Source: Lepisosteus oculatus
Lineage: Eukaryota; Chordata; Actinopteri; Semionotiformes; Lepisosteidae
Length of the DNA stretch: 64,000 nt
Direction of reading: 5' to 3'
NCBI RefSeq assembly: GCF_040954835.1
Contig: NC_090714.1
Location: 1,662,501-1,726,500, forward strand
This document shows positions 1 through 64,000 of this stretch, piece by piece; the stretch's first letter is position 1, and every line of letters starts with the position of its first letter. A model generated the notes under the pieces. The model was not told the origin of the DNA. It searched no databases and saw only the letters and a list, made by a program, of their open reading frames with translations. The translations under genes and the position numbers were made by a program.

Positions 1-1380
1 CTCTGACCTTCTGTCAGAACCTTGACCCAGATCTTGTAGCAACTGTATTGTCTGTGCAATAAAGTGAAGGTGTCACTGGAAGTCTGTTGTGTACAGCCAT
101 TAACTTCTATGAACTGTCCTCTGGTGTTGTGGTAGCACTGTATATTCTCCAGTGCTTTATTGATCTGAAGATCAGTGGAAGGATAGTAGATAATAGTACC
201 TTCAAGGGTAGCTTTTCTTAGGCAACAGCGTTACCTGGAGGAGAATGGCTATATCTTAATCTGTATATGGAGAAAGTTGGAGAGGTCTCCTGTTTGGTCT
301 TGGAGATAAATCTTGTACTAACACTTGAGCTTCAGTTATGCAGATATCACACCTGTAATGCACAAATTTAACTAGCCTGAGCCCTGCAACTGCAGACGTC
401 TACTAGTGTGGACAGGACATATTGAATAGCTTGAGAGGTGCAACTACAGAAGAACCCTGGTATGGACAGGACCAAGGGAGCACAGGCTTGTCAGTGCTGC
501 TACAGCACAGCAACCAAGGTGCCAAGCTGGGAGATGACGGGGTCTCCTGGCTGGAGTGGGCCTGTTCCACCTCAGGTGTGGCAGCTTCTGCAGGCTGGTT
601 TCCTTCTTCAAAGGTGCGGAGTAGCTTAACTGGCATGAATCCTGAAAATGCCCTGCAATCCTACCTGCCTGCCCAGGCACCTCCAACCCCTTGGAGATGC
701 CTTTTCTGTAACCGGCTGTACTAGAGCAGGGATCTCCAGTCCTCATCCTGAAAACTGCGAATGGAGCTCAGTTATACAAAGCAACCACTATCTAACTATG
801 AGCACTGGAGGAAGATCTTATGCTGCTTTGTAAGTGCATCACTCACTGATGGGAGATCCTTGTAGGGTCTTCTGGGTTTTGTTGCAACTCTTTCAAATTT
901 TTACACCACCTGGGTGGTTAGTCCAGGTCCTTAATGGTCATTTAATAAGTGTAGAACCTGCTGAGCTCGGACTCCCCAAAAGCAGGGGTGAGAGCGTTTC
1001 AGCTTCATCTAGAGCACATACAGTTTTGCTAAAGTGCAGGGATGGAGTACATTTATTTTAGTAATTTAGATTTAATTGGAAATACTTAGACTGTGAGACG
1101 AGAGCTATACCCTAACATTTCAGGATCTAACTTATCTTCATGCTCAGAAGGGTTTTGACATATTGACATTTATCCTACTGCAGTCATTTCGCTACTGCAC
1201 AAATCTGAAGTAGGCTGTGCTTTGCATATTCCAGCAGTATCTGGGGATATGAGAAATGAATTGAATGGGTTCCAGTTAGTCTAGACTGGAATTTAAAAGT
1301 AACAAGGTTAACATCCCTACACTTTAGGCTTCATGGACATCCCTTAAACATATCATCCAAATGACTGAACCTCTTACAGA
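1..1380 (+). repeat. Segmental duplication, copy 1 (partner at 17.8-19.1 kb)
   Basis: This segment aligns along its whole length, in the same order and orientation, with about 17,829-19,110. Shared blocks include the start (CTCTGACCT followed by GATCTTGTA), TATTGATCTGAAGATCAGTG, GGCCTGTTCCACCTCAG, GTGGCTTAACTGGCA-like and GGTTAGTCCAGGTCCTTAAT, and near the end CTACACTTT. The copies differ by many substitutions and small indels, so the duplication is old. The window edge cuts this copy, and it probably extends to the left. The open frames at 422-724 and 444-746 lie inside the duplicated block, but the corresponding frame in the other copy is not preserved, so they are not called as genes. Confidence 0.85.
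58..63 (+). terminator. Polyadenylation signal of a gene cut by the left window edge
   Basis: AATAAA lies shortly after the first bases of the window. It is the counterpart of AATAAA at 17,866-17,871 in the duplicated copy. The position implies that the last exon of a plus-strand gene ends here, with its body outside the window. The duplication supports the signal, but no transcript evidence is available. Confidence 0.45.
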
Positions 1381-1549
1381 GAGAGGTAAGATAGAAGAGC
1401 ACCTACAGCTCTCTCCCACCCCACTCACTACTTACCATAACAGTCTTGTTTTTCAGGATCTGTACCAGTCCTGAGTAGACTCAAATGTGCATAATATGAG
1501 ATCAAGCTACAAGGTTTTAATACTGTTGCTTGTTTTTTTCCCAGATATG

Positions 1550-1800
1550 ATTCCTGGCTGAAGAGGTGAGGAGGTTTTATTGGAGAAAGCTCCAGAGACA
1601 AGCTCTGTCAGCTGGGGAGGCTGGAGTATTCCTATTGGTCAGTTGCTCATATGCCGAGGAGCTGTTTGCATTGGTTAATAAGAGGCATATATTCAATTTC
1701 TATTGACCAGACGTAAAGATCTGAGCAGCCAATCAGATTGTTTTCTAGGTAGCCAGTGACTAGATGCTAGATGACAATCTTCATACACTCCAGGCAGGTG
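1550..1800 (+). promoter_or_regulatory. CCAAT-box cluster, possible promoter
   Basis: Three CCAAT motifs fall within 100 bases: ATTGG at 1634-1638, ATTGG at 1670-1674 and CCAAT at 1729-1733. A GGCCGCCAT element (YY1-like) follows near 1801. Spaced CCAAT boxes of this kind are typical of NF-Y promoters. No start site or exon could be tied to them, so this remains a suggestion. Confidence 0.25.
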
Positions 1801-2805
1801 TGGCCGCCATAGTGTGTTCGTATAGTAGAGAGTTTTAAAAGTGTGGGACTCACAAGTCAGTGTTCTTGTGGTCAGTGAAGCAGAAGATTTTAATGACTAA
1901 CTATAAATCAAGTAAATGCAGTAAAAACCAAGTTAAAAGTACATCATTGTCTAAAAGGAATTAAATTGCATGTTATCCTAGTGCCCTTACTAAATTACAA
2001 AAAATAGCTGTCAGCTGTTGCCTACACCTGAAGTGCTTTGACATTCATGCAGAATTGTTACAATTGGAACAGTCCAGTAGACGTCCTGTACAGATTATAC
2101 AGCCACCATTCAAACACAGGACACAAAATGAAGAAAACCCAGACTTCCCCATATCAGGAAGTCTGAGCATAGCTTGACCTGGACATGCATGCAGAATTCC
2201 ACGATTTGCACCAAGAGCGTGCATATGAGATGAGCTATCTCTGTGAGTGTGTTCGCTTTCTAATGAGAGAAACTAAAACTCATTAGTGTTCACTTGCTAA
2301 TGAGAGGACTCTCCCCAGTTATAATTGAGAGTGTGTGCTTTGTGGATTATTTCAGACCTGAAGGCTTCTTCTTCTGGAAAGGAGAGATCCTGCACACTGA
2401 GCTCATTGGAGGACACAGCTGCTACAATGCAGGTAGGAATATCTCTGCTCTGCCGGCACACAGCCTGTGTTTTACAGTCCAGGCTCTTTTGCATAAAGCA
2501 CCCTGTCAAATGTAAAGTGCTTTGTAAAATACCAGCTCTTCCCTTATGTTTTCTTGTGTCTGTCAGTATCATATGTGCCACTGTTCTTCTCCAGCAGTGT
2601 CTGGTATCACTCTGTCCACCTGCCTCTCTGTGTGAATGTTCCTGGAAAAAGGTTTATTCGTAGAAGGTATATTTGGTGTTGGATTTCACATCACTTTGTT
2701 CTGAACTATGACATTCTGTTTGTAGAACTTTTGTGATGCCACCACGGGCACTGCACTGAATGGGAGGTACTTTAAGAAGATTTCGCTCAGACTTTTGATC
2801 TCATT

Positions 2806-2971
2806 AAGATGGCGGAACTGAAGTATCGCAACATAAAACACCGCAATGATGATTGAAGTGGAACGAAACAGGGGAGAACTCGTACCTGCAGGCCACATAA
2901 AACAAACCCAGAGATGACAGAGAGTAGAAACTGAAGCCAAGCTGCACACAAACTACAGCTGACTGGATTTG
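2806..2971 (+). ncRNA. Candidate first exon with YY1-type start motif
   Basis: AAGATGGCGG at 2806-2815 matches the YY1 element found at vertebrate transcription starts. About 155 bases downstream, a good splice donor (TTTG then GTGAGTA) starts at 2972. From the ATG inside the motif, a frame of 15 codons runs before a stop, so the exon would be essentially non-coding. No matching acceptor or downstream exon could be assigned. The remaining sequence up to 3,940 is AT-rich with no recognisable gene. Confidence 0.3.
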
Positions 2972-3939
2972 GTGAGTACATGATTTCCCATTTGGAAAAG
3001 GACATAGGGAATGTGTTGGAAGACAACAGGAAAACAAAGAGTTTGTATTAAATAAACCATAGCAAAACAAAGAAAGGGCAAGGGAAGCAGAGTGAAGAAG
3101 AAAAAAGAAAAGGGTAAAGAAACAATCAAGAGCAGATAGTACAAGATAAAAGAAGTAAATAACAGACAGATCTACAATCCTTTAACTCACCAGATCGAGG
3201 ACTCCTGTCTGTTTCTTTATGACCTCGCTACCTGCCATGGGAGTTTGGGCAGGCGTTTGCAACTCTTCTGTATATTTCTGCTGATGCCGATTACAAAACT
3301 GCCTCAGAACTTAATTTAGGGAGATTTCAATGGCTGTTTGCTTAAGTCAGTTCTCCCTAATGATCATCAGTCTGTAAAAGGCTACACAAGAGGTTCTAGA
3401 ACGTTAGATCCCTGTTATGGTAACATTAAGAATGCCTGTAAAGTTCATATCAAACCACGACATGATGATTTGACTTAGTCCAAAAAGAAAGAGTAGGAAT
3501 TCAAAGCTGTGATAGTTTGAGGGAGAAAGCGATTCAGAGGAAGATATAGGAAGAATTGAAACAGGCTTAAAGAGATGATAAATCCAAGGTGGAGAAACGA
3601 ATGAATAGAAATAATGTACAGGAGGCGTGGCGTAGGATCTAAACCATGATTGGCCAGGTACCCCTTAGTAATGGGTGCTGGCTTGAGCACACACCCCACT
3701 ATGTAAATGAACTGAAATGTACAAAGTGGGGCATGTGGTTTTGCAAATAAATACTCTAAAATGTTTGGGCCTCAAAAATCAGGAAGGCAGAAATGTCATG
3801 AACAACTTAGTCCTGTTTTATGTAAACTTTTCCAAACATCAGTGGACATATTTAAAGTTCTGAGTTTGTAGAAGACATCTGCAATTATATCTAAACAATT
3901 ATAAAAGATTGTATCTACCAATTATATCTAAAAAAACCA

Positions 3940-4300
3940 AAAGCTGTTGAATTAAAAGATTTCCTTCCAGTAGCATTAGCTTCAGTCACAATTACATGTT
4001 TTGATCAAATAGGTTTGTTCCATCTTTATTCCGCAACCAGTGCACGCAGGGACCCCTGTCAGTTTGTGTTACAGAGCGAAACGAGGAGTGGAAGAAGAGT
4101 TTGTTGCTTTGTTAAATCAAGAGTACAAGCATTTACAGTAGATACTCTATCATCCTATGTGTTTGTACTTCTTGCTGACGTTTCATCTGCATTTAACAGT
4201 ATTCAGGCAAAAAAGTTGGTAGGGTAGATTTTGGATATAGGAGAACATCACACAATTACTCAGTGGATATACAATTTTCTTCCTGGTTTGTGACAGTATT
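3940..4300 (+). mobile_element. L2/Rex1-like LINE relic, reverse-transcriptase fragment
   Basis: Read in one plus frame with few breaks, this piece resembles the middle of a fish L2/Rex1-type reverse transcriptase. The motifs appear in family order. A LPVALAS-like start corresponds to RPVALTS, then come DPCQFVLQ and FVLLADVSSAFNSIQ (the block holding the first catalytic Asp, normally VDFSSAFNTI), and then a WIYNFL segment. A stop after KKLVG interrupts the frame. Both ends are missing, so it is a dead 5'- and 3'-truncated copy. It belongs to the same broad clade as the better preserved piece at 45.7 kb. Confidence 0.65.
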
Positions 4301-6420
4301 CCCGAGTGAGCTTGGGGAAGTCTCCCACCATCAGCTCCAGCACAGTGGTACCCTAAGAACCAGTTCATAAAATGGAAAGGTTTAGTTTTCAAACTTTGAG
4401 AAGACTTTTTTTATATGGATAAATTCTTTGTTTTCCTATGTTTGGGCCACAAGTCCTTTTTTTGTTTGTTTTTGTATTTTATTTTATCAGGGTACATTTT
4501 TTTTTACTGTAATTTGCCTTAGGTTTGTTCTGGTCTATCTAAAAATCAACACGACACATGACTGTAACCCCCATGGCATCACACTTTCATTTAGTTTACA
4601 TGGAATACTGATTACCTTAGAGCAACATGTTTCAAACTGAGATTTAGCTTTTCGATTTTGAATAGAAAGCCTGACATGACTTTCACTTTCTTATTTTCAC
4701 AGCAACAGTCTGGCCTCCCGGGGTCTCCTGTTGAATTCGCTCTCTGCCTGTTCTCACTCCTCCAGCTGGTCTGTGGAGAGCGAGCAGCTGCGACAGGTCA
4801 CCCCTGAGGCTGGAGGAAGGGCTCTCCTGTGGGTGAAGTGTCCTGTTCTCCTGTGGGGTGAGCAGTGCTTCATCAGCACAGCTGATCTTAAGGTCTTCTG
4901 TAACTGAAGGGATTGATTTGTGTTTATTTTACTTTAGCGACTTCCTAAGATTTCAGGAAAAGGTGTGTTTTGTTGTTCACATGTTTTTAAATAGTGTACG
5001 AGTAGGTGCCACTGTTCCCTGTTGCCCATAATTTCCATACCAAAGCCCCAGTACAGAGATTTTAAATATCCTGGGTCCTACAGGGCTCAGAGAGGTCATT
5101 TCATCTCAGACTGGGACTCAGTATTGCTAACAGTATTAGTAACATGCTCCTGGGCTTACTACTGTACTAAGCATGTCAAGTCCAGCCCTACCTGATGCAG
5201 CTATAGATGAGAAAAAAACTTATGACTATAAATGGTATGATTTTAGGGTCACTTTATCCTAGCAGAAACCCATCACTGATACTTATGCTATTTTAGACAG
5301 CTTTAATTGGGTTAGGCTTGTCTGGCAATTTTTTATCCCAGTTATTTGAGATAATTTACATACAACTACATACTTTATCATATATAATGATTAAACAATA
5401 GACTTTGTAGTGATTGTATTCTTCTCTGGTCTTGAGCAACTGTTCCTCCAATTCTACAGAAAACCTGTCATGAGTTGTTTTGAACTGTGGGGATTATATT
5501 TGTATCTGCAGTTAAATGTGGGTGTCTGTATATACAGTATATATTAGTGCCCTGCATTGATTGATTGATGGGATGATTGTATTTCTCAACTCTCAACAGT
5601 GCTGATGATCACAGGCCTTTCCCCTGAGTCCTTGAGCTGGGGGGGGGGATCATGAGGACCACCTGGACACTCAACACAGTCTACAGCCTCACCAGCATGA
5701 GAGGTCATTCTGAACAGCAGGTTCTTATGTCATTAAGAGGAAGTTATGATGCAGGGTTTCTTTCAGCGGAATAAATATTTATGTTCCTAATTTCTTAAAT
5801 GTTTATATAAAAAGATTTGTTAGAAAAACAATTTTGATGTTTAATTCTCAGTAACATAGCTCTGCACCTGGAGTAACTTTGTATCTGTCTCTTGCATGTC
5901 AAAGAATCAGTTTGTTTTATTTAATGAAAAAGGAAATGTAAACTAGTTTTGTAAGCAAACAAAGAATGGTTTTCCTTATGAAATTTGTTCCCTCCCGAGT
6001 AAACCTCCAGTTTCTTGTCCATGCTGTAGGTACTATCCAGATTTCTTGGAAAACTGGATAGACATGAAGGTTGATTTACAATTGATCTCTATTTGCCCCT
6101 GAAGTAGTGTTAAATGAATATTGTTGTGAAGACCTTTTGAGTTGGATTCTGCTGCTTAAATGGGAGATTTTACCAAAGGTAATAGTGGAAGTTCATTGTG
6201 TTATCAAGCAATTGCTTGTCCACAGGCTGCATAGCTTTGAGTATATTCAAGCAACAGGTGGAGTTTTACAGGCAAGGTGGAGGAAAAAACCTTGTGCAAC
6301 AACTACAGTGGACAAAGATGAAGCACCCTAAATTAATGACTGACAGGCACTCTGAGCAGCCTGGACTGGCAAAGGAAACGTTGACTCGTTCTTTCTACAT
6401 GAAGCGACACCACTAAAATA
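4300..6420. other. No gene seen; AT-rich intergenic sequence
   Basis: There are poly-T stretches, a G9 run near 5640 and TACTGTA/TATATACAGTATATA-type short palindromes around 5530. A moderately GC-rich patch at 4690-4870 (CCTCCAGCTGG, GGAGAGCGAGC) carries an AG-ended pyrimidine stretch before it and could be an exon, but no convincing frame was found. Confidence 0.4.
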
Positions 6421-6454
6421 CCCGAACCCAACACCGAAATTCACAAATTGATTT

Positions 6455-7060
6455 AAGAAAATCCAAGGACACCAATTTATTGCAAAATTGGAACAAAACA
6501 GTATAGTCGTAACGCTCCGGCGGCCCACAGTCTGGAGCCCCGGGAGAGGAAACGCTCCAGTCAGGACAGCCGGCCGGAGAGACGGTGGGCACCTGGGACG
6601 GCGAGGTGAGACCGGCTGCTCTCCGGGAACAACTGCTTCTTGAACAGGGGAGAAAAAGCGTTTCTAATACATATACTGTAGTTGCAAGTTCTGGCCTCTT
6701 ACCTTAGTCTATACAAAGGTAGCACCACTTTTGGAAAGCAAAAATAAGACGTTTACTCGCAGGGAGGTGTTGAGCGGTCAGCAGGAGGTAAAACACTGCT
6801 TCGCTCCATTTCCCCGTGGTAATTTTCCCCAAACTCGGATTAAGTGAACGCAGCTGTGGGCGCGTGCTCATTATAATACTGCTTTTCCATATTGAGAATA
6901 GTACAAACAAAGCTCTTTCTTTAAACCCGAAAGCAAGAGGCTCTGCAAGCAGAGTGCAGACCGGTTGGATTCTCACCTTCGAACTGACCGCTCATCTGTC
7001 CAGTTTCACGCCACACGGGAGCTCTGCGCTTCGGCGTCCAGGCTGTTGTAGAGGACAGGA
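6455..7060 (-). ncRNA. Short spliced transcription unit C (minus strand)
   Basis: A CpG-rich patch at about 6,980-7,100 would be its promoter and first exon. On the minus strand an ATG at 6995 starts Met-Ser-Gly-Gln-Phe-Glu and runs into a strong donor (GAAG then GTGAGA, GT at 6976-6975). A second good donor lies at 6702-6701 (CTAAG then GTAAGAG). An acceptor candidate at 6634-6633, after a pyrimidine-rich run, opens a GC-rich terminal exon. AATAAA follows in TTTTGCAATAAATTGG (plus 6476-6481). The exon joins cannot be settled by eye, and the 90-codon frame at 6704-6976 may be fortuitous. The style (CpG start, tiny exons, CAATAAA end) matches units A and B nearby. It could be a small protein gene or a lncRNA. 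Confidence 0.35.
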
Positions 7061-7149
7061 AGGCCGGGGAGCTGGAGAGGAGGAACTAGGGAATAAGACA
7101 CCTGCTGAAACACCACTAATAGAGCTGAGCAAGGATTAAAAATACAGGT

Positions 7150-8600
7150 AGCCGTTTATCGTTATAACAGCGTTCCGTTCCATTTAGCCCCTTTTAAAAG
7201 GGGGCGAAAGGGGTTGGTTTAGTTTTAATTCGACGTCTCTTTAAAAACTAAAAAAAGGCTTCTCTAAAAATCAAGTTACTGGCCGCGACAAAGTTGCTTC
7301 TCAAAGAAGCCTTCTCTAGATCCGTTTTGATCTGTTCCTATCCTACTATAAAGACATTTGTCCGTAATTCTGCTAAGACGCAACACAGCTGCCAGAGCAA
7401 TTTTTAAAGGAGACCAATTGATGGCTCATACAAGATTAATCACACCTGGCATCGGACTTTTAATTACTTAGAAATGTGTAATTGACACATTTAATTGGAG
7501 ACACAAGTAATATGAGTACAATCCCATTCCATACTTTTAACTGAGCCGGTGATTAAATAACCTTATGAAACTTCAGTTGAACATTTACGATTTGTTTTCA
7601 GTTCAACTCAAAATATGTTATTCATCCCTAGGGGTACAGATCATTAATTGTAAAAGGTTAGAAATTAGCGTCAATCTTGCGCCATAAACAGTGTTTCATA
7701 ATTCCTGTATTTTAGCTTTGGGTCAAGCGGTAAGAATTATACTGTTAGTGTTTGACAGTCAGTCTCACCTGTGATTACTGTACTGTGATTACTGTACTGT
7801 ACGTCACTCACTGACCGTGGTTCCCTTTTCACTGTAGAACCTGTGTATACAGTGTAGAACACGCTATAGACTTTTAATGCCTTTTTATATTAATCAAAAT
7901 GAATTTGCATCTCTTAGAGATGACAATTATGAGTTAATATAAAACGCCTAAATACCTGTCGGAAGCTGCTTCCACTGACTACATTTTGACTAGAATAACT
8001 TCCACATTATAGTATATTAAATAATAGCGTTGCTAATATTAATAATAAGCAGTGGTGTGATGCTCCATTGATTGCAAAACTAGTTATCATTCCTTGTCAC
8101 TGTTCTGTTTTCTACCCGTACACCAGTTAACGTTCTATTTACAGGCATTGCTTTTAATTTATAAATCCTTAATATGAAGGATTACTTTTATATATGGAAC
8201 CTTGTCAAACGCCCATGGTATATCATCATCATAAGTATATCATGTCGTGAAACCTACTAGTATAAAGGAGCTAAAGGTACAGTTCACTCTGCCCAGACAC
8301 CAGCTGGGGTACAAAAAATTTAGAGAAATTTAACCATTCATGTAGTTTGTAGAGGTGTCATTAGAATCATTTCAGACATTTTGTTTAAAAATATAAAAAA
8401 GCATCAACATTTTAACCTCTCAGACTGATACATGGCATACAGGCTCCCATAACTGTACTGCAAATTTTAATACTTTATTTTTCTCTGTCATGGGAAAAAA
8501 TAACAAGTCGTGCCCAGTTGCAAAGAGGCTAGAAAAGCGCATTACAAAGGCAGCTCCTTAGCCTTAACGTTTGAAAAGAGAGCAAAGAGGAGGAACCGCC
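7150..8600. other. No gene seen; AT-rich spacer between units
   Basis: There is a short tandem duplication TGTGATTACTGTACTG near 7770-7800 and several homeodomain-type TTAATTA/ATTA motifs. No exon, RNA gene or clear transposon was recognised. Confidence 0.4.
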
Positions 8601-8644
8601 TGGTCTCGGAACTATGACTTGATTTTAGGCTGAATAAGAGATGT

Positions 8645-8850
8645 AAATGGGCGGAGTTCTGCATGGCCGGCCTGGTGGCTCCGCGGGCTGAACCATCGGA
8701 CACTTCTAAAGTTCAGAGAGCAGATCGGCTCCCGGAGAGCCGTGTGAGTTGAAGTCGAGCCCCGAGCCTCCCCGTCAGTCTGAGACCTAATTCCCGGTCT
8801 GAGACCTAATCCCCGGGTGAAGCTCTCATGCTGTCGGGGTGAGTTTGTAG
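8645..8850 (+). promoter_or_regulatory. CpG-rich promoter with two donor-like sites
   Basis: A GC box (GGGCGG, 8649-8654) is followed by a CpG-rich stretch with GGCCGG and CCGCGG. There is a strong donor at 8744 (CCGT then GTGAGTT) and another at about 8838 (GTGAGTT). An acceptor-like site (TTTATCTTCAG) at about 9215 could receive it. It may be an upstream promoter of unit A or belong to a separate plus-strand transcript. No coding frame of note was found. Confidence 0.35.
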
Positions 8851-8929
8851 AAGGGGCTGTTCTCTACCACGCCGGCCGTTTTGGGGGGCTCCATTTTCGG
8901 GGCCTTCCAAAACAGGGCAAATGGGGGGT

Positions 8930-9010
8930 TTAAGTCCTTTATAAATGCGTAGTTCGGAATTCAATTCTAAAAAGCAGCCCCTTATACCACTGAGACACCT
9001 GCAGGATGGG
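8930..9010 (-). repeat. tRNA-like fragment, possible SINE head
   Basis: On the minus strand, GCAGGTGTCTCAGTGG followed by TATAAGGGGCTGC resembles the 5' half of a tRNA, with an A-box-like TGTCTCAGTGG. A B box is not clearly preserved and no acceptor-stem pairing was found, so it is not a functional tRNA gene. It is most likely a decayed tRNA-derived SINE head. Confidence 0.3.
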
Positions 9011-9299
9011 TGTGGCACTGGCAGTGAAAGAGAGGTGCAGTCCTAACTAGGAGCGACAGGGGTCTCTCTCCAGCACATTTCTCTTGATTCGATCAGCTGG
9101 CCGCAAGCTAAACGAGTCCAGCAAACAGACCCGTAGGGGAATTTTGTTCTATTAAGTTGTCGGAAAAAGCTTAGCCGTTAAATGCTTTGTTAAAATTGAC
9201 TTATTTATCTTCAGAACCGTCAGTGCTGAGCCCATGTAACCGAGCGCACAGCTGTCGTTCAGGAGCCGAGCCCGCCCCCAGAGTGTCCTTCCTCAGCGG

Positions 9300-10525
9300 A
9301 CACGCCCCGTCCACCTGTTCCACAGGTGCGCCCGGCAAGATGGCAGCGGGGAGAGTTTCTGCGGCGTGAGGTGCGTTTGCGTTTTATTTCTAATTTTCTT
9401 CTTTTAAATGTAAAAACTAAAATTTTACTTTGAGGAAAGTTAGACAAAAATGTATTGTTGTTGCAACTTTTGTTAATTGCATTTGTTTCTGTTGAATTTG
9501 TGTTTTAGGACGCCGAAATGAGTGTCCTGTCTGTTTGAGCGTGCTCTCGAAGTTTCAAAAGTCTGCCTTCAGCGTTCTTATACTACCTTTCATGTAAGTA
9601 TGTTTTATTTAAGATATGGCATCTCTAACTCTGTTTGCTCTAACGAAAAAAGCTGTAATTTATCTTAAATAATTTGCTGTATAAAATGAATAACTGTGTA
9701 TCTAATTGTTAGTATCTTCACCTTCCGGAATCGGGCTATAATATCGCTTTCTGTTCCCGAATGATACACTTTAGCAGAGATTAAATGTACTAATTCGTAT
9801 GTTTTCTTGTTTCTCCAGGTGACAAAGGGATTTCAAAAACGGGCCTCCAGTTATGAAAGTGTTTTTTTCCGCGGTAAGTTTTATTCCTGTATTAAAGACA
9901 ACTCGTATTTCACAGCATTTGAACACCAGAACGGTTTTCTACAAACGTTATCGCTTCTTTTCGTTTAGTTGTGCTTTTGCTGAATACAAATAGGAAACAC
10001 AAAAGCGGTGGTTGTTTTTTTATGGATTCTTTTATTCATAATAGGCTGAACCTATTTTCTAAATATTGGAGTACTGGGACCGGGGTGTATCTGGGATTTC
10101 TCATGATGTTACCTATTGTTTGCTTTTTGAATTTGAGTGTGTTTGTATGTTTCTTTATTTTTTAGTAAAGGTTTTTTTTTAAAAAAAGTTAATGTACAAT
10201 CGATTCACTTGAAGTTCTGAAGTCTAAGTCCGGTATCCCGTTAACTTGCTTCTTTTCCTTTTGCCTTCAGTTCTGCGGCTCCTGGTTCTCTGCGCTCCGA
10301 CGATCTGCTTTCCAGCTCCACTCCAGCAACTCGACGAGCGTTGGCCAAGTTCTTCTCGACAATGTGTGCTTTTTGTTACATTTGATTTTTTTTACCAGTG
10401 GCTTGATCTGCAATGTCCCGATTCAGTGCTGTATTTTATTCTTGACCTGCATGTTTTCTGTTGATTGCTGCTATTGTATTTGCTGTGAATTCTGCAATAA
10501 AAACTCGTTTCATTGTCTGCATTGT
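9300..10525 (+). ncRNA. Short spliced transcription unit A
   Basis: A full set of gene signals lies within 1.2 kb. The promoter has CACGCCCCG, the palindrome CACCTGTTCCACAGGTG and a YY1-type AAGATGGCAGC (9337-9347). Exon 1 ends at a donor GT at 9371. Exon 2 is 9509-9593 (acceptor TGTTTTAG, donor GTAAGTA). Exon 3 is 9819-9873 (TTGTTTCTCCAG, GTAAGTT). Exon 4 starts at 10271 (TTGCCTTCAG), with AATAAA at 10496-10501. ATGs in exons 1 and 2 give only 9- and 6-codon frames. From ATG 9853 in exon 3 a frame continues in phase into exon 4, rich in Cys, Phe and Leu, but it reaches a stop only at 10544-10546, past the expected cleavage site. A lncRNA is the simplest reading, with a microprotein as the alternative. 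It is paired with unit B. Confidence 0.6.
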
Positions 10526-10539
10526 CCTGTATTTTCGAA

Positions 10540-11031
10540 GGTGTGAAGTGTTGTCTTGCGCGTGCGCCACGCACCGCAAGGCGACAACCCATCGCACTGA
10601 CCTGGAAAAGTGCGAGGACGCCCGCCTTTTTAGATAGTCTGGGGGGGAATAGGGTCCCTAGGAGGGAGCGTGGGTCTAGCCCTGGGGGGAGGAGAAGGGA
10701 GGCTAGCTCTAGCCAAGCCCCCTCACTCCCAGCAGGAGGGGAAGGCAGGCTGGAGATGGCCTCGGCCCGAGAGAGAGGAGGCACCCAGGGCGGACTCAGC
10801 CCATCAGTCACAGTTGCAACTGACAGATTTCTAAGTCCACACCCCAGGAGACCTGCCTCTCTGCAGGGACCAAAGCCACCACCAACCTGCCATCCTCTCC
10901 TGCCGGGAGCGAGTGGGCCTGGCTAGAGCTGCGGTCAATCAGCCAGCCCCCGCCTACCCCTCTCCAATGAGGGGGGGTGGGCGAGGCTCGGCTTGATTGC
11001 TACCAGACCCCGAGAGAAACCCCAGATACTA
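10540..11031. other. GC-rich spacer between convergent units A and B
   Basis: This is one of the most GC-rich stretches of the window, with G7-G8 runs and an imperfect hairpin at 10,551-10,585 whose arms contain TGTC, TTGCG and GTGCG. The 137-codon plus frame (10,513-10,926) and 139-codon minus frame (10,392-10,811) overlap each other and reflect high GC rather than protein. No gene is called. Confidence 0.45.
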
Positions 11032-11158
11032 AGTTTTTTGGCGGGAAAATCTGGACACGCTTGAAAAGGGGGTAGCCTTTGACCTTTTTAAGTCAAAAAG
11101 CGATAGGGGGTCCCCTTGCGGCCACAAACTGTAAGCAAAATCTCTCCGCCAAAAAACT
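11032..11158. repeat. Inverted repeat, possible foldback element
   Basis: Perfect 13-base arms, AGTTTTTTGGCGG at 11032-11044 and its complement at 11146-11158, enclose about 100 bases. The pairing extends loosely inward (GAAAATCT against AAAATCTCT). Inside is a smaller inverted pair, TTTGAC...GTCAAA. It could be a MITE-like foldback or a structure past the 3' end of unit B. No target-site duplication is evident. Confidence 0.5.
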
Positions 11159-11224
11159 CACCAACACCGGGGGTTTTCAGGGCCAAGGGGTACAGAACTC
11201 TGCACAAGAAATCAAAGAACAAAA

Positions 11225-12625
11225 TCAAGGTCCAATCAACAATTTATTGAGCGAAAATGGCATACAAAACAAAGCATTACAATACGTCGGATGCACAGGC
11301 TTCAAAGTGGAAATAAACATGCATTTCAATTACAAAGTGTCAAAGCACGGCAACATTAACGCTAAATAGTGTTACAAGTCAACAGAGTAAGAAAACATTT
11401 GCAAGCAACTACATGTCAAAACAGAAACACACAGCACGTTACTGTTTCTCCGAGGCAGCGACCGGAATGAAGACTGGAACTTTGTTGCAATTCCTGTAAA
11501 ACAACAGAAATCAGTATTAACTTTCGGTTACAAACAGGATCTCGAAATGATCCCAGTTAGATCGAGCTTCTGTATCGACTGATACAGTTGAAAAAGATTT
11601 CCAGTTGGAACAAAGCGCTCAGCCTGGTGTAACGGAAAACGTTCCTGCTTAACAGGGTATTGAAGCGGTTACAAGTGTGAATACCGAAGACACAATACAT
11701 CTAGTGTATCGATTAGAGACCAGCACAAACTTATTTAACACACAAATAATCAATCCATAGTTTTATAGGTTCCGTTGTCTTAATTGTTGTGATGCAATTT
11801 GGAAGCTAAAACGGCTTCTAATGAATCCGTATTATGCGCATTAAAAAAGCGACATTGGATCGCAGTTTTAGTAGAAAATGATTGCTATACATAACAGCGT
11901 TGTCGGGTCAAAACCATTTGTGCCCTGGAGAAATCTAGTATCGCCTAGTTTGAGTCTTCTTCCAAAAACTGTAGTGTACTTCAATACGATACGTGTCAAC
12001 GAACAAAAAGGTTTATACTTACATAGATAATTTCAGCAGCTGTGCCAAGCCCGTCCTGCCCGAAGACACCAAACTGGAAACACAAGAACACAAGTTTTTA
12101 GACGAGTATTTAAAGATAATTGAAACCAAGGTTTCTTAGTAGCAAACGGCGTTTTCACCAGGGCAGGTGGCGCAAAATATCTCTTAATGAGATACTTGCA
12201 AAGACATGAATAAAATGTTTGTACTTACGTTTAAACTCCCATTATTTAGTGCGAATCTTGTCCTTTGAAAGCCCATTAAAATGTATTAGTGGCAAGCGAA
12301 TAGAAGAGCATTATCACACAACAAACTCTGGAAAATAACGAAAAACTTGACAAAGTACTTTCCAAACGTAGGTTTGGATGAATGCACACGCTTAGTTTTG
12401 TGAACAAAGACGCATTAAAAGTGCTACTTAGCTCCCAACAAAATTACGTGTTTAACCCTTTTGTCATATAAAGTTCAGACTACATAATTACTTGAGTTAA
12501 ATTTTATCTATATTCAAATAAAGGAAAAATAGAAAAGAATCGGAAAAGACGCGGAACAAACGCACTCAGCTCCGCTCTCTCCAGCAGAACCTGGCGCACA
12601 GGTGCGCGGGGCGTGGCCTGCGAGA
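11225..12625 (-). ncRNA. Short spliced transcription unit B, inverted paralogue of A
   Basis: On the minus strand, exon 1 ends at donor GTGCGTTTG (GT at 12565-12564). Exon 2 is 12327-12229 (acceptor TTATTTTCCAG, donor GTAAGTA). Exon 3 is 12073-12023 (TTGTGTTTCCAG, GTAAGTA). Exon 4 runs from 11493 (TGTTTTACAG) to about 11,225, with AATAAA at 11248-11243. Exon sizes (99, 51, about 270) parallel unit A (85, 55, about 250), and the promoter and first donor share ordered blocks with A. Joining exons 2-4 from ATG 12276 leaves an uninterrupted frame of 58 codons ending at 11416. It starts Met-Gly-Phe-Gln-Arg and ends in a Cys-Cys-Val-Phe-Leu-Phe tail. A second phase through exons 3 and 4 is also open, so coding status is undecided. 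Confidence 0.6.
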
Positions 12626-12700
12626 GATGTCATTCGAGTGGGCGTGGCCACAGACTGACGGTGCAGGCAGCTTTTTTTCTTGGCTCCACGTGAAAACGTG
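12585..12700 (-). promoter_or_regulatory. GC-box/E-box promoter of unit B
   Basis: Two GC/KLF boxes, GGGGCGTGGC at 12608-12617 and GGGCGTGGC at 12640-12648, lie upstream of exon 1 of unit B, and an E-box CACGTG sits at 12687-12692. On the minus strand, CACGCCCCG, CACCTGT, GCGCC and GAGAG come in the same order as at 9300-9360 in unit A. Confidence 0.55.
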
Positions 12701-13400
12701 TTAAAGATATCGAGCATGTTTACAGAAGCCCCCATGAGTTACAAGTTTCAAAATCCCCTTTCCCATGGCCATCTGAGTAATCTCAGTTAGTGCATTTAAT
12801 CCTTATGAGTGTTTGAGAGCCACAGGAATGTGAATGAAAGGATTTAGAAACATGCAGGCGAGCTGTGGGCACTAAAGTTCTCTGCAGGACACTTACTGTT
12901 CTATAACCTGATCCATCTTAACTCTGCACCAAGAAGTCAGATTTTTCATGTGTGAACGTTTATCATGCACTCAATTTACCACCTTTCTACTTCTAATTAG
13001 TCATGCAGCTGATGTGTTCATGTAATAAGTTACAAGAACATGAGAAAGGTCAAAAGAGAGGACAGTATTTGATCCATGTAGCCCTTTCAGTTACTGATAT
13101 CAGTTTGATTGGATAGTCTCATGGAGCCGTTGCTCGAAAGAAAACAGGCTGTTGATTTAGAAAAATGGTTGGATCGCCTGTGCCATTCTCCCACAACTCT
13201 TTGTGTAAAGTTCTTTCACATTTCCCTTGGGTCATGTCAAAGTTATAAATACTGCTTTACTTGCACTTTTTTTAACTGGTTAACTGCAGCAACTATTTAA
13301 CTCATTAGCATATCACTAGTACACTGTACCAAGGTACATGTTATATTCCAATAAACTCAAAATTCTCAGCCTCAGAGTAACCCCACCAGTGCTTTTGAAG
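12700..13400. other. No gene seen
   Basis: This is ordinary AT-rich sequence with ATTA motifs around 12,990-13,000. The frame at 13,109-13,300 (+) has no splice or promoter context and is not called. Confidence 0.35.
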
Positions 13401-13413
13401 AGTCAGAACCTAC

Positions 13414-13530
13414 CTGGCGGGAGATGAACCATTTCTTAAGGAGGTCTAGAGCAGGATCAGCACCAGAGCCAAATGGTGTCCAGTAGAAGACTCCCAAGTA
13501 CTGGGAGAGCTCAGGTGCAGACTCTGGGAG
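13414..13530 (-). CDS. Internal coding exon, 39 codons, unknown gene
   Basis: On the minus strand, a strong pyrimidine-rich acceptor (CTGCTGCTTTCACCAG) precedes 117 open bases, followed by a good donor (CGCCAG then GTAGGT, GT at 13413-13412). The exon is phase 0 at both ends. Its translation reads like real protein: a Leu-Pro-Glu-Ser start, then YLGVFYWTPFGSG, then DPALDLLKKW and a SRQ end. I do not recognise the family. No partner exon was found with confidence on either side, although the sequence to the right (13,540-14,350) is unusually GC-rich. It cannot belong downstream of the 31.3 kb exon in the same transcript, because that exon ends in a stop. It could be a surviving piece of a broken gene. 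Confidence 0.5.
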
Positions 13531-13539
13531 CTGGTGAAA

Positions 13540-14350
13540 GCAGCAGGGAGGAAGAACTCAGTCAAGGAAAGCTGGCTGATTGCAAAAAGGTGTATGAGGC
13601 CATGGGGGTAGTGGCTGCCACTATGGACACCAACAGGCAGAACTGACTCTCCAGACACCCCTCACAGCCTGCTGGGGAACTTTTCTTCCTCTTTTTCATT
13701 CTTTCCACGCACTCTCCTCTGATCCCCCGATCACCAGGACACGGGGAGCACACATGGCTGTGCCAGGCTGTCTGGACCCCCAGCTCCTGGGCTCTCTGAT
13801 CTCCTCTGAGATCATGCCTTCAGTTCCTCGTGTCGCCAAGCCCTTCACTTGTGGTTTTACTCTCACTCTTACTCACCATGGACTTACTGCACAGCCCTGT
13901 TCTCACACTCAACAGGCTGCTCTGTCTTTAAATAATCTCATCTTTCACACCAGACAATTCCCTCCAGGATAGCTGCTCTCACTCCATCCCTTCGATGTTC
14001 TTCTCCACAGTCTCCTCTGACACTCTCCCCTGATCAGGGTTTCTTCAACTGCAGCCACTACTCTGTTCTCACATCCGGCAGACCTGTTCTTTCCAGCTCT
14101 TATTATTAGACACAGCTCCGACCTGGTGACTCTCACTGCTGTGCCTCAGCCTGCATGTTAACAGGAGACCTGTTCTCCTCTGGACTGCCACTAACTCAGG
14201 ACTGACATCCTGCTTCAACTCTCCCAGGGACGTTTTCAGCCTGATCTTATAATCACGCCTCCAGCTGAATCTCCTGAGCTTCCAAATGCTCTTCAGCTGT
14301 GGTCAGCTCTGCAGTTCTCTGTTGAGAGCTCCGCCTCCCTGGCAAACACA
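13540..14350. other. GC-rich block of unknown origin
   Basis: On the minus strand, GGAGAGTG and AGAGGAGA motifs recur (for example near 13,715, 13,795, 14,010 and 14,165). Several overlapping short frames are open on both strands. It resembles decayed repeat or decayed tandem coding sequence. Nothing specific could be recognised. Confidence 0.3.
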
Positions 14351-14679
14351 CCCCATATGACAACACATGTGCTTCATACCAAAAGAGCAGAACTCAACAA
14401 ACCACAAGCACTTCAAAAACATTTCACCTCTTCATACAGAAGGTAAAATTTGATTCACTAGGTTAGTTGAACAACAATTCTATTGATAGATCTGTTCAAA
14501 TGGGTGACGTTTCAGGAGTGTCTGACAGCCTGGAACATGCTAGCATCGTTTATAAAAGCAAGGAAGTGCAAAGCCAAGTCATGGAGACCTTGCATTCCTA
14601 TGGTTAGATCTGGTCAGTAGTAGAAGAGTTCAAACTATCAACTAGTGATCAGAACTGGTTTCAAGAGTACAGCCAGTGT

Positions 14680-15860
14680 GTTACTGAAGGAGTTGGAGTA
14701 TAGGCTGCACCACAGTGATATAGTGGGGTCAGTGGGCCAGGGTAGGCTGGGCCAGCGTGTATAACCCCTGACCCAAAAAATGACAGGTCAGTTAGAGCAG
14801 TGAAAATGAAGAAGCAGGGCAACTGGATATGCAGGTAAGATATAAGGAAGCTATCACTGACCAGGCTCGACATCGGGAACATGGAAAAACAATGTTTTTT
14901 CTTCAAAGAAGAAATTTGATCAATTAATGAAGTTCTGCCCACAGTAACCAGCCTCCATACATAGGGGCTGGTAGAAAGCCCTAATTTCACACAGTGTGTA
15001 GGGCCAGCAAGTCTAGAGAATGAGCTCTCCTTCTGTCAAGCAGGTCTGTCAGATGGGAGATTTAGGTGGCAACATGAACAGATACTGACACAGCCGGGAG
15101 CCGAACTAGAGATGGCAAAGAGGAGATCAGATCAGCTTACCCAGGACCCTTATTGTACCCACTGTCAGGTCAGGAGAGGGTGTGGTAAAGGCGGCAAAAG
15201 ACAAAGGGATTCTCGCAACAACAAGCGACTGGGAAAAGCAAGCAGATCTAAAGAGGCAGCTCAAGTTTCCAGAAGAAATAATCAGCATGCGTCTTAGGCC
15301 AGACAACATTTTTTGGGAGCTCTCATTGAATAGACAGTGCCCTGGGGAAGAGGACAGTGGCACATGAGCGAAAGGAAATAACAGTCCCTCATCCTAGAGT
15401 GTCATCAAAATGGATGGAGAATAGGGAGCCTCCCAGTTGAAGCTGGCTGTAGGGGTTTTGTGAGACAGTCACTTTGGAAAGGCCTGGGGCTGCGTGGTGT
15501 CAAACGAACAGTAAAGAGAAAGTTAGTGGGCAAGGAAAGGCAGTATCTAGATGGACCTGGATCACAAGGAATGAGCTTTGGCAAACTAAAGCAAGCTGTA
15601 GGGACATGGAACTGAGCTGATGTGAGCAGATCTGAGTAACAACATGTGTGCCAGAAACAATGAGTCTCAGAGAAAAATAGGGCTATACAGTATGTTTTCA
15701 CACCCCTGTGCTGTTTAGTGTAAATGCTCCTCTGGCAGGGATTGCAGTAAGATCACGTCTCCTTTTGAAAGGGGATACGCAAACATGGGTTCATTTCCCA
15801 TCCCTGGATTTTTCAAAGTGGTAGAAGCAGCAAGAGCAGTTCATGCTCTAAGGCTCCAAG
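14680..15860 (+). mobile_element. R2-like non-LTR retroelement, decayed 3' part
   Basis: In shifting plus frames this follows the C-terminal part of the fish proteins usually labelled type-1 retrotransposable element R2. Near the start is an SDIVGSVGQGRLG-like stretch. Then come a HTWGLVESP-like stretch at about 14,950, a CRAS...GRFRW-like region, a KGILATTSDWE motif, LKRQLKFPEEI and LRPDN. The last corresponds to the LRPDIVL part of the C-terminal endonuclease-like domain. VPWEE- and GCRGF-like remnants follow near 15,350-15,450, and a short end is seen near 15,860. Many frameshifts and stops make it inactive. The reverse transcriptase core is absent. The minus frame at 15,127-15,363 is a shadow of this element. 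Confidence 0.6.
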
Positions 15861-15869
15861 GCTGGTTAA

Positions 15870-16550
15870 ACACATGACTTGTGTTTAAGAAGAGAGGGCC
15901 AGGAGGAAACAGTGATGACACCGCATTTTAGGAGAAATGATTTACAGAAATCAAGGGATGAAAATGAAAACTCATAGCTGAAGTGTTTGGTTAAGTATTT
16001 GAAAAAAACCAAAACCATAAGCAAAAACAAATAAAATGTTATTTTGGACTGTAATGATGATAAACTGTCACCCTGCTAGTTTATTTACATGTCAGTTTAC
16101 TAAACCACCAGACCAATTATTGGTGAAAACAGTTCAACAGGAAAAATCATCAGCCAATACAGGGCATCAAAATGTTGGAAAGCAAATTCTGTGTCTCAAT
16201 CTCCTTAGTTAACTAAAATGACAACACTTTTAATCACTATTATTTTTTAAATACAGAGGACTCTATTAGCAAAAAAAAAAAAATTTAATTGGTCTGCAGC
16301 ACTGACTTTCTCCTTTGAAAAAGTCAACATCATTCCAATCATAGCAGGCATTGACAAATGTACTGGAAGAGAAATAATATCAGGTGCTGAAGCGATTTAT
16401 GAGTCACAATTACAAATCTGTATTTGTATGATGGAGTATATACTGTATAAAACATAATCAAATCATTATCTTTCTCTCTTAATCTATTTCTGGAATAGAT
16501 CGCAGTATGCTGAAAAGTTTAGAAAGAACACATGGTAAAAAAACCTCACA
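15870..16550. other. No gene seen
   Basis: AT-rich sequence with an A13 run near 16,270. No features were recognised. Confidence 0.35.
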
Positions 16551-16732
16551 TTTTGGCTCAAGCCCAGGCTGTGGTGTTTCTCTGAGCCAAGATGGCTTCT
16601 GAGCAGGCAGGGATCTGGAAGCAGGTGTGTGTTATTGAGCTGGACACACCTGGGCATTCCACATGAGGATTTTAGAGCTTTGGGATAGGTTCCCATGGAA
16701 TTAGCCCAGCCCCTGTAATTAATGAAGAGGCT

Positions 16733-17875
16733 TATAAAAACTTGGGAGGAGAGCAGTTCCATTTCGCTTTGAGTTGGAGAAGAACATGGAACTTTTTCCA
16801 TTGTGAGCTGTATTTTTTTTTGATGTTCCTGCAGTTCTAGAATAGTGGGATCTGTTTGGAGAGAAGAGCACAATGTTAATGGGTTGTAAAATTCTACTGG
16901 AACACTGTTCCTGAAGCCAGTTGATCCTCTGTGGGATTTGACTAGCTGTTCTGTGGCCTGAAAATGCAGTAGGTGATCCTGTCCATGTGCTGAGATGTGT
17001 ACACCAGCTCATGGGTAAGCCATGATGGTGAGGTGAGTAAATTGCCATTCCAAAGTTCCCAGTCAGTGATGCTGAATGTAGATGTTCAGGGAGCTGCATG
17101 CACATTACTAAGTGTCAGTATTTCAAAGAGCCCCTTTAGATGAGGGCTAGTTCTTCTGTATGGCCTCTGGAGGCAGTATGTCCTTAAGCACAGGTCTATG
17201 GAACCGTCTGCTAAATAGAGGCTTCATGTGGCTCCACAATACTTTGCATTAAGCCCTCCAGTATGTCTTGGCAGCAATCCATTCAAAGGAACTAGGTTTG
17301 TAGGTGTGTGAGGAAAGCCGTTTACTATGAAAAGCCTAGTTTGTCCATGGGATACAGAAACCCAGCTTGACCCTGCTGCACAGCCAGTGAGGAGACATCC
17401 CTACACCAAGATCCCAGGTGGGGCACTGCTGTGCTTAGCTGTTGAAATGGGTGGGAATTGAAGATACTATGGATAAAAACATTGGTGTAATACCCCAGTT
17501 TTTAAGTGTGCTTCCTTACAGCGGTACTTCCACTGGATAAGTCGGTGGCAAGGTGTGGAAGTCTTTCCAATACGGCTCATGATCTGGGTAAGGTTGAGCA
17601 GGTTGTGGTCTCCAAGCTTGGTGAATGTGTGACTGGTCTGGGTAGAGATGTTGAGACATGCTACAATGCTCAGTGTCAAGACTTGTAACCTCTTCTTCCC
17701 CTCCTTCGCAGGAAAAAATCCCTATTGATTATTGGGGATGGATGGAGATGGGCAGAAAGCTCTCCAACAGGAATGGGACATCCTCAACATCTGTAATAAG
17801 GAACCAAGATGGGGCTTGCATGGTGATCCTCTGACCTGCCATGATCTTGTAACTGTTGTCAATGCAATAAAATGA
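16733..17875 (+). pseudogene. Broken gene body at the edge of duplicated copy 2
   Basis: A TATA box (CTTATAAAAAC, about 16,731-16,741) precedes an ATG about 55 bases downstream, and AATAAA at 17,866-17,871 would end the unit. Between them are several good splice-like sites: acceptor GCTTCCTTACAG at about 17,521, donor TGG then GTAAGG at about 17,586 and acceptor CCCCTCCTTCGCAG at about 17,711. The stretch 17,157-17,455 is nearly open in one frame (two stops). The ATG frame stops after six codons and no single frame spans the unit, so it is read as a decayed gene. A TATA start, compact size, very short 3' UTR and tandem copies would fit a multigene family such as egg-coat (ZP) genes. No diagnostic ZP motif was seen, so the family is left open. 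Confidence 0.3.
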
Positions 17876-19110
17876 AAGTGGTGTTGGATGTTTCTGTACA
17901 GCCAGTGACTTCTATGAACTTGCTCCAGATGCTGTGGTACCCCTAGATAATCCCTGATGCTGTATTGATCTGAAGATCAGTGGGAGGACGGTAATGATTA
18001 CATTAGTCCCATCAGGGGTAGGTTTTCTTAAGCAACTTATCTGGAGGAAGAGCACTGTATTATAACATGGATTATGAGCCAAAGGTAGGAATGTGTACTA
18101 GTTCAGTCTTTAATGAGACTGAATTAAGAAGTACCTAAGTATTGAGAGGACCAAGGCTTGTTAGAGCTGCACAGCAACCAAGCTGGAAATTAACTGGGTT
18201 TCCTGGGTAGAACTGGCCTGTTCCACCTCAGCTGGGGCAGTTTGCTGCAGCTGCTGCAAGCCAGTTTTCTTCAGAGGTGCAGCGTGGCTTAACTGGCACT
18301 CTAAACTGGCCCCTTCAATCCTTAGAAGGTGCCCTTTCTCCAAAAGGTCCCACTTGAGTGGGGAATTTCTTCCTCTCATTCTGGAAACTGCCAGTTGAGT
18401 TCAGTTATCAGTTTTAAGGGAACTGGTGAATGGTTTTCTGTTACCTAATTTGGTCACTCACTGGTAGGAGCTCCTTACGTTAAGTATCTTCTGAGTTCTG
18501 TTACAAATCCTTAGAATTATACATCACCTGGATGGTTAGTCCAGGTCCTTAATGATCATTCGATAGTTTAGTATAGAACCTGCTGCGCTCAGGCTCCACA
18601 AAGGCAGGGGGTGAGAGTCTTGGCTTAATCTAGAGTATGCACCTTTTACTACTAAGGTGCAGTAGTAGAGTGCATTTATTTGAGCTATTTAGATTTTTTT
18701 AATTGCTGTCTGGGACATGGCAGTTACCATTCTTGTAAATGGTAGGGGCAGGCATGTTACCATATACAGAGTTCTCCAGGAAATGGGCTGTGCGATCCAA
18801 GCTGTACCTTAACATTTCAGGACCGAATGGTTTCATCTTCATGGTTGGAGTGGTTTAATGTCCCCTATAATCATCTTCCTACTGCACAAAACTGAGGAAC
18901 AAGGCTAAGTCCTATTTCTATAGCTGGTGCTCGACATTAGCAGGGTTACACTTTTGAATGGAAATGCACAGGGAAATGGTAAGGATCCCAGGTGTTAGTC
19001 TAGATGGAAATTTAGTAAGGACTGTATGGTCAACACTCCTACACTTTTAATCGGTATGGACCATCCATACACTAAATGCAGTCAATCATATGAATGATTG
19101 AACACCTTAC
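17829..19110 (+). repeat. Segmental duplication, copy 2 (partner at 1-1380)
   Basis: This is collinear with 1-1380 in the same orientation and begins with the polyadenylation region of the broken gene at 16.7-17.9 kb. The alignment can be followed through GGACCAAGG/GGCTTGT, GGCCTGTTCCACCTCAGC, GGTTAGTCCAGGTCCTTAAT, GCATTTATTT, CTAACATTTCAGGA-like and CTCCTACACTTTTAA. It fades after about 19,110. A small expansion near 18,700-18,800 is not matched in copy 1. Confidence 0.85.
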
Positions 19111-20500
19111 AGCACTGGTCTATGAAGTAAAATTTATTTGTAGCTCCAGAAACAGAAGAACTGGTAGGATTATAGAGAAATCGTTTAATTTACATAGAAT
19201 CTAATCTTTTAACAGCTGAATATTTGTTTTTGACAGTCTTGGCATTATGACCCCAAATGACTTTGTGCACTATTTGTAGACACAGTTCCAGTTCTGACCA
19301 CTAATTTTTCACATGTTTGCGGTGCCACTAAATGCTTTGAAATTCTTTTTTTCAGATCCATATAGGCCAGCTTTGAGTGACTGGGATATAGCTGACTCAT
19401 GGACTTTCTTTCCCATCTTGGTTATTAAACTCTGTAACCAGTTTCTTCATTTTCGGTTTGGAGGGATAGACAGATCTAGGCAGTGTCTGGATAGATTAAT
19501 AATTTCTGTCTTTGAATTGAATAACCTTCTTGTGATCTATGCCTTCCTATACCTTCTTACCCGTGAGATTTTCAGAAAGCTGCTTGTAATTGTTTTAAAA
19601 TCCAAGATTACTGTGCAAACCCATGACATTCAAATATGTACAACTTGGCAAAGTAATTTTGTACACTTAAACAACTTGAGGTTTAATTTGTGCTGATAGC
19701 TTATTTCACCCACTAAGGTGTTCAGTTCAAGCATTCAAACATTTTCAATAAAAATACTCGTAATGAACATGAACACTTGTGACATCACTAGAATGGGCAA
19801 ATATTTTTGAAAGGCACTCAATCTGAAGGACAAAAACATTTGCTTCTATACTTGGGGGGGAACAACCGCTACATCTATTTCCTTTTAAGAAAAGTTGTGA
19901 GGTGTATATATATTTTTTTATTTCAGATACCTTTGTTTAGAAAACATTTCTTTCGCCATGTAACTGGGCTTCATGGAGCACTGTCAAAACAAATGAGTCA
20001 GAGAATTCCCTCATGAGGTTCTTATTGCTTTGGTTAAACGTTTTGCTTTCTAATTTTTTAATGCATTTTCATGAGCCTTTCCCCAAAAAAATGAAAGCAA
20101 AGGAAATGTAAATTCCATCTCTCAGGCTGATAGTTCATAGGAATGATGCATAGTCACTTAGAATAAGAGGTACATATAACTGCACTATAGATCATACATC
20201 CTGATTTTCATTATATTCAAGGATCTATTAAGACTTTATTGATATAAAGAAGTACATCAACTATTTTACTTAAGGTTAAATAGGTCAAAAAAAGCTCAGC
20301 AAGGAAGATGCAAGCACAGGGAAAAAATGAAACTAGTCAGAGATAAATAAAAATAAGGATGAATAGCAAAAAGTAACTTACTTGAAAACTTATAGATAAA
20401 AAGCCTGTATCCTTTGAAAATACAGGTCCCAGAGTGGGTTAAAATTTAAGTATGTATAAAATAGAAATACATCTGTCTGCCCATGTTCAAACCACTTCAT
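19110..20500. other. No gene called; one 127-codon open frame
   Basis: A plus frame at 19,313-19,696 follows a pyrimidine-rich stretch ending in CAG, but its Leu/Ile/Phe-rich translation is not recognisable and it has no donor. AATAAA motifs nearby (for example about 19,748) are common in such AT-rich DNA. The rest is AT-rich with no features. Confidence 0.3.
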
Positions 20501-20580
20501 ACAATCAAGCAATGGGCGCAAGGCAGGGTCGACCCCGGACGGCGCACACAGAAACACACTTACGCACACACATCAGCAAT
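20500..20580 (+). repeat. Fragment of the GCAATGGGCGCAAGGCAGG repeat family
   Basis: AAGCAATGGGCGCAAGGCAG followed by ACCCCGGACGG and an ACACA-rich stretch matches the fish repeat seen more fully at 40,510-40,670. Only the central part survives. Confidence 0.5.
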
Positions 20581-20620
20581 TTTCCCTGAAACCAACAAGC
20601 TCGTCAGTATGGCTCTAGAC

Positions 20621-21120
20621 TGTAGGAGGAGGAGTGTGTGGTGGAAACAAACTCCACACAGGTAGCACAGCAGGTACACAGCCCCAGCCCTGCAAATCCT
20701 CAGTGCCACCCCATAAAAACATCTGACTACTGTCAATACACACCTAGCCCTATCAGTCAGGCACACAGTCATCTGGTGAACACCCTATTTAAACCCCAAA
20801 ACATCAAGAACCGGTGCTCTGATATTGAGCCACCAAAGGTAGTGTCGTGACCAGCCCTACTCTAAGAAAGCTGCTTCTCTGAAACACAAAGACCTTGAAT
20901 CCTGGAGCACGGAGCAAACCAGACGTCCTGGGCGTCCCTCGTTTTTGGCACCGGTCAAGAGGTGCAGTGTTCCTGTCAACCTGTTCCCGGCTGCCGTTCG
21001 CCTCCCTGCCCCCTACTTACAGATATCCCAGCCTTTCCCAGTCCACATCTCTCCCAGCAGTCTTCGGCCCTTTCTGGAACCCCACGAGTTCTGCACTCGG
21101 GTCTCAGCCCCAGTGTAACA
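20621..21120 (+). mobile_element. Gypsy-like LTR, solo or remnant
   Basis: The segment begins TGTAGGAGG and ends CAGTGTAACA, giving TGT...ACA termini. It contains a TATA-like CTATTTAAACCCC at about 20,785-20,797. The 3' part has the CTGCACTCGGGTC...CAGCCCCAGTGTAACA end that resembles R-U5 ends of fish Ty3/gypsy LTRs. No internal gag/pol sequence flanks it and no target-site duplication is obvious, so the left boundary is approximate. The 86-codon frame at 20,895-21,155 lies inside the LTR and is not a gene. Confidence 0.45.
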
Positions 21121-21124
21121 CCGG

Positions 21125-22060
21125 TGTCGTAGATAAATCATTTAAACTGAAATGAAATGTTGTGAGAACATAATAAATGTTGAAAGCACAACCAAACCCA
21201 TAACCTAAAGATTTTAAACCTCCGTTTGCAGGGTGAATTCACTGGTTCAATTACCTGTGTTTTTCATTTTCCTTGATGGAAAACACATTAAATACAATGT
21301 GTTTATTATTTATTAAAACACTGGGTGTATATACAGTATACTCCTCCTAGGTTTAGCGAGCACTGCTGCTCTAAAATGGCTCCAAAAAGGTCAAAAGATG
21401 CTATTTTCTTGTACCAGGTAATACTTCTGGTAATGGTACTTATAACTACTCCAAAACACTGCAAACAGCAAATTACCTGCTTATTTAAAACAACAGTCTT
21501 TGCAACTTAGTGCAAAGCACGTATAAAAATGTACAGCTTGAGTAACTTTAAGTAGTGACAATACACACCTGCAGCCTGCAGTATGTTGAAATAATGACCT
21601 TATTTTGTGCCTGTTCAATGAGATGTCAGCAGACTTGCTACAAAAATACATTGTGGATTCATTTCCAAGAAATAACTTGATATCTTTGTAGTAAGATTAA
21701 GATATTAGTTATAAGTGTTTTGTGTTATGCTCTGGATATTAAGCTATTACTCTGTGCATGATCCGCAATCTTTACGAAATATGTTAAAAGAGCAGTGTCT
21801 AATCTCTGAATTGTACATTATCCAATAGATAAATTATTATGCCAAGTCAGAAAAAATGAAAAATGTTTTGAAGTAGATAAAGAACATAACTTTAATAAAG
21901 TACAGTATTTCTATGTGCTCTCTGAGCATTTAGAGTTTAAGCACATTAGAACCTAGTGTGTCCTAAATTAGGGAGTCTGCTGAGAGTGTACTGTGTGGGA
22001 TTTTGTTACAAGCACTACTTAACCATCCTGTCTTTATTAAAGAGGTCTGAGTAGGGAGCT
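21125..22060. other. No gene seen; AT-rich
   Basis: No recognisable exon, RNA gene or transposon. Confidence 0.35.
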
Positions 22061-22061
22061 C

Positions 22062-22150
22062 CATCACCTTGATACCTGAAGAAGGCTCAGCAGCAGAAAA
22101 AATATTTTTCTTTCCACTTCACAGTACGTAATAAACCTTTACTTCTTCCA
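22062..22150 (+). mobile_element. Penelope-like element tail with decayed hammerhead core
   Basis: The order TACCTGAAGAAGGCTC, a short loop, a GAAA stretch, then GTACGTAATAAACCTTTACTT matches the terminal motif of fish Penelope-like retroelements. There, CTGATGA-AGGCTC...GAAA forms a hammerhead ribozyme core. Here CTGATGA reads CTGAAGA, so a working ribozyme is not expected. Only the tail is present. Confidence 0.45.
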
Positions 22151-22159
22151 TGATGCCCT

Positions 22160-24260
22160 TAAGCTTGGTTAAGGCAATGAGATTTAATCAAATTTAATTG
22201 GAGACAAAAATATTAATTTTTAATATTAACATACTACAACTTAATAATTGGAGATTGATAACTAAAATTAGTGAGATTGGAATGCAACACAATATCTAAA
22301 TACTATACCAAACACCCCGAGAATACAATGGAAAAGAGAGATATCTTGTGTATCTTCATTATTTTCTAATATTTTTTGTAAACCTTTTTACCATTTTTTC
22401 TAAAAAACAAAACAAGGTAACAACACAACATTTCACTATAGCAGAAGCCCCATACAGTAAAGAGCTGGCTGCATCAGCAAATGCACTCAAAGTCTTGCCT
22501 CACAGCATCGTATATCACAGTTTCATATTAATGATACAACAGGACGCCTGTAGTTAATGAAGCATGGAAATTCTCCCATGTAAAGCCAGCAAGGTTTTAA
22601 CTGCAGTCGGACCAGTCAACCACATCTGTTTCTGTTGTTGCGAAAGATCCACATTCGTTATCATCCAAGAGAGAACAGGTAATATTACTACGTAGAATAA
22701 TTACACTCTTTAATTGGAAAAAGAACTGGAACAAGAAGATGACACCCATTTCCAAGCCTAAACAACCACTAGGCACAGTGTGTTAAAGACATTGGGAGCT
22801 AATATCATACAGAAATGTGCAGGAGGAGTCTAATACAATCAGGGAATACAACTGAGATAGATAATTTGACAATTTAGATTTTTAGGAGGCCGAATTTAAT
22901 CAGGAAAATGCTTAATTTGTGATATTTAAGTCCCTGTTCCAAGTGGTAATTAGTCATTTTATATACAATATAAAAGCTACAGTATATGAATATACATGAT
23001 ATACTGTACATATAGATTGTATATATACAGAAACAGAAAGTGTGTAAAGAATAACAAATTCATGTTAATTAAGACTAATGTTAATGAAACCCGAACCCAA
23101 ACCTATATACCGTTAGCTAACAACAGGTGATCTAAAACTGTCCTGGCATATAATGGAAGAACAACATGAGGCGAGACAAAGTCTGTAGCAAAGTGTACAA
23201 TGTGGAAGGAACAGTCGACTTTATCATATGCCTGACACCTTTTAATAAAGTCATATAGACCTCTGGCTGGCGTGAAAGCACCTTAGCATGCAGCTCGGAA
23301 GCCGAGCAAATCTGTAAAATGGGATGGTATCTTTTTCAAAGTGTGAAATACACTTCCAATACATCTACAGCTGCAGGAGAAGGTTGAATGAGATCCGTAA
23401 AACCTCATACACTGATCACAATGAATATTTAGAATAAAATATGTGGAACATTGAATTTCTAGGTTTAATTTATCTGCAAAGTATTCATGACTATGAAGTC
23501 TCAAAGACAGTGAAGGTGTTGGTTGACTGCCATTAAAGTAGCAACTTTCTCTCGGTCTGTCATTCCACAGAATGTCTAAGTCTCACAGACAATGTGCAGA
23601 AACTGTATGCCAGCTTACAATCTTAAAGGTGCTATGACCTTTCTCCCTGCACAAGCTGTCACAATACAACACCAGACAGATAGATACAATCATTATGGTT
23701 CTTATTCTAATATGCTACTTGCAACCACAATAAGGTTATCGCTGTTAAAGAGAAACAAACAAATTCACAACCTAGTTCTAGTCAATCAGCAGAAAAACAA
23801 CCCCAAGGAATACTCCAGAGGGGAAGTACAGTCCCATCCTCTCTCTCACATTCTGAACAAAAAAAGAAACTTCCAGCAACACCTTTTCTTGAATCAGCTC
23901 ATCCAAACACCCAGACTCCCTCTGTCACACTGAAAAAGTAAACAAAAATCAACGCAGCACTTCAGTTGTCTCTCTGATATGTTCCTCCATCCTCACTGTC
24001 CAAATAATATGTTTTTGTTGCAGACAGCCCGGCAGGGGAGGTATAATGAAACATGTTGGAGAGGGCGCCCCAGGCCTTGACCTCCAGTGGCTGAGGCTCA
24101 TACATGCTCTAGTTGGCCAATCAATCCCTCTCCAGGTACTCCTGTAACAAGCTGCAACTCCAGAGCTCAGAGGAGGGGCAAGAATGTCTAAGTGGTCACA
24201 GGAGGTAGGCAGACATAAACAACTGGGGGCCATTTGTGGAACTGAATGCATGCAGATGGC
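22160..24260. other. No gene called
   Basis: AT-rich sequence with a short TATA/ATAC-rich tract at about 22,960-23,030. The 113-codon frame at 23,592-23,933 and the 100-codon minus frame at 23,949-24,251 have no supporting signals. The patch at 24,020-24,240 is moderately GC-rich but was not recognised. Confidence 0.35.
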
Positions 24261-24264
24261 TAGG

Positions 24265-24598
24265 TGTCACGGCGTATTTTTCCTCCATCCTCTCCCTCCT
24301 GTCCTTCATCTCTGTAGCCCCGGTCCAGCACCTTCACACTTCTGATATGTCGCCTCCAACTGTGTAGTAATTGACAGGTGTCTAGACAAACACTGTGCCA
24401 CTCAATCTGTGATGATTATCGTCAGCTGTGCAGTTTGTGCGAGGGCTGCAGGAAGACCTTAAAAGGAGGGGAAGGTGACCCAGGAGAGGGAAATAAATGC
24501 ACCATACCCAGCAAAAAACACCAGCCATTAAACGCAGAACTCCGATAAACACAGCCCCGAAGCCGCTGCCATGCTCTCAGACGTGTCACTCTGTGACA
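24265..24598 (+). mobile_element. Solo LTR candidate
   Basis: The 334-base segment starts TGTCACGG and ends CTGTGACA, giving matching TGTCAC/GTGACA termini as in Ty3/gypsy LTRs. It carries a TATA-like TTAAAAG at 24459-24465 and AATAAA at 24492-24497 in the expected U3-R order. No internal retroelement genes flank it. The five-base flanks (CTAGG left, CAAGA right) do not match, so the insertion is old or the edges are slightly off. Confidence 0.5.
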
Positions 24599-24599
24599 C

Positions 24600-26220
24600 A
24601 AGAGTAACTGAAATTATTTTCAAATGGAACTGTTTTCCAATGCAGTAGCCTCCGAAAAGATGGTTTGCTAAAGCATGCTCCAGAAAAAGCAACTTGGTTC
24701 ACAGAAGTCAGGATGATGATCTGATAGCGATCTAGCCAATGAGACTTGCATAACATGTGAAAATGGATGGAAACTAAAACAAAAGCAATCATTTCACCTG
24801 GAAAAATCTTGGAAGATTTGAGAAGGAGACATGCCAGTCTCCCAAGTTCATTAACCCCTAACCCCAACATAGATATTCCAAAACTAATCGAAACCTCCCT
24901 TGATCTGATCACTGCAGAAGAGCAGGCTACCACACAGTGACACTAGTAAATGTGTGAACATCTTGTTTCAGATGCAACTCTTTTTACGCTGAAGTTTCAT
25001 GGTTAGGCACAGAGGAAATGTTTTTTCATTCATCAGACAGGATTATCACAGTTTGCTTCCCCTTACATGAACATTGTTCTGTCTTGAGCAACCTTCCAGT
25101 TCAAACTCCTTGCAATCTAGAAATTCCAGCTTTGTTGCATGAGTATTCAGTATCTCTTTTATACCTGCTGCTCAGGGTTAAGGGTAGGTTATTTCCAGTG
25201 TAACTGAACCTCTAAATTCTCAGCCATTGCAGCCATTGGATCTGTCTCAGTTCTCAAAAGACAGGCATGCAGTGTGACCATCATAGAAGACTCTGCCAGA
25301 CAGAAGGCATTTTCATCTCAATTTAGGACAATTGATAGATGAGTCGATATTCTTTCAAGTCCCCAATTCTTAGACACAAAGAGGCTCAAGCCAAACAATC
25401 AGAAAAAAAGGGAGATGGTAGCTCCACTTCTTACTTTAGTTACCACCCTGGCAAATTAGTCACATGATCTCTATCAGTAGGAAAATTGTGATGACGAGTG
25501 GTTTGGAATCGTTTATACTCACACTTGTTCATTTTCACGTACAAATAGACAAAACTCCTTAAAAATGACCCAACTGTGCAGTTGAATACAGTAGTGTTCT
25601 CCCAATATTAAGTCATCTCTAGCTATCCGTTCACTGTCAGAAAGCCTCCGAAAGCCTGTTGTTGAAAGAACCTGCAAAAGACAATCCTCTGCAAGGCAGG
25701 ACTGAGAGCACATGACTGCTCTTTCCCGGAATGAGAAGCCAGTCCATCACAGGGCCAAGGCAAAGTGAAAAATCAAAAAGAAGGGACCCCCAGCCAGAAT
25801 CACACTCAGCAACCAAGACATGCGGCAGGAACGCTGACTGCCATGTCTCTATGCTGTTCTGTGTGTTACCTCTAGCAAAAGGTCTCTTTAAATAACCATT
25901 TTAAAGATTTTAGCAGACGTGAAAATACTAAACAAGTGACAGACAGGAAACCCCGACTTCTAATTAATTACAGTTAAGAACACTTAGCAATGCCTATGAC
26001 GCCATTACTGGGGAACAGCCGGCAAAGACGCCAAACGCTTATTTCTCACTAGAACAATTCTGATCTAACGGGATTGTTGAACGACATTCAGATGCTGTTA
26101 AATGCAGAAAGTTCCTTTGATAGAGATGAGACCATTGAGATGAAAGCAGAACAGGGCCACTCCACGCTTGGCTGAAGGTTTGTTTTGAACACAGAAACTC
26201 TTTAACTCCATAACTGTCTG
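24600..26220. other. No gene called; repeat scraps
   Basis: A piece at about 25,735-25,860 contains GCCAGTCCATCACAGGGC, the second half of the fish repeat at 40.5 kb. The 115-codon minus frame at 24,586-24,933 starts inside the LTR and is not called. Confidence 0.4.
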
Positions 26221-26224
26221 TAAT

Positions 26225-29200
26225 CATTGAGTGAGGAATCTCTAATTAGGAGTTTGTGTCACCCACATTATTGAAGCAAAACATGAAAGCTTAGTGATTT
26301 AGAAAGGACTTGGATTCATCTCCATTCACTGTTGCTGCTTTTGCTTGCGGTGGTCTTTCATCTTTAAGCCCACAAACATCTGGATCAGCTTTGCAGGAAG
26401 TTGAAGGTATTTTATCCTTTTCTTCCCCAAGTATGCTTGCTGTGTTCATCTAAAACTTTAGAGGCTATATAGCTTCGATTCCGTCATTTTTGAGTTATCC
26501 TACCAACCGAACCAATTGTTTCTTACTCTGTGTATTTTGGGACATTTCTCAGCAACCATTAATGTTCATGAGCACGTAAACTACTACTTCAAATGCCATC
26601 CAGATCAAAGACTGGTTTCCCCTTTGTTCCTGGAAATTATTAAAAGGTTAGATTGTGTAAACCGCTTCATCTGTGTGTGCTTTTAAGGAATTCTTTTCAG
26701 GGGGAAGAATGTGTTCATTAATTAAGAATTGCCGTCACTTTCACTAGTTTATATTCATTTGCCAAAATTACCGTATAATTGACAATATTTTCAATACAAA
26801 GAAACTTTAGGTCGTTATTTTATATACTGTAGCCCCACTCTTTGCTTTCTCAGTAAAATAAACTATCATTGTGAAGCTTAAGCTTTTAAATATCAAATGT
26901 TGCTCCAGAGAATGTCACTAGGATGAACAGCGCTTTTGGATCCTTCTCCAAATAGTGTGATCTCGTGATAAAATACTCTTAAGTTTAAAAAGATTAATAA
27001 ATAACTTAAATTCTTTAAACCAAAGATGCATCGCCTCGTCTTAATAGGAAAGTTCAGAAGAGAGAAATGATGAGCAAAAGCTGTTCAGAAGTTAAATTGC
27101 AATTTAACAGTTTTTAAAGAAAATAATTAGATTTTGCTTAAAAGCTGTTACAGGGAACTGAGTTTCATCATCTGCTGTTGTCTCTGAATGCATCACTACT
27201 CAGGTAAACAGAAGACTCAATTAAGAAAATAAATTAAGAAACCCTGCAGAAGAAGATTTTACAGAAGTAAACATGGACAAATCACGGCCTAAATATTTGA
27301 CAAATACACAGACAGACATTCATAGGTTGTCTCAGCACTGAAAAAAGTAATGGCGAAAAAGACAAAAAAACAAGGAGAGGAGACCGTTTTCCATCAATTA
27401 AATTCAAGAACCATGTTTATTGCCTTTGTGAAAGGCAAGATGTAACCCATGCTCCACTCTCAAAGTTCAAAGGATTCAATTAAACTGATTTCTATAGAGA
27501 CAAGTAAATTTTATGCCAAAAGAAATATCCCTGTGAATGTAGTTTTATTTAAATGGCCATGAATTTGGAATACTGCTAACATATACTGGTGCAATTTTAA
27601 TTAATTGATTATTCATGATTTTTCACAGCACACTGAACTATATGGTACCCAATCATCCTATAAGTGAAAAAGGGAAAGGTCAGAGGAGATGAGGTAATAT
27701 AACTTCTTGAATGTCAGGCTAGGTGATAATTCAAAAGAAAAAAAACAAACAGAATAACAGCACCAGCTAATGAAGAGAACAATGTTTTGCATCACTTGTA
27801 TGGTATGGAAATCACACTTTGGGCAAATATGAGCAGTGGAGCCAAGTTCATTTTTCAAAGCTCCATCAAAGCTGTGTGTGGAGCAACCTGATGTACAAAA
27901 CAATATGTCAATTATTGTGTCAGACAGACAAATCAATGAAGAGGTTCAAGTGTGAATGTCTGGAATGGAGTGTCTATTTGCTGCAGAACTCCACTTGTAG
28001 TAAATGATGGCAACCCGATTGCATAGTGCTACCTTAATCAAGTCCTGGGGCTTCATTGGCTGCCCTTAATGTGGACTCATGCTGACACGACAACATTTCA
28101 GGAGGACAACATACATCTACTGTAGTAACTATGGCTTTCTTGCAAGATTACAAAAGTTATGCCATTGATGGTGAAGTCCCATTAAATGTAGATTCTAGAG
28201 ATCAGAGACCAGTGCACCTGTCTGTGTGACAGATTTTCACAAGACAGCACCTACAGTCTAGTGCAAAGCACAGGCACCAATGTACTGTATATTTTAAGGA
28301 ATTAAGGAATAGCAACTTTTAAAAGTAAGCTGTAATAGGAGAAAAGTTAATCGGAGGTATAGTGGCCGGATTATTTCTAAATGAGTGACAATTAAAGGCA
28401 CAGTAAAAATATTTTCTGGAATATATAGTCAAACCCATAAAAAGTGTGTCAGGGATAAACTGAAAACCTAGGAAAAATAAAGCAACAATAAACCAAACCA
28501 TTATTTTTTGTGATCCGGTTTCTGGGATAGGAAATAATTAAAAAAGCGACATAACACAGAAAAGCAATTCAACTTTGGCCCACATCCATGTGCTCAATGG
28601 ATGCTCAAATGGCAGCTACCTGTACAAAGAAGACGCCAGGAGTCCAGGTCACACATCAGTATTTCGAGTTGCCCTCAAGAAGGCTTAATGTCCGTGACTT
28701 CTCCCCAGCCCCTTGAACTGAGTGGAGTAGAGCACCGTATCTATGTAATGGGAGGATGGAACACGAAGTGGTGTTACTCTAAAATGACTAGATACAGTAT
28801 ACCCAGAAATAAAAGGGGGCATATTCCGTGCCTTTTCTTTATATTCATCCTTTCAGCTCAAAACTAAATTGCCCTTTTGACTTCACTGTATTTAAGGGTG
28901 TAGATAGGGTTATCCCAGATGACAATTTAACATTCAATAGTGTCACCAAATGGTACCTAAGGGAAGAAGAAAGAAGGCAACACTTCCGTTTCTGGGTATA
29001 TGGATCAGGCTTCCCATCGAATAGGAATGGGCTCACTTGGACCAGGGCAAAATGCAAATGGCACCAGCGCTAACTGACCATAATCTTCACAGTTACACCA
29101 ATGAGAAACACTGGAGAACAAGAAATATTCTCTCCCAAAATAGTACAGAAATTGAGGAGACTCTCTCTCAGAACACAGCCACATCCAAACACTTACAAAT

Positions 29201-30830
29201 CTTGTTAAACAAAGGCGCCCTTGGGCCCTGAAGAGCACAGAGCAAACTTGGGCGTGTTAGCGAGGCCCATTAGGAATCAATTTAGAGTCATCAAGTAAGT
29301 TCTTTGGATCAAACTGAAGTGATTTGACAGGAGTTGTGAAGTCCTTTCTGAGAGAGAGAAAGACTGTGCCTGTTTCTCAATCATTGTCACATTGATTGGG
29401 TCAGCCTTTGCTGTACTGTTCTGTACCCTCCTCCTAGTTATCCTACTGAGCCAGGAGCTGCAAAGACAAAGCAAATTACACAGGACAGCAAGTTTAAAAG
29501 TGGAACGGGGTGCAAGCTAGTCAGAAAAAGTGTGTCAAGTCTCTTGACTGACCAACAGTCTTCTTCTAAACATGCTTTTTAAGTAACTTTATTTCTCATG
29601 TTTTAGAAAATTCCAGCAAAGAGAAAGACATTCCTGATGTTAGGAGAATCAATGAAACTATTAAAAACAAACATCAATGCAGGAAAACATCACTTTACAT
29701 ACCACTTTAGAAAACTAGTATTCCTGTGTTTCATCTTAACTGCTGAGACATGATGTTCTTCACCAGCGGCCACATTTCTAAAGAAATAAATGATTTAATG
29801 GCAAAATCATAAGCAGATTAGAACAAACACATACTCAGTCGTAAAAAAACTTTTTTGCTATACTATACAATCCACCTATAACTTTGAAACAGACTGGCTC
29901 GAGGAAAAAAAACTCTATTGTACGGAAGTGCCAAATTATTAAAACACATTTACATCTTTTGCTGAATCAGGTGAATGAAGTCAGGCTACACAAAAAGCAT
30001 CTTTATCCATGCCAGACCTATGACACATTGTTTTTATTCATTGCATATTTTCCACTAAGCTTTAATTCTTAAGTGTGACAGTTTGAAAAAAGGGATACAT
30101 ACTCTCTGGTACAGACCAAACCGATAAACCAGTTTGCCTGTCAGAAAAGATTTAAGGAAATGCTAAGGAACAGGATAATCCCTTGTTAGCCGACTCAGGG
30201 TAGAAATTATTTTGTGGTTTCAGGTATTCAAGGGTATACTAATATACCAATTGCAAGACGAAATTCATCTGCATTCACTTGAACAGCCTGCTGACATCGC
30301 ACATGGTTAACAAACAGTGATGCCTAGCCCTTCCTGTCGTTGATATCAGTTTATTTAATGACTGTTCAGATTGTATGTCGGAATGTGACCTAGGTAATCT
30401 GACTGTGTGGTCCTGCACTTATTCCTGATGGGAACAAGAGACTCCTGCACAGTTATTATCTATCATTATCAACATGCAATGTAGGTTAGACGATGCCTCA
30501 GTCTTGTTTTTTCTTTCATGCTTTGGCTCATCTTCTTTTTGAACTCTTCTAAATTCTCAAGGTCAGCCTACTGTTACTTGAAATAGACAAATCGAAATAT
30601 TTCCAGACGTCAAATTATAATTAGACATTTTTAAATAAACAATGAAGAAAAAAGTCTTGCTTAAACCACATGCAGCTTTGAGAACTATATAAAAGAAAGA
30701 TGAGCAGTACTAAATCCTTCTCTTTACCGTAGTTAATGAGAGCATGTCTGATTTGCTTTAGAAATATATTTTAACACAAAAATCATTTAACTGAAATGCT
30801 TTGCAGCCACAGTGGACATAGTAACATAAA
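26225..30830. other. Gene-free AT-rich stretch
   Basis: No exon or repeat was recognised with confidence. There is an 18-base perfect palindrome at 27,091-27,108. Short complex patches at 26,228-26,280 (TCTAATTAGGAG) and 28,600-28,760 may be conserved elements but carry no proof. Confidence 0.35.
27091..27108. repeat. 18-base perfect palindrome
   Basis: GTTAAATTGCAATTTAAC is its own reverse complement. It may bind a dimeric homeodomain or C/EBP-type factor, or be chance in AT-rich DNA. Confidence 0.6.
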
Positions 30831-30839
30831 ATGTGGGAG

Positions 30840-31030
30840 CGTGCTATGCACAGATGGTCAACCAGCAGTTACTTTTACAAGTTATTCCCAAACGTGAATT
30901 CGGAAGGAAGTGTCGTGTCTGCTGAAAGCTATGCCTTCTGACCGTGGGAAACAGATTTGATGGTTTATGATTCCCTTTTCCGCACAATTGCTGCCACAAC
31001 ATTATGTTTGAATAATTAATTGCATTTAAC
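30840..31030. promoter_or_regulatory. Enhancer-like complex block
   Basis: The block is less AT-rich and less repetitive than its surroundings, with homeodomain sites (AATAATTAATTG), a CACAATTGCTGCC stretch and GTTTATGATTCC. It lies just downstream of the terminal exon at 31.3 kb and could be its 3' UTR or a conserved element. Confidence 0.25.
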
Positions 31031-31343
31031 AAAACTGAAGATGTATTACTTGGAATTTAGAACATGTATATGAAAAAATAAAAGTAACACCCGGGAAGTA
31101 TCACATATTGCAGCAAAGTGAGAAAAATCACAGCTTTTCTAGAGTTTTTGCAACACAAAAATCCACACAAATTTCAAACTCAAAGCTCTGCTATTAATTT
31201 TCTATAAAGTACACACTGTAATTGCCTAACACCAACAGACTACACTCTAATCGGCAAAAGTGAGGTGCAATTCTGATGCAGTTATATGCACACAGATTTC
31301 ACAGGCTCTCGGATATCACTGTGGAGAAGGCACAGGGGCGAGG

Positions 31344-31502
31344 TCAGATGATAGTCTGGCGGCTGAAGAGTTCAAGGGTCACAGCACTGAGGAATGCTGG
31401 GATGCTCTTTTGATGAAAGAGGTGAAGCTCCACAAGGTCATGGAGAGTGCGGGAGAAATCTGTTTCCAGCAGTTGCATGTTCCCTCCTGTTGGCCCACTT
31501 GC
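31344..31502 (-). CDS. Terminal coding exon, 52 codons plus stop, unknown gene
   Basis: On the minus strand, a good acceptor (TTCATGTTTTCATAG, AG at 31504-31503) opens a frame of 52 codons ending in TGA at 31346-31344. The translation begins Ala-Ser-Gly-Pro-Thr-Gly-Gly-Asn, continues [20 protein letters not shown], then [17 protein letters not shown], and ends Thr-Ile-Ile. The heptad-like Leu spacing and mixed charge indicate an amphipathic helical C-terminus, and the codons look coding. I could not name the protein. Its other exons must lie to the right, probably far away across large introns. No AATAAA was seen on this strand until about 30,350, which would give a 3' UTR of about 1 kb. Confidence 0.6.
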
Positions 31503-31509
31503 CTATGAA

Positions 31510-33800
31510 AACATGAAAACAGTATTAATATTTTCGCATTTGTCACTATGAAAGCATTCTGCAATTTCCCTGGGTATATCTGAAGGGCACAAAAATGCAC
31601 AAACAGTGACAAAAGATTTCCATTTTATCTTCCTTGTCCTGGAGGACGTTTCAGCTGAAAGATGTGATGGATTTTTACAAAGTGTGATTGTGCAGTACAT
31701 ATCTCCTGTGGAACTACTAAAGACCATAGGTACACAAAAATAATACTTCTGCCTTTATTATTAATGTATTTTCAACAAGGAAAAAAATAATGGTAGTCTT
31801 TTGCATCATCGTCTAAAAATATAAGTATATATTCTTGGTTGGGAGGACAACTACAGAGATGATGTTTTTGCATTCTTGCTAAGGTAAAACTGATGATACA
31901 TAAGAACCAAAGAAGGTTATATCAGAAAACTACAAGTGAAATCTATTACAGTTTACAGCAGTTGAACACAGCAGGTTTTCAACACAATGTACCTAACTTT
32001 GCAACTGAAATTCAACTATATACGAAAAAGGCGAAAGCAGCTTCATGAAAAACAAGACAGCAGAGAACAAAACTTTCACATGGTCTTTTAGCATCGATAC
32101 ATTGATATTGAAGCTGCCAGCCAAGAAAATCAATATTCTCATGAACTATATTACTGCTTCTCAGGTAGAGTGATGACTTAACATCTTCAGCTGTGATACC
32201 TGCTCATCCCAGTCATGGGCTGGTTTCTTGCTCTCATTCTAGACTGTGTACCATGTTTCATTGGTTTGGTTTTCGGTGCCTTTAAAATTAGATAATTATA
32301 GCAATAGATGGTGGTATTTGAATTTCAGCTGGAATTAGCTTGTCTGCCCTTCCAAGCTCGATTGACTTCTTCTGAACACTCGAAACAACGGGCATTATCT
32401 GATTCTGGGTCTTTACAACCTCTTCCTGAGATCTTTGAGCCATGAGGCAAGTAAACAGGGAAGAAAAGAGGGATGACAAGCATGATTGAAGGGCATCCCT
32501 AATAAATTCAGGTTGAACTAAGTCACTATCAGATCATTAAATCAGCCACCTTAAAACAAACATAATTAACAGTGATCAGAATGTTCCCTGAGGTGTTTAA
32601 GATATCCCCCAAGCTGGAATGAAGCAACGCTGTAAATACAGGTACAAAGAAAGAAAAAAAGGTTAGGAAGCAAAAATGGATCATCACCATCACCTTCACC
32701 CGAAGAAGAGCCGTTGAAAGAGATTCATCTCCTTCCCAATCATTTCTGTCTGGGTAATCTTGAACTCTGAAAAAGTGTCAGTCTCTGAGCCCTGTTATAT
32801 AAGACAGCCTGCAGTCTTATTTATTCATTCAGATTTGCTTTAATGTGGAACCTACAGGCTAAAACCATATCTCCAATGTTTTGTGAAATTGGTTCCCATT
32901 CATTTATCAGCATCTATTTAGAGCAGACAATTTCGTTCTGTTAGGGATCCATTTTGTATTTTAGGCTGCAGGTTCTCTTTCTTTGGCTTGCTAAGGAGGT
33001 TTGTGTATTGGGATTAAAGGGACAGAATTCTGAGATTTTATATAACTGAAGGGACTGGATCTCACAGACCAAACAGTGTATGTAAAACCAAACAGTAAAG
33101 AAACGTCATAACTAATAAATACTGTCCTGTTTAAGTCTGATTACGACTGATTACACATGTAATACTTGGTAATCCCTGACTTTAGAGAGTGGAATAATTC
33201 ATCTTTATTATTTGCATTATTATATACATGCTGACTTTTATATTGATTTCATAACAACACTAATTTTTGCAATGGAAACAGCCTCCCCCAGGTTTGTTAA
33301 ATTATATACACATATATACAAATATATTATATATATACTATTAAAAGAAAGCAGAACCACTCATTTCCAAAAGTGTGCATTAAAAGTTCAGTCATCTAAA
33401 TATCAAGATCTTGTACTGAATTATTGTCAAGGAATTCGAAGGAGTCCGCCTCATGGGACTAATTAATAGGAAACCATGGATTTAGGCTATAGAGAATTTC
33501 TGCACCATTATTAAAACATTTCTAAGAGCACATCAAAGCTGTCAGATGCAAACGTGGCTTTTAAGTTTGTGTTGTAGATTTAGACATCAGGGGGTTATGT
33601 GGATCCTGACAACTCAGAACTGATGGCAGCTCTGGTGGAGAGCTTGAATGTGACAGTCAGTACCTGGCATCCTGAGTCCACAGCACTGTCATGAAAAGCT
33701 GACAGACAGTGTCAGACGGTTACTGTTGCATCATTGACGGGTTGCAATGATTTGTTTTTGTTTTGTTTTGTTTTTTAAATCTGGAAACAAAACCATTCAA
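31510..33800. other. Probable intron; no exon identified
   Basis: AT-rich, with an ATATAC-rich tract at about 33,300-33,345 and a GATCATCACCATCACC stretch at about 32,680. No further exon of the minus-strand gene was identified. Confidence 0.35.
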
Positions 33801-33814
33801 CACAAGTGGCCACT

Positions 33815-34139
33815 TCATTTTACACGATTCTGTTTTTGAAGTATATCATTAAAGCACAATCTTGAAATGAGAGAATTCCTTTTTCCTTTGATTGACAACT
33901 TTGATAGCTCATGCTGTATCTTATTGATCCAATAAAATTGACGATCTGTTTCTCGGAGGATTCCAGGGAATCTGCTGCAAGAGGATGGATATGTTCCATT
34001 CCTTTGCAATTCTGTCAATGAAGAAGTGCCTCCTGAATGAAGTCCTAGATTCACTGCCTCTGGATGACACGAGTCCTTTCAAAAGAAATGTTTTTAAAAT
34101 AACGCTTTCTGCTCCACGTTTTATGTTGGTGTCTGCCAC
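33815..34139 (-). mobile_element. LINE C-terminus relic (CR1/L2-like)
   Basis: On the minus strand, a FRRHFFIDRIAKEWN motif resembles the RKYFFSQRVVxxWNSLP motif near the end of CR1/L2 ORF2 proteins. It is followed by a degraded tail and an AATAAAATTG-type signal region on the plus side. Frame shifts break it. The assignment rests on one motif only. Confidence 0.35.
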
Positions 34140-36400
34140 TAGTCATTTTGTATCTGAGAAAGATAAAGGAGTTGAATCTCTAGTCCTTCAGGTATTAGAA
34201 TAATATACTGTATGTCAAATTAAAAAAAATGCTGATTAAAAGTATGAACATGCTGCTGTCCTGAGGGCATTCTTTCATGAACATATTTATTCCATCACTG
34301 ATAATTAAATAAGGCCATTTGGTAAGTGCTCCATCAGTGTGCTTCCTAGAAGGAATCTTAGTTGCTGAAATTAAATTTTCAGGGGTATTATAATAAAGTG
34401 TTTTTCAGATAGCATTTTGTTATTTTTTTTAAAAACTATTTAACAAGAAGGAACAAAAACTGTTGTGGGCTTTGTAGGTATTACCAATTATTACAATATT
34501 TAAAGGATGAAGGAAACCCAACTTGCATTTTTTAAACGATGACATGAAAATGTGGCGAAGATTAATGGCCTACTAAAGGAAAACAGACATTTGGCATGAG
34601 GTAATTGAATTCCTGTTGTTATCAACTATTCAAGCAGGTTCAAAAGAATGTGCTCCAGTCCTGGCCAGCTGTCTATAAAGAAACACTCATATGGAAGTGC
34701 TGCCCAAAGAAGACCGATGAATGAAGAATATTCTTTGATGTCACACTCTATCACATCAAGGTGAGAATCTGAAAAGGATGACAGAAAGCACTTAGCCTGA
34801 GATCAAATTTAAATAAAACAATATTTTAGACCTTTCAAGTCCCAGTTAAAACTCATTTGTGTCTTACCAATTATAGTGAAGCATAATTCCCCATTATATC
34901 TCCTCGTAAACCACTTTGGAATAGTACATTAGATAAAAGTAAAGGTGTACAATTGTGTGTATGTTGGGGAGTGTTAATACTACTTCAAATAATACAGGTA
35001 ACTGAAAATGTTGAGAGCTGATCAGTCCCACCTATCCCAATAAATTGGAATCTTTCTTCTTTATTAAAATGATTAAGATGAAAGTACTACAGTACTACCC
35101 CTGTGCTATGTAAATGTATGAAAAAAAGACTTGCAAGACTGAGACAAACAACACAGGGAAGTTCTCTGTGAACACGTCGACAGAGGAATGGAGAGAAGGT
35201 TTGCAGGGTGCAGAAATGGCAGCTCATTGTAAGAAAGTGGGTCGATAAGCGCAGAGTATAGACTAAGAGCATAATTTCAGGTGATGTACAATAAACACAA
35301 TGTTTCCTTCTTGAACCCAAAACTGTGGTCAACATTTTCTATACCACATTATTTGTAATCTATGTGACATCTTTTTGTCTATGAAGGTATATTTACTTAG
35401 AAAGCAAATAAAAAGCAAAACCAAAGATATCACGCTACTGGAGAACTGCGATAAGACTTCAAACTGAGAATGCTGTAGGGCTTAAGGAGAAAGAAGATAA
35501 ACCAAGCCTCTTTTAAAATAGAGTGTTCAACAGCTACTGTACGTGCTGCCAAAGTCCTAGCTTGCCTTTGGTTTTCTAAAAAAAAAAATTAAAGCTGAAT
35601 TGACAAAAATCATCCTAGGACCTCAGGGGGCTACTCTGCGTTTTCACTCATCCTTGGATGGTTTCTGCACAAAGATATCGCATAAAAGGAAGAAACACGA
35701 GCAGTTTCCGTATACCATAATCCCAAATAAAAAACAAAACAAACCTGAAAGATGTTCATGAAAAAAGTTGTGACGGCGCCTTAGAAGTGCTGTAGCCTGA
35801 GCAGCTTGATGTGTGACTCATTTAGAAGAAACATTACTCAAACTTCCTAAACCTGACTCTAGCCACAGGCCAGTCTACAGCTGTGAATGTAATTCAGCAG
35901 TCAGGATCCCCTATCAGCCTGGAAGTTATCGGTGGCGCATTGTTAGAACAAAAAAGGCGCTTAACACAAAAATATTTATATTCTGTGATTACTTTAACCC
36001 CTTCATTTCTAGCTAGAGAAAGTCTGCTTCTATTTTACTCACTTTGTCTTACCATTTGTGACCAAAGTCCTTGAAGATGGAATTTGGCTTGTGTTATACT
36101 GTCAGTTTACAGGGCTCTTAAAGCCATATGGGAGGACATGAATGATCTCTGGCTGGCTGTAGGCTTGCTTTGCTTCCTGAACTAGGTGGTGCCACAGTCA
36201 ACAACCTAAATAATGTTTTGCCTTGTTCAGTCTGTACAAACAAATTGACTATTAAAAAGAAATATTTATAGGGAACACAAATATACCAGGTATACTTGCC
36301 ATGAGCCTTGCAAACGTTTTTAGCCCTAAGCAGTAATGTCACATTTTGACTTACAAATTATGAGCACAGATGTTTTCAAACTGAAAGGTGGTGAAGGATG
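34140..36400. other. No gene seen; AT-rich
   Basis: No recognised exon or repeat. A patch at about 35,620-35,690 is more complex but has no assignable role. Confidence 0.35.
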
Positions 36401-36402
36401 AT

Positions 36403-36585
36403 TTATTCGACCGTGTCACATTTCTCAACCACATGGTGGTCCACTGCACCACCGGACGTGGACACGTGCATCGCCAGATGTGATGAGAGGCTATTGCTCT
36501 GTGGCCCAACTATGGCAGCCTGCTCGGTGAAGTCCTTGGAGGATTGTTTCTGATGAAACTGGATGCTCATGCCCCAGTCTGGCAT
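36403..36585 (-). CDS. Unassigned 60-codon open frame beside the minisatellite
   Basis: The minus-strand frame runs from an ATG at 36585 to a TAA. Its composition is protein-like: an MPDWGMSIQFHQK start, Gln- and Ser-rich middle, and a DHHVVEKCDTVE end. The local sequence is CpG-bearing, unlike the AT-rich surroundings. No promoter, splice site or known family was identified, and an in-frame stop lies just upstream. It could be a small gene, a terminal exon starting at the CAG just inside the ATG codons, or a relic of an inserted sequence. Confidence 0.2.
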   Translation of the reverse strand: MPDWGMSIQFHQKQSSKDFTEQAAIVGPQSNSLSSHLAMHVSTSGGAVDHHVVEKCDTVE

Positions 36586-36872
36586 TTGCAGTCACTGGAT
36601 CTGCAGGTTTTCACCTGTTCTGACTTACACTGTAAAATCATGCAGGACTATGTGATGACACCCACTGTTGCCCTGTGCTGATGATGTCTTTCCCTCGATG
36701 TTCCATCACCTGTGACACCACCGCTCACGACAAATCGGCAACTTGAGCCATTTATGTTACTGAGGCTCCTGCCAGAATCACAAAGGACTCCAAAGTTACA
36801 GGCAAATGGATATATCCAGCGTTCTGCACAAGAACTTAGGACTCTCTCTCAAATCGCAACAGGATCACTTTG

Positions 36873-37142
36873 CTTGTATCACGCACACTTCACAAGGCAC
36901 TTGTGTCACGCACACTTCACCCTGGACTTGTGTCACACACACTTCACAAGACACTTGTGTCACGCACACTTCACAAGACACTTGTGTCACGCAGACCTCA
37001 CAATGGACTTGTTTCACGCAGACCTCACAATGGACTTGTGTCACGCACACCTCACAATGGACTTGTGTCACGCACACATCACAAGACACTTGTGTCACGC
37101 ACACATCACAAGGCACTTGTGTCACGCACACCTCACAGTGCA
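36873..37142 (+). repeat. 27-bp minisatellite, ten units
   Basis: Ten head-to-tail units of exactly 27 bases begin CTTGTGTCACGCACAC and end in variants of TTCACAAGACA. Units 5-7 share CCTCACAATGGA, and units 1, 3, 4, 8 and 9 carry the CACAAGRCA type, showing local spread of variants. Since 27 is a multiple of three and the unit lacks stops in most frames, long repeated open frames appear on both strands (236 codons plus-strand at 36,712-37,422, 92 codons minus-strand). These are best read as by-products of the repeat. Confidence 0.9.
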
Positions 37143-37149
37143 CTTCCCT

Positions 37150-40050
37150 TTATGTTTTCTCACTTTACCTCCCCATCACATCCCCCAAACACTTCACTCT
37201 TGCTCACCATTCTTTGTAAAAGCATCACTCCCACGTGGCAGCTTCTTGCACTTCTCTCTCATGTCTGGTGTTGTTTGGATTGCATACTGTGTTGTTTTTG
37301 TTCCAGGCATTAGGCTTTGCATTTTGGACCAACATGTATTTTTGCCCTGGTCTGACACAAAAGCTTCTGCCACACGTCTTCAGTGTCATTTACATAATTT
37401 GTTACAAACTCTTCACGAGTAATGGCTTCATCATTCCTAATCCAACACAAACGCCAGCTTTGTTTGGGGTCTGGGACATTGTCAGTGTATGAACATGGCC
37501 TCCCACTGTTAGCATCACAGTGGTGTCTCTAACCAGCTTCCTGCTTGCCCAGCTGCTCAGTTTGGAAAGGGAGCCTGACGTGGTTTAGTACCACTTTATT
37601 CAGGTTTATTTAGTTGTGGCTTGAAATTCGGTATCTTATAGAGAGAAGTGAAACCACTTTGATTACACACTGACCATTCCACTAATTTATTAACCTTTTA
37701 CATCAAATATTTTGCACAAGTAATTAATTTGTGTTTTCATAGCAAAAAGATTGACTATCTTTGCAAATCTTCTAATGTCCTTTGATCATATAACTTGTTT
37801 AGATGTTATCACCATTTTTTAACTTTTTTATTAGGTTGGAATGGATTCCCTGGATTTTAAATATAAAGTCCTGTGTGTCATGTTTGCAAACCTAGACAGG
37901 AACAAGATGTTGAAACCTTGCAGTGAGTTTCAGTAAGTTGTTGTATTAGTAGAATACTTCTTTAAGTCACTTTAGAAAAACATAAATTCACATATGCATG
38001 TACTGTACTACCACTATTAAGGAAATGTGTTATATATTGAAAACACTTTAGTTTTTTAGACTTTCTAAAATAATATTCTACCTGGTATCACAGGATGTGG
38101 GTTTCTTGGCAAGATGTTTTTGCAGTAGAAACTGTATGCAGATTATTTTGTAACACACAGTATTAACATTAAGACACAAAGGAGAATAGGTGCATATTAC
38201 AGTAGGTAATTTAAGAAATGTCGCCTTTACTGTTATTTGTTTGCATATTTATTCTGTAAAAAATGAATAGTGGGTTCTTTCCTTATTTATGTAAACTACA
38301 TTATAATATAGTGCATGTAATGACAGAGGGTATTAGGATGCCATATTCTTTATGGTCTTTTTGCTAGGGAATATAATGAATTAAAATACAGTATGTGGTA
38401 CAGATTTGCACTTCTGATGTCCCTGGAATACATTTATAGTCCTAGTGGTTGATTAGCTTTCAAACACCAGGTCCAATTTACAACAGTTTCAGCACTGACA
38501 CTTCTCTATCAATTTTCTTTTCCCCTCCAGAACACACACTGACAAGCACTGGAGCTTTCATACTGCAAATTGACATTCTAGAAATTGTAATTAGGTTTAA
38601 GTATAATAACTCTGTTTAATTTATTTATTTCTGGGTTTGAACATGTGCAAAAAGTGAAGCAGCCAAGGACAAAAAAATAATATTTTCAAGGGATCTAAAG
38701 AAGCCTAGTCTTCTTTTATCTTTCTGCAAATAGTATAGTCCTTAATTTGAGTTGATCTGCATCAGTCTCTAATATTCAAAGGCATGATAAAAAAGACATC
38801 CAGCAGCTTGAATAATGTATTAAGCAAGCAAATGTCAATGAAAAAATATATTTTACATTAGTATAGTATTTACCTATTTAAAAACATGTATTTGCATTAC
38901 AGAAGATGAGTCAATTACTTGTACAATTTGTAAAAATAGAAATTAAAAGATACATACAACATGTGCAAATCCTTGCAGTGCTCAATCAGAAATATAGAAC
39001 ATAAAAAGAGGTATAGATATTTCAAATTTCAAACCTCATTGGTCCAAAACCAAATTGCTAGAATCAGCTGGATGAGGAAATAAGAATTCTAGCTAGGTGA
39101 ACCATGCCTTTATTTAGCTGATCCCTTTCCACTGCATTATAAAGCCCAGTTATAATTTCGTCACACTCAGAAGGTCCAGCTGAATGTTGTCAAGGTGTTG
39201 CCTTACTGGCGGCAGTGTCAGGGGCACTTTAGTTTTAATTAGGGTAAAGCTTATTGCAGGATGTAGGTGGTAATATTTCTCTCAAACCAATACTTGTTAG
39301 AAAATAATACAGTACCTTGCTAATGTTAATGTGTACTTAATTTTGTTCAAATTGCTGAACCCACAATAAACAATGACTGTACGTGACTTTTTTTCTTCCT
39401 ATAACATTATTACAGGCAACCCAAAGGGCAGAACATGCCAATTCTCACAGGCCCATCGTTAAATGCTGAAGCAATCCAGCTCCCCTACAAATCCATTAGA
39501 GAACTAATCACACATCCTCACAGCAGGATTTCGGAAAAAAAATACTACTCTACTCTGTTCTTGGACTTATACAACCTTGTACTTTACCAAAAGAAATGGC
39601 AAAATGTAAAATCATATTTTAATGGAAAACAAAGAAGAAAAGATGCAGAACTTATCTTATGCAAAAAGGGGGATTTTCCCTACTGTGGTGCAAAAAGAAA
39701 CGCCAGTTACGCAATAATATACACAAACCATTAAAGGGCAACTGCAGTCCCAATTTCTCAGACCAGTTATTAAATCTCGGTAGCCAAATAAATTCATTGA
39801 CATTATTACAGTACTATAAGTCGCCATTGCTATCACAAACTCCTGGTCTCGCCATGATGCAGCCCTTCCTGCTCACTAGTCCCACTGTAATGACTGATGT
39901 ACTGTGATGTACTGTAGGAGCAAAAAAGAACAGGTTATGCAGCAGACATTTCACTGCACAAATGTTCCAGCATGATCTACAGGCAGAGTTAACAAGCAAG
40001 TTCCATTTATCAGCAAAACCATCTTGCAAAACCATCCAATATTTCTATTG
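37150..40050. other. No gene called
   Basis: AT-rich. A 99-codon plus frame (39,435-39,734) follows a good acceptor-like TTACAG at about 39,416 but has no recognisable product or conserved motif. Confidence 0.35.
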
Positions 40051-40509
40051 GATTAAAAGCGATGTATTCACAAGCCTGTTTTTTACAATCTAATCGGGCT
40101 GCACACATCACCGGAAGTTTTTCGGTCTCATTCTGAATTGCAGAATATGAAGCCGCACATACCTGTAAATTTCACCTATTGTATGAGTTAAATTGGAGGT
40201 TTTATATGTTACTGTGTACATTTTACTTTTATCGTGATTTGAAATGCACTCATCGCTGATGATTCCTTCAAGCCCCGAGATATAAAAATAGCGTTGCAGT
40301 TCCCCATCTATGCTTGTCTTTGTGCATAAAAACCTAAATATCTTATGCAGACAAAAGGTTTAATACTCATGGCTGTGAAATTTAGGATTAAGTTAAAGTT
40401 GCATTACATTTATAAGAAAAACACCTATTTAATTCTTAAACTTGTGTAATCAATATATGCCCGGAGATTGTTACTCTCAATGCCTGCCTCAAACTGCCTT
40501 TTTTAGCGA

Positions 40510-40670
40510 ATCCATCCATCCATTTTCTATCCCATTTATCTAATACAGGGTCATGGCGAGTTGGAGCCTATCTCGGCACGCAATGGGCACAAGGCAGGAT
40601 ACATCCTGGATGGGATGCCAGCCCATCATAGAGCCCACACGGATACAAACAGTCATGCACACACTCACAC
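40510..40670 (-). mobile_element. Fish non-LTR-type repeat fragment
   Basis: A TCCATCCATCCATTTTCTA end is followed by CAGGGTCATGGCGAG, GCAATGGGCACAAGGCAGG, GGGATGCCAGCCCATC and an ACAC-rich end. This widespread fish repeat usually ends in a (GGAT)n tail when read on the minus strand, which suggests a LINE 3' end. Related scraps lie at 20.5 and 25.7 kb. The exact family is uncertain. Confidence 0.55.
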
Positions 40671-40769
40671 TAGGGCCCATCTTCAAAGAACTGTACATAG
40701 ATTAAAATAGCAACAGAGATCTGGGCTCTAAGCACTGCTTAGGTACTGTCCTCAAAGGGTTCATTAAAT

Positions 40770-40905
40770 CCCAGCAGTTTGCCAAGGGATGCCTAATTAC
40801 CCTGCTGTGGTCATTACCTAAAAACAATGTCCTCACCCGAGGCTACAATGGCTTAATTAAAGTACTCAATATCCTTTAATTGAGATTTTGTTTCGTATTT
40901 ATTTT
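40770..40905. promoter_or_regulatory. Enhancer-like conserved-type block
   Basis: A non-repetitive stretch is dense in developmental factor sites: CCTAATTACC (homeodomain), two ACAATG (SOX), TGTGGTCATTACC, GGCTTAATTAAAG and TTTAATTGAG. This density is typical of vertebrate conserved non-coding enhancers. Conservation itself could not be tested here. Confidence 0.35.
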
Positions 40906-40909
40906 ACAA

Positions 40910-42360
40910 AGATTTTTCGAAGGGGTTACAATTAAATTCTTTTCTGTGGGGAGTGATAAAACTGTTTGTGGCATAATTAAAAAAAACAGTTTCGGTTTTA
41001 ACTATCCTGGAGCAGTGTTGGGTGGGATAACCTTGAAGGCCTTGTTGTGATCAGACTCCCAGTTTTAGAGGGCATAAAAGAGACTGTGAATTTAAATGAC
41101 TTTATAAGTTTATATTTGGCATATTTTGCCCTCAGATTTTTTAAAATAAAATCATAATGAAGTAACTCCCAAAATCTTAAATAATGTTTTACTGATCCAA
41201 GCTTTCAAAGTATGTATACTCAGATTCACCATTACGCTTTGCCCAAAGGATCAAACAGACTAACTACAGGTACTCCGAATAAGGAATATGACTGAACAAG
41301 GAATCTGCATTCTTAGTTTTCTCTTGCAGCTCATGCCTTACTGTAAAAGCATAGAAGCAAACAGAACTGTGGTTGATCTTACATATCATCAAATTAATTT
41401 ACTTCTTTCTTTAAGAAGTGTTTTCCCCATGTCCATAATGATACAGACAATTCTTCTAAAACACATTTAGATAGTTAAGAATTGTACGAGCTTCCAGGCA
41501 GGCTGTACTGGCTGCTTTTGATCCACCTTTGATTTTCTAATAAATAGACATACAATAATATTTGAAAAGGTCAAAAGCATTCTGTAAGAAAACATATTCA
41601 GAATATGACCTTATCAATATTTATGTGCACATTTCAGACCAAAAATGCATTATTAAAAATGCTTGACCTTTAGGAGATGACCTGTCACCTAAAAGTAAAA
41701 CTCCTAACAACTCTGTAAGGTTGTGTCAACACCTCCAAAAAAGAGAAGAAAATTCGGAGAGAGTAAACAATTTTCACCAAAGGCTGAGCATGGAGTGGAA
41801 AAAAAGTGATCAGTTTTCTTCTTGTCACTGAGCTGTCGTGTTTTATCAAAGCTGTTAAATTTAAGGCACAAAAGCACTCAAAAGTCATCTCGAACCTTTT
41901 AAGGGTGCCTGACAGGAACTTAAAGAAGTTCATTAAAGTGCCCCTCTCTGCCTGCTGACATCATTAAGGAAAGAAAATCTTCAGTTTAGCTCGGATGGCA
42001 TACTGAGCATCAAAAGAAAAATAGCCTGATTAACTGATTTGACTTGTTGAGTGTAAAAGCTGGTGAAAATCAAGAAAAAAAATTCAATCTAAGCAATAGG
42101 CCACATGTATCAAGAGAGCAGTGTGCTTGTGCAATCGGTATGCTGTAGCCTGGACTAAGTCCATGCGCTGCCGTTTGCCAACTGGGTGTTCACCTGCAGC
42201 AGTTTTGAAACTGGTATGACACGCCCCAGTAATAATCCGCAGCTGATGGAGAGGTCCAGGTGTGACAGTTTGAAAAGAGTGGTTAGTTACAACACTTGTT
42301 GTATATAAAGCACTGGATGATTTTCACACCACTAGCACGACCAGCAACCCTGGAAAGCAT
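40910..42360. other. No gene seen
   Basis: AT-rich. The stretch 42,100-42,330 is more GC-rich and includes CAGGTGTGACAG and GTATATAAAG. It may be an old DNA-transposon end but was not identified. Confidence 0.3.
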
Positions 42361-42369
42361 TTTGACCAC

Positions 42370-42730
42370 CCGGATATAAAAAGGCTATTGCGGCTCTAGA
42401 ATCAGTCCAGAGAAGAGCGTCCTACTCTGAAGGGCTAAAAGAAGTCAATATTTTCAGATAGAAAATGCACTCTCCAATAGAGAAGAGCATGAGGAGACGT
42501 GGTTAAAGTATTCAAAATCTTTTCGATGGCATTAAGAAATCCAACCCACTGGAAAGAATGAAAATACATGAAAGTGCTTTTAAAACAGAGCAGCAGGCGT
42601 GTTCTGCATAAAGGACTAATGAGGCAAGCTTCTCAGCCGTGCTGCTGCTGAAGCTGGTACCCTGGCCTCCTCCAAGACACTGCTGGACGAGATCCTCAGA
42701 TCAATTAGCTCATATTACTCATACGTAAGA
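42370..42730 (+). mobile_element. CR1-like LINE 3' end relic
   Basis: The plus frame gives AIAALESVQRRA...YSEGLKEVNIF, the RRA/YxxRLxxLxL(F) motif near the C-terminus of CR1-type ORF2. Then comes a KVFKI-like region and a 3' part with CTGGCCTCCTCCAAGACACTGCTGG followed by AGATCCTCAGATCAATTAGCT, seen at the ends of such fish elements. It is degraded by stops and shifts. The sequence up to 42,900 is probably a continuation of repeat or ordinary DNA. Confidence 0.6.
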
Positions 42731-42909
42731 GAGTGGTGAGTAAAGACAGGAAATTCTCCAGAGAATGGGGAATGACCTCATATCCAATGACCAACTGGTG
42801 GAAACAAAACAAGGAAGTACAAGGTTTCAAGCTGTCAAGCCTCCGTCAAGTGCCACAGCTGAGGAAGAAGGGAGCGAAGAAGTGACCCCAAGACAAGCTG
42901 GTTGAGCGT

Positions 42910-45730
42910 GAGCCGTTCTGGAATTTCTCTGAATTTTTTGTAAGAAACTTCTAGAAGCAGTCTAGCTGCCTGGCTTACAGCAGAGAAGGATTTAAAAAAA
43001 AAAACGTTTAGCTACAGCTTAGAGAGTGACAGGCCTTTGTTTTGTTTTTGTTTTTTTACATTTTTACCTTACAGCTGTGGTTTGTGTGTCTCCTAACCTG
43101 TGGGTAAGGAACAGTATAACTACAGTTGAATGACAATTTCTCTCAGCACTGGAGAATGCTGTAAAGTATGTTGGAAAGTATTGATTAAAGTATGAGTAGT
43201 ATGTTGGAAAATATTTTACATTTCTAACAATGTTTTCACATATTTAACTCAGAGAAAGAGTTATATGCTTAAAATCTTCAGAGTTACAGAAATTCCTTGA
43301 ATGACGTCAACAGAGATATCTTACATGTGAGATTTTTTTCTGTGAATATCTTTTCCTCATTTTCAAAATACACAGATCACAGTTCACATATTATAGAACA
43401 TGAGTCATTTTCAATAATTTCTCATTGATATTCCTTGTTGCATTAAAAGATGATTTGCAAAGCTTGTATTGTAGAAATACTCTGCATGCTTACTGTATAA
43501 GCAATATACTAGTTTAGATTCCACAGGTTTTATTTTAAGGTCAATCCTTTGATTAGAAAACTGTACAAAATGTTATTTCCATGCAATACATTAAGAAAAT
43601 GGCCTTTAATGTACCTGATGGAAAACAGTTCAACCTCTAATCACCAATGTAAACCTGAAATTGCAAGGTCTTAACAGCAATTATTTTTTTGTCCTACAAC
43701 ATATGCATGTCCAAAGCTTGTTTATGTTTGACATTTAGGGACATAATGAAAAGGTAGGAAGGTAGTTATGTTCTGTAGAGTAAAATAACTATTAATATAT
43801 CAGTTTTATACATGAATATAAGAAAAACATAGCTAATGTATGCATTCAATAAACCAATACATACAATTATATCTGTATTATATTGACATTTCGTGGAAAT
43901 CACAAAGAACAATGACTTTAAAAACATACACATTATTGCCACAACATGTCAGTTGTGTTCCAGATTTTATACAAACCCAGACTCACTCAAAACAAGATGA
44001 TAATAATAATAACAACAACAACAACAACAAAAACTTATTTCAACATTCTAGAAGACTGTTCACAAAAAGTATTATATTGCTAGGTGAGAGAGATGCGAGT
44101 CAAGCTGTAACACAGGATTAAAAAAATGCAGAATGCCTTCATCCCACGCTAAGGAGATCCAATTAATGAAAATCAATTCTACCATGTCTGTATTACAGAG
44201 GTCCAGGTCACCTTAGAAGACATGCAAGTCTGAATGAAGTTTTACTTTTTGTATAGAGTCAGGATGATACTTAGAAAAATGAAAACACAAATACAAACAA
44301 TGAAATAAAAGCTTTACAGTGGCTATTATTTGTGTTTTGTGCGGTCACACATCATTTTAACTCCAGGACTAGAATGGATTGTATTTTTATTATTAATCAA
44401 CAATAAAAAGATACCGTACTGTGTATCACTGTAGAAGAGCATGAAAAACTGCAAGTGAGGCCTCATCAGATCATTCTAGTTTCAAGGAGCTATTGGCAAA
44501 CTGCTTTCAATCATGCTACTCAGCTTTGAAGGCTTGCAAACCTGGATGTCCTTTGAAGAAACTCAATTGCTTTCTAAATTTGGTTTAATTAAGAGTTTAG
44601 CTCACATGGTAATTTAAATCAATCTAGACAACGTTTATGCTTTTATCAATGATCTTCAAAACCTCAGAAAGGCCAAATACAGCTCACTTTCTCGTGAACT
44701 TGAAATAGAAGTACAATATTTATGAACTTGCTATAAATCCACTGTACAGATTTGTTATTAAAGGCAGCAGATTGAATCACTACATAAAATTTCATGTAAC
44801 ATTTTGATTAACCTTACAGGTCAAAAAGCCTATTTTCATTTGAAGCACAATCTTTTTTTTTAAAAAAAGCAAATAAATAATATATACAACTATCATATTC
44901 AGCATTGTCTATATGCCTAAACAGTTCATTGGGCAAACATTAGTCTTATGAAATACATTTTAAAAAAGAAATAGCACTTTATTACAGTGAGATTAATCCC
45001 ATAATGCATTAAAGCTAAGAACACATTTGTTAACAGATTCTAAATGTGTATTTTTGAGAAACAAATACAACAAAGGATATAAATTATATCACCTTCTAGG
45101 GTCTAGAATAGCTCACCATCCTAATCCCCAGCTTTTTATTAGCTCACATTGACAGGAATGCCAATACAACACTTTTACTTATAACAAATGTATTATATAG
45201 ATTTATATAGATTTGCATTTCTATACATTGCTCATGCTTGCTTTTTTCAACTTGGTTCCAGACAAAATGGACATGTGAAGTTGCAACTGAATATGAAACA
45301 AGCAGTAACAACCAGTGAGACCTCAACATCTTAATCTTTAACTGGTACTGCTTAGAGAGCAAACTGTATTAAACATTTCCTCCATTCTTGGTGCCTAAAT
45401 ATCAGTCACCAAATGCCAAGCTGTGAGACATACAACCATGCCAAATGTGCTATGAACTGCAACAAACAGGATCTGTAAGGCTCATTTTCAAGATTCTAAT
45501 TCTTTAATAAAACAAAATGAGAATCTCATTCTTATTGTTAGAGACTTTAATGTCTGTGGAAGTATAGTACAGATAAATATAGTTCAGCTAAGGACCCTCT
45601 ACAGTTATCTCCTAGAGCTGCCAAAAAGATTAATTAACATTGAAAGTCTACCTGGACCAGGGAATAGGTTACAAATATTAGTAAGTAGGTAAAAAATATA
45701 CAGCTCTTTCAAAGGACAGATTCAATACTA
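42910..45730. other. No gene seen; AT-rich with simple repeats
   Basis: There is a (TAA)n-(AAC)n microsatellite at about 43,999-44,033 and a T9A7 run near 44,853. The frame at 43,840-44,121 merely reads through the AAC repeat (poly-Asn). Confidence 0.45.
43999..44033 (+). repeat. TAA/AAC microsatellite
   Basis: ATAATAATAAT runs directly into about seven AAC units. Confidence 0.9.
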
Positions 45731-45739
45731 TCCAGCCCT

Positions 45740-46345
45740 TACTTCTAAGGATAAGCTGGAGGGGATGCAAGTCGGTACCTCCACGATCTCATGGATCACT
45801 GACTATCTGACAGGCAGCCCACAATCTGTGAGACTTCAGAACTGTGTGTCTGAAAAGGTAGTGAGTAACACAGGGGCTCCTCAGGGGACAGTTCTTTCTC
45901 TGTTCCTCTTCACCCTCTATACTTCGGACTTTAAATACAACTCAAAGTCATGCCACCTGCAGAAGTTCTCAGACGACTCTGTAATTGTGGGATGTATCAA
46001 GGATGGGCAGGAGGAGGAGTACAGAAGACTGGTCAGCAGCTTTGTGGAGTGGTGTGGGGAGAACCACCTTTTTCCCGTTTACAACTGTTTTTGTGCAATA
46101 TATGCCAGGGACCCGTGCAGTACATTTATATTTATATTGTGCAATACAACTTTTTGTGTACTGTTCTGTTCTGGTTTGTTCTTTGTGTGTTCTGGACTGT
46201 AAGTAACTCTTCTTCGTGCACTTCTCACTGTACTGATTGTATTGTATTATTATTATATCATTCGTTACACTGTGCTGTGTTGTCTGTGTTAAGCTGCTGT
46301 TGCACTGCAATTTCCCTCACGGGATCAATAAAGTATCTATCTATT
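45740..46345 (+). mobile_element. L2/Rex1-like LINE, 3'-complete fragment
   Basis: The frame 45,765-46,202 reads as the C-terminal part of a fish L2/Rex1-like reverse transcriptase: WITDYLTGSPQSVRLQ, then SNTGAPQGTVLS, LFTLYTSDF, a FSDDSVIVG box (in place of the YADD-type catalytic motif) and EWCGENHL. The protein then breaks down. The 3' UTR follows, with TGTTGCACTGCAATTTCCCT and the end GATCAATAAAGTATCTATCT at about 46,322-46,344, the usual tail of such elements. It is 5'-truncated, as is typical for LINE insertions, and among the least degraded element copies in the window. Confidence 0.8.
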
Positions 46346-46349
46346 CTCC

Positions 46350-47150
46350 TCGATTAGATTCAATTCAAAACAGTGACAACAATAAATCAAACGTGTTCAT
46401 GCCAAATCCTAAATGCATCCTAAATAAATAACACATGAATCCTACAGTACCTAACCTAACTTTGAATTTGGCAAATTGCTTACTGTTCAGACATCAGCGG
46501 CTCAACCCGAGGATAAAACATTAATTAATCAAGATTCTAACAGTTTCCTCTGGGACTGGATGGGCTTGGGATGACCAGGGTATCCTCAGTTTGCTGCACA
46601 GCACCATGGGAGTTGTCATTTGTCTATGAGTTTGCAGTGTAGTTAGTGAAGGTCTCTCTGCTCTCCGGTGTTAACTCAGTTGCAAGGGCACAGCAGAGCT
46701 CACATTGTGTAAAATGACAAATGACTCTGACAGATCCTCATTCCCCCTTCAGCTTGCAGGGGTTGTATGTAAGCTTATTGTTGTTCACCATCATTGTGTC
46801 TGAATTTCAAGTAGATTCTACTGTATATGAATTAAAAGTTATGTTATCCTGTTATTGTATTATGGACCTAGGCACTAGTCATAAGAAAATAAGACTTAAT
46901 GAAATTGCATTTACATAATTAACCAAAAACAAAAGGCAATTCACATCAGTTAATACAGGATTTGCAATTGCATTCGGCATGAACACTACAAAAAAACTGT
47001 GTTATCCCCACCTCACCACAAAACATTTACGCCTGGGGTAAATAGCTATCACATCAGCTAATTTTCATAAAACTGTCGAAACCGAGGCGAAGCTAAGTGA
47101 AATAAACTGAACCAATCTGGTTATACAAAGAAGACAATGAAAAGGTCACC
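46350..47150. other. No gene seen
   Basis: Mixed AT-rich DNA. A moderately GC-rich patch at 46,550-46,700 was not identified. Confidence 0.3.
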
Positions 47151-47159
47151 ACGCAGCAA

Positions 47160-47475
47160 AGGTAATTTTATAAACTCCCACTCTTTCAATGAATCTGCCG
47201 GCTTGGGTGATCAATTAGGCTCACATACCTTTTTGTAATATTTCTAAAGATCTCATTTTTTTGCCAATGAAGTGAAAAGCACACCGGGCTTGGCTAATGA
47301 CTGTGGCTGTCACAGCGCAACACATCTGAGAGAGCACTGGATCACCACCGACTGTGAAATGGGCCTGGGCAGAGGTAAGGTCTGCCGCTCATTAAGAATC
47401 GGCTGCGATGAACGCAAACCGCAGAAAAATTGGCCAAAAACGAAGTCAAGAGCAGGAAGGTCACCTTGCTGACCA
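47160..47475. promoter_or_regulatory. Large enhancer-like complex block
   Basis: The sequence is non-repetitive and less AT-rich than its flanks, with GATCAATTAGGCTCAC, TGGCTAATGACTGTGGCTG, CTGTCACAGCGC, CACATCTG and CTCATTAAGAATCGG. These resemble homeodomain, TALE/MEIS and E-box sites. A 66-codon plus frame overlaps it, and a donor-like GGCAGAG then GTAAGG lies at about 47,374, so a coding exon is not excluded. A conserved enhancer is the better fit. Confidence 0.35.
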
Positions 47476-47479
47476 GAAG

Positions 47480-48090
47480 ACAGGAGGGAAAAAAAGCAGC
47501 AGACAAATGCAAGCGGTTGCAGCTGGGTTAAACCCCACAGCTCATTAAGGAATAAAAGCTGAAGTATTTCAAAGCAGCGTGTTCAACAGATAGAAGAAAA
47601 TAAGAGACTGTAGCCTACGCAGGTCACATGACTTTTGCTCCAGGAATGTTTGCCTCAGGCTATAATAAGAACCCTGTCCCCCTACTTTTCTTATTTTTTT
47701 TTTAGATTTTAAACAAAAAAGCTTTTGATCATAGATGAGCACAAAGGAATGATGGCTAAAATCAATAGGTGTATTCTCCAGGAAGATAAAAAGCTGTTAT
47801 ATCTCAATTATTTACTCCTTTGGCTTTATGAATTTGATTAGATCTCAACACAGAATACAGAAGAGAGAACTTCTATGCAAAGGAATAGACAGGAAACTTT
47901 GGTGAAGAATTTAAAAAAAACTCATCACGCTTATATGGATTAATGAATACCGACAATTGAGCTCATACAAGGGAAGATGCTATTCATGAATATTTTGTAT
48001 TGTCATCTTAACAATTCATCAAAAGCTAGATATGCATCGGATAGATATAGTATATGCATTTTTAAAGTGTCCTTCAGATTATTTTAAGAA
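47480..48090. other. No gene seen
   Basis: AT-rich with poly-T near 47,690. A complex patch at 47,600-47,670 may be part of the neighbouring block. Confidence 0.3.
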
Positions 48091-48094
48091 ACTT

Positions 48095-48770
48095 TAGGAT
48101 TGAACACTGTCTTGTTGCATGAGTCACCTTTGGCACAGCTTCAGCTGATGAAAGCGTGGTGTGACAATCTCCTCTAGAATTGGCAAATTCATTATTGTGT
48201 CAATGATGCAAACCTTGTAGGTCCACAGGCAGCAAAACAACCCCAAAACATCATACTCCCACTGTCAAACTCTACGGTCTGATGAGGTAGGTGGATTTGG
48301 TAGGTAGTTTGATTCTCTCCACACAAAACCTTTCTTATTGTGGTAAAAAAAAAATCAATACTTGACTTGTCTGCCCAGAGAACGTTCTTCCAGTAGTCTT
48401 GTCCAGGTCCTCTTTCGCAAATTAAGACGGACGGCAATGTTCTTTTTAGAGAGCTTCCTTCTGGCTAATTTTCCATTAAAACCATTCCTACTCAGTCTTT
48501 TCCTACTGGTTTTGAAGTTTTTCTACTGTTCTATCTTCACAGTGGATAAATGGAGTCCAAATGTTTAGGAATGGTTTTGTAAGCCTCTCCAAACTAATCT
48601 TTCTTGAGGACTTCTGAAATCTCTTCGGATTTTACCATGATATGTTTCCACTAACTCACAAAGCTCCTGACCATTAGGAGGACAGGGCTGCCCAATCTTA
48701 GTTCTTCTTTATTATTTCACTCAGTTATTTAACCACTTGATTCTACCCCATTAACAGTCCTAGCAAACTA
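48095..48770 (-). mobile_element. Tc1-like transposon relic 1 (transposase C-terminal half)
   Basis: The minus frame at 48,192-48,437 shows the Tc1 transposase motifs. NVLWADKSSIDFF corresponds to NVLWSDESKI with the second catalytic Asp. Then come the LPHQTVEFDSGSMMFWGCFA stretch (usual VKHGGGSVMVWGCF) and a GP-x-x-ASL end. The N-terminal half continues to the right in broken form. The catalytic region is damaged and no terminal inverted repeats were identified, so it is inactive. Confidence 0.7.
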
Positions 48771-48904
48771 GGTGTTCAATTATTATTTCACATACACTGA
48801 TTCTTATTCATTCTTTTTCTAATTCATACCCTACTGCATTTCAGGAGCACTGAATTGATGCATATAAACCCTTTTGGTATTAGAGAAAACAGTACAGTAT
48901 ATTG

Positions 48905-49810
48905 GAGTTTCATATACAGTTCTCAGAAAAAAAGTTTAACAAATCTGTCCCAGCATTTCTTCCACTCAGAGAAATATAGAAGTACTTTCTTAATGCAGAT
49001 ATAAGCAAACAAAATGTTCCTGTAAGCTTCACAATTCATTCTGCTGCTGCCATCATTAGTTACTTCAATAAAGATGAGTGATCTAGTTCTAGAGGCGGAA
49101 ATGCATTTCCAAACCATGACATTATCTCCATCATGCTTCACAGATGACGTGGTTTTCTCTGCAGCATCCACAGTTCCTTTCTTTCTCCACACTTTAACCT
49201 CTCCATCACTACAGTAAAGATTTATCTTAGTCTCATCTGTCTATGAAGCACTGTTCCAAAACTCTCCCAGCTCATCTTTATAGCTCTGAGCAAATTCTAC
49301 TCTGGCTTTTCTCTTCTTGGTATGGGTAAAGTTTTTTTTTTCATCTTGCTGTGCAGCCTCTATAATTCGGCTATCTGACTTCTGTGAATTGTGGATTTTA
49401 ATACTCTCTTCTCTGTGCTGTGGAGGTGGTTGGTGATTCCGCTGACGGTTGTTTTAGGCTTATTTTGTTAGTTCTAATCTTTCTGTTATGAACTGCAGAT
49501 GTTCTGCTGGCTGATTGGTACCTGTGGTTCATTATGTCTGCAATATACTCCAAAATGTTGATTTTGGTACTGTATGCCTGATTTCTGTGCTATGGTTCAA
49601 TTAGAATTTTTCCTTCAAAAGTGTCTTTTTTTCCTTTACAGAAAGTTCTTTGGTTTCCAATTTAGTTTTTGCCTACAGACTCCAAACACTAAAGTCAAAG
49701 TTGGACAGGTTGATATGACGTTCATGTCTTTCCCAGTAACAAACACCAAACTAAAAAGAGATACTGTACCTGTCAGTCAACAGCTGTCCTAAAATGTTTA
49801 CTTCTTCAGA
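48905..49810 (-). mobile_element. Tc1-like transposon relic 2 (different family)
   Basis: The minus frame at 48,923-49,192 reads MWRKKGTVDAAEKTTSSVKH then DGDNVMVWKCISASRTRSL and NDGSSRMNCEAYRNIL. This follows the fish Tc1 transposases with VWRKKGTA...VKHGGGNVMVWGC. Upstream parts of the transposase continue to about 49,560 in shifted frames (GTTCCAAAACTCTCCCAGC-type region, then helix-turn-helix remnants), followed by a degraded 5' UTR. It is not a copy of relic 1. It is inactive. Confidence 0.7.
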
Positions 49811-49819
49811 ATAAAGAGG

Positions 49820-51385
49820 TCCAAAACTCAATTTGTTCAAATGACCTAAAGGTGTAGAGCTGAAAAGACGTCCTTGGAAAGTATTTTTTCAATGACAAAT
49901 CTAGTTTAGACTGCATTGTCCCAATACCTTTGCTGGGGCCTGCAGTTCATATTGTCTACAACGTACTCCCAAAGAACAGAATGTTGTTATTGATGGGTTT
50001 AAAAAAAAAAAAGAATACTTAAGACATGTGAATAAATGAGATCTACATGATTTCTGGAATTCAATTATGACCAATGTAACTTTGCACTGCACAGTGTTAC
50101 AACTCCCCACAATGTTTAAAAAAACAAAAACAAATTCCATTATGTGATCTGTTACACATTTTATGGTTCTTTGATTCTTTTTTCATTGTGGTTTATACAT
50201 AAAAATTCTAGAGCACTGTTTATATACAGTAGATATTGACAGGCACTAAAAACAAATAAAGTTTAATCTGATATTCCTTTTTTGCGTTATAAATAATTTA
50301 CTATAAATACACAAGATAATACACGGCTTACAGTACATCTTATCTGAAATACCTAATGTGCAGGTATGCGCACGTCTTTATATATATTTATGACTATCCA
50401 AACACAGTGTACACATATTTACAATACTTCTAATTATCTTAATTACATGCTTAATTAATTCTAGAACAAAGATAAACATTGTAAAGTGCAGTAGCTCTCT
50501 TAACAAGTGCTGTAATTTATAAAGGTTATAACAGGGAGTGGAGTGTCTATCAGGCTCATCATTTACAGAAACACTTCCTTAGAGGCTGAAATAAACACAG
50601 TGGAGTTGTGTATTCCACAACATAAGCCATAGATCCACATACTGTGACTGATGGTTTAAAGATGTTGTCATAACTATTTTTCTTGGGTATATTAAGAAAC
50701 ATGAGAGTATTATTAGCGAAAGACCTGGACCACAAATTAAACTCAGATTCAAGAAAAATGACAGGGCAACTTGAAGCAGTGAGGGAGACACTGGACAGTG
50801 GTGACATTGACAACACCTCTTTTTCTGGGCTGAAATCCGCAGACGGAAGATGGACATAAACTTTAAAGTTTTAAAGAGACGGTGCATTTCCCTTATGTCA
50901 TTCTGACTCTTGCTCTTTTCCCTGGTCGAGATAGCTTTAATAGTCATTTAATATGTGTTTGACAAAATTCATTTTATTGTATTAACAATTCTGGATGATT
51001 TCAAGTTCTGTACATCAGTGAACAGCTACATGGAAAACAGAAAACACAGTTATACCCCGAAAAAGATCTATACCAGGCCCTCTAACTTGGGAGCCTGCAA
51101 CTAACTGAAGCTTCAGTGAAACTCCAGGCATCAACGTAAAATCTTAACAGCTACCAGATCTTCTGGTCTACCGCCAAAGATAGAAGATAAATAAATCCAT
51201 CAGAGACAAGAACAAAATAGGAGAGTTTTTAAGTCATCTGACCTTTAGAAGATCTTATGAACCCAGCCAAAGAGCTTGACTCTCACTTAACTGTTCCTAG
51301 TTGCAAATTCATTCTACAAGGGATAAATGTATTATTTTACCTAAAGAATGTTCTTTGGGCTCTTTGCTAAGGTAGTTTGCTATTA
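49820..51385. other. No gene called
   Basis: AT-rich. At 49,915-49,945, ATTGTCCCAATACCTTTGC resembles a Tc1 terminal-repeat remnant (CCAATACTTTTG). Overlapping minus frames at 50,559-50,947 have no supporting signals. The plus strand there reads a short protein-like stretch ending SGLKSADGRW, of unknown origin. Confidence 0.35.
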
Positions 51386-51388
51386 ATG

Positions 51389-51760
51389 CAGTGCTTTGCA
51401 AAAGTATTCTGTCCCTTGCATAGTTTTCATATTTTGCAGCAAAGCTTGCATATAAAACATGCTATATAGAAAACCTACTCCACACTATTAAACCCGCAAC
51501 CAAACAGACACAAGTACTGTAGATATTTTTTATAAAATAAAATGGAAATGTCATGATTATGTTAGTCTTCAAACCCTTGCCGTGGCAAACCTAAATGAAT
51601 TTAGCAGCACAAACGTACCTTAATTGCACCGCAATTTTCGTGTGGCCTCTGTCTATGTGCAATAATAGTGGTTCTCATGATTTCAGAATAAAAATACCTG
51701 TCACTGAGGTTCCTACAATTTACAATGACATGCAAATCAAAGAATCTAATTGAAAAGAAA
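51389..51760 (+). mobile_element. Tc1-like element end (third copy)
   Basis: CAGTGCTTTGCAAAAGTATT at 51,389 is the canonical terminal inverted repeat of fish Tc1-like elements. Farther in, GTGTGGCCTCTGTCTATGTG, then CAATAATAGTG and TTCTCATGATTT, resembles the 5' non-coding part of the same group. No transposase follows and the right terminus was not found, so this is a truncated or internally deleted copy. Confidence 0.65.
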
Positions 51761-51769
51761 ATGGGTTTA

Positions 51770-53090
51770 AGTGCATGGCTTGTGGTCACTAATAATGTTT
51801 TACAAACAATAACAATCTTTAAAAGTAATGCACTTTATCCCACTATATGATCTGACTATCTCATTAAGACTGAAATTGACTATCTTAGAAATAAGCAGAC
51901 AACAGGAATTGTGAGGGATATGGAAATGTTCAATGTGTAGTTGTGGTCAAATATCAGCTATTTTGATCCCACCTCTGATTTTTCCCAGAAGAATAGTGCT
52001 TCTGATTACTGGGGTGTTTTAATTCAGCCATTGTCTGTGATCTGCAAGGATGAAGCTTAGAGTCTGTTCTTCTGATCTTTCCCAAACAAAGCCTATGTTT
52101 CCTGCGCCCATTGAATGCCTCCTGGGGAGCAGCTTTGCGGTAGTGAAGAAAATGTTTCAAAAATCATACACAGACAGACCTAGCATTGCTCTCTTCATAA
52201 AAAAAAACATAACCTTTTATGTTACAAGATACTTGAAATCCACAAAAATTAATCAAAAATCACTTCAGCAAACACTGGTAATCGGTGCAATACAAACTTG
52301 AAACACTATTAGAAAAGATTTCATAAACCTACAGCTCACTAATACACTACAACAGAATTTACAGATAAGCAGAAACTTGCATTTTTATATATGCTTCAGC
52401 AACTGCAATTTATTGTTTGAACAATCTGATGCAGGCTATCAAGAAAGCAGATCTAAACAATAAAAGAGAAGCAATTCCTTGAGTAGAACCAAGCTCTGCT
52501 CGAAGCTTACATTAGCTAGTGTCTTAGATATGAGATGTATTTCTTAATTCCCCTGGAAAACAATGTTTTTGTGGAGCGATTCCCATGCATTAAAGGAGAG
52601 AAAAGGGGAATCATGCAATTCCACTACTGTACATCAGAACAAAAAATGTATGCGGAACAGATCCATGAAAACAACTCTACTTCCACTACTGCAGTGCAGG
52701 TTTGATTCTTGTTCTCATGTAAACCATCTACCACATGCTTTCATACATGTGACAACAGTCTCTCAAAAAGCACAGGTCTTTGTGGCACAATGTAGAGTAT
52801 ATAAGGGGTTAGAAATAAGGGCTCATGACATGGGTTGTCCAAAACACTGGCTGGAAAGGAAGGACCAATTCACATTAAAAGAGAAAAGGAAAGGAAACTG
52901 CACCCTGATACTTTCCAGCTATCACACAGCAGTAGCCCTGAGTCGCCTTGCAATTCACACCGAGTCACAGTGCTCGGATTACACCTGTTACAGTCCACAT
53001 ACTTGTGGTCAGACAAAAGGTAAATGCACGAATGGTGAACCGCCAGAGACAAATTTCATTTTTGCACGAGTTGTAGTCAAACAAGTTATT
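51770..53090. other. No gene called; holds a 176-codon open frame
   Basis: The longest frame outside repeats and GC-rich blocks lies on the plus strand at 52,563-53,093. Its product is rich in His, Cys, Lys and Thr, with no signal peptide, domain or known motif. Codon use looks unstructured and there are no promoter or splice signals. It may be chance or a remnant. Confidence 0.3.
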
Positions 53091-53099
53091 TAGTCTCGG

Positions 53100-53290
53100 C
53101 TTCATTTACTCATGCCTTCGTCATCATCGATTGTTTTCGTGAGCATCTGGGCGTTGTTGATTGAAATGGGAAAGCAGTTCACTGACTGTCATTTTCAGTA
53201 ACAACATTAACACTGGGGAAAAGCTGTTGCAGAAATGTGCAGAGGGAGGGGAGCTTAACGAGTTGCAGAGAAAGTTTGTGGCAGAGTAGG
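53100..53290. promoter_or_regulatory. Enhancer-like complex block
   Basis: CGTCATCATCGATTGTTTTC, GGCGTTGTTGATTGAAATGG and TGACTGTCATTTTCAGTAAC carry CUT/PBX-MEIS (TGATTG, CTGTCA) type sites. The block stands out from AT-rich neighbours. No coding frame spans it. Confidence 0.3.
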
Positions 53291-53299
53291 TAATTTCCT

Positions 53300-56200
53300 A
53301 AGATTGTTTCAAAATGAGAGCACTTTAACAAAATGTTGCCCTGAACAAGAAAACATTTTCACACAGATGAGTGAGAAACCTTAAACTCAAGCAATCAATG
53401 TTTTCTCTGTAAATCTTAGATGAAGTTCTAGGTTATCAACAAGATGTGCACTCTATCTGCCAGCCTAACCAAACCTTTAAAACAAGAGCACCAATTTGAG
53501 AAAATGGCCCATTTTTCTTAACTAAAGAAACACTGGCCTCCTGTCAACTGCCTAGACAGTTTAAAAGTTAATCAAGAAACTATCTAGATCAGGTAGGGCA
53601 AAAACTGAAGTCAGATAGGAAAAGAGATTCAGTTTGAATATATTTTTTCTAAACCTAGTGTGTGCCATGCTGTTCCCTGGAATAAAAATGTGTAGTGTAA
53701 CAGGAAAATGGAGCATTAAGCATTTTATCTTGGTTTATAGCTAAACAAAGCTTTATTTTTAATAAAACTTTACACTGTATTTATGATTGCAATACATTCT
53801 TGGTACTACAAATATATATATATGTTTATGAAAAAGACTGTTCCTTAGAGTTATTGCCATTAAATCTAGTCTGTAACATTTCACATTATTTACTACGTTA
53901 ATCTAAATGTCTGTATACTGATTGATGTGTGTGCATTTAATAAAAATATCATGTCAGTCTGAACTTTTGTCACTCAGTCGTAATCAATTTTAAGCAAAGC
54001 TATCAATTAGCATACTTGTGTGAAAACAGTGCTTGGTTTCACAAATTAAAGCATAATGATTAAGCACTGCAATGTTGGTATTTCACCACTGTAATCTTTC
54101 ATAACCGTTTTAGAAAAGGAAAATATACTTCTAAATCTCTATTTATATTTAATGAAGATACCATTTATATATTTTATTTTGTACAATGTATAGATGATTA
54201 AAACATGAATCTAAGAATGAAGATACACATTTGACTACATTTATTCTTGGCTAAATTGAATGCATATTTAATAAGACATGCATCATTTATAACCTCAGAT
54301 TTTATTCTTAAATAAGTACAAATAGAATGCTTTAAACCAACAGGAGCATAACCAAATCAGAATGAGCTAAAAATAAGCAGCTTGCAAAAGTAAAAGTTAA
54401 TGAAGATCCTGGAGTTTTGTTAGACAAGGCAAATTTAGCTTTAAAAGTCAACCCAAAATTTAAAAGCTAATAAACACGACTTCAGTGGCCCTTCTGCTAA
54501 TCTCACTCTCCATCCACCACTGATACCAACATGGCCAGCAGCACTTTTTTCATCAGTCTATGATGCAACAGTGAAATAACCTACAGCGTCTGTGCACATT
54601 TAAAAACCAGCAACAGGGTTTTGGGAAGAGCAAAATGCTTCCCTAGTGGCGTCTTATCAAGGTAAAAACAGTACATGAGGCTTCTAGTATTCTCTTTTTT
54701 TCTATTTAAGCAGTATATCTAAACAAAATTTGAAGTGAGTACAATAAATTAAGAATGCATAATCAGTGCTTCTTTTTTTTGTATTCTGTCACTATTGAAA
54801 TTCCTGCTCATTCGATTCCAATTTCTACCGCCCAGTTTTCTGAGTGTTCTGATATATTCCCTCATAGGATGAGAGAGGACCCTGAATAAATATGCATCTC
54901 TAACTGTTCTTGAAACTGCCACACCATTCTGGTTTTGAACTGCATGGTGGTACTGTGATATTTTAATGTGAATCACAAAAAGGGTGCTTGTCTTAAAACA
55001 GGACAGACAGCTTTTTCATGTCAACTGTTCAAAGGCTTCAGAATAAAAGTTTGATGGATAAATTAAGATTTTAATTAAAAAGACAATACAAAAAATGGTG
55101 ATAAAACAACTGAGCGCAATTAGTGGGACAAAAGCCAGTTTGGCCAAAAGGTGCTTCATAGGATAAAAGCTTTAATGAAGTAATACTGATACCATATTAA
55201 CTAGTTTCAATGCTGATATCCGATTTTAAATTGCCAAGTTCTAGTGAACTACTGTAACTGAAACAGGCTTCCAGATTGAAGATTAAGACTATGCCCACAG
55301 TGAATTAAGTTTTTAATTCACTATCATCTTGCATATTAATACCGTAATTTTAAACCCCTCATTTTGTAATGCACTACTACTGCAAGTTGCTTTGGACATA
55401 CAGTAGATGCATTCTGATTATCATGGTAGCAAAGAGGACAATACTACCTATTTCAAGGAAATAAAACCTCAAGGAAAAGTAGTATGTTCTACAGAAAACT
55501 CATATATTGGCCATAAATTTGAAACGACTGTGACTTGAGGTGTCTGTGGAACATAATCTAGCAAACATTAAACATATTACTTTGTCAGCCTATTTAACAT
55601 TAGAAAATGCTATCCTCAATGTTAAGTGATAGTTTGATATGATGCTTGAGTGACAGTTGTTTTTTTAATAGGTCTGACGTGAAAACAACCTTCTTAAATT
55701 TGAGAGAAACATATGGTATAAGTAAAATAGCACATAAATATTTCTATGAAACTCATATACAAATTCTACTTCTTGAGGATACAGCTGTTGTTCATCAGAG
55801 TAAGTCTGTAATGCATAAACATTAATGTATAAATGCAATGCAATATATAAAAAGCAATGCCTAAGGATGTCCATGTATATTCCCTTTCTTAGGTGAGAAC
55901 TATCTTAACCAATTATTCAAGAAATAATATTAGTCATACACAGAAACAGTGAAAAAAAAAGTGGGGTCATACAATCAAAATTTCCTGCTCAGAATCCGAA
56001 AAGGTCTTAATCACAAGGATTTGTTATAAAATTCTCTTATACAATATTATTGTTATTACCATGAAACAGTAAGGGGAAAAATAAATTGTTTTTTTGAGCC
56101 AGGAAAAGGAAAAGTTTTAGTAGTCAAAAAACATCAATCAGTTTGCTCCTTTTTCTCCAATGCAAATCCTTTTTCACAGGCACCATCTACCTGCAGTGAT

Positions 56201-57560
56201 TACAAGCCTGTATATTTAAACCAATCTCACTCTCCTTTTCTATTGAAATGTCTCAAAGTCAAATTTCAGAGATGCTATGAAAAAGCTATCTGACACAAGG
56301 AGCATACTGTGTGAATCGGGTACGATGTCCAGGATAAGAATAAACACACTCAGCCTGAGCTATGAAATCAAAGTGATTCTCACACATCCTCCAACATATT
56401 CTCAAAGGAGTTTTGCTTACTGGACTCAACAACACAGCTTTGTCAATTGTTCCAACTAAATCTGCTCCTCTCGAGCTTCTTTCTGAATCTGCCCATTCTT
56501 CTGGACAACGTGAGACATTAGCTAGGGCCCTGAAACAACACTGAAACAAAGTGTGGACACCACTACTGTAAACACGCAAACTATTTTATATGCCTTAGCC
56601 TACCTTGATATATATATATAAGTAAAAAAAAAGAATAACAGGTTTTCTTTTTGGAATCCTGAACTGCACTCTCAGCTTAATACCATAAAAAACTCAAGCC
56701 ATGTGAATCTCTTAGGTTCATGAATATCTTTAATTTATCTAACCTCTGTTACATGAATGGCTGCTGGACTCAACGATGATTATTTGTTTTAATATAATGA
56801 AAACTTCAACCAACCACCACTAAGGGTGTAATCATTTAGCTCTTTATTATTTTACTATATTTTATATTGATAAAAAGTAAGAAAGTAAAATTCATCCCAG
56901 ATCTTCATCTGAAAGAGCAGAATAGGCAAGAAAAACTGTGGTCAGTGAAAATGTACTGACTTCAGCAACACCAATAGTAAATCATTATTTCTCAGTAAAG
57001 GTTTAATTTGCAAACTGCATTCCAGTGCAAAATGCAATGCGGATTATTCATTTTTTTATTCACTCTTAACTACGCTTGTAGTTTGAAAACATTTTTTTTC
57101 TCCTTGTACAATTGGGACCACTAATTTTTGCAAATGTCTTAGACAGCTTCCCAAAACTCAGTAATAAACCACTAATGACCGCACGATGAAAACAAAAACA
57201 GCACTTTAAATATTCAGAAATATATTAACCTTCATATGCTGTATGGCCTAGGAAGGTACATATGGCAGCAAATTTCAGCAGAAAAAAAATTGTCCCAAGT
57301 ACTTAACTCTTAATGATGACAATCCTCAATTCACTAAGCTACGATAATCGAAGTATTTTAACCTTTAAAGTAAATGAAAAACTGTTTTACACAAGGAGTC
57401 CAGCCCTTTATTAAACTCTTGGGCTAAAGTTCCCCTGAGTAATCTCAGAACAAGAATGCCATTTAAAGCTTGGGAGAGTCACAGAAATCAAAGATCTTTT
57501 CCAATCTTTTCAGAAAATGAGTTATTTATTGATACATTAGGGCAGGTACAGTAGATGTAT
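53300..57560. other. Gene-free AT-rich stretch
   Basis: Short TA-rich tracts lie at about 53,810-53,825 and 56,608-56,622. No exon, RNA gene or identifiable transposon was seen in more than 4 kb. Confidence 0.4.
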
Positions 57561-57569
57561 TCAAACCAC

Positions 57570-57840
57570 AACGGTTCAGTGAGCTAGAGCTACTGTAACT
57601 TAGTTAGCAAGGCATTAAGAGAACTTAGAGCACAAGACCCCCTGACTAGATGGAAAGCAGGTCCATTGCAGTGTCCATCCCCCAGCAATACTCGTCTCCA
57701 ATCATACAGCTGGGTAGACTGGAGTAACTGGGATAAAGCCCCTGGCACAAGATACAACAGCAGTGGCTACAGCAGAAACCTGAACCCACCAGTTATAAGT
57801 ACAGAGACTCATCCACTATGATACACTGCCCCCACTGATG
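57570..57840 (-). repeat. SINE-like repeat relic
   Basis: The segment CAGCTGGGTAGACTGGAGTA, ACTGGGATAAAGCCCCTGGC, CAACAGCAGTGGC, AACCTGAACCCACC and a CACTATGATACACTGCC end follows a dispersed fish repeat. Its usual form has GTAAAGTGCCTTGCTCAAGG...AACAGCAGTG...GAACC...CTAACCACTATGCCAC. The family name is uncertain. Confidence 0.45.
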
Positions 57841-57969
57841 GACTAGGAAGAAAAATAAACCAACGATAAAACCTTTTCCAGATTCTAAATAACCAGAAAG
57901 GGTCTGATGTTTTTCACTAAATGTACAACTCGGAAAACAAATCCAGTTTTGAGGCAATCTAAAACATGT

Positions 57970-58320
57970 TTCCTTGCTTTGCCCACAGAAACGATAATTG
58001 CATATTCAATTCTCCGTTGGGCTGCGTTGCAAAAAATAGAGCACGTCTAAACAAATATTGTACAAAATGCACAATCAGCATTCGCTGCATTCAGCCTGGC
58101 AATACAGATAAAATAATGGCGCAGTGATGCAAGGTATTGTTTCAAACAAATCCTAACCTTAATATCCTGCTACATAAATTATTCTTCCAACAGCAACCCT
58201 TTTATTAGACTTAAACTTTCTATTGCAGAACGTCTCCCGAAGCACTAAGCTGTATCAAATAAAAGCTGTTAGCGCTCTAAAATGAAAGAATAAATCGGAT
58301 CCAACTTTAAGAAGCCTTAC
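57970..58320. promoter_or_regulatory. Enhancer-like complex block
   Basis: The block contains CGATAATTGCATATTCAATT (octamer/POU-like), GGGCTGCGTTGC, AATAATGGCGCAGTGATGC and AAAAGCTGTTAGCGCTC. The base mix is higher in complexity than the surrounding DNA, with no open frame. Conservation was not testable. Confidence 0.3.
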
Positions 58321-58329
58321 AAGAAAAGG

Positions 58330-59780
58330 GATTATTTCTCTGTAGATCTAACTTTCATTTTTTTGGTCTGTTTTCCTTTCTTTCTCGTCAGTGGAAAGAT
58401 GCTGGAGTAATCAACTGGGTAGGAAACTCGTTTTCTTCCTCTGCACCCAAATGGAAATTTCTGGTCTCCTGCCAAGCTGTTACACAGCCTATAATAGTGA
58501 TCAAACCCCGAAACAAACAGGTGAAGAATCTGGAAGGGAAAAACTTTTACGTCCACGTTGCCTTAGTTTTAGTCAGGATTTAGTTTTACTTTTCGTTATT
58601 CAAAATACAGATCATGCAAAGCATGGCTCATTTGAGCTCAGCATTAAATTTTAAATGTTTGTTATACAGGAGATACACATAGAGATAAGCTTGACTCAAG
58701 TCAAGTCCTATATCATGGCACTCTGTCAGGCAAACAAACAAAAAGAAACAGTTGAACTGTCTGGACTTGAAAGAAGACTGTCGAGATGCTGATTAGATCA
58801 ACTTTGCCACACTTTGTCACGGTCCAAGTTCTGTCTAAACACCTTTTCTACACGTTTTATATTTAAATAACACTCAAAATACTCGCCAGAACAAATAGAA
58901 CAAGGAGGGAACAAGCGTGCTTTTTTTTCTGCAACAGCAGCGGCGACAATATCTAACATTTCACGTTTGTTTCAGGGGAGAATAGGAGCCCATCAATTCA
59001 AATGCCAATTTAAAAAAAAATACACTGCATTGTTCCAACTCATTTAGGACACGTACAGCAATATTTGTAGGTAAATATGATCACAGTAGAATCCAAAATG
59101 TGCTAGCTCAAGGACTGGGGTTGTTTGTGGAGTTTTTTATGTGTATTTGAATCTGAATTGACTCAACATATATGTATAAAGGTCAAATGGACTGAATGAC
59201 TAGGGCTACGCATGCCTCAGGACTGTAAGCACAAGCCCCCCAAGGAAGGGCAAAGTCTCTGGCTGGCACTGGTACACAGAGCACCCCTTGAAACACCAGG
59301 CTTACTCAACTGACAGGATGGCAAATTCCTCTGAAAAGAAGGAAGCGTTATTGACCAGGAGACGAGCCTGAAAAATAATTGGATAATCTGAAAAAATGTA
59401 AATTAAAACATTTCAATTTAAATGCAGATTTTGACATTTTGCTTAGGAATAAACCTGCGATGCACCAGGGGTAAAGTAAATCTTAATAATGTTGTTTGAA
59501 AAAACAAGACCTACCCACTGGAATTTCATTTAACTTTTCAGTTTGTTTTATTTATGTTTAGCTCCTTTCAGAGACTTATGATGTGTGAAATGCAGTCTCT
59601 CCCACGCACCAGGAATAATAAAAAAAAAAATGACAAAAACACAAACTATGAAAAACAAACAAAAAAACAGAGATGAAAAAATCTTTTGAAATCTTATCAA
59701 AACAGATGGTATTATTTATTATCCCATACACCAATAAACAAAAATAAGAGACGTGACTGTAATGAAAGAGAGAAAAAGTG
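58330..59780. other. No gene called
   Basis: AT-rich, with a possible further conserved patch at 58,770-59,010 (TGATTAGATCAACTTTGCCA, CAGCAGCGGCGACAATATC). No exon or repeat was recognised. Confidence 0.3.
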
Positions 59781-59789
59781 AAATATTCA

Positions 59790-60040
59790 GTTTTTCGCAA
59801 ATCCACTTCTGCATCATCACACACGTTAGTATTGACGCTTTCACCTCTGAATTAAGCCTCAGGTGACCTCCTGTCCTGGAGAACCAGGGGAGTAAGAAAT
59901 TAACAATGCTCCCAAAGGCTTCGTCCAGCTGATGATTAATATTTACAAACACCTCTTTTCCTCCACAACCTTCTAAGACACCGACTCTGATGTAGTCCAG
60001 TTGGGAGATTTCTTTAGGAATGCAATGCAATTCTGCCGGC
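59790..60040 (-). promoter_or_regulatory. Complex block: enhancer-like or minus-strand exon
   Basis: On the minus strand the block is open for 103 codons, with a protein-like core (GCGGKEVFVNINHQLDEAFG, then FLLPWFSR). It also carries enhancer-type motifs: ATTAATCATCAGCTGG, AGCATTGTTAATTTC and GGTCACCTGAGGCTTAATTC. A donor-like CAGAG then GTGAAA sits inside the frame, but no good acceptor precedes it. A conserved enhancer is slightly favoured over an exon of the gene ending at 31.3 kb. Confidence 0.35.
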
Positions 60041-60080
60041 TTCCATTATACGGATACAAATACTATCTGTGCAACTGGCC

Positions 60081-60562
60081 TCGTCTAGTAAGATGTCAGA
60101 AGCTGCCCAAAGCTGGACCTGGTCAGTACTGGCACAGGGGACCCCCCAGGGGGAGGCCGGTGGACCAGGTGGATCTCTCCACTCTGGATCAGCCAACCGA
60201 TCCCTAAGGATTAGGATTTGGGACACCGCAGTGCAGGAGGTGCTGTCTGTTAGATGAAACATTAGAGCAGGGTCTTCACTGCTTGGCCATTAACGATGAA
60301 TGATCCCGCTCCCGTTTTTTTGAAAGAGTAAGGGCGCTAAACCCAGTGTCCTCGCCAACGTCCACAGCGGCGCTTGTACAATACGACCTTCCTACTGTGA
60401 TGCTCCCCCTTCACCCCGCTGGGGAAGCCATGCATCCCTTCTCCAGCGGATCTGCTGTGTATGGGGGTGGCTGGAGGACGATGTCTGCTACAGTAGGTAT
60501 CAACCAGTTGGGTGCCACACTTCAGTGGGGTTCCTCTCCCGGATGTAAATGTCATTACAAGT
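60081..60562 (+). mobile_element. 5S-rRNA-derived SINE
   Basis: The head (60,081-60,175) follows the second half of 5S rRNA: GTCAGAAGCT, then GGACCTGGTCAGTACTGG, GGGGACC and a final GG-GG-CC-GGTG. That span holds the internal Pol III promoter region. The body continues with CTGTCTGTTAGATGAAACATTAGAGC, close to the CTGTCAGATGAGACGTTAAACC block of fish 5S SINEs. Then come AAGAGTAAGGGCGCT and CCAGTGTCCTCGCCAACGTC, and it ends near GGATGTAAATGTCATTACA. The Pol III C box is altered, so the copy is probably silent. It is nearly full length. Confidence 0.75.
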
Positions 60563-60569
60563 GAAATGG

Positions 60570-62420
60570 ATTAATATCTGAGACCTTATTAAAAAAATAA
60601 TGTCTCCCTGACTCAGTGTAGCTCTATTTTGTTTTCTTATTTTGCTGTAAAAATGCGACATTGCTTTTATTTGAACAAAGCAAAACAATCTCCTTGATCT
60701 TCATCCCTCAGACTTGGAAATAAAGACATTCAATACCTTGGGCACAGAAACATGTACAGATAAGCCGGGTGACAATGAAACACAATCTATAGTACACAGC
60801 CAGATGCCACCTATTGTAAAAGGCTGCTTTTCACACATATTTGGATTTAGAATTTGGATATTCAACATAACAGCTGCTCAGGCTTCAACACCTGATTTGA
60901 AACTAAAAGCACTCAACCCCTTAGCTGAGGAGCTATGGTAATTATGAATAATGTAACAAGCATAACATTGCTTTGACCTCAGTAGGATATGAATCAGAAT
61001 TTATTGTATCTCTTATGTGTTACTGTTCTTTCAGTATGAAGGTGAGCATTCCATTAAAACATCATGACATATGCTGCTTTGTAATCATATTAGAGCAAAA
61101 TGATCATTTTATCTCTGTAACAGCACCAAGTAGTGGCTGTATAATGTTCTATAAAATCAGAAGGAGTGAACTTTAATAAATATCATTAAATTTAACACAA
61201 ATCGAAATAAAAAACAAACAACCCACAATACATCATCTCGTGATTCATTTGTAAATTCATCTGCTGCTAGAGAAAATCAAATTACTTGCTAATCTCCAAA
61301 TCACTACAAGCATTTTGATTCCTCAAATATTTTCTATGCACAAATAGCACAACAGGACATATCTGTGGGTTGATGTATTTACAGATTCCATGAAAGTTGT
61401 AAATATCAACAATCTTTACTGATACATGTATCTTTTGGACAACATCCAAAAATTAAACTTCAACTGAAATCTACATCTGAGACACCAGTTCAGTAAATAG
61501 CTTATAGATATACAGTACAAAACATACCAGATTGTTTATAAAATCCTTGTTTTGTAATGGATTTGCAAGGAATTTAACACTATTTCCTCAAGATTTGCAT
61601 TTTAGTGCTGCCTGCCAGACTGTCGAAAATATTTTTCATACAATTTTATTATCTTTACAACTTAAATGTTTTACAGTGTTCCTGGATAATATTAGGTACT
61701 GAAGCGATGAAACAGCAACACATTCCTTGTCATAAACTTCAAACCTGCTTTGAAGTTAACTAGGAAGCCATATACTGGTCCCACTGTTTCTGTCCTTCAG
61801 ACGCAGACTGACGCTAACTAACCCATCTGGCAGGAGTCCAGCTACCTATTGTTGACGTCTTGTCTCTCCTGGGTGCCTCTGGAGAGTTTCTCTTTTTAAA
61901 GGAAACTGCAAGGTCTTGTACACATACATTAACACGCTGGAACGTGCAATCCTGTCAAGGCTCATTAGCTGAAATAAAAGAGATTGAGATTGAGACGGCG
62001 CCACATTCCACACTGCTAACAAGGAAAAATAAAGATTCATTAATAAAAAAAACTGTAGACAAGGCACTGCAGTTCTGGATTCTGATCTGTTTGGTTGCCA
62101 AACAGTCACTTGCATTTCTAATCAAACACTACAGAAAAGGATACAATTTTTAACAAGACTCAAATCATATATTTTTCCTGTGACACTGGCAATGTGGAGC
62201 TCACTGTTTGTTTGTGTTGAGCAATATAAATTGTGTTCATAGATTTGGTTCTGAATTGTTTATGCAGTGTCAAAAAACACCCATTCCTTTTGCACAAGCA
62301 CAAATCCTTGCCTACTCTAGAGGACAAACCAGAAAAAGCCAAGCAGTGGTCACCAGCACCCAGTGTACTGTACAATGATACAGGTAAAAACATATTAAAG
62401 GACAAGAGATAAAAGGAAAA
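60570..62420. other. No gene seen; AT-rich
   Basis: No recognised exon or element. Overlapping frames at 61,846-62,153 on both strands lack support. Confidence 0.35.
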
Positions 62421-62429
62421 GGATATCCA

Positions 62430-63420
62430 CATGGAGACTACAACAAGTCATACATTTCTTTGAGGACTACAGCAGCTAACAAACTGTTAAGCATGGAGTT
62501 AAACAGTAGATCCAGGACAATAAGGGGAAACTTGCAAACAATGAAAGGAAAATGGCTGATGCACTAAATGAGTGTTTCACTCGGGAGTTCATTAAGGAAG
62601 AAGTCAACAACATGCCTCAGGCAGCATAAGGACAAAACTGTTTTAAATAGTATTAGCATATAAGAGGCAGAGGTGCTTTGGGTACTAGAAGCACTCAAAA
62701 TAAATTCCCAGGGCTCAATTGTATCTTACAAATTGCTTTCAGGGAAACACACAACATTATTCTGAAGCCATGGAGGCAACTCTTTCAGTAGCCAAGAAAG
62801 GGTCTACACAGGCACCGGAGGACTCCTAATGTAGTTAGAACTCCTCACTCGCATCCATGAGAAATGACACAACTGAACCAAGTAATTATAGACCAATCCG
62901 TTCTACTTCCATTACATGTAAGTTAATTGAACTTGTATGTGAAATGTTAGTCATTACAACTAAACTAGACGATCACGTATATGGAAATCGGGAGTAGTCC
63001 ACATGGATTTACGTACTAAAGGAAGATCTTGCACAAGCAACTTGTTAAAATAATTACAGGCAGTCGGCATTTAGGGGAATATGTATTTTTCAATTGTTAA
63101 CTGGTTAACAGAAAAAAAAATATGACAGAAAAGGTAAGGACTGAATGCACAATCTGGCAAAATGTAATAATTGGAGTACCACAGGGAATTTTATACGAAC
63201 AATCCAGATTCTTGTATAGTAAACTAGTCACGTTTGCAGATGATACCAAAATAACAAGATCAGCAAACACGGTAGAATCAACAAAGGGAATTAAAAAGAT
63301 TTAGATAAAGCTTGGGCAAACACCTGGCAGATGATGTTTAATTTAGACAAGTGCAGAGCTTTGCAGGTGGTAAAAACATAAGCTATAAAAACTAAAAATG
63401 GGAAACACTGAGATAGAAGA
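62430..63420 (+). mobile_element. CR1-like LINE relic, reverse-transcriptase region
   Basis: In broken plus frames the order of CR1 ORF2 motifs is visible. KMADALNECFT lies at about 62,550, the pre-RT ALNxYF motif. PSNYRPIRSTSITCKLIEL lies at about 62,880, then a STWIYV...C piece and WQNVIIGVPQG at about 63,155. FADDTKITRSANT at about 63,230 is the catalytic Asp-Asp box, and DLDKAWANTWQMMFNLDKC closes the series at about 63,300-63,355. Several stops and shifts make it dead. The 60-codon frame at 63,122-63,304 is its best preserved piece. Confidence 0.75.
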
Positions 63421-63521
63421 TGCTACTTATGACACGAATATTTATGTTGACATAATTTAAATCATAATATAAGGATATACAGTATAGTGAAAAATGCAGA
63501 ATATAACTATCCAATAATGTA

Positions 63522-63580
63522 GTAGCCACAGGCGCAGATCCTTAGCCACAGTGCCACCACTCCGCCCCAGTGGACATGAG
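63522..63580 (-). repeat. tRNA-derived SINE head
   Basis: On the minus strand, GGGGCGGAGTGGTGGCACTG followed by TGGCTAAGGATCTGCGCCTG matches the head of a fish tRNA-derived SINE. It includes an A-box-like TGGCTAAGGAT. It is truncated after about 55 bases and the B box is lost. Confidence 0.5.
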
Positions 63581-63589
63581 TCTCCACCT

Positions 63590-63935
63590 TCCATTATTCA
63601 AGACACAGCAACACACAGAGAAGTAACTTGCATCAGAAACACTAACCTACAAGACCTCCCAGCTTACTTCAGGCCACTGCAAAATCTCCTAAGGACATAA
63701 ACTGAGCACCTCCAACCCCATAACACGAACAAATCCTTTCAGAAAACACTTTCCCAAGCAAACACACTGCTTCAAGCCCAACATCTCAACAACCTGGACA
63801 CGACGTTCCTCAGAGCCTGTGGACTGGACACGACCAACGTGGCCAACTTACAGCATAATCAAACGGCACCTCACAAGCCTCACTTATCCCACCGAACCAT
63901 GGAACACAATCACATTTCAACCCCAGAGTAAGTTT
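63590..63935 (+). other. G-poor, strand-skewed segment, nearly open frame
   Basis: This segment is very rich in A and C on the plus strand and poor in G. One plus frame stays open from about 63,710 to a TAA near 63,930, with a DTTFLRACGLDTTNVANL stretch. An upstream part is broken by one stop. The tRNA-derived SINE head abuts it on the left. No family was recognised; it may be the continuation of a repeat or a processed remnant. Confidence 0.25.
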
Positions 63936-64000
63936 GAGGGTAGTATCCAGTAGTTACGCTTGCTCTCCAACAAAGCATTGAAATGACTGGAAAACTGAAC

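Follow-up and report, generated by a model that had tools for sequence, protein, structure and literature searches.

What are the two short convergent units that lie in mirror image within the 64,000-nucleotide stretch of Lepisosteus oculatus DNA analysed here (the window)? Unit A is on the plus strand and unit B on the minus strand, both with the splice signals of short spliced genes present in the sequence. Our best reading, to which we give a probability of about one half, is a multicopy noncoding RNA locus with a hairpin core, probably active in the germline or early embryo. Transcription and RNA function of the pair are deduced from sequence throughout, and all transcripts named below are predicted transcripts.

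Exon models and the family of copies

The initial annotation had placed splice junctions at 9593/9819 and 9873/10271 in A and at 12229/12073 and 12023/11493 in B. All of them are present in the sequence, and 9370/9509 (A) and 12566/12327 (B) complete the set (Table 1). The hexamer GTAAGT occurs 23 times on the two strands of the window, four of these occurrences being donors of A and B (9594, 9874, 12228 and 12022), and GTGCGTTTG is found once per strand, at 9371 (+) and 12565 (-). The promoter A core contains AAGATGGC, which we take to be a YY1-like motif.

Table 1. Predicted features of the pair and of its repeat unit in window positions; fractions are copies that keep the signal, identities are to the window
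Feature	Position	Strand	Observations
One repeat unit of ~17.7 kb holding the pair	448..18126	.	internal recurrences in the window and colinear C19 stretches
Block D, conserved, CpG-rich, upstream of A	8640..9110	.	identity 96-98% for 8700-9099
Promoter A core and start of exon 1	9286..9345	+	holds the 34-bp piece and AAGATGGC
Exon A1 (start approximate)	9326..9370	+	donor GT 27/27; median identity 96%
Exon A2, 85 b	9509..9593	+	acceptor 26/27, donor 26/27; identity 94%; also in the C2 copy
Exon A3, 55 b	9819..9873	+	acceptor 27/27, donor 27/27; identity 86%
Exon A4 (end approximate)	10271..10515	+	AATAAA at 10496-10501; acceptor 27/27, AATAAA 27/27; identity 94-96%, intron before A4 79%
Central block, imperfect palindrome between the poly(A) signals, most conserved part	10541..11220	.	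566/680 columns invariant in 27 copies
Hairpin H1, ~100-bp stem	10704..10930	-	more stable as minus-strand RNA
Hairpin region H3, weaker than H1	11008..11185	-	window z: minus -4.6, plus -1.5
Exon B4 (end approximate)	11228..11493	-	AATAAA at 11248-11243; acceptor 27/27, AATAAA 27/27; identity 94-96%
Exon B3, 51 b	12023..12073	-	acceptor 26/26, donor 26/26; identity 87%
Exon B2, 99 b, least conserved exon	12229..12327	-	donor 21/25, acceptor 19/21; identity 73%
Exon B1 (start approximate)	12566..12607	-	donor GT 26/26; median identity 100%
Promoter B, homologous to promoter A	12590..12660	-	identity 95% for 12601-12680; left-arm profile match E 7.6e-9

The annotation had known of no matching family. 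This holds for Rfam, which has no match at the gathering score in the window or in 18 loci (a loose threshold yields only matches far below the gathering scores), but it was incomplete, as the same genome holds a large family of the A/B pair. We searched 1.2 Gb in 813 contigs for copies. The pair region has 240 matches, and the contigs among the matches listed are C19, C26 and C27. Allowing up to three mismatches, and hence blind to copies decayed further, a search with 34 bp of promoter A (the 34-bp piece) gives 67 places, 62 without a mismatch, five with one and none with two or three; a reversed control pattern of the piece has no match in the genome. The 67 places lie on six contigs (C19 36, C26 18, C27 8, C20 3, C2 1 and C21 1), 36 in forward and 31 in reverse orientation, and we read 33 of them, the window included. 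The hairpin-arm pattern at C19:11187153 and C27:8804370 has no promoter match nearby. All 40 scored genome places of the central block (of 69 candidates) adjoin a promoter-A match, and the same is true of all 40 scored places of block D (of 92 candidates).

Window positions 448-1073 recur at 18127-18696 and positions 30-242 at 17843-18048, and the DNA between adjacent C19 copies is colinear with the window in two stretches. These recurrences and colinear stretches indicate a repeat unit of about 17.7 kb. It would have multiplied, together with the pair and its palindromic centre, via tandem and dispersed duplication. By eye alone, transposon fragments can be made out in the larger unit. The same kind of inspection, applied to open reading frames of at least 70 amino acids, revealed no host protein gene in the surrounding DNA, though it may miss small exons.

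Conservation between copies and coding potential

The main alignment comprises 27 copies, the window and 26 fetched loci (L003, L008, L009-L032), and its identities are medians to the window. Promoters A and B are 97% and 95% identical, and the introns, in transcription order, stand at 91, 80 and 79% in A and 77, 84 and 82% in B, differing by about 16-23% on average per copy. Identity steps coincide with the predicted exon borders. Compared with the retention of splice dinucleotides and of both AATAAA signals in Table 1, control GT and AG within the same introns are kept in 54-66% of copies on average, a retention of 0.963 being reached by four of the 164 controls. Conservation between copies thus extends to the splice and poly(A) signals, the promoter and the centre.

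Four distant copies (C20, the second C27 copy and two on C26) were compared in a fixed-column alignment, which is possibly misaligned in places. Here, A keeps the GT of donor 1 in 4/4, the AG of acceptor 1 in 3/4, and acceptor 2, donor 3, acceptor 3 and AATAAA in 4/4 each; its donor 2 has GT at the aligned place in 2/4 and the GTAAGT form in 0/4. In B, all three acceptors and AATAAA are kept in 4/4, donor 2 in 2/4 and donor 3 in 3/4, and donor 1 has GT in 2/3, with GC in C20 and one C26 stretch ending before the donor. The 34-bp piece is unchanged in the C20 copy and the two C26 copies. The lone C2 copy keeps, by eye, all six A splice sites and AATAAA. The C21 copy is a natural example of decay: window positions 10146-10979, which hold A4 and some two thirds of the centre with H1, are missing from it, as are 12491-12637 (promoter B), and its second donor of A is lost.

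We count the retention of splice and poly(A) signals above the intronic controls and the identity steps at the exon borders in favour of a pair of noncoding genes, and likewise the 62 of 67 identical promoter pieces, despite introns about 16-23% apart. The changed splice signals in distant copies count against it, as does the near-identity of the centre within C19, which is perhaps in part gene conversion. Instead, the unit might be a macro-repeat, selfish or amplified passively, that has promoters and no host function, with promoter and splice identity due to recent spread and concerted evolution. Its many copies, surroundings with transposon remnants and no host protein gene noticed by eye, and a centre that is 97-99% identical in many C19 copies and about 80% in the C20 and second C27 copies would all suit this explanation. 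We nevertheless regard it as improbable. Had the copies spread or been converted recently, their introns would not be about 20% apart with GT/AG, AATAAA and 34 promoter bases preserved, and the C21 copy, in losing A4, much of the centre with H1, promoter B and the second donor of A, shows what decay looks like. It is difficult to account for a promoter piece at 67 places, identical in 62, beside introns about one fifth apart unless noncoding copies that look redundant are under selection or concerted evolution takes an unusual form.

The absence of a conventional protein, claimed by the initial annotation, is supported by the copies. No frame is open in all 27 copies in A2, A3, A4, B2, B3, B4 or the centre, and length changes relative to the window that are not multiples of three occur in 10 copies of A2, 18 of A3, 19 of A4, 12 of B2, 19 of B4 and 20 of the centre; stops also break frames in exons across copies. 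No copy has a frameshift relative to the window in A1, B1 or B3, and the length of B3 is kept in 25/26 copies, which we count against the noncoding reading, though the exons around them do shift. The longest ATG frame varies across copies from 10 to 86 amino acids in spliced A and from 20 to 89 in spliced B. A protein-coding gene was rejected after the spliced frames of A and B had been examined with alternative exon-1 ends and then across the 27 copies, where no frame is kept.

A host gene for intronic small RNAs (snoRNA or microRNA) was another candidate, which short noncoding exons and a hairpin in intron 1 (9378-9460, z -4.1 in the window) would suit. This hairpin is weaker than -14 kcal/mol in 18 of the 27 copies and displays no consistent covariation by eye in an 18-sequence alignment. 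By eye, the second intron of A might also be read as H/ACA-like. The window and the 18 loci have no Rfam match at the gathering score, and the introns, with 77-91% identity compared to 94-100% in first and last exons and 73-94% in middle exons, are mostly the least conserved parts, unlike those of a host gene. We rejected this candidate as very improbable.

CpG content bears on the likely site of activity. Introns included, the median observed/expected CpG ratio is 0.99 in A (27 copies) and 1.01 in B (26 copies), compared to 0.48 in the centre and, in the flanks of the window, 0.34 on the left (1-8600, including a CpG-richer stretch from 6250) and 0.29 on the right (12700-64000). Germline hypomethylation is the usual cause of retained CpG. 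The ratios near 1.0 over both units suggest such hypomethylation here, and from CpG retention over the whole units we infer that both are probably transcribed in the germline or early embryo. Likely germline activity and the transposon fragments seen by eye in the larger unit would also be expected of a piRNA precursor cluster, an explanation that the copy-by-copy conservation of exons and splice signals renders highly unlikely.

The two arms and the central block

Aligned in the same sense, A and B reach a local score of 47 (dinucleotide shuffles 26.8 ± 3.0, with 0/200 as high) over 133 columns that run from the promoter into intron 1 (blastn E about 5e-4). A against the reverse complement of B gives no alignment above chance (144/200 shuffles as high). 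For exons 2, 3 and 4, A and B are no more alike than chance would give (96, 60 and 157 of 200 shuffles as high). The paralogy suggested by the annotation therefore rests on the promoter, on exon 1 and the beginning of intron 1, and on the palindromic centre, with no part played by exons 2-4.

Profiles of the arms extend this picture. The left-arm profile (9250-10817) matches the promoter and exon 1 of the right arm in the window (E 7.6e-9), the second C27 copy (1.1e-10) and C20 (2.6e-9), and it matches the centre with E 5.4e-12 (window), 1.7e-22 (C20) and 1.8e-22 (second C27 copy). With the right-arm profile the E values are 1.4e-13 and 2.6e-11 in the window, 1.9e-37 in the centre of C20 and 3.8e-9 in the centre of the second C27 copy. 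The two C26 copies and the C2 copy agree with arm homology at promoter and centre; the stretches between promoter/exon 1 and centre have no arm-to-arm match by profiles. As the matches at promoter/exon 1 and centre come in the right order for an inverted duplication, they bear out the earlier suggestion that a short gene was duplicated in this way. A and B are best explained as arms that arose when a short, presumably noncoding gene underwent an old inverted duplication.

The central block has 566 invariant of 680 columns in the 27 copies, and the introns have 420 of 1523. Its mean distance stays at 0.018-0.024 while intron distance runs from 0.10 to 0.22, and reaches 0.045-0.067 beyond that. 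These flat distances, with the roughly 80% identity in the C20 and second C27 copies, indicate that concerted evolution probably adds to constraint on the centre within C19, where its near-identity may partly be gene conversion. Substitutions from the majority number 312, twelve of which are CpG to TpG/CpA.

In RNA folding models the centre can form a long hairpin, its middle part best as minus-strand RNA. Positions 10700-10935 fold with -186.1 kcal/mol on the minus strand (z -14.2) and -140.2 kcal/mol on the plus strand (z -8.1), and the minus fold of H1 is the more stable in 26/26 copies (26 of 31 sequences had both anchors). The whole centre follows this order (z -11.8 minus, -7.2 plus), H2 is about equal (-4.9 plus, -4.1 minus), and the left part of the centre (-3.1 plus, -0.7 minus) and the small hairpin H0 (-3.5 plus, -1.2 minus) fold better on the plus strand, as does H3, slightly, in the C2 copy (-49.4 versus -47.7).

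With the H1 arms of the window aligned by sequence alone, 12 differences are G.U on the minus strand and one on the plus strand. The excess toward minus is found in 32/32 copies (one-sided p 5e-4 to 0.17 per copy, values that are non-independent because the copies share ancestry) and is weaker in C20 (7:3), C26 (8:3, 7:3) and C2 (8:2), with p 0.055-0.17. Arm transversions amount to 2-10 per copy. We used this sequence-only count instead of counts on pairs derived from the minus fold, which favour minus by construction; pairs derived from the plus fold display no minus bias, and the outer arms of seven copies no consistent one. A 14-copy minus alignment of H1 has 96 predicted pairs, with 40 cells changed on one side and still paired, 18 broken without a gap, and no pair with a kept double change; this structure was itself derived from those minus sequences. 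Among 206 pairs in the plus fold of 11 whole centres, seven show a kept double change. We interpret the H1 pattern as fitting selection for a minus-strand hairpin RNA, but also as fitting strand-biased mutation, itself perhaps a reflection of transcription.

The main rival to our reading takes the centre as a pause or termination element between convergent lncRNA genes, in which G runs stall the polymerase behind the poly(A) sites; the hairpin would then be a by-product or work at the DNA level. Precedents are the MAZ-type pause sites that lie between closely spaced genes. The centre sits between two conserved AATAAA signals, carries several runs of at least five G on its plus strand and has hairpins on both strands, all of which would suit a pause element; a stem of about 100 bp with arm differences mostly wobble on one strand is left unexplained. 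We consider this rival unlikely, if possible. Arm homology at promoter and centre, frameshifts and stops, the CpG ratios, the H1 z of -14 and the wobble bias are in turn counted for the noncoding gene pair.

Predicted RNA products and comparable loci

If the locus is a noncoding pair with a hairpin core, convergent spliced noncoding RNAs would start from promoters A and B. A minus-strand transcript crossing the centre, whether by read-through from B or from a start of its own, would form a hairpin RNA, and dsRNA would arise where both strands overlap. That there are so many near-identical promoters suggests that dosage is needed, and copy number may set the dose of an RNA that acts in structured or double-stranded form and is perhaps diced; this is the least certain step. 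Dozens of recurrences with a near-constant promoter and a long hairpin between the genes point to a maintained, so far undescribed RNA function. A literature search, in the portions of the publications available to us, brought up nothing that we recognised as this pair family.

Drosophila hpRNA (hairpin RNA, endo-siRNA) loci, in the part of the source accessible to us, are inverted repeats in tandem multicopy arrangement with mRNA-like, often spliced primary transcripts (PMC10317233). So far as those parts of the source go, the pair family resembles loci such as hp-CG4068 and the hp-tHMG cluster in its inverted repeats, its many copies and its predicted spliced, mRNA-like transcripts, and differs in that its hairpin is placed past a poly(A) signal that is conserved and that its host is a vertebrate. 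A locus of this class would be expected to carry the hairpin within its primary transcript, to release Dicer-dependent siRNAs of ~21 nt from the stem and to have arms with homology to a target gene. The centre is a long inverted repeat predicted to form a long RNA duplex (stem of about 100 bp; z -14 minus, -8 plus). For the centre, the 40 scored places of 69 candidates include no target outside the family; all of them are family loci, which may crowd out weaker matches.

It is conceivable, and to us rather doubtful, that the pair is a vertebrate counterpart of the hpRNA loci: a multicopy, germline-active noncoding pair whose mirror structure would give a long hairpin RNA for RNA interference or another dsRNA function, and whose promoter, splicing and hairpin would be under selection across dozens of copies. 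Several results count against a hairpin RNA. The AATAAA of B is intact in 27/27 copies, which places H1 past the normal end of B, to be reached by read-through or from its own start. H1 also folds on the plus strand (z -8), the left centre and H0 fold better there, kept double changes number zero in the 14-copy alignment, and the wobble bias could come from strand-biased mutation. The family still lends itself to testing, on a concrete example, whether noncoding RNA is selected for dosage and whether long hairpin RNA operates in a vertebrate-type germline.

Macrosatellites such as D4Z4 and DXZ4 share with the pair unit, in the parts of the literature available to us, a large repeated unit with internal transcription, which is predicted in our case. 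The pair unit is likewise large (~17.7 kb) and multicopy (promoter piece at 67 places). It differs from these macrosatellites, to the extent that the same sources cover them, in having no coding gene noticed, in holding two mirror-image spliced genes and a hairpin core, and in being dispersed over six contigs in both orientations rather than mainly in one head-to-tail array. The miR-430/427 clusters are multicopy embryonic noncoding loci. Many copies are common to them and the pair family, for which early activity is possible; unlike these clusters, the pair family has no Rfam microRNA match at the gathering score in the window and 18 loci, and it is the spliced exons that are conserved instead.

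Doubled and facing units

Two units of equal score face each other at G000:C19:12825940-12837476, on contig C19 of the same genome, and this region is an apparent large palindrome. In three fetched copies of the A/B locus (L008, L016 and L032) the A unit is doubled in tandem. The inner unit of these pairs begins at window position 9318/9319, close to the presumed start of exon 1, and is preceded by what looks like the AATAA(G) end of the previous unit. In copies L022, L015 and L018, exon A4, in which unit A ends, itself contains tandem copies of a piece resembling window 10346-10485, with a spacing of 156 bp (see table).

Elements upstream of A and in the centre

Block D, upstream of A, carries a donor-like GTGAGTTTG near 8839 and is perhaps another promoter and first exon. 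In the palindromic centre between A and B, the E2F-like TTTTGGCGGGAAAA and its inverted partner lie at window positions 11036-11049 and 11146-11158; both are retained in two distant copies, the C20 copy and the second C27 copy.

Further candidate unit and repeats

A further likely spliced unit, C, is predicted from sequence signals (GAAG/GTGAGA near 6977, AATAAA near 6480), with conserved islands at 6900-7099 (97-99%) and 6500-6699 (91-96%), which only few copies cover. Pieces related to it are found again on contig C26. Open frames run across the 27-bp repeat in all three plus-strand frames.

Coordinates of the additional features (window positions unless a copy is named)
Feature	Position	Strand	Remark
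A4 tandem copies	L022:3557-4044; L015:4554-4902; L018:3636-3970		
Block D	8640-9110		CpG-rich; 8700-9099 conserved at 96-98%
Candidate unit C	7060-6476	-	
27-bp tandem repeat	36873-37145		about 10 copies
LINE-type reverse transcriptase fragment	45693-46199	+	ORFs judged by eye
Tc1-like transposase remnants	48195-49453	-	ORFs judged by eye
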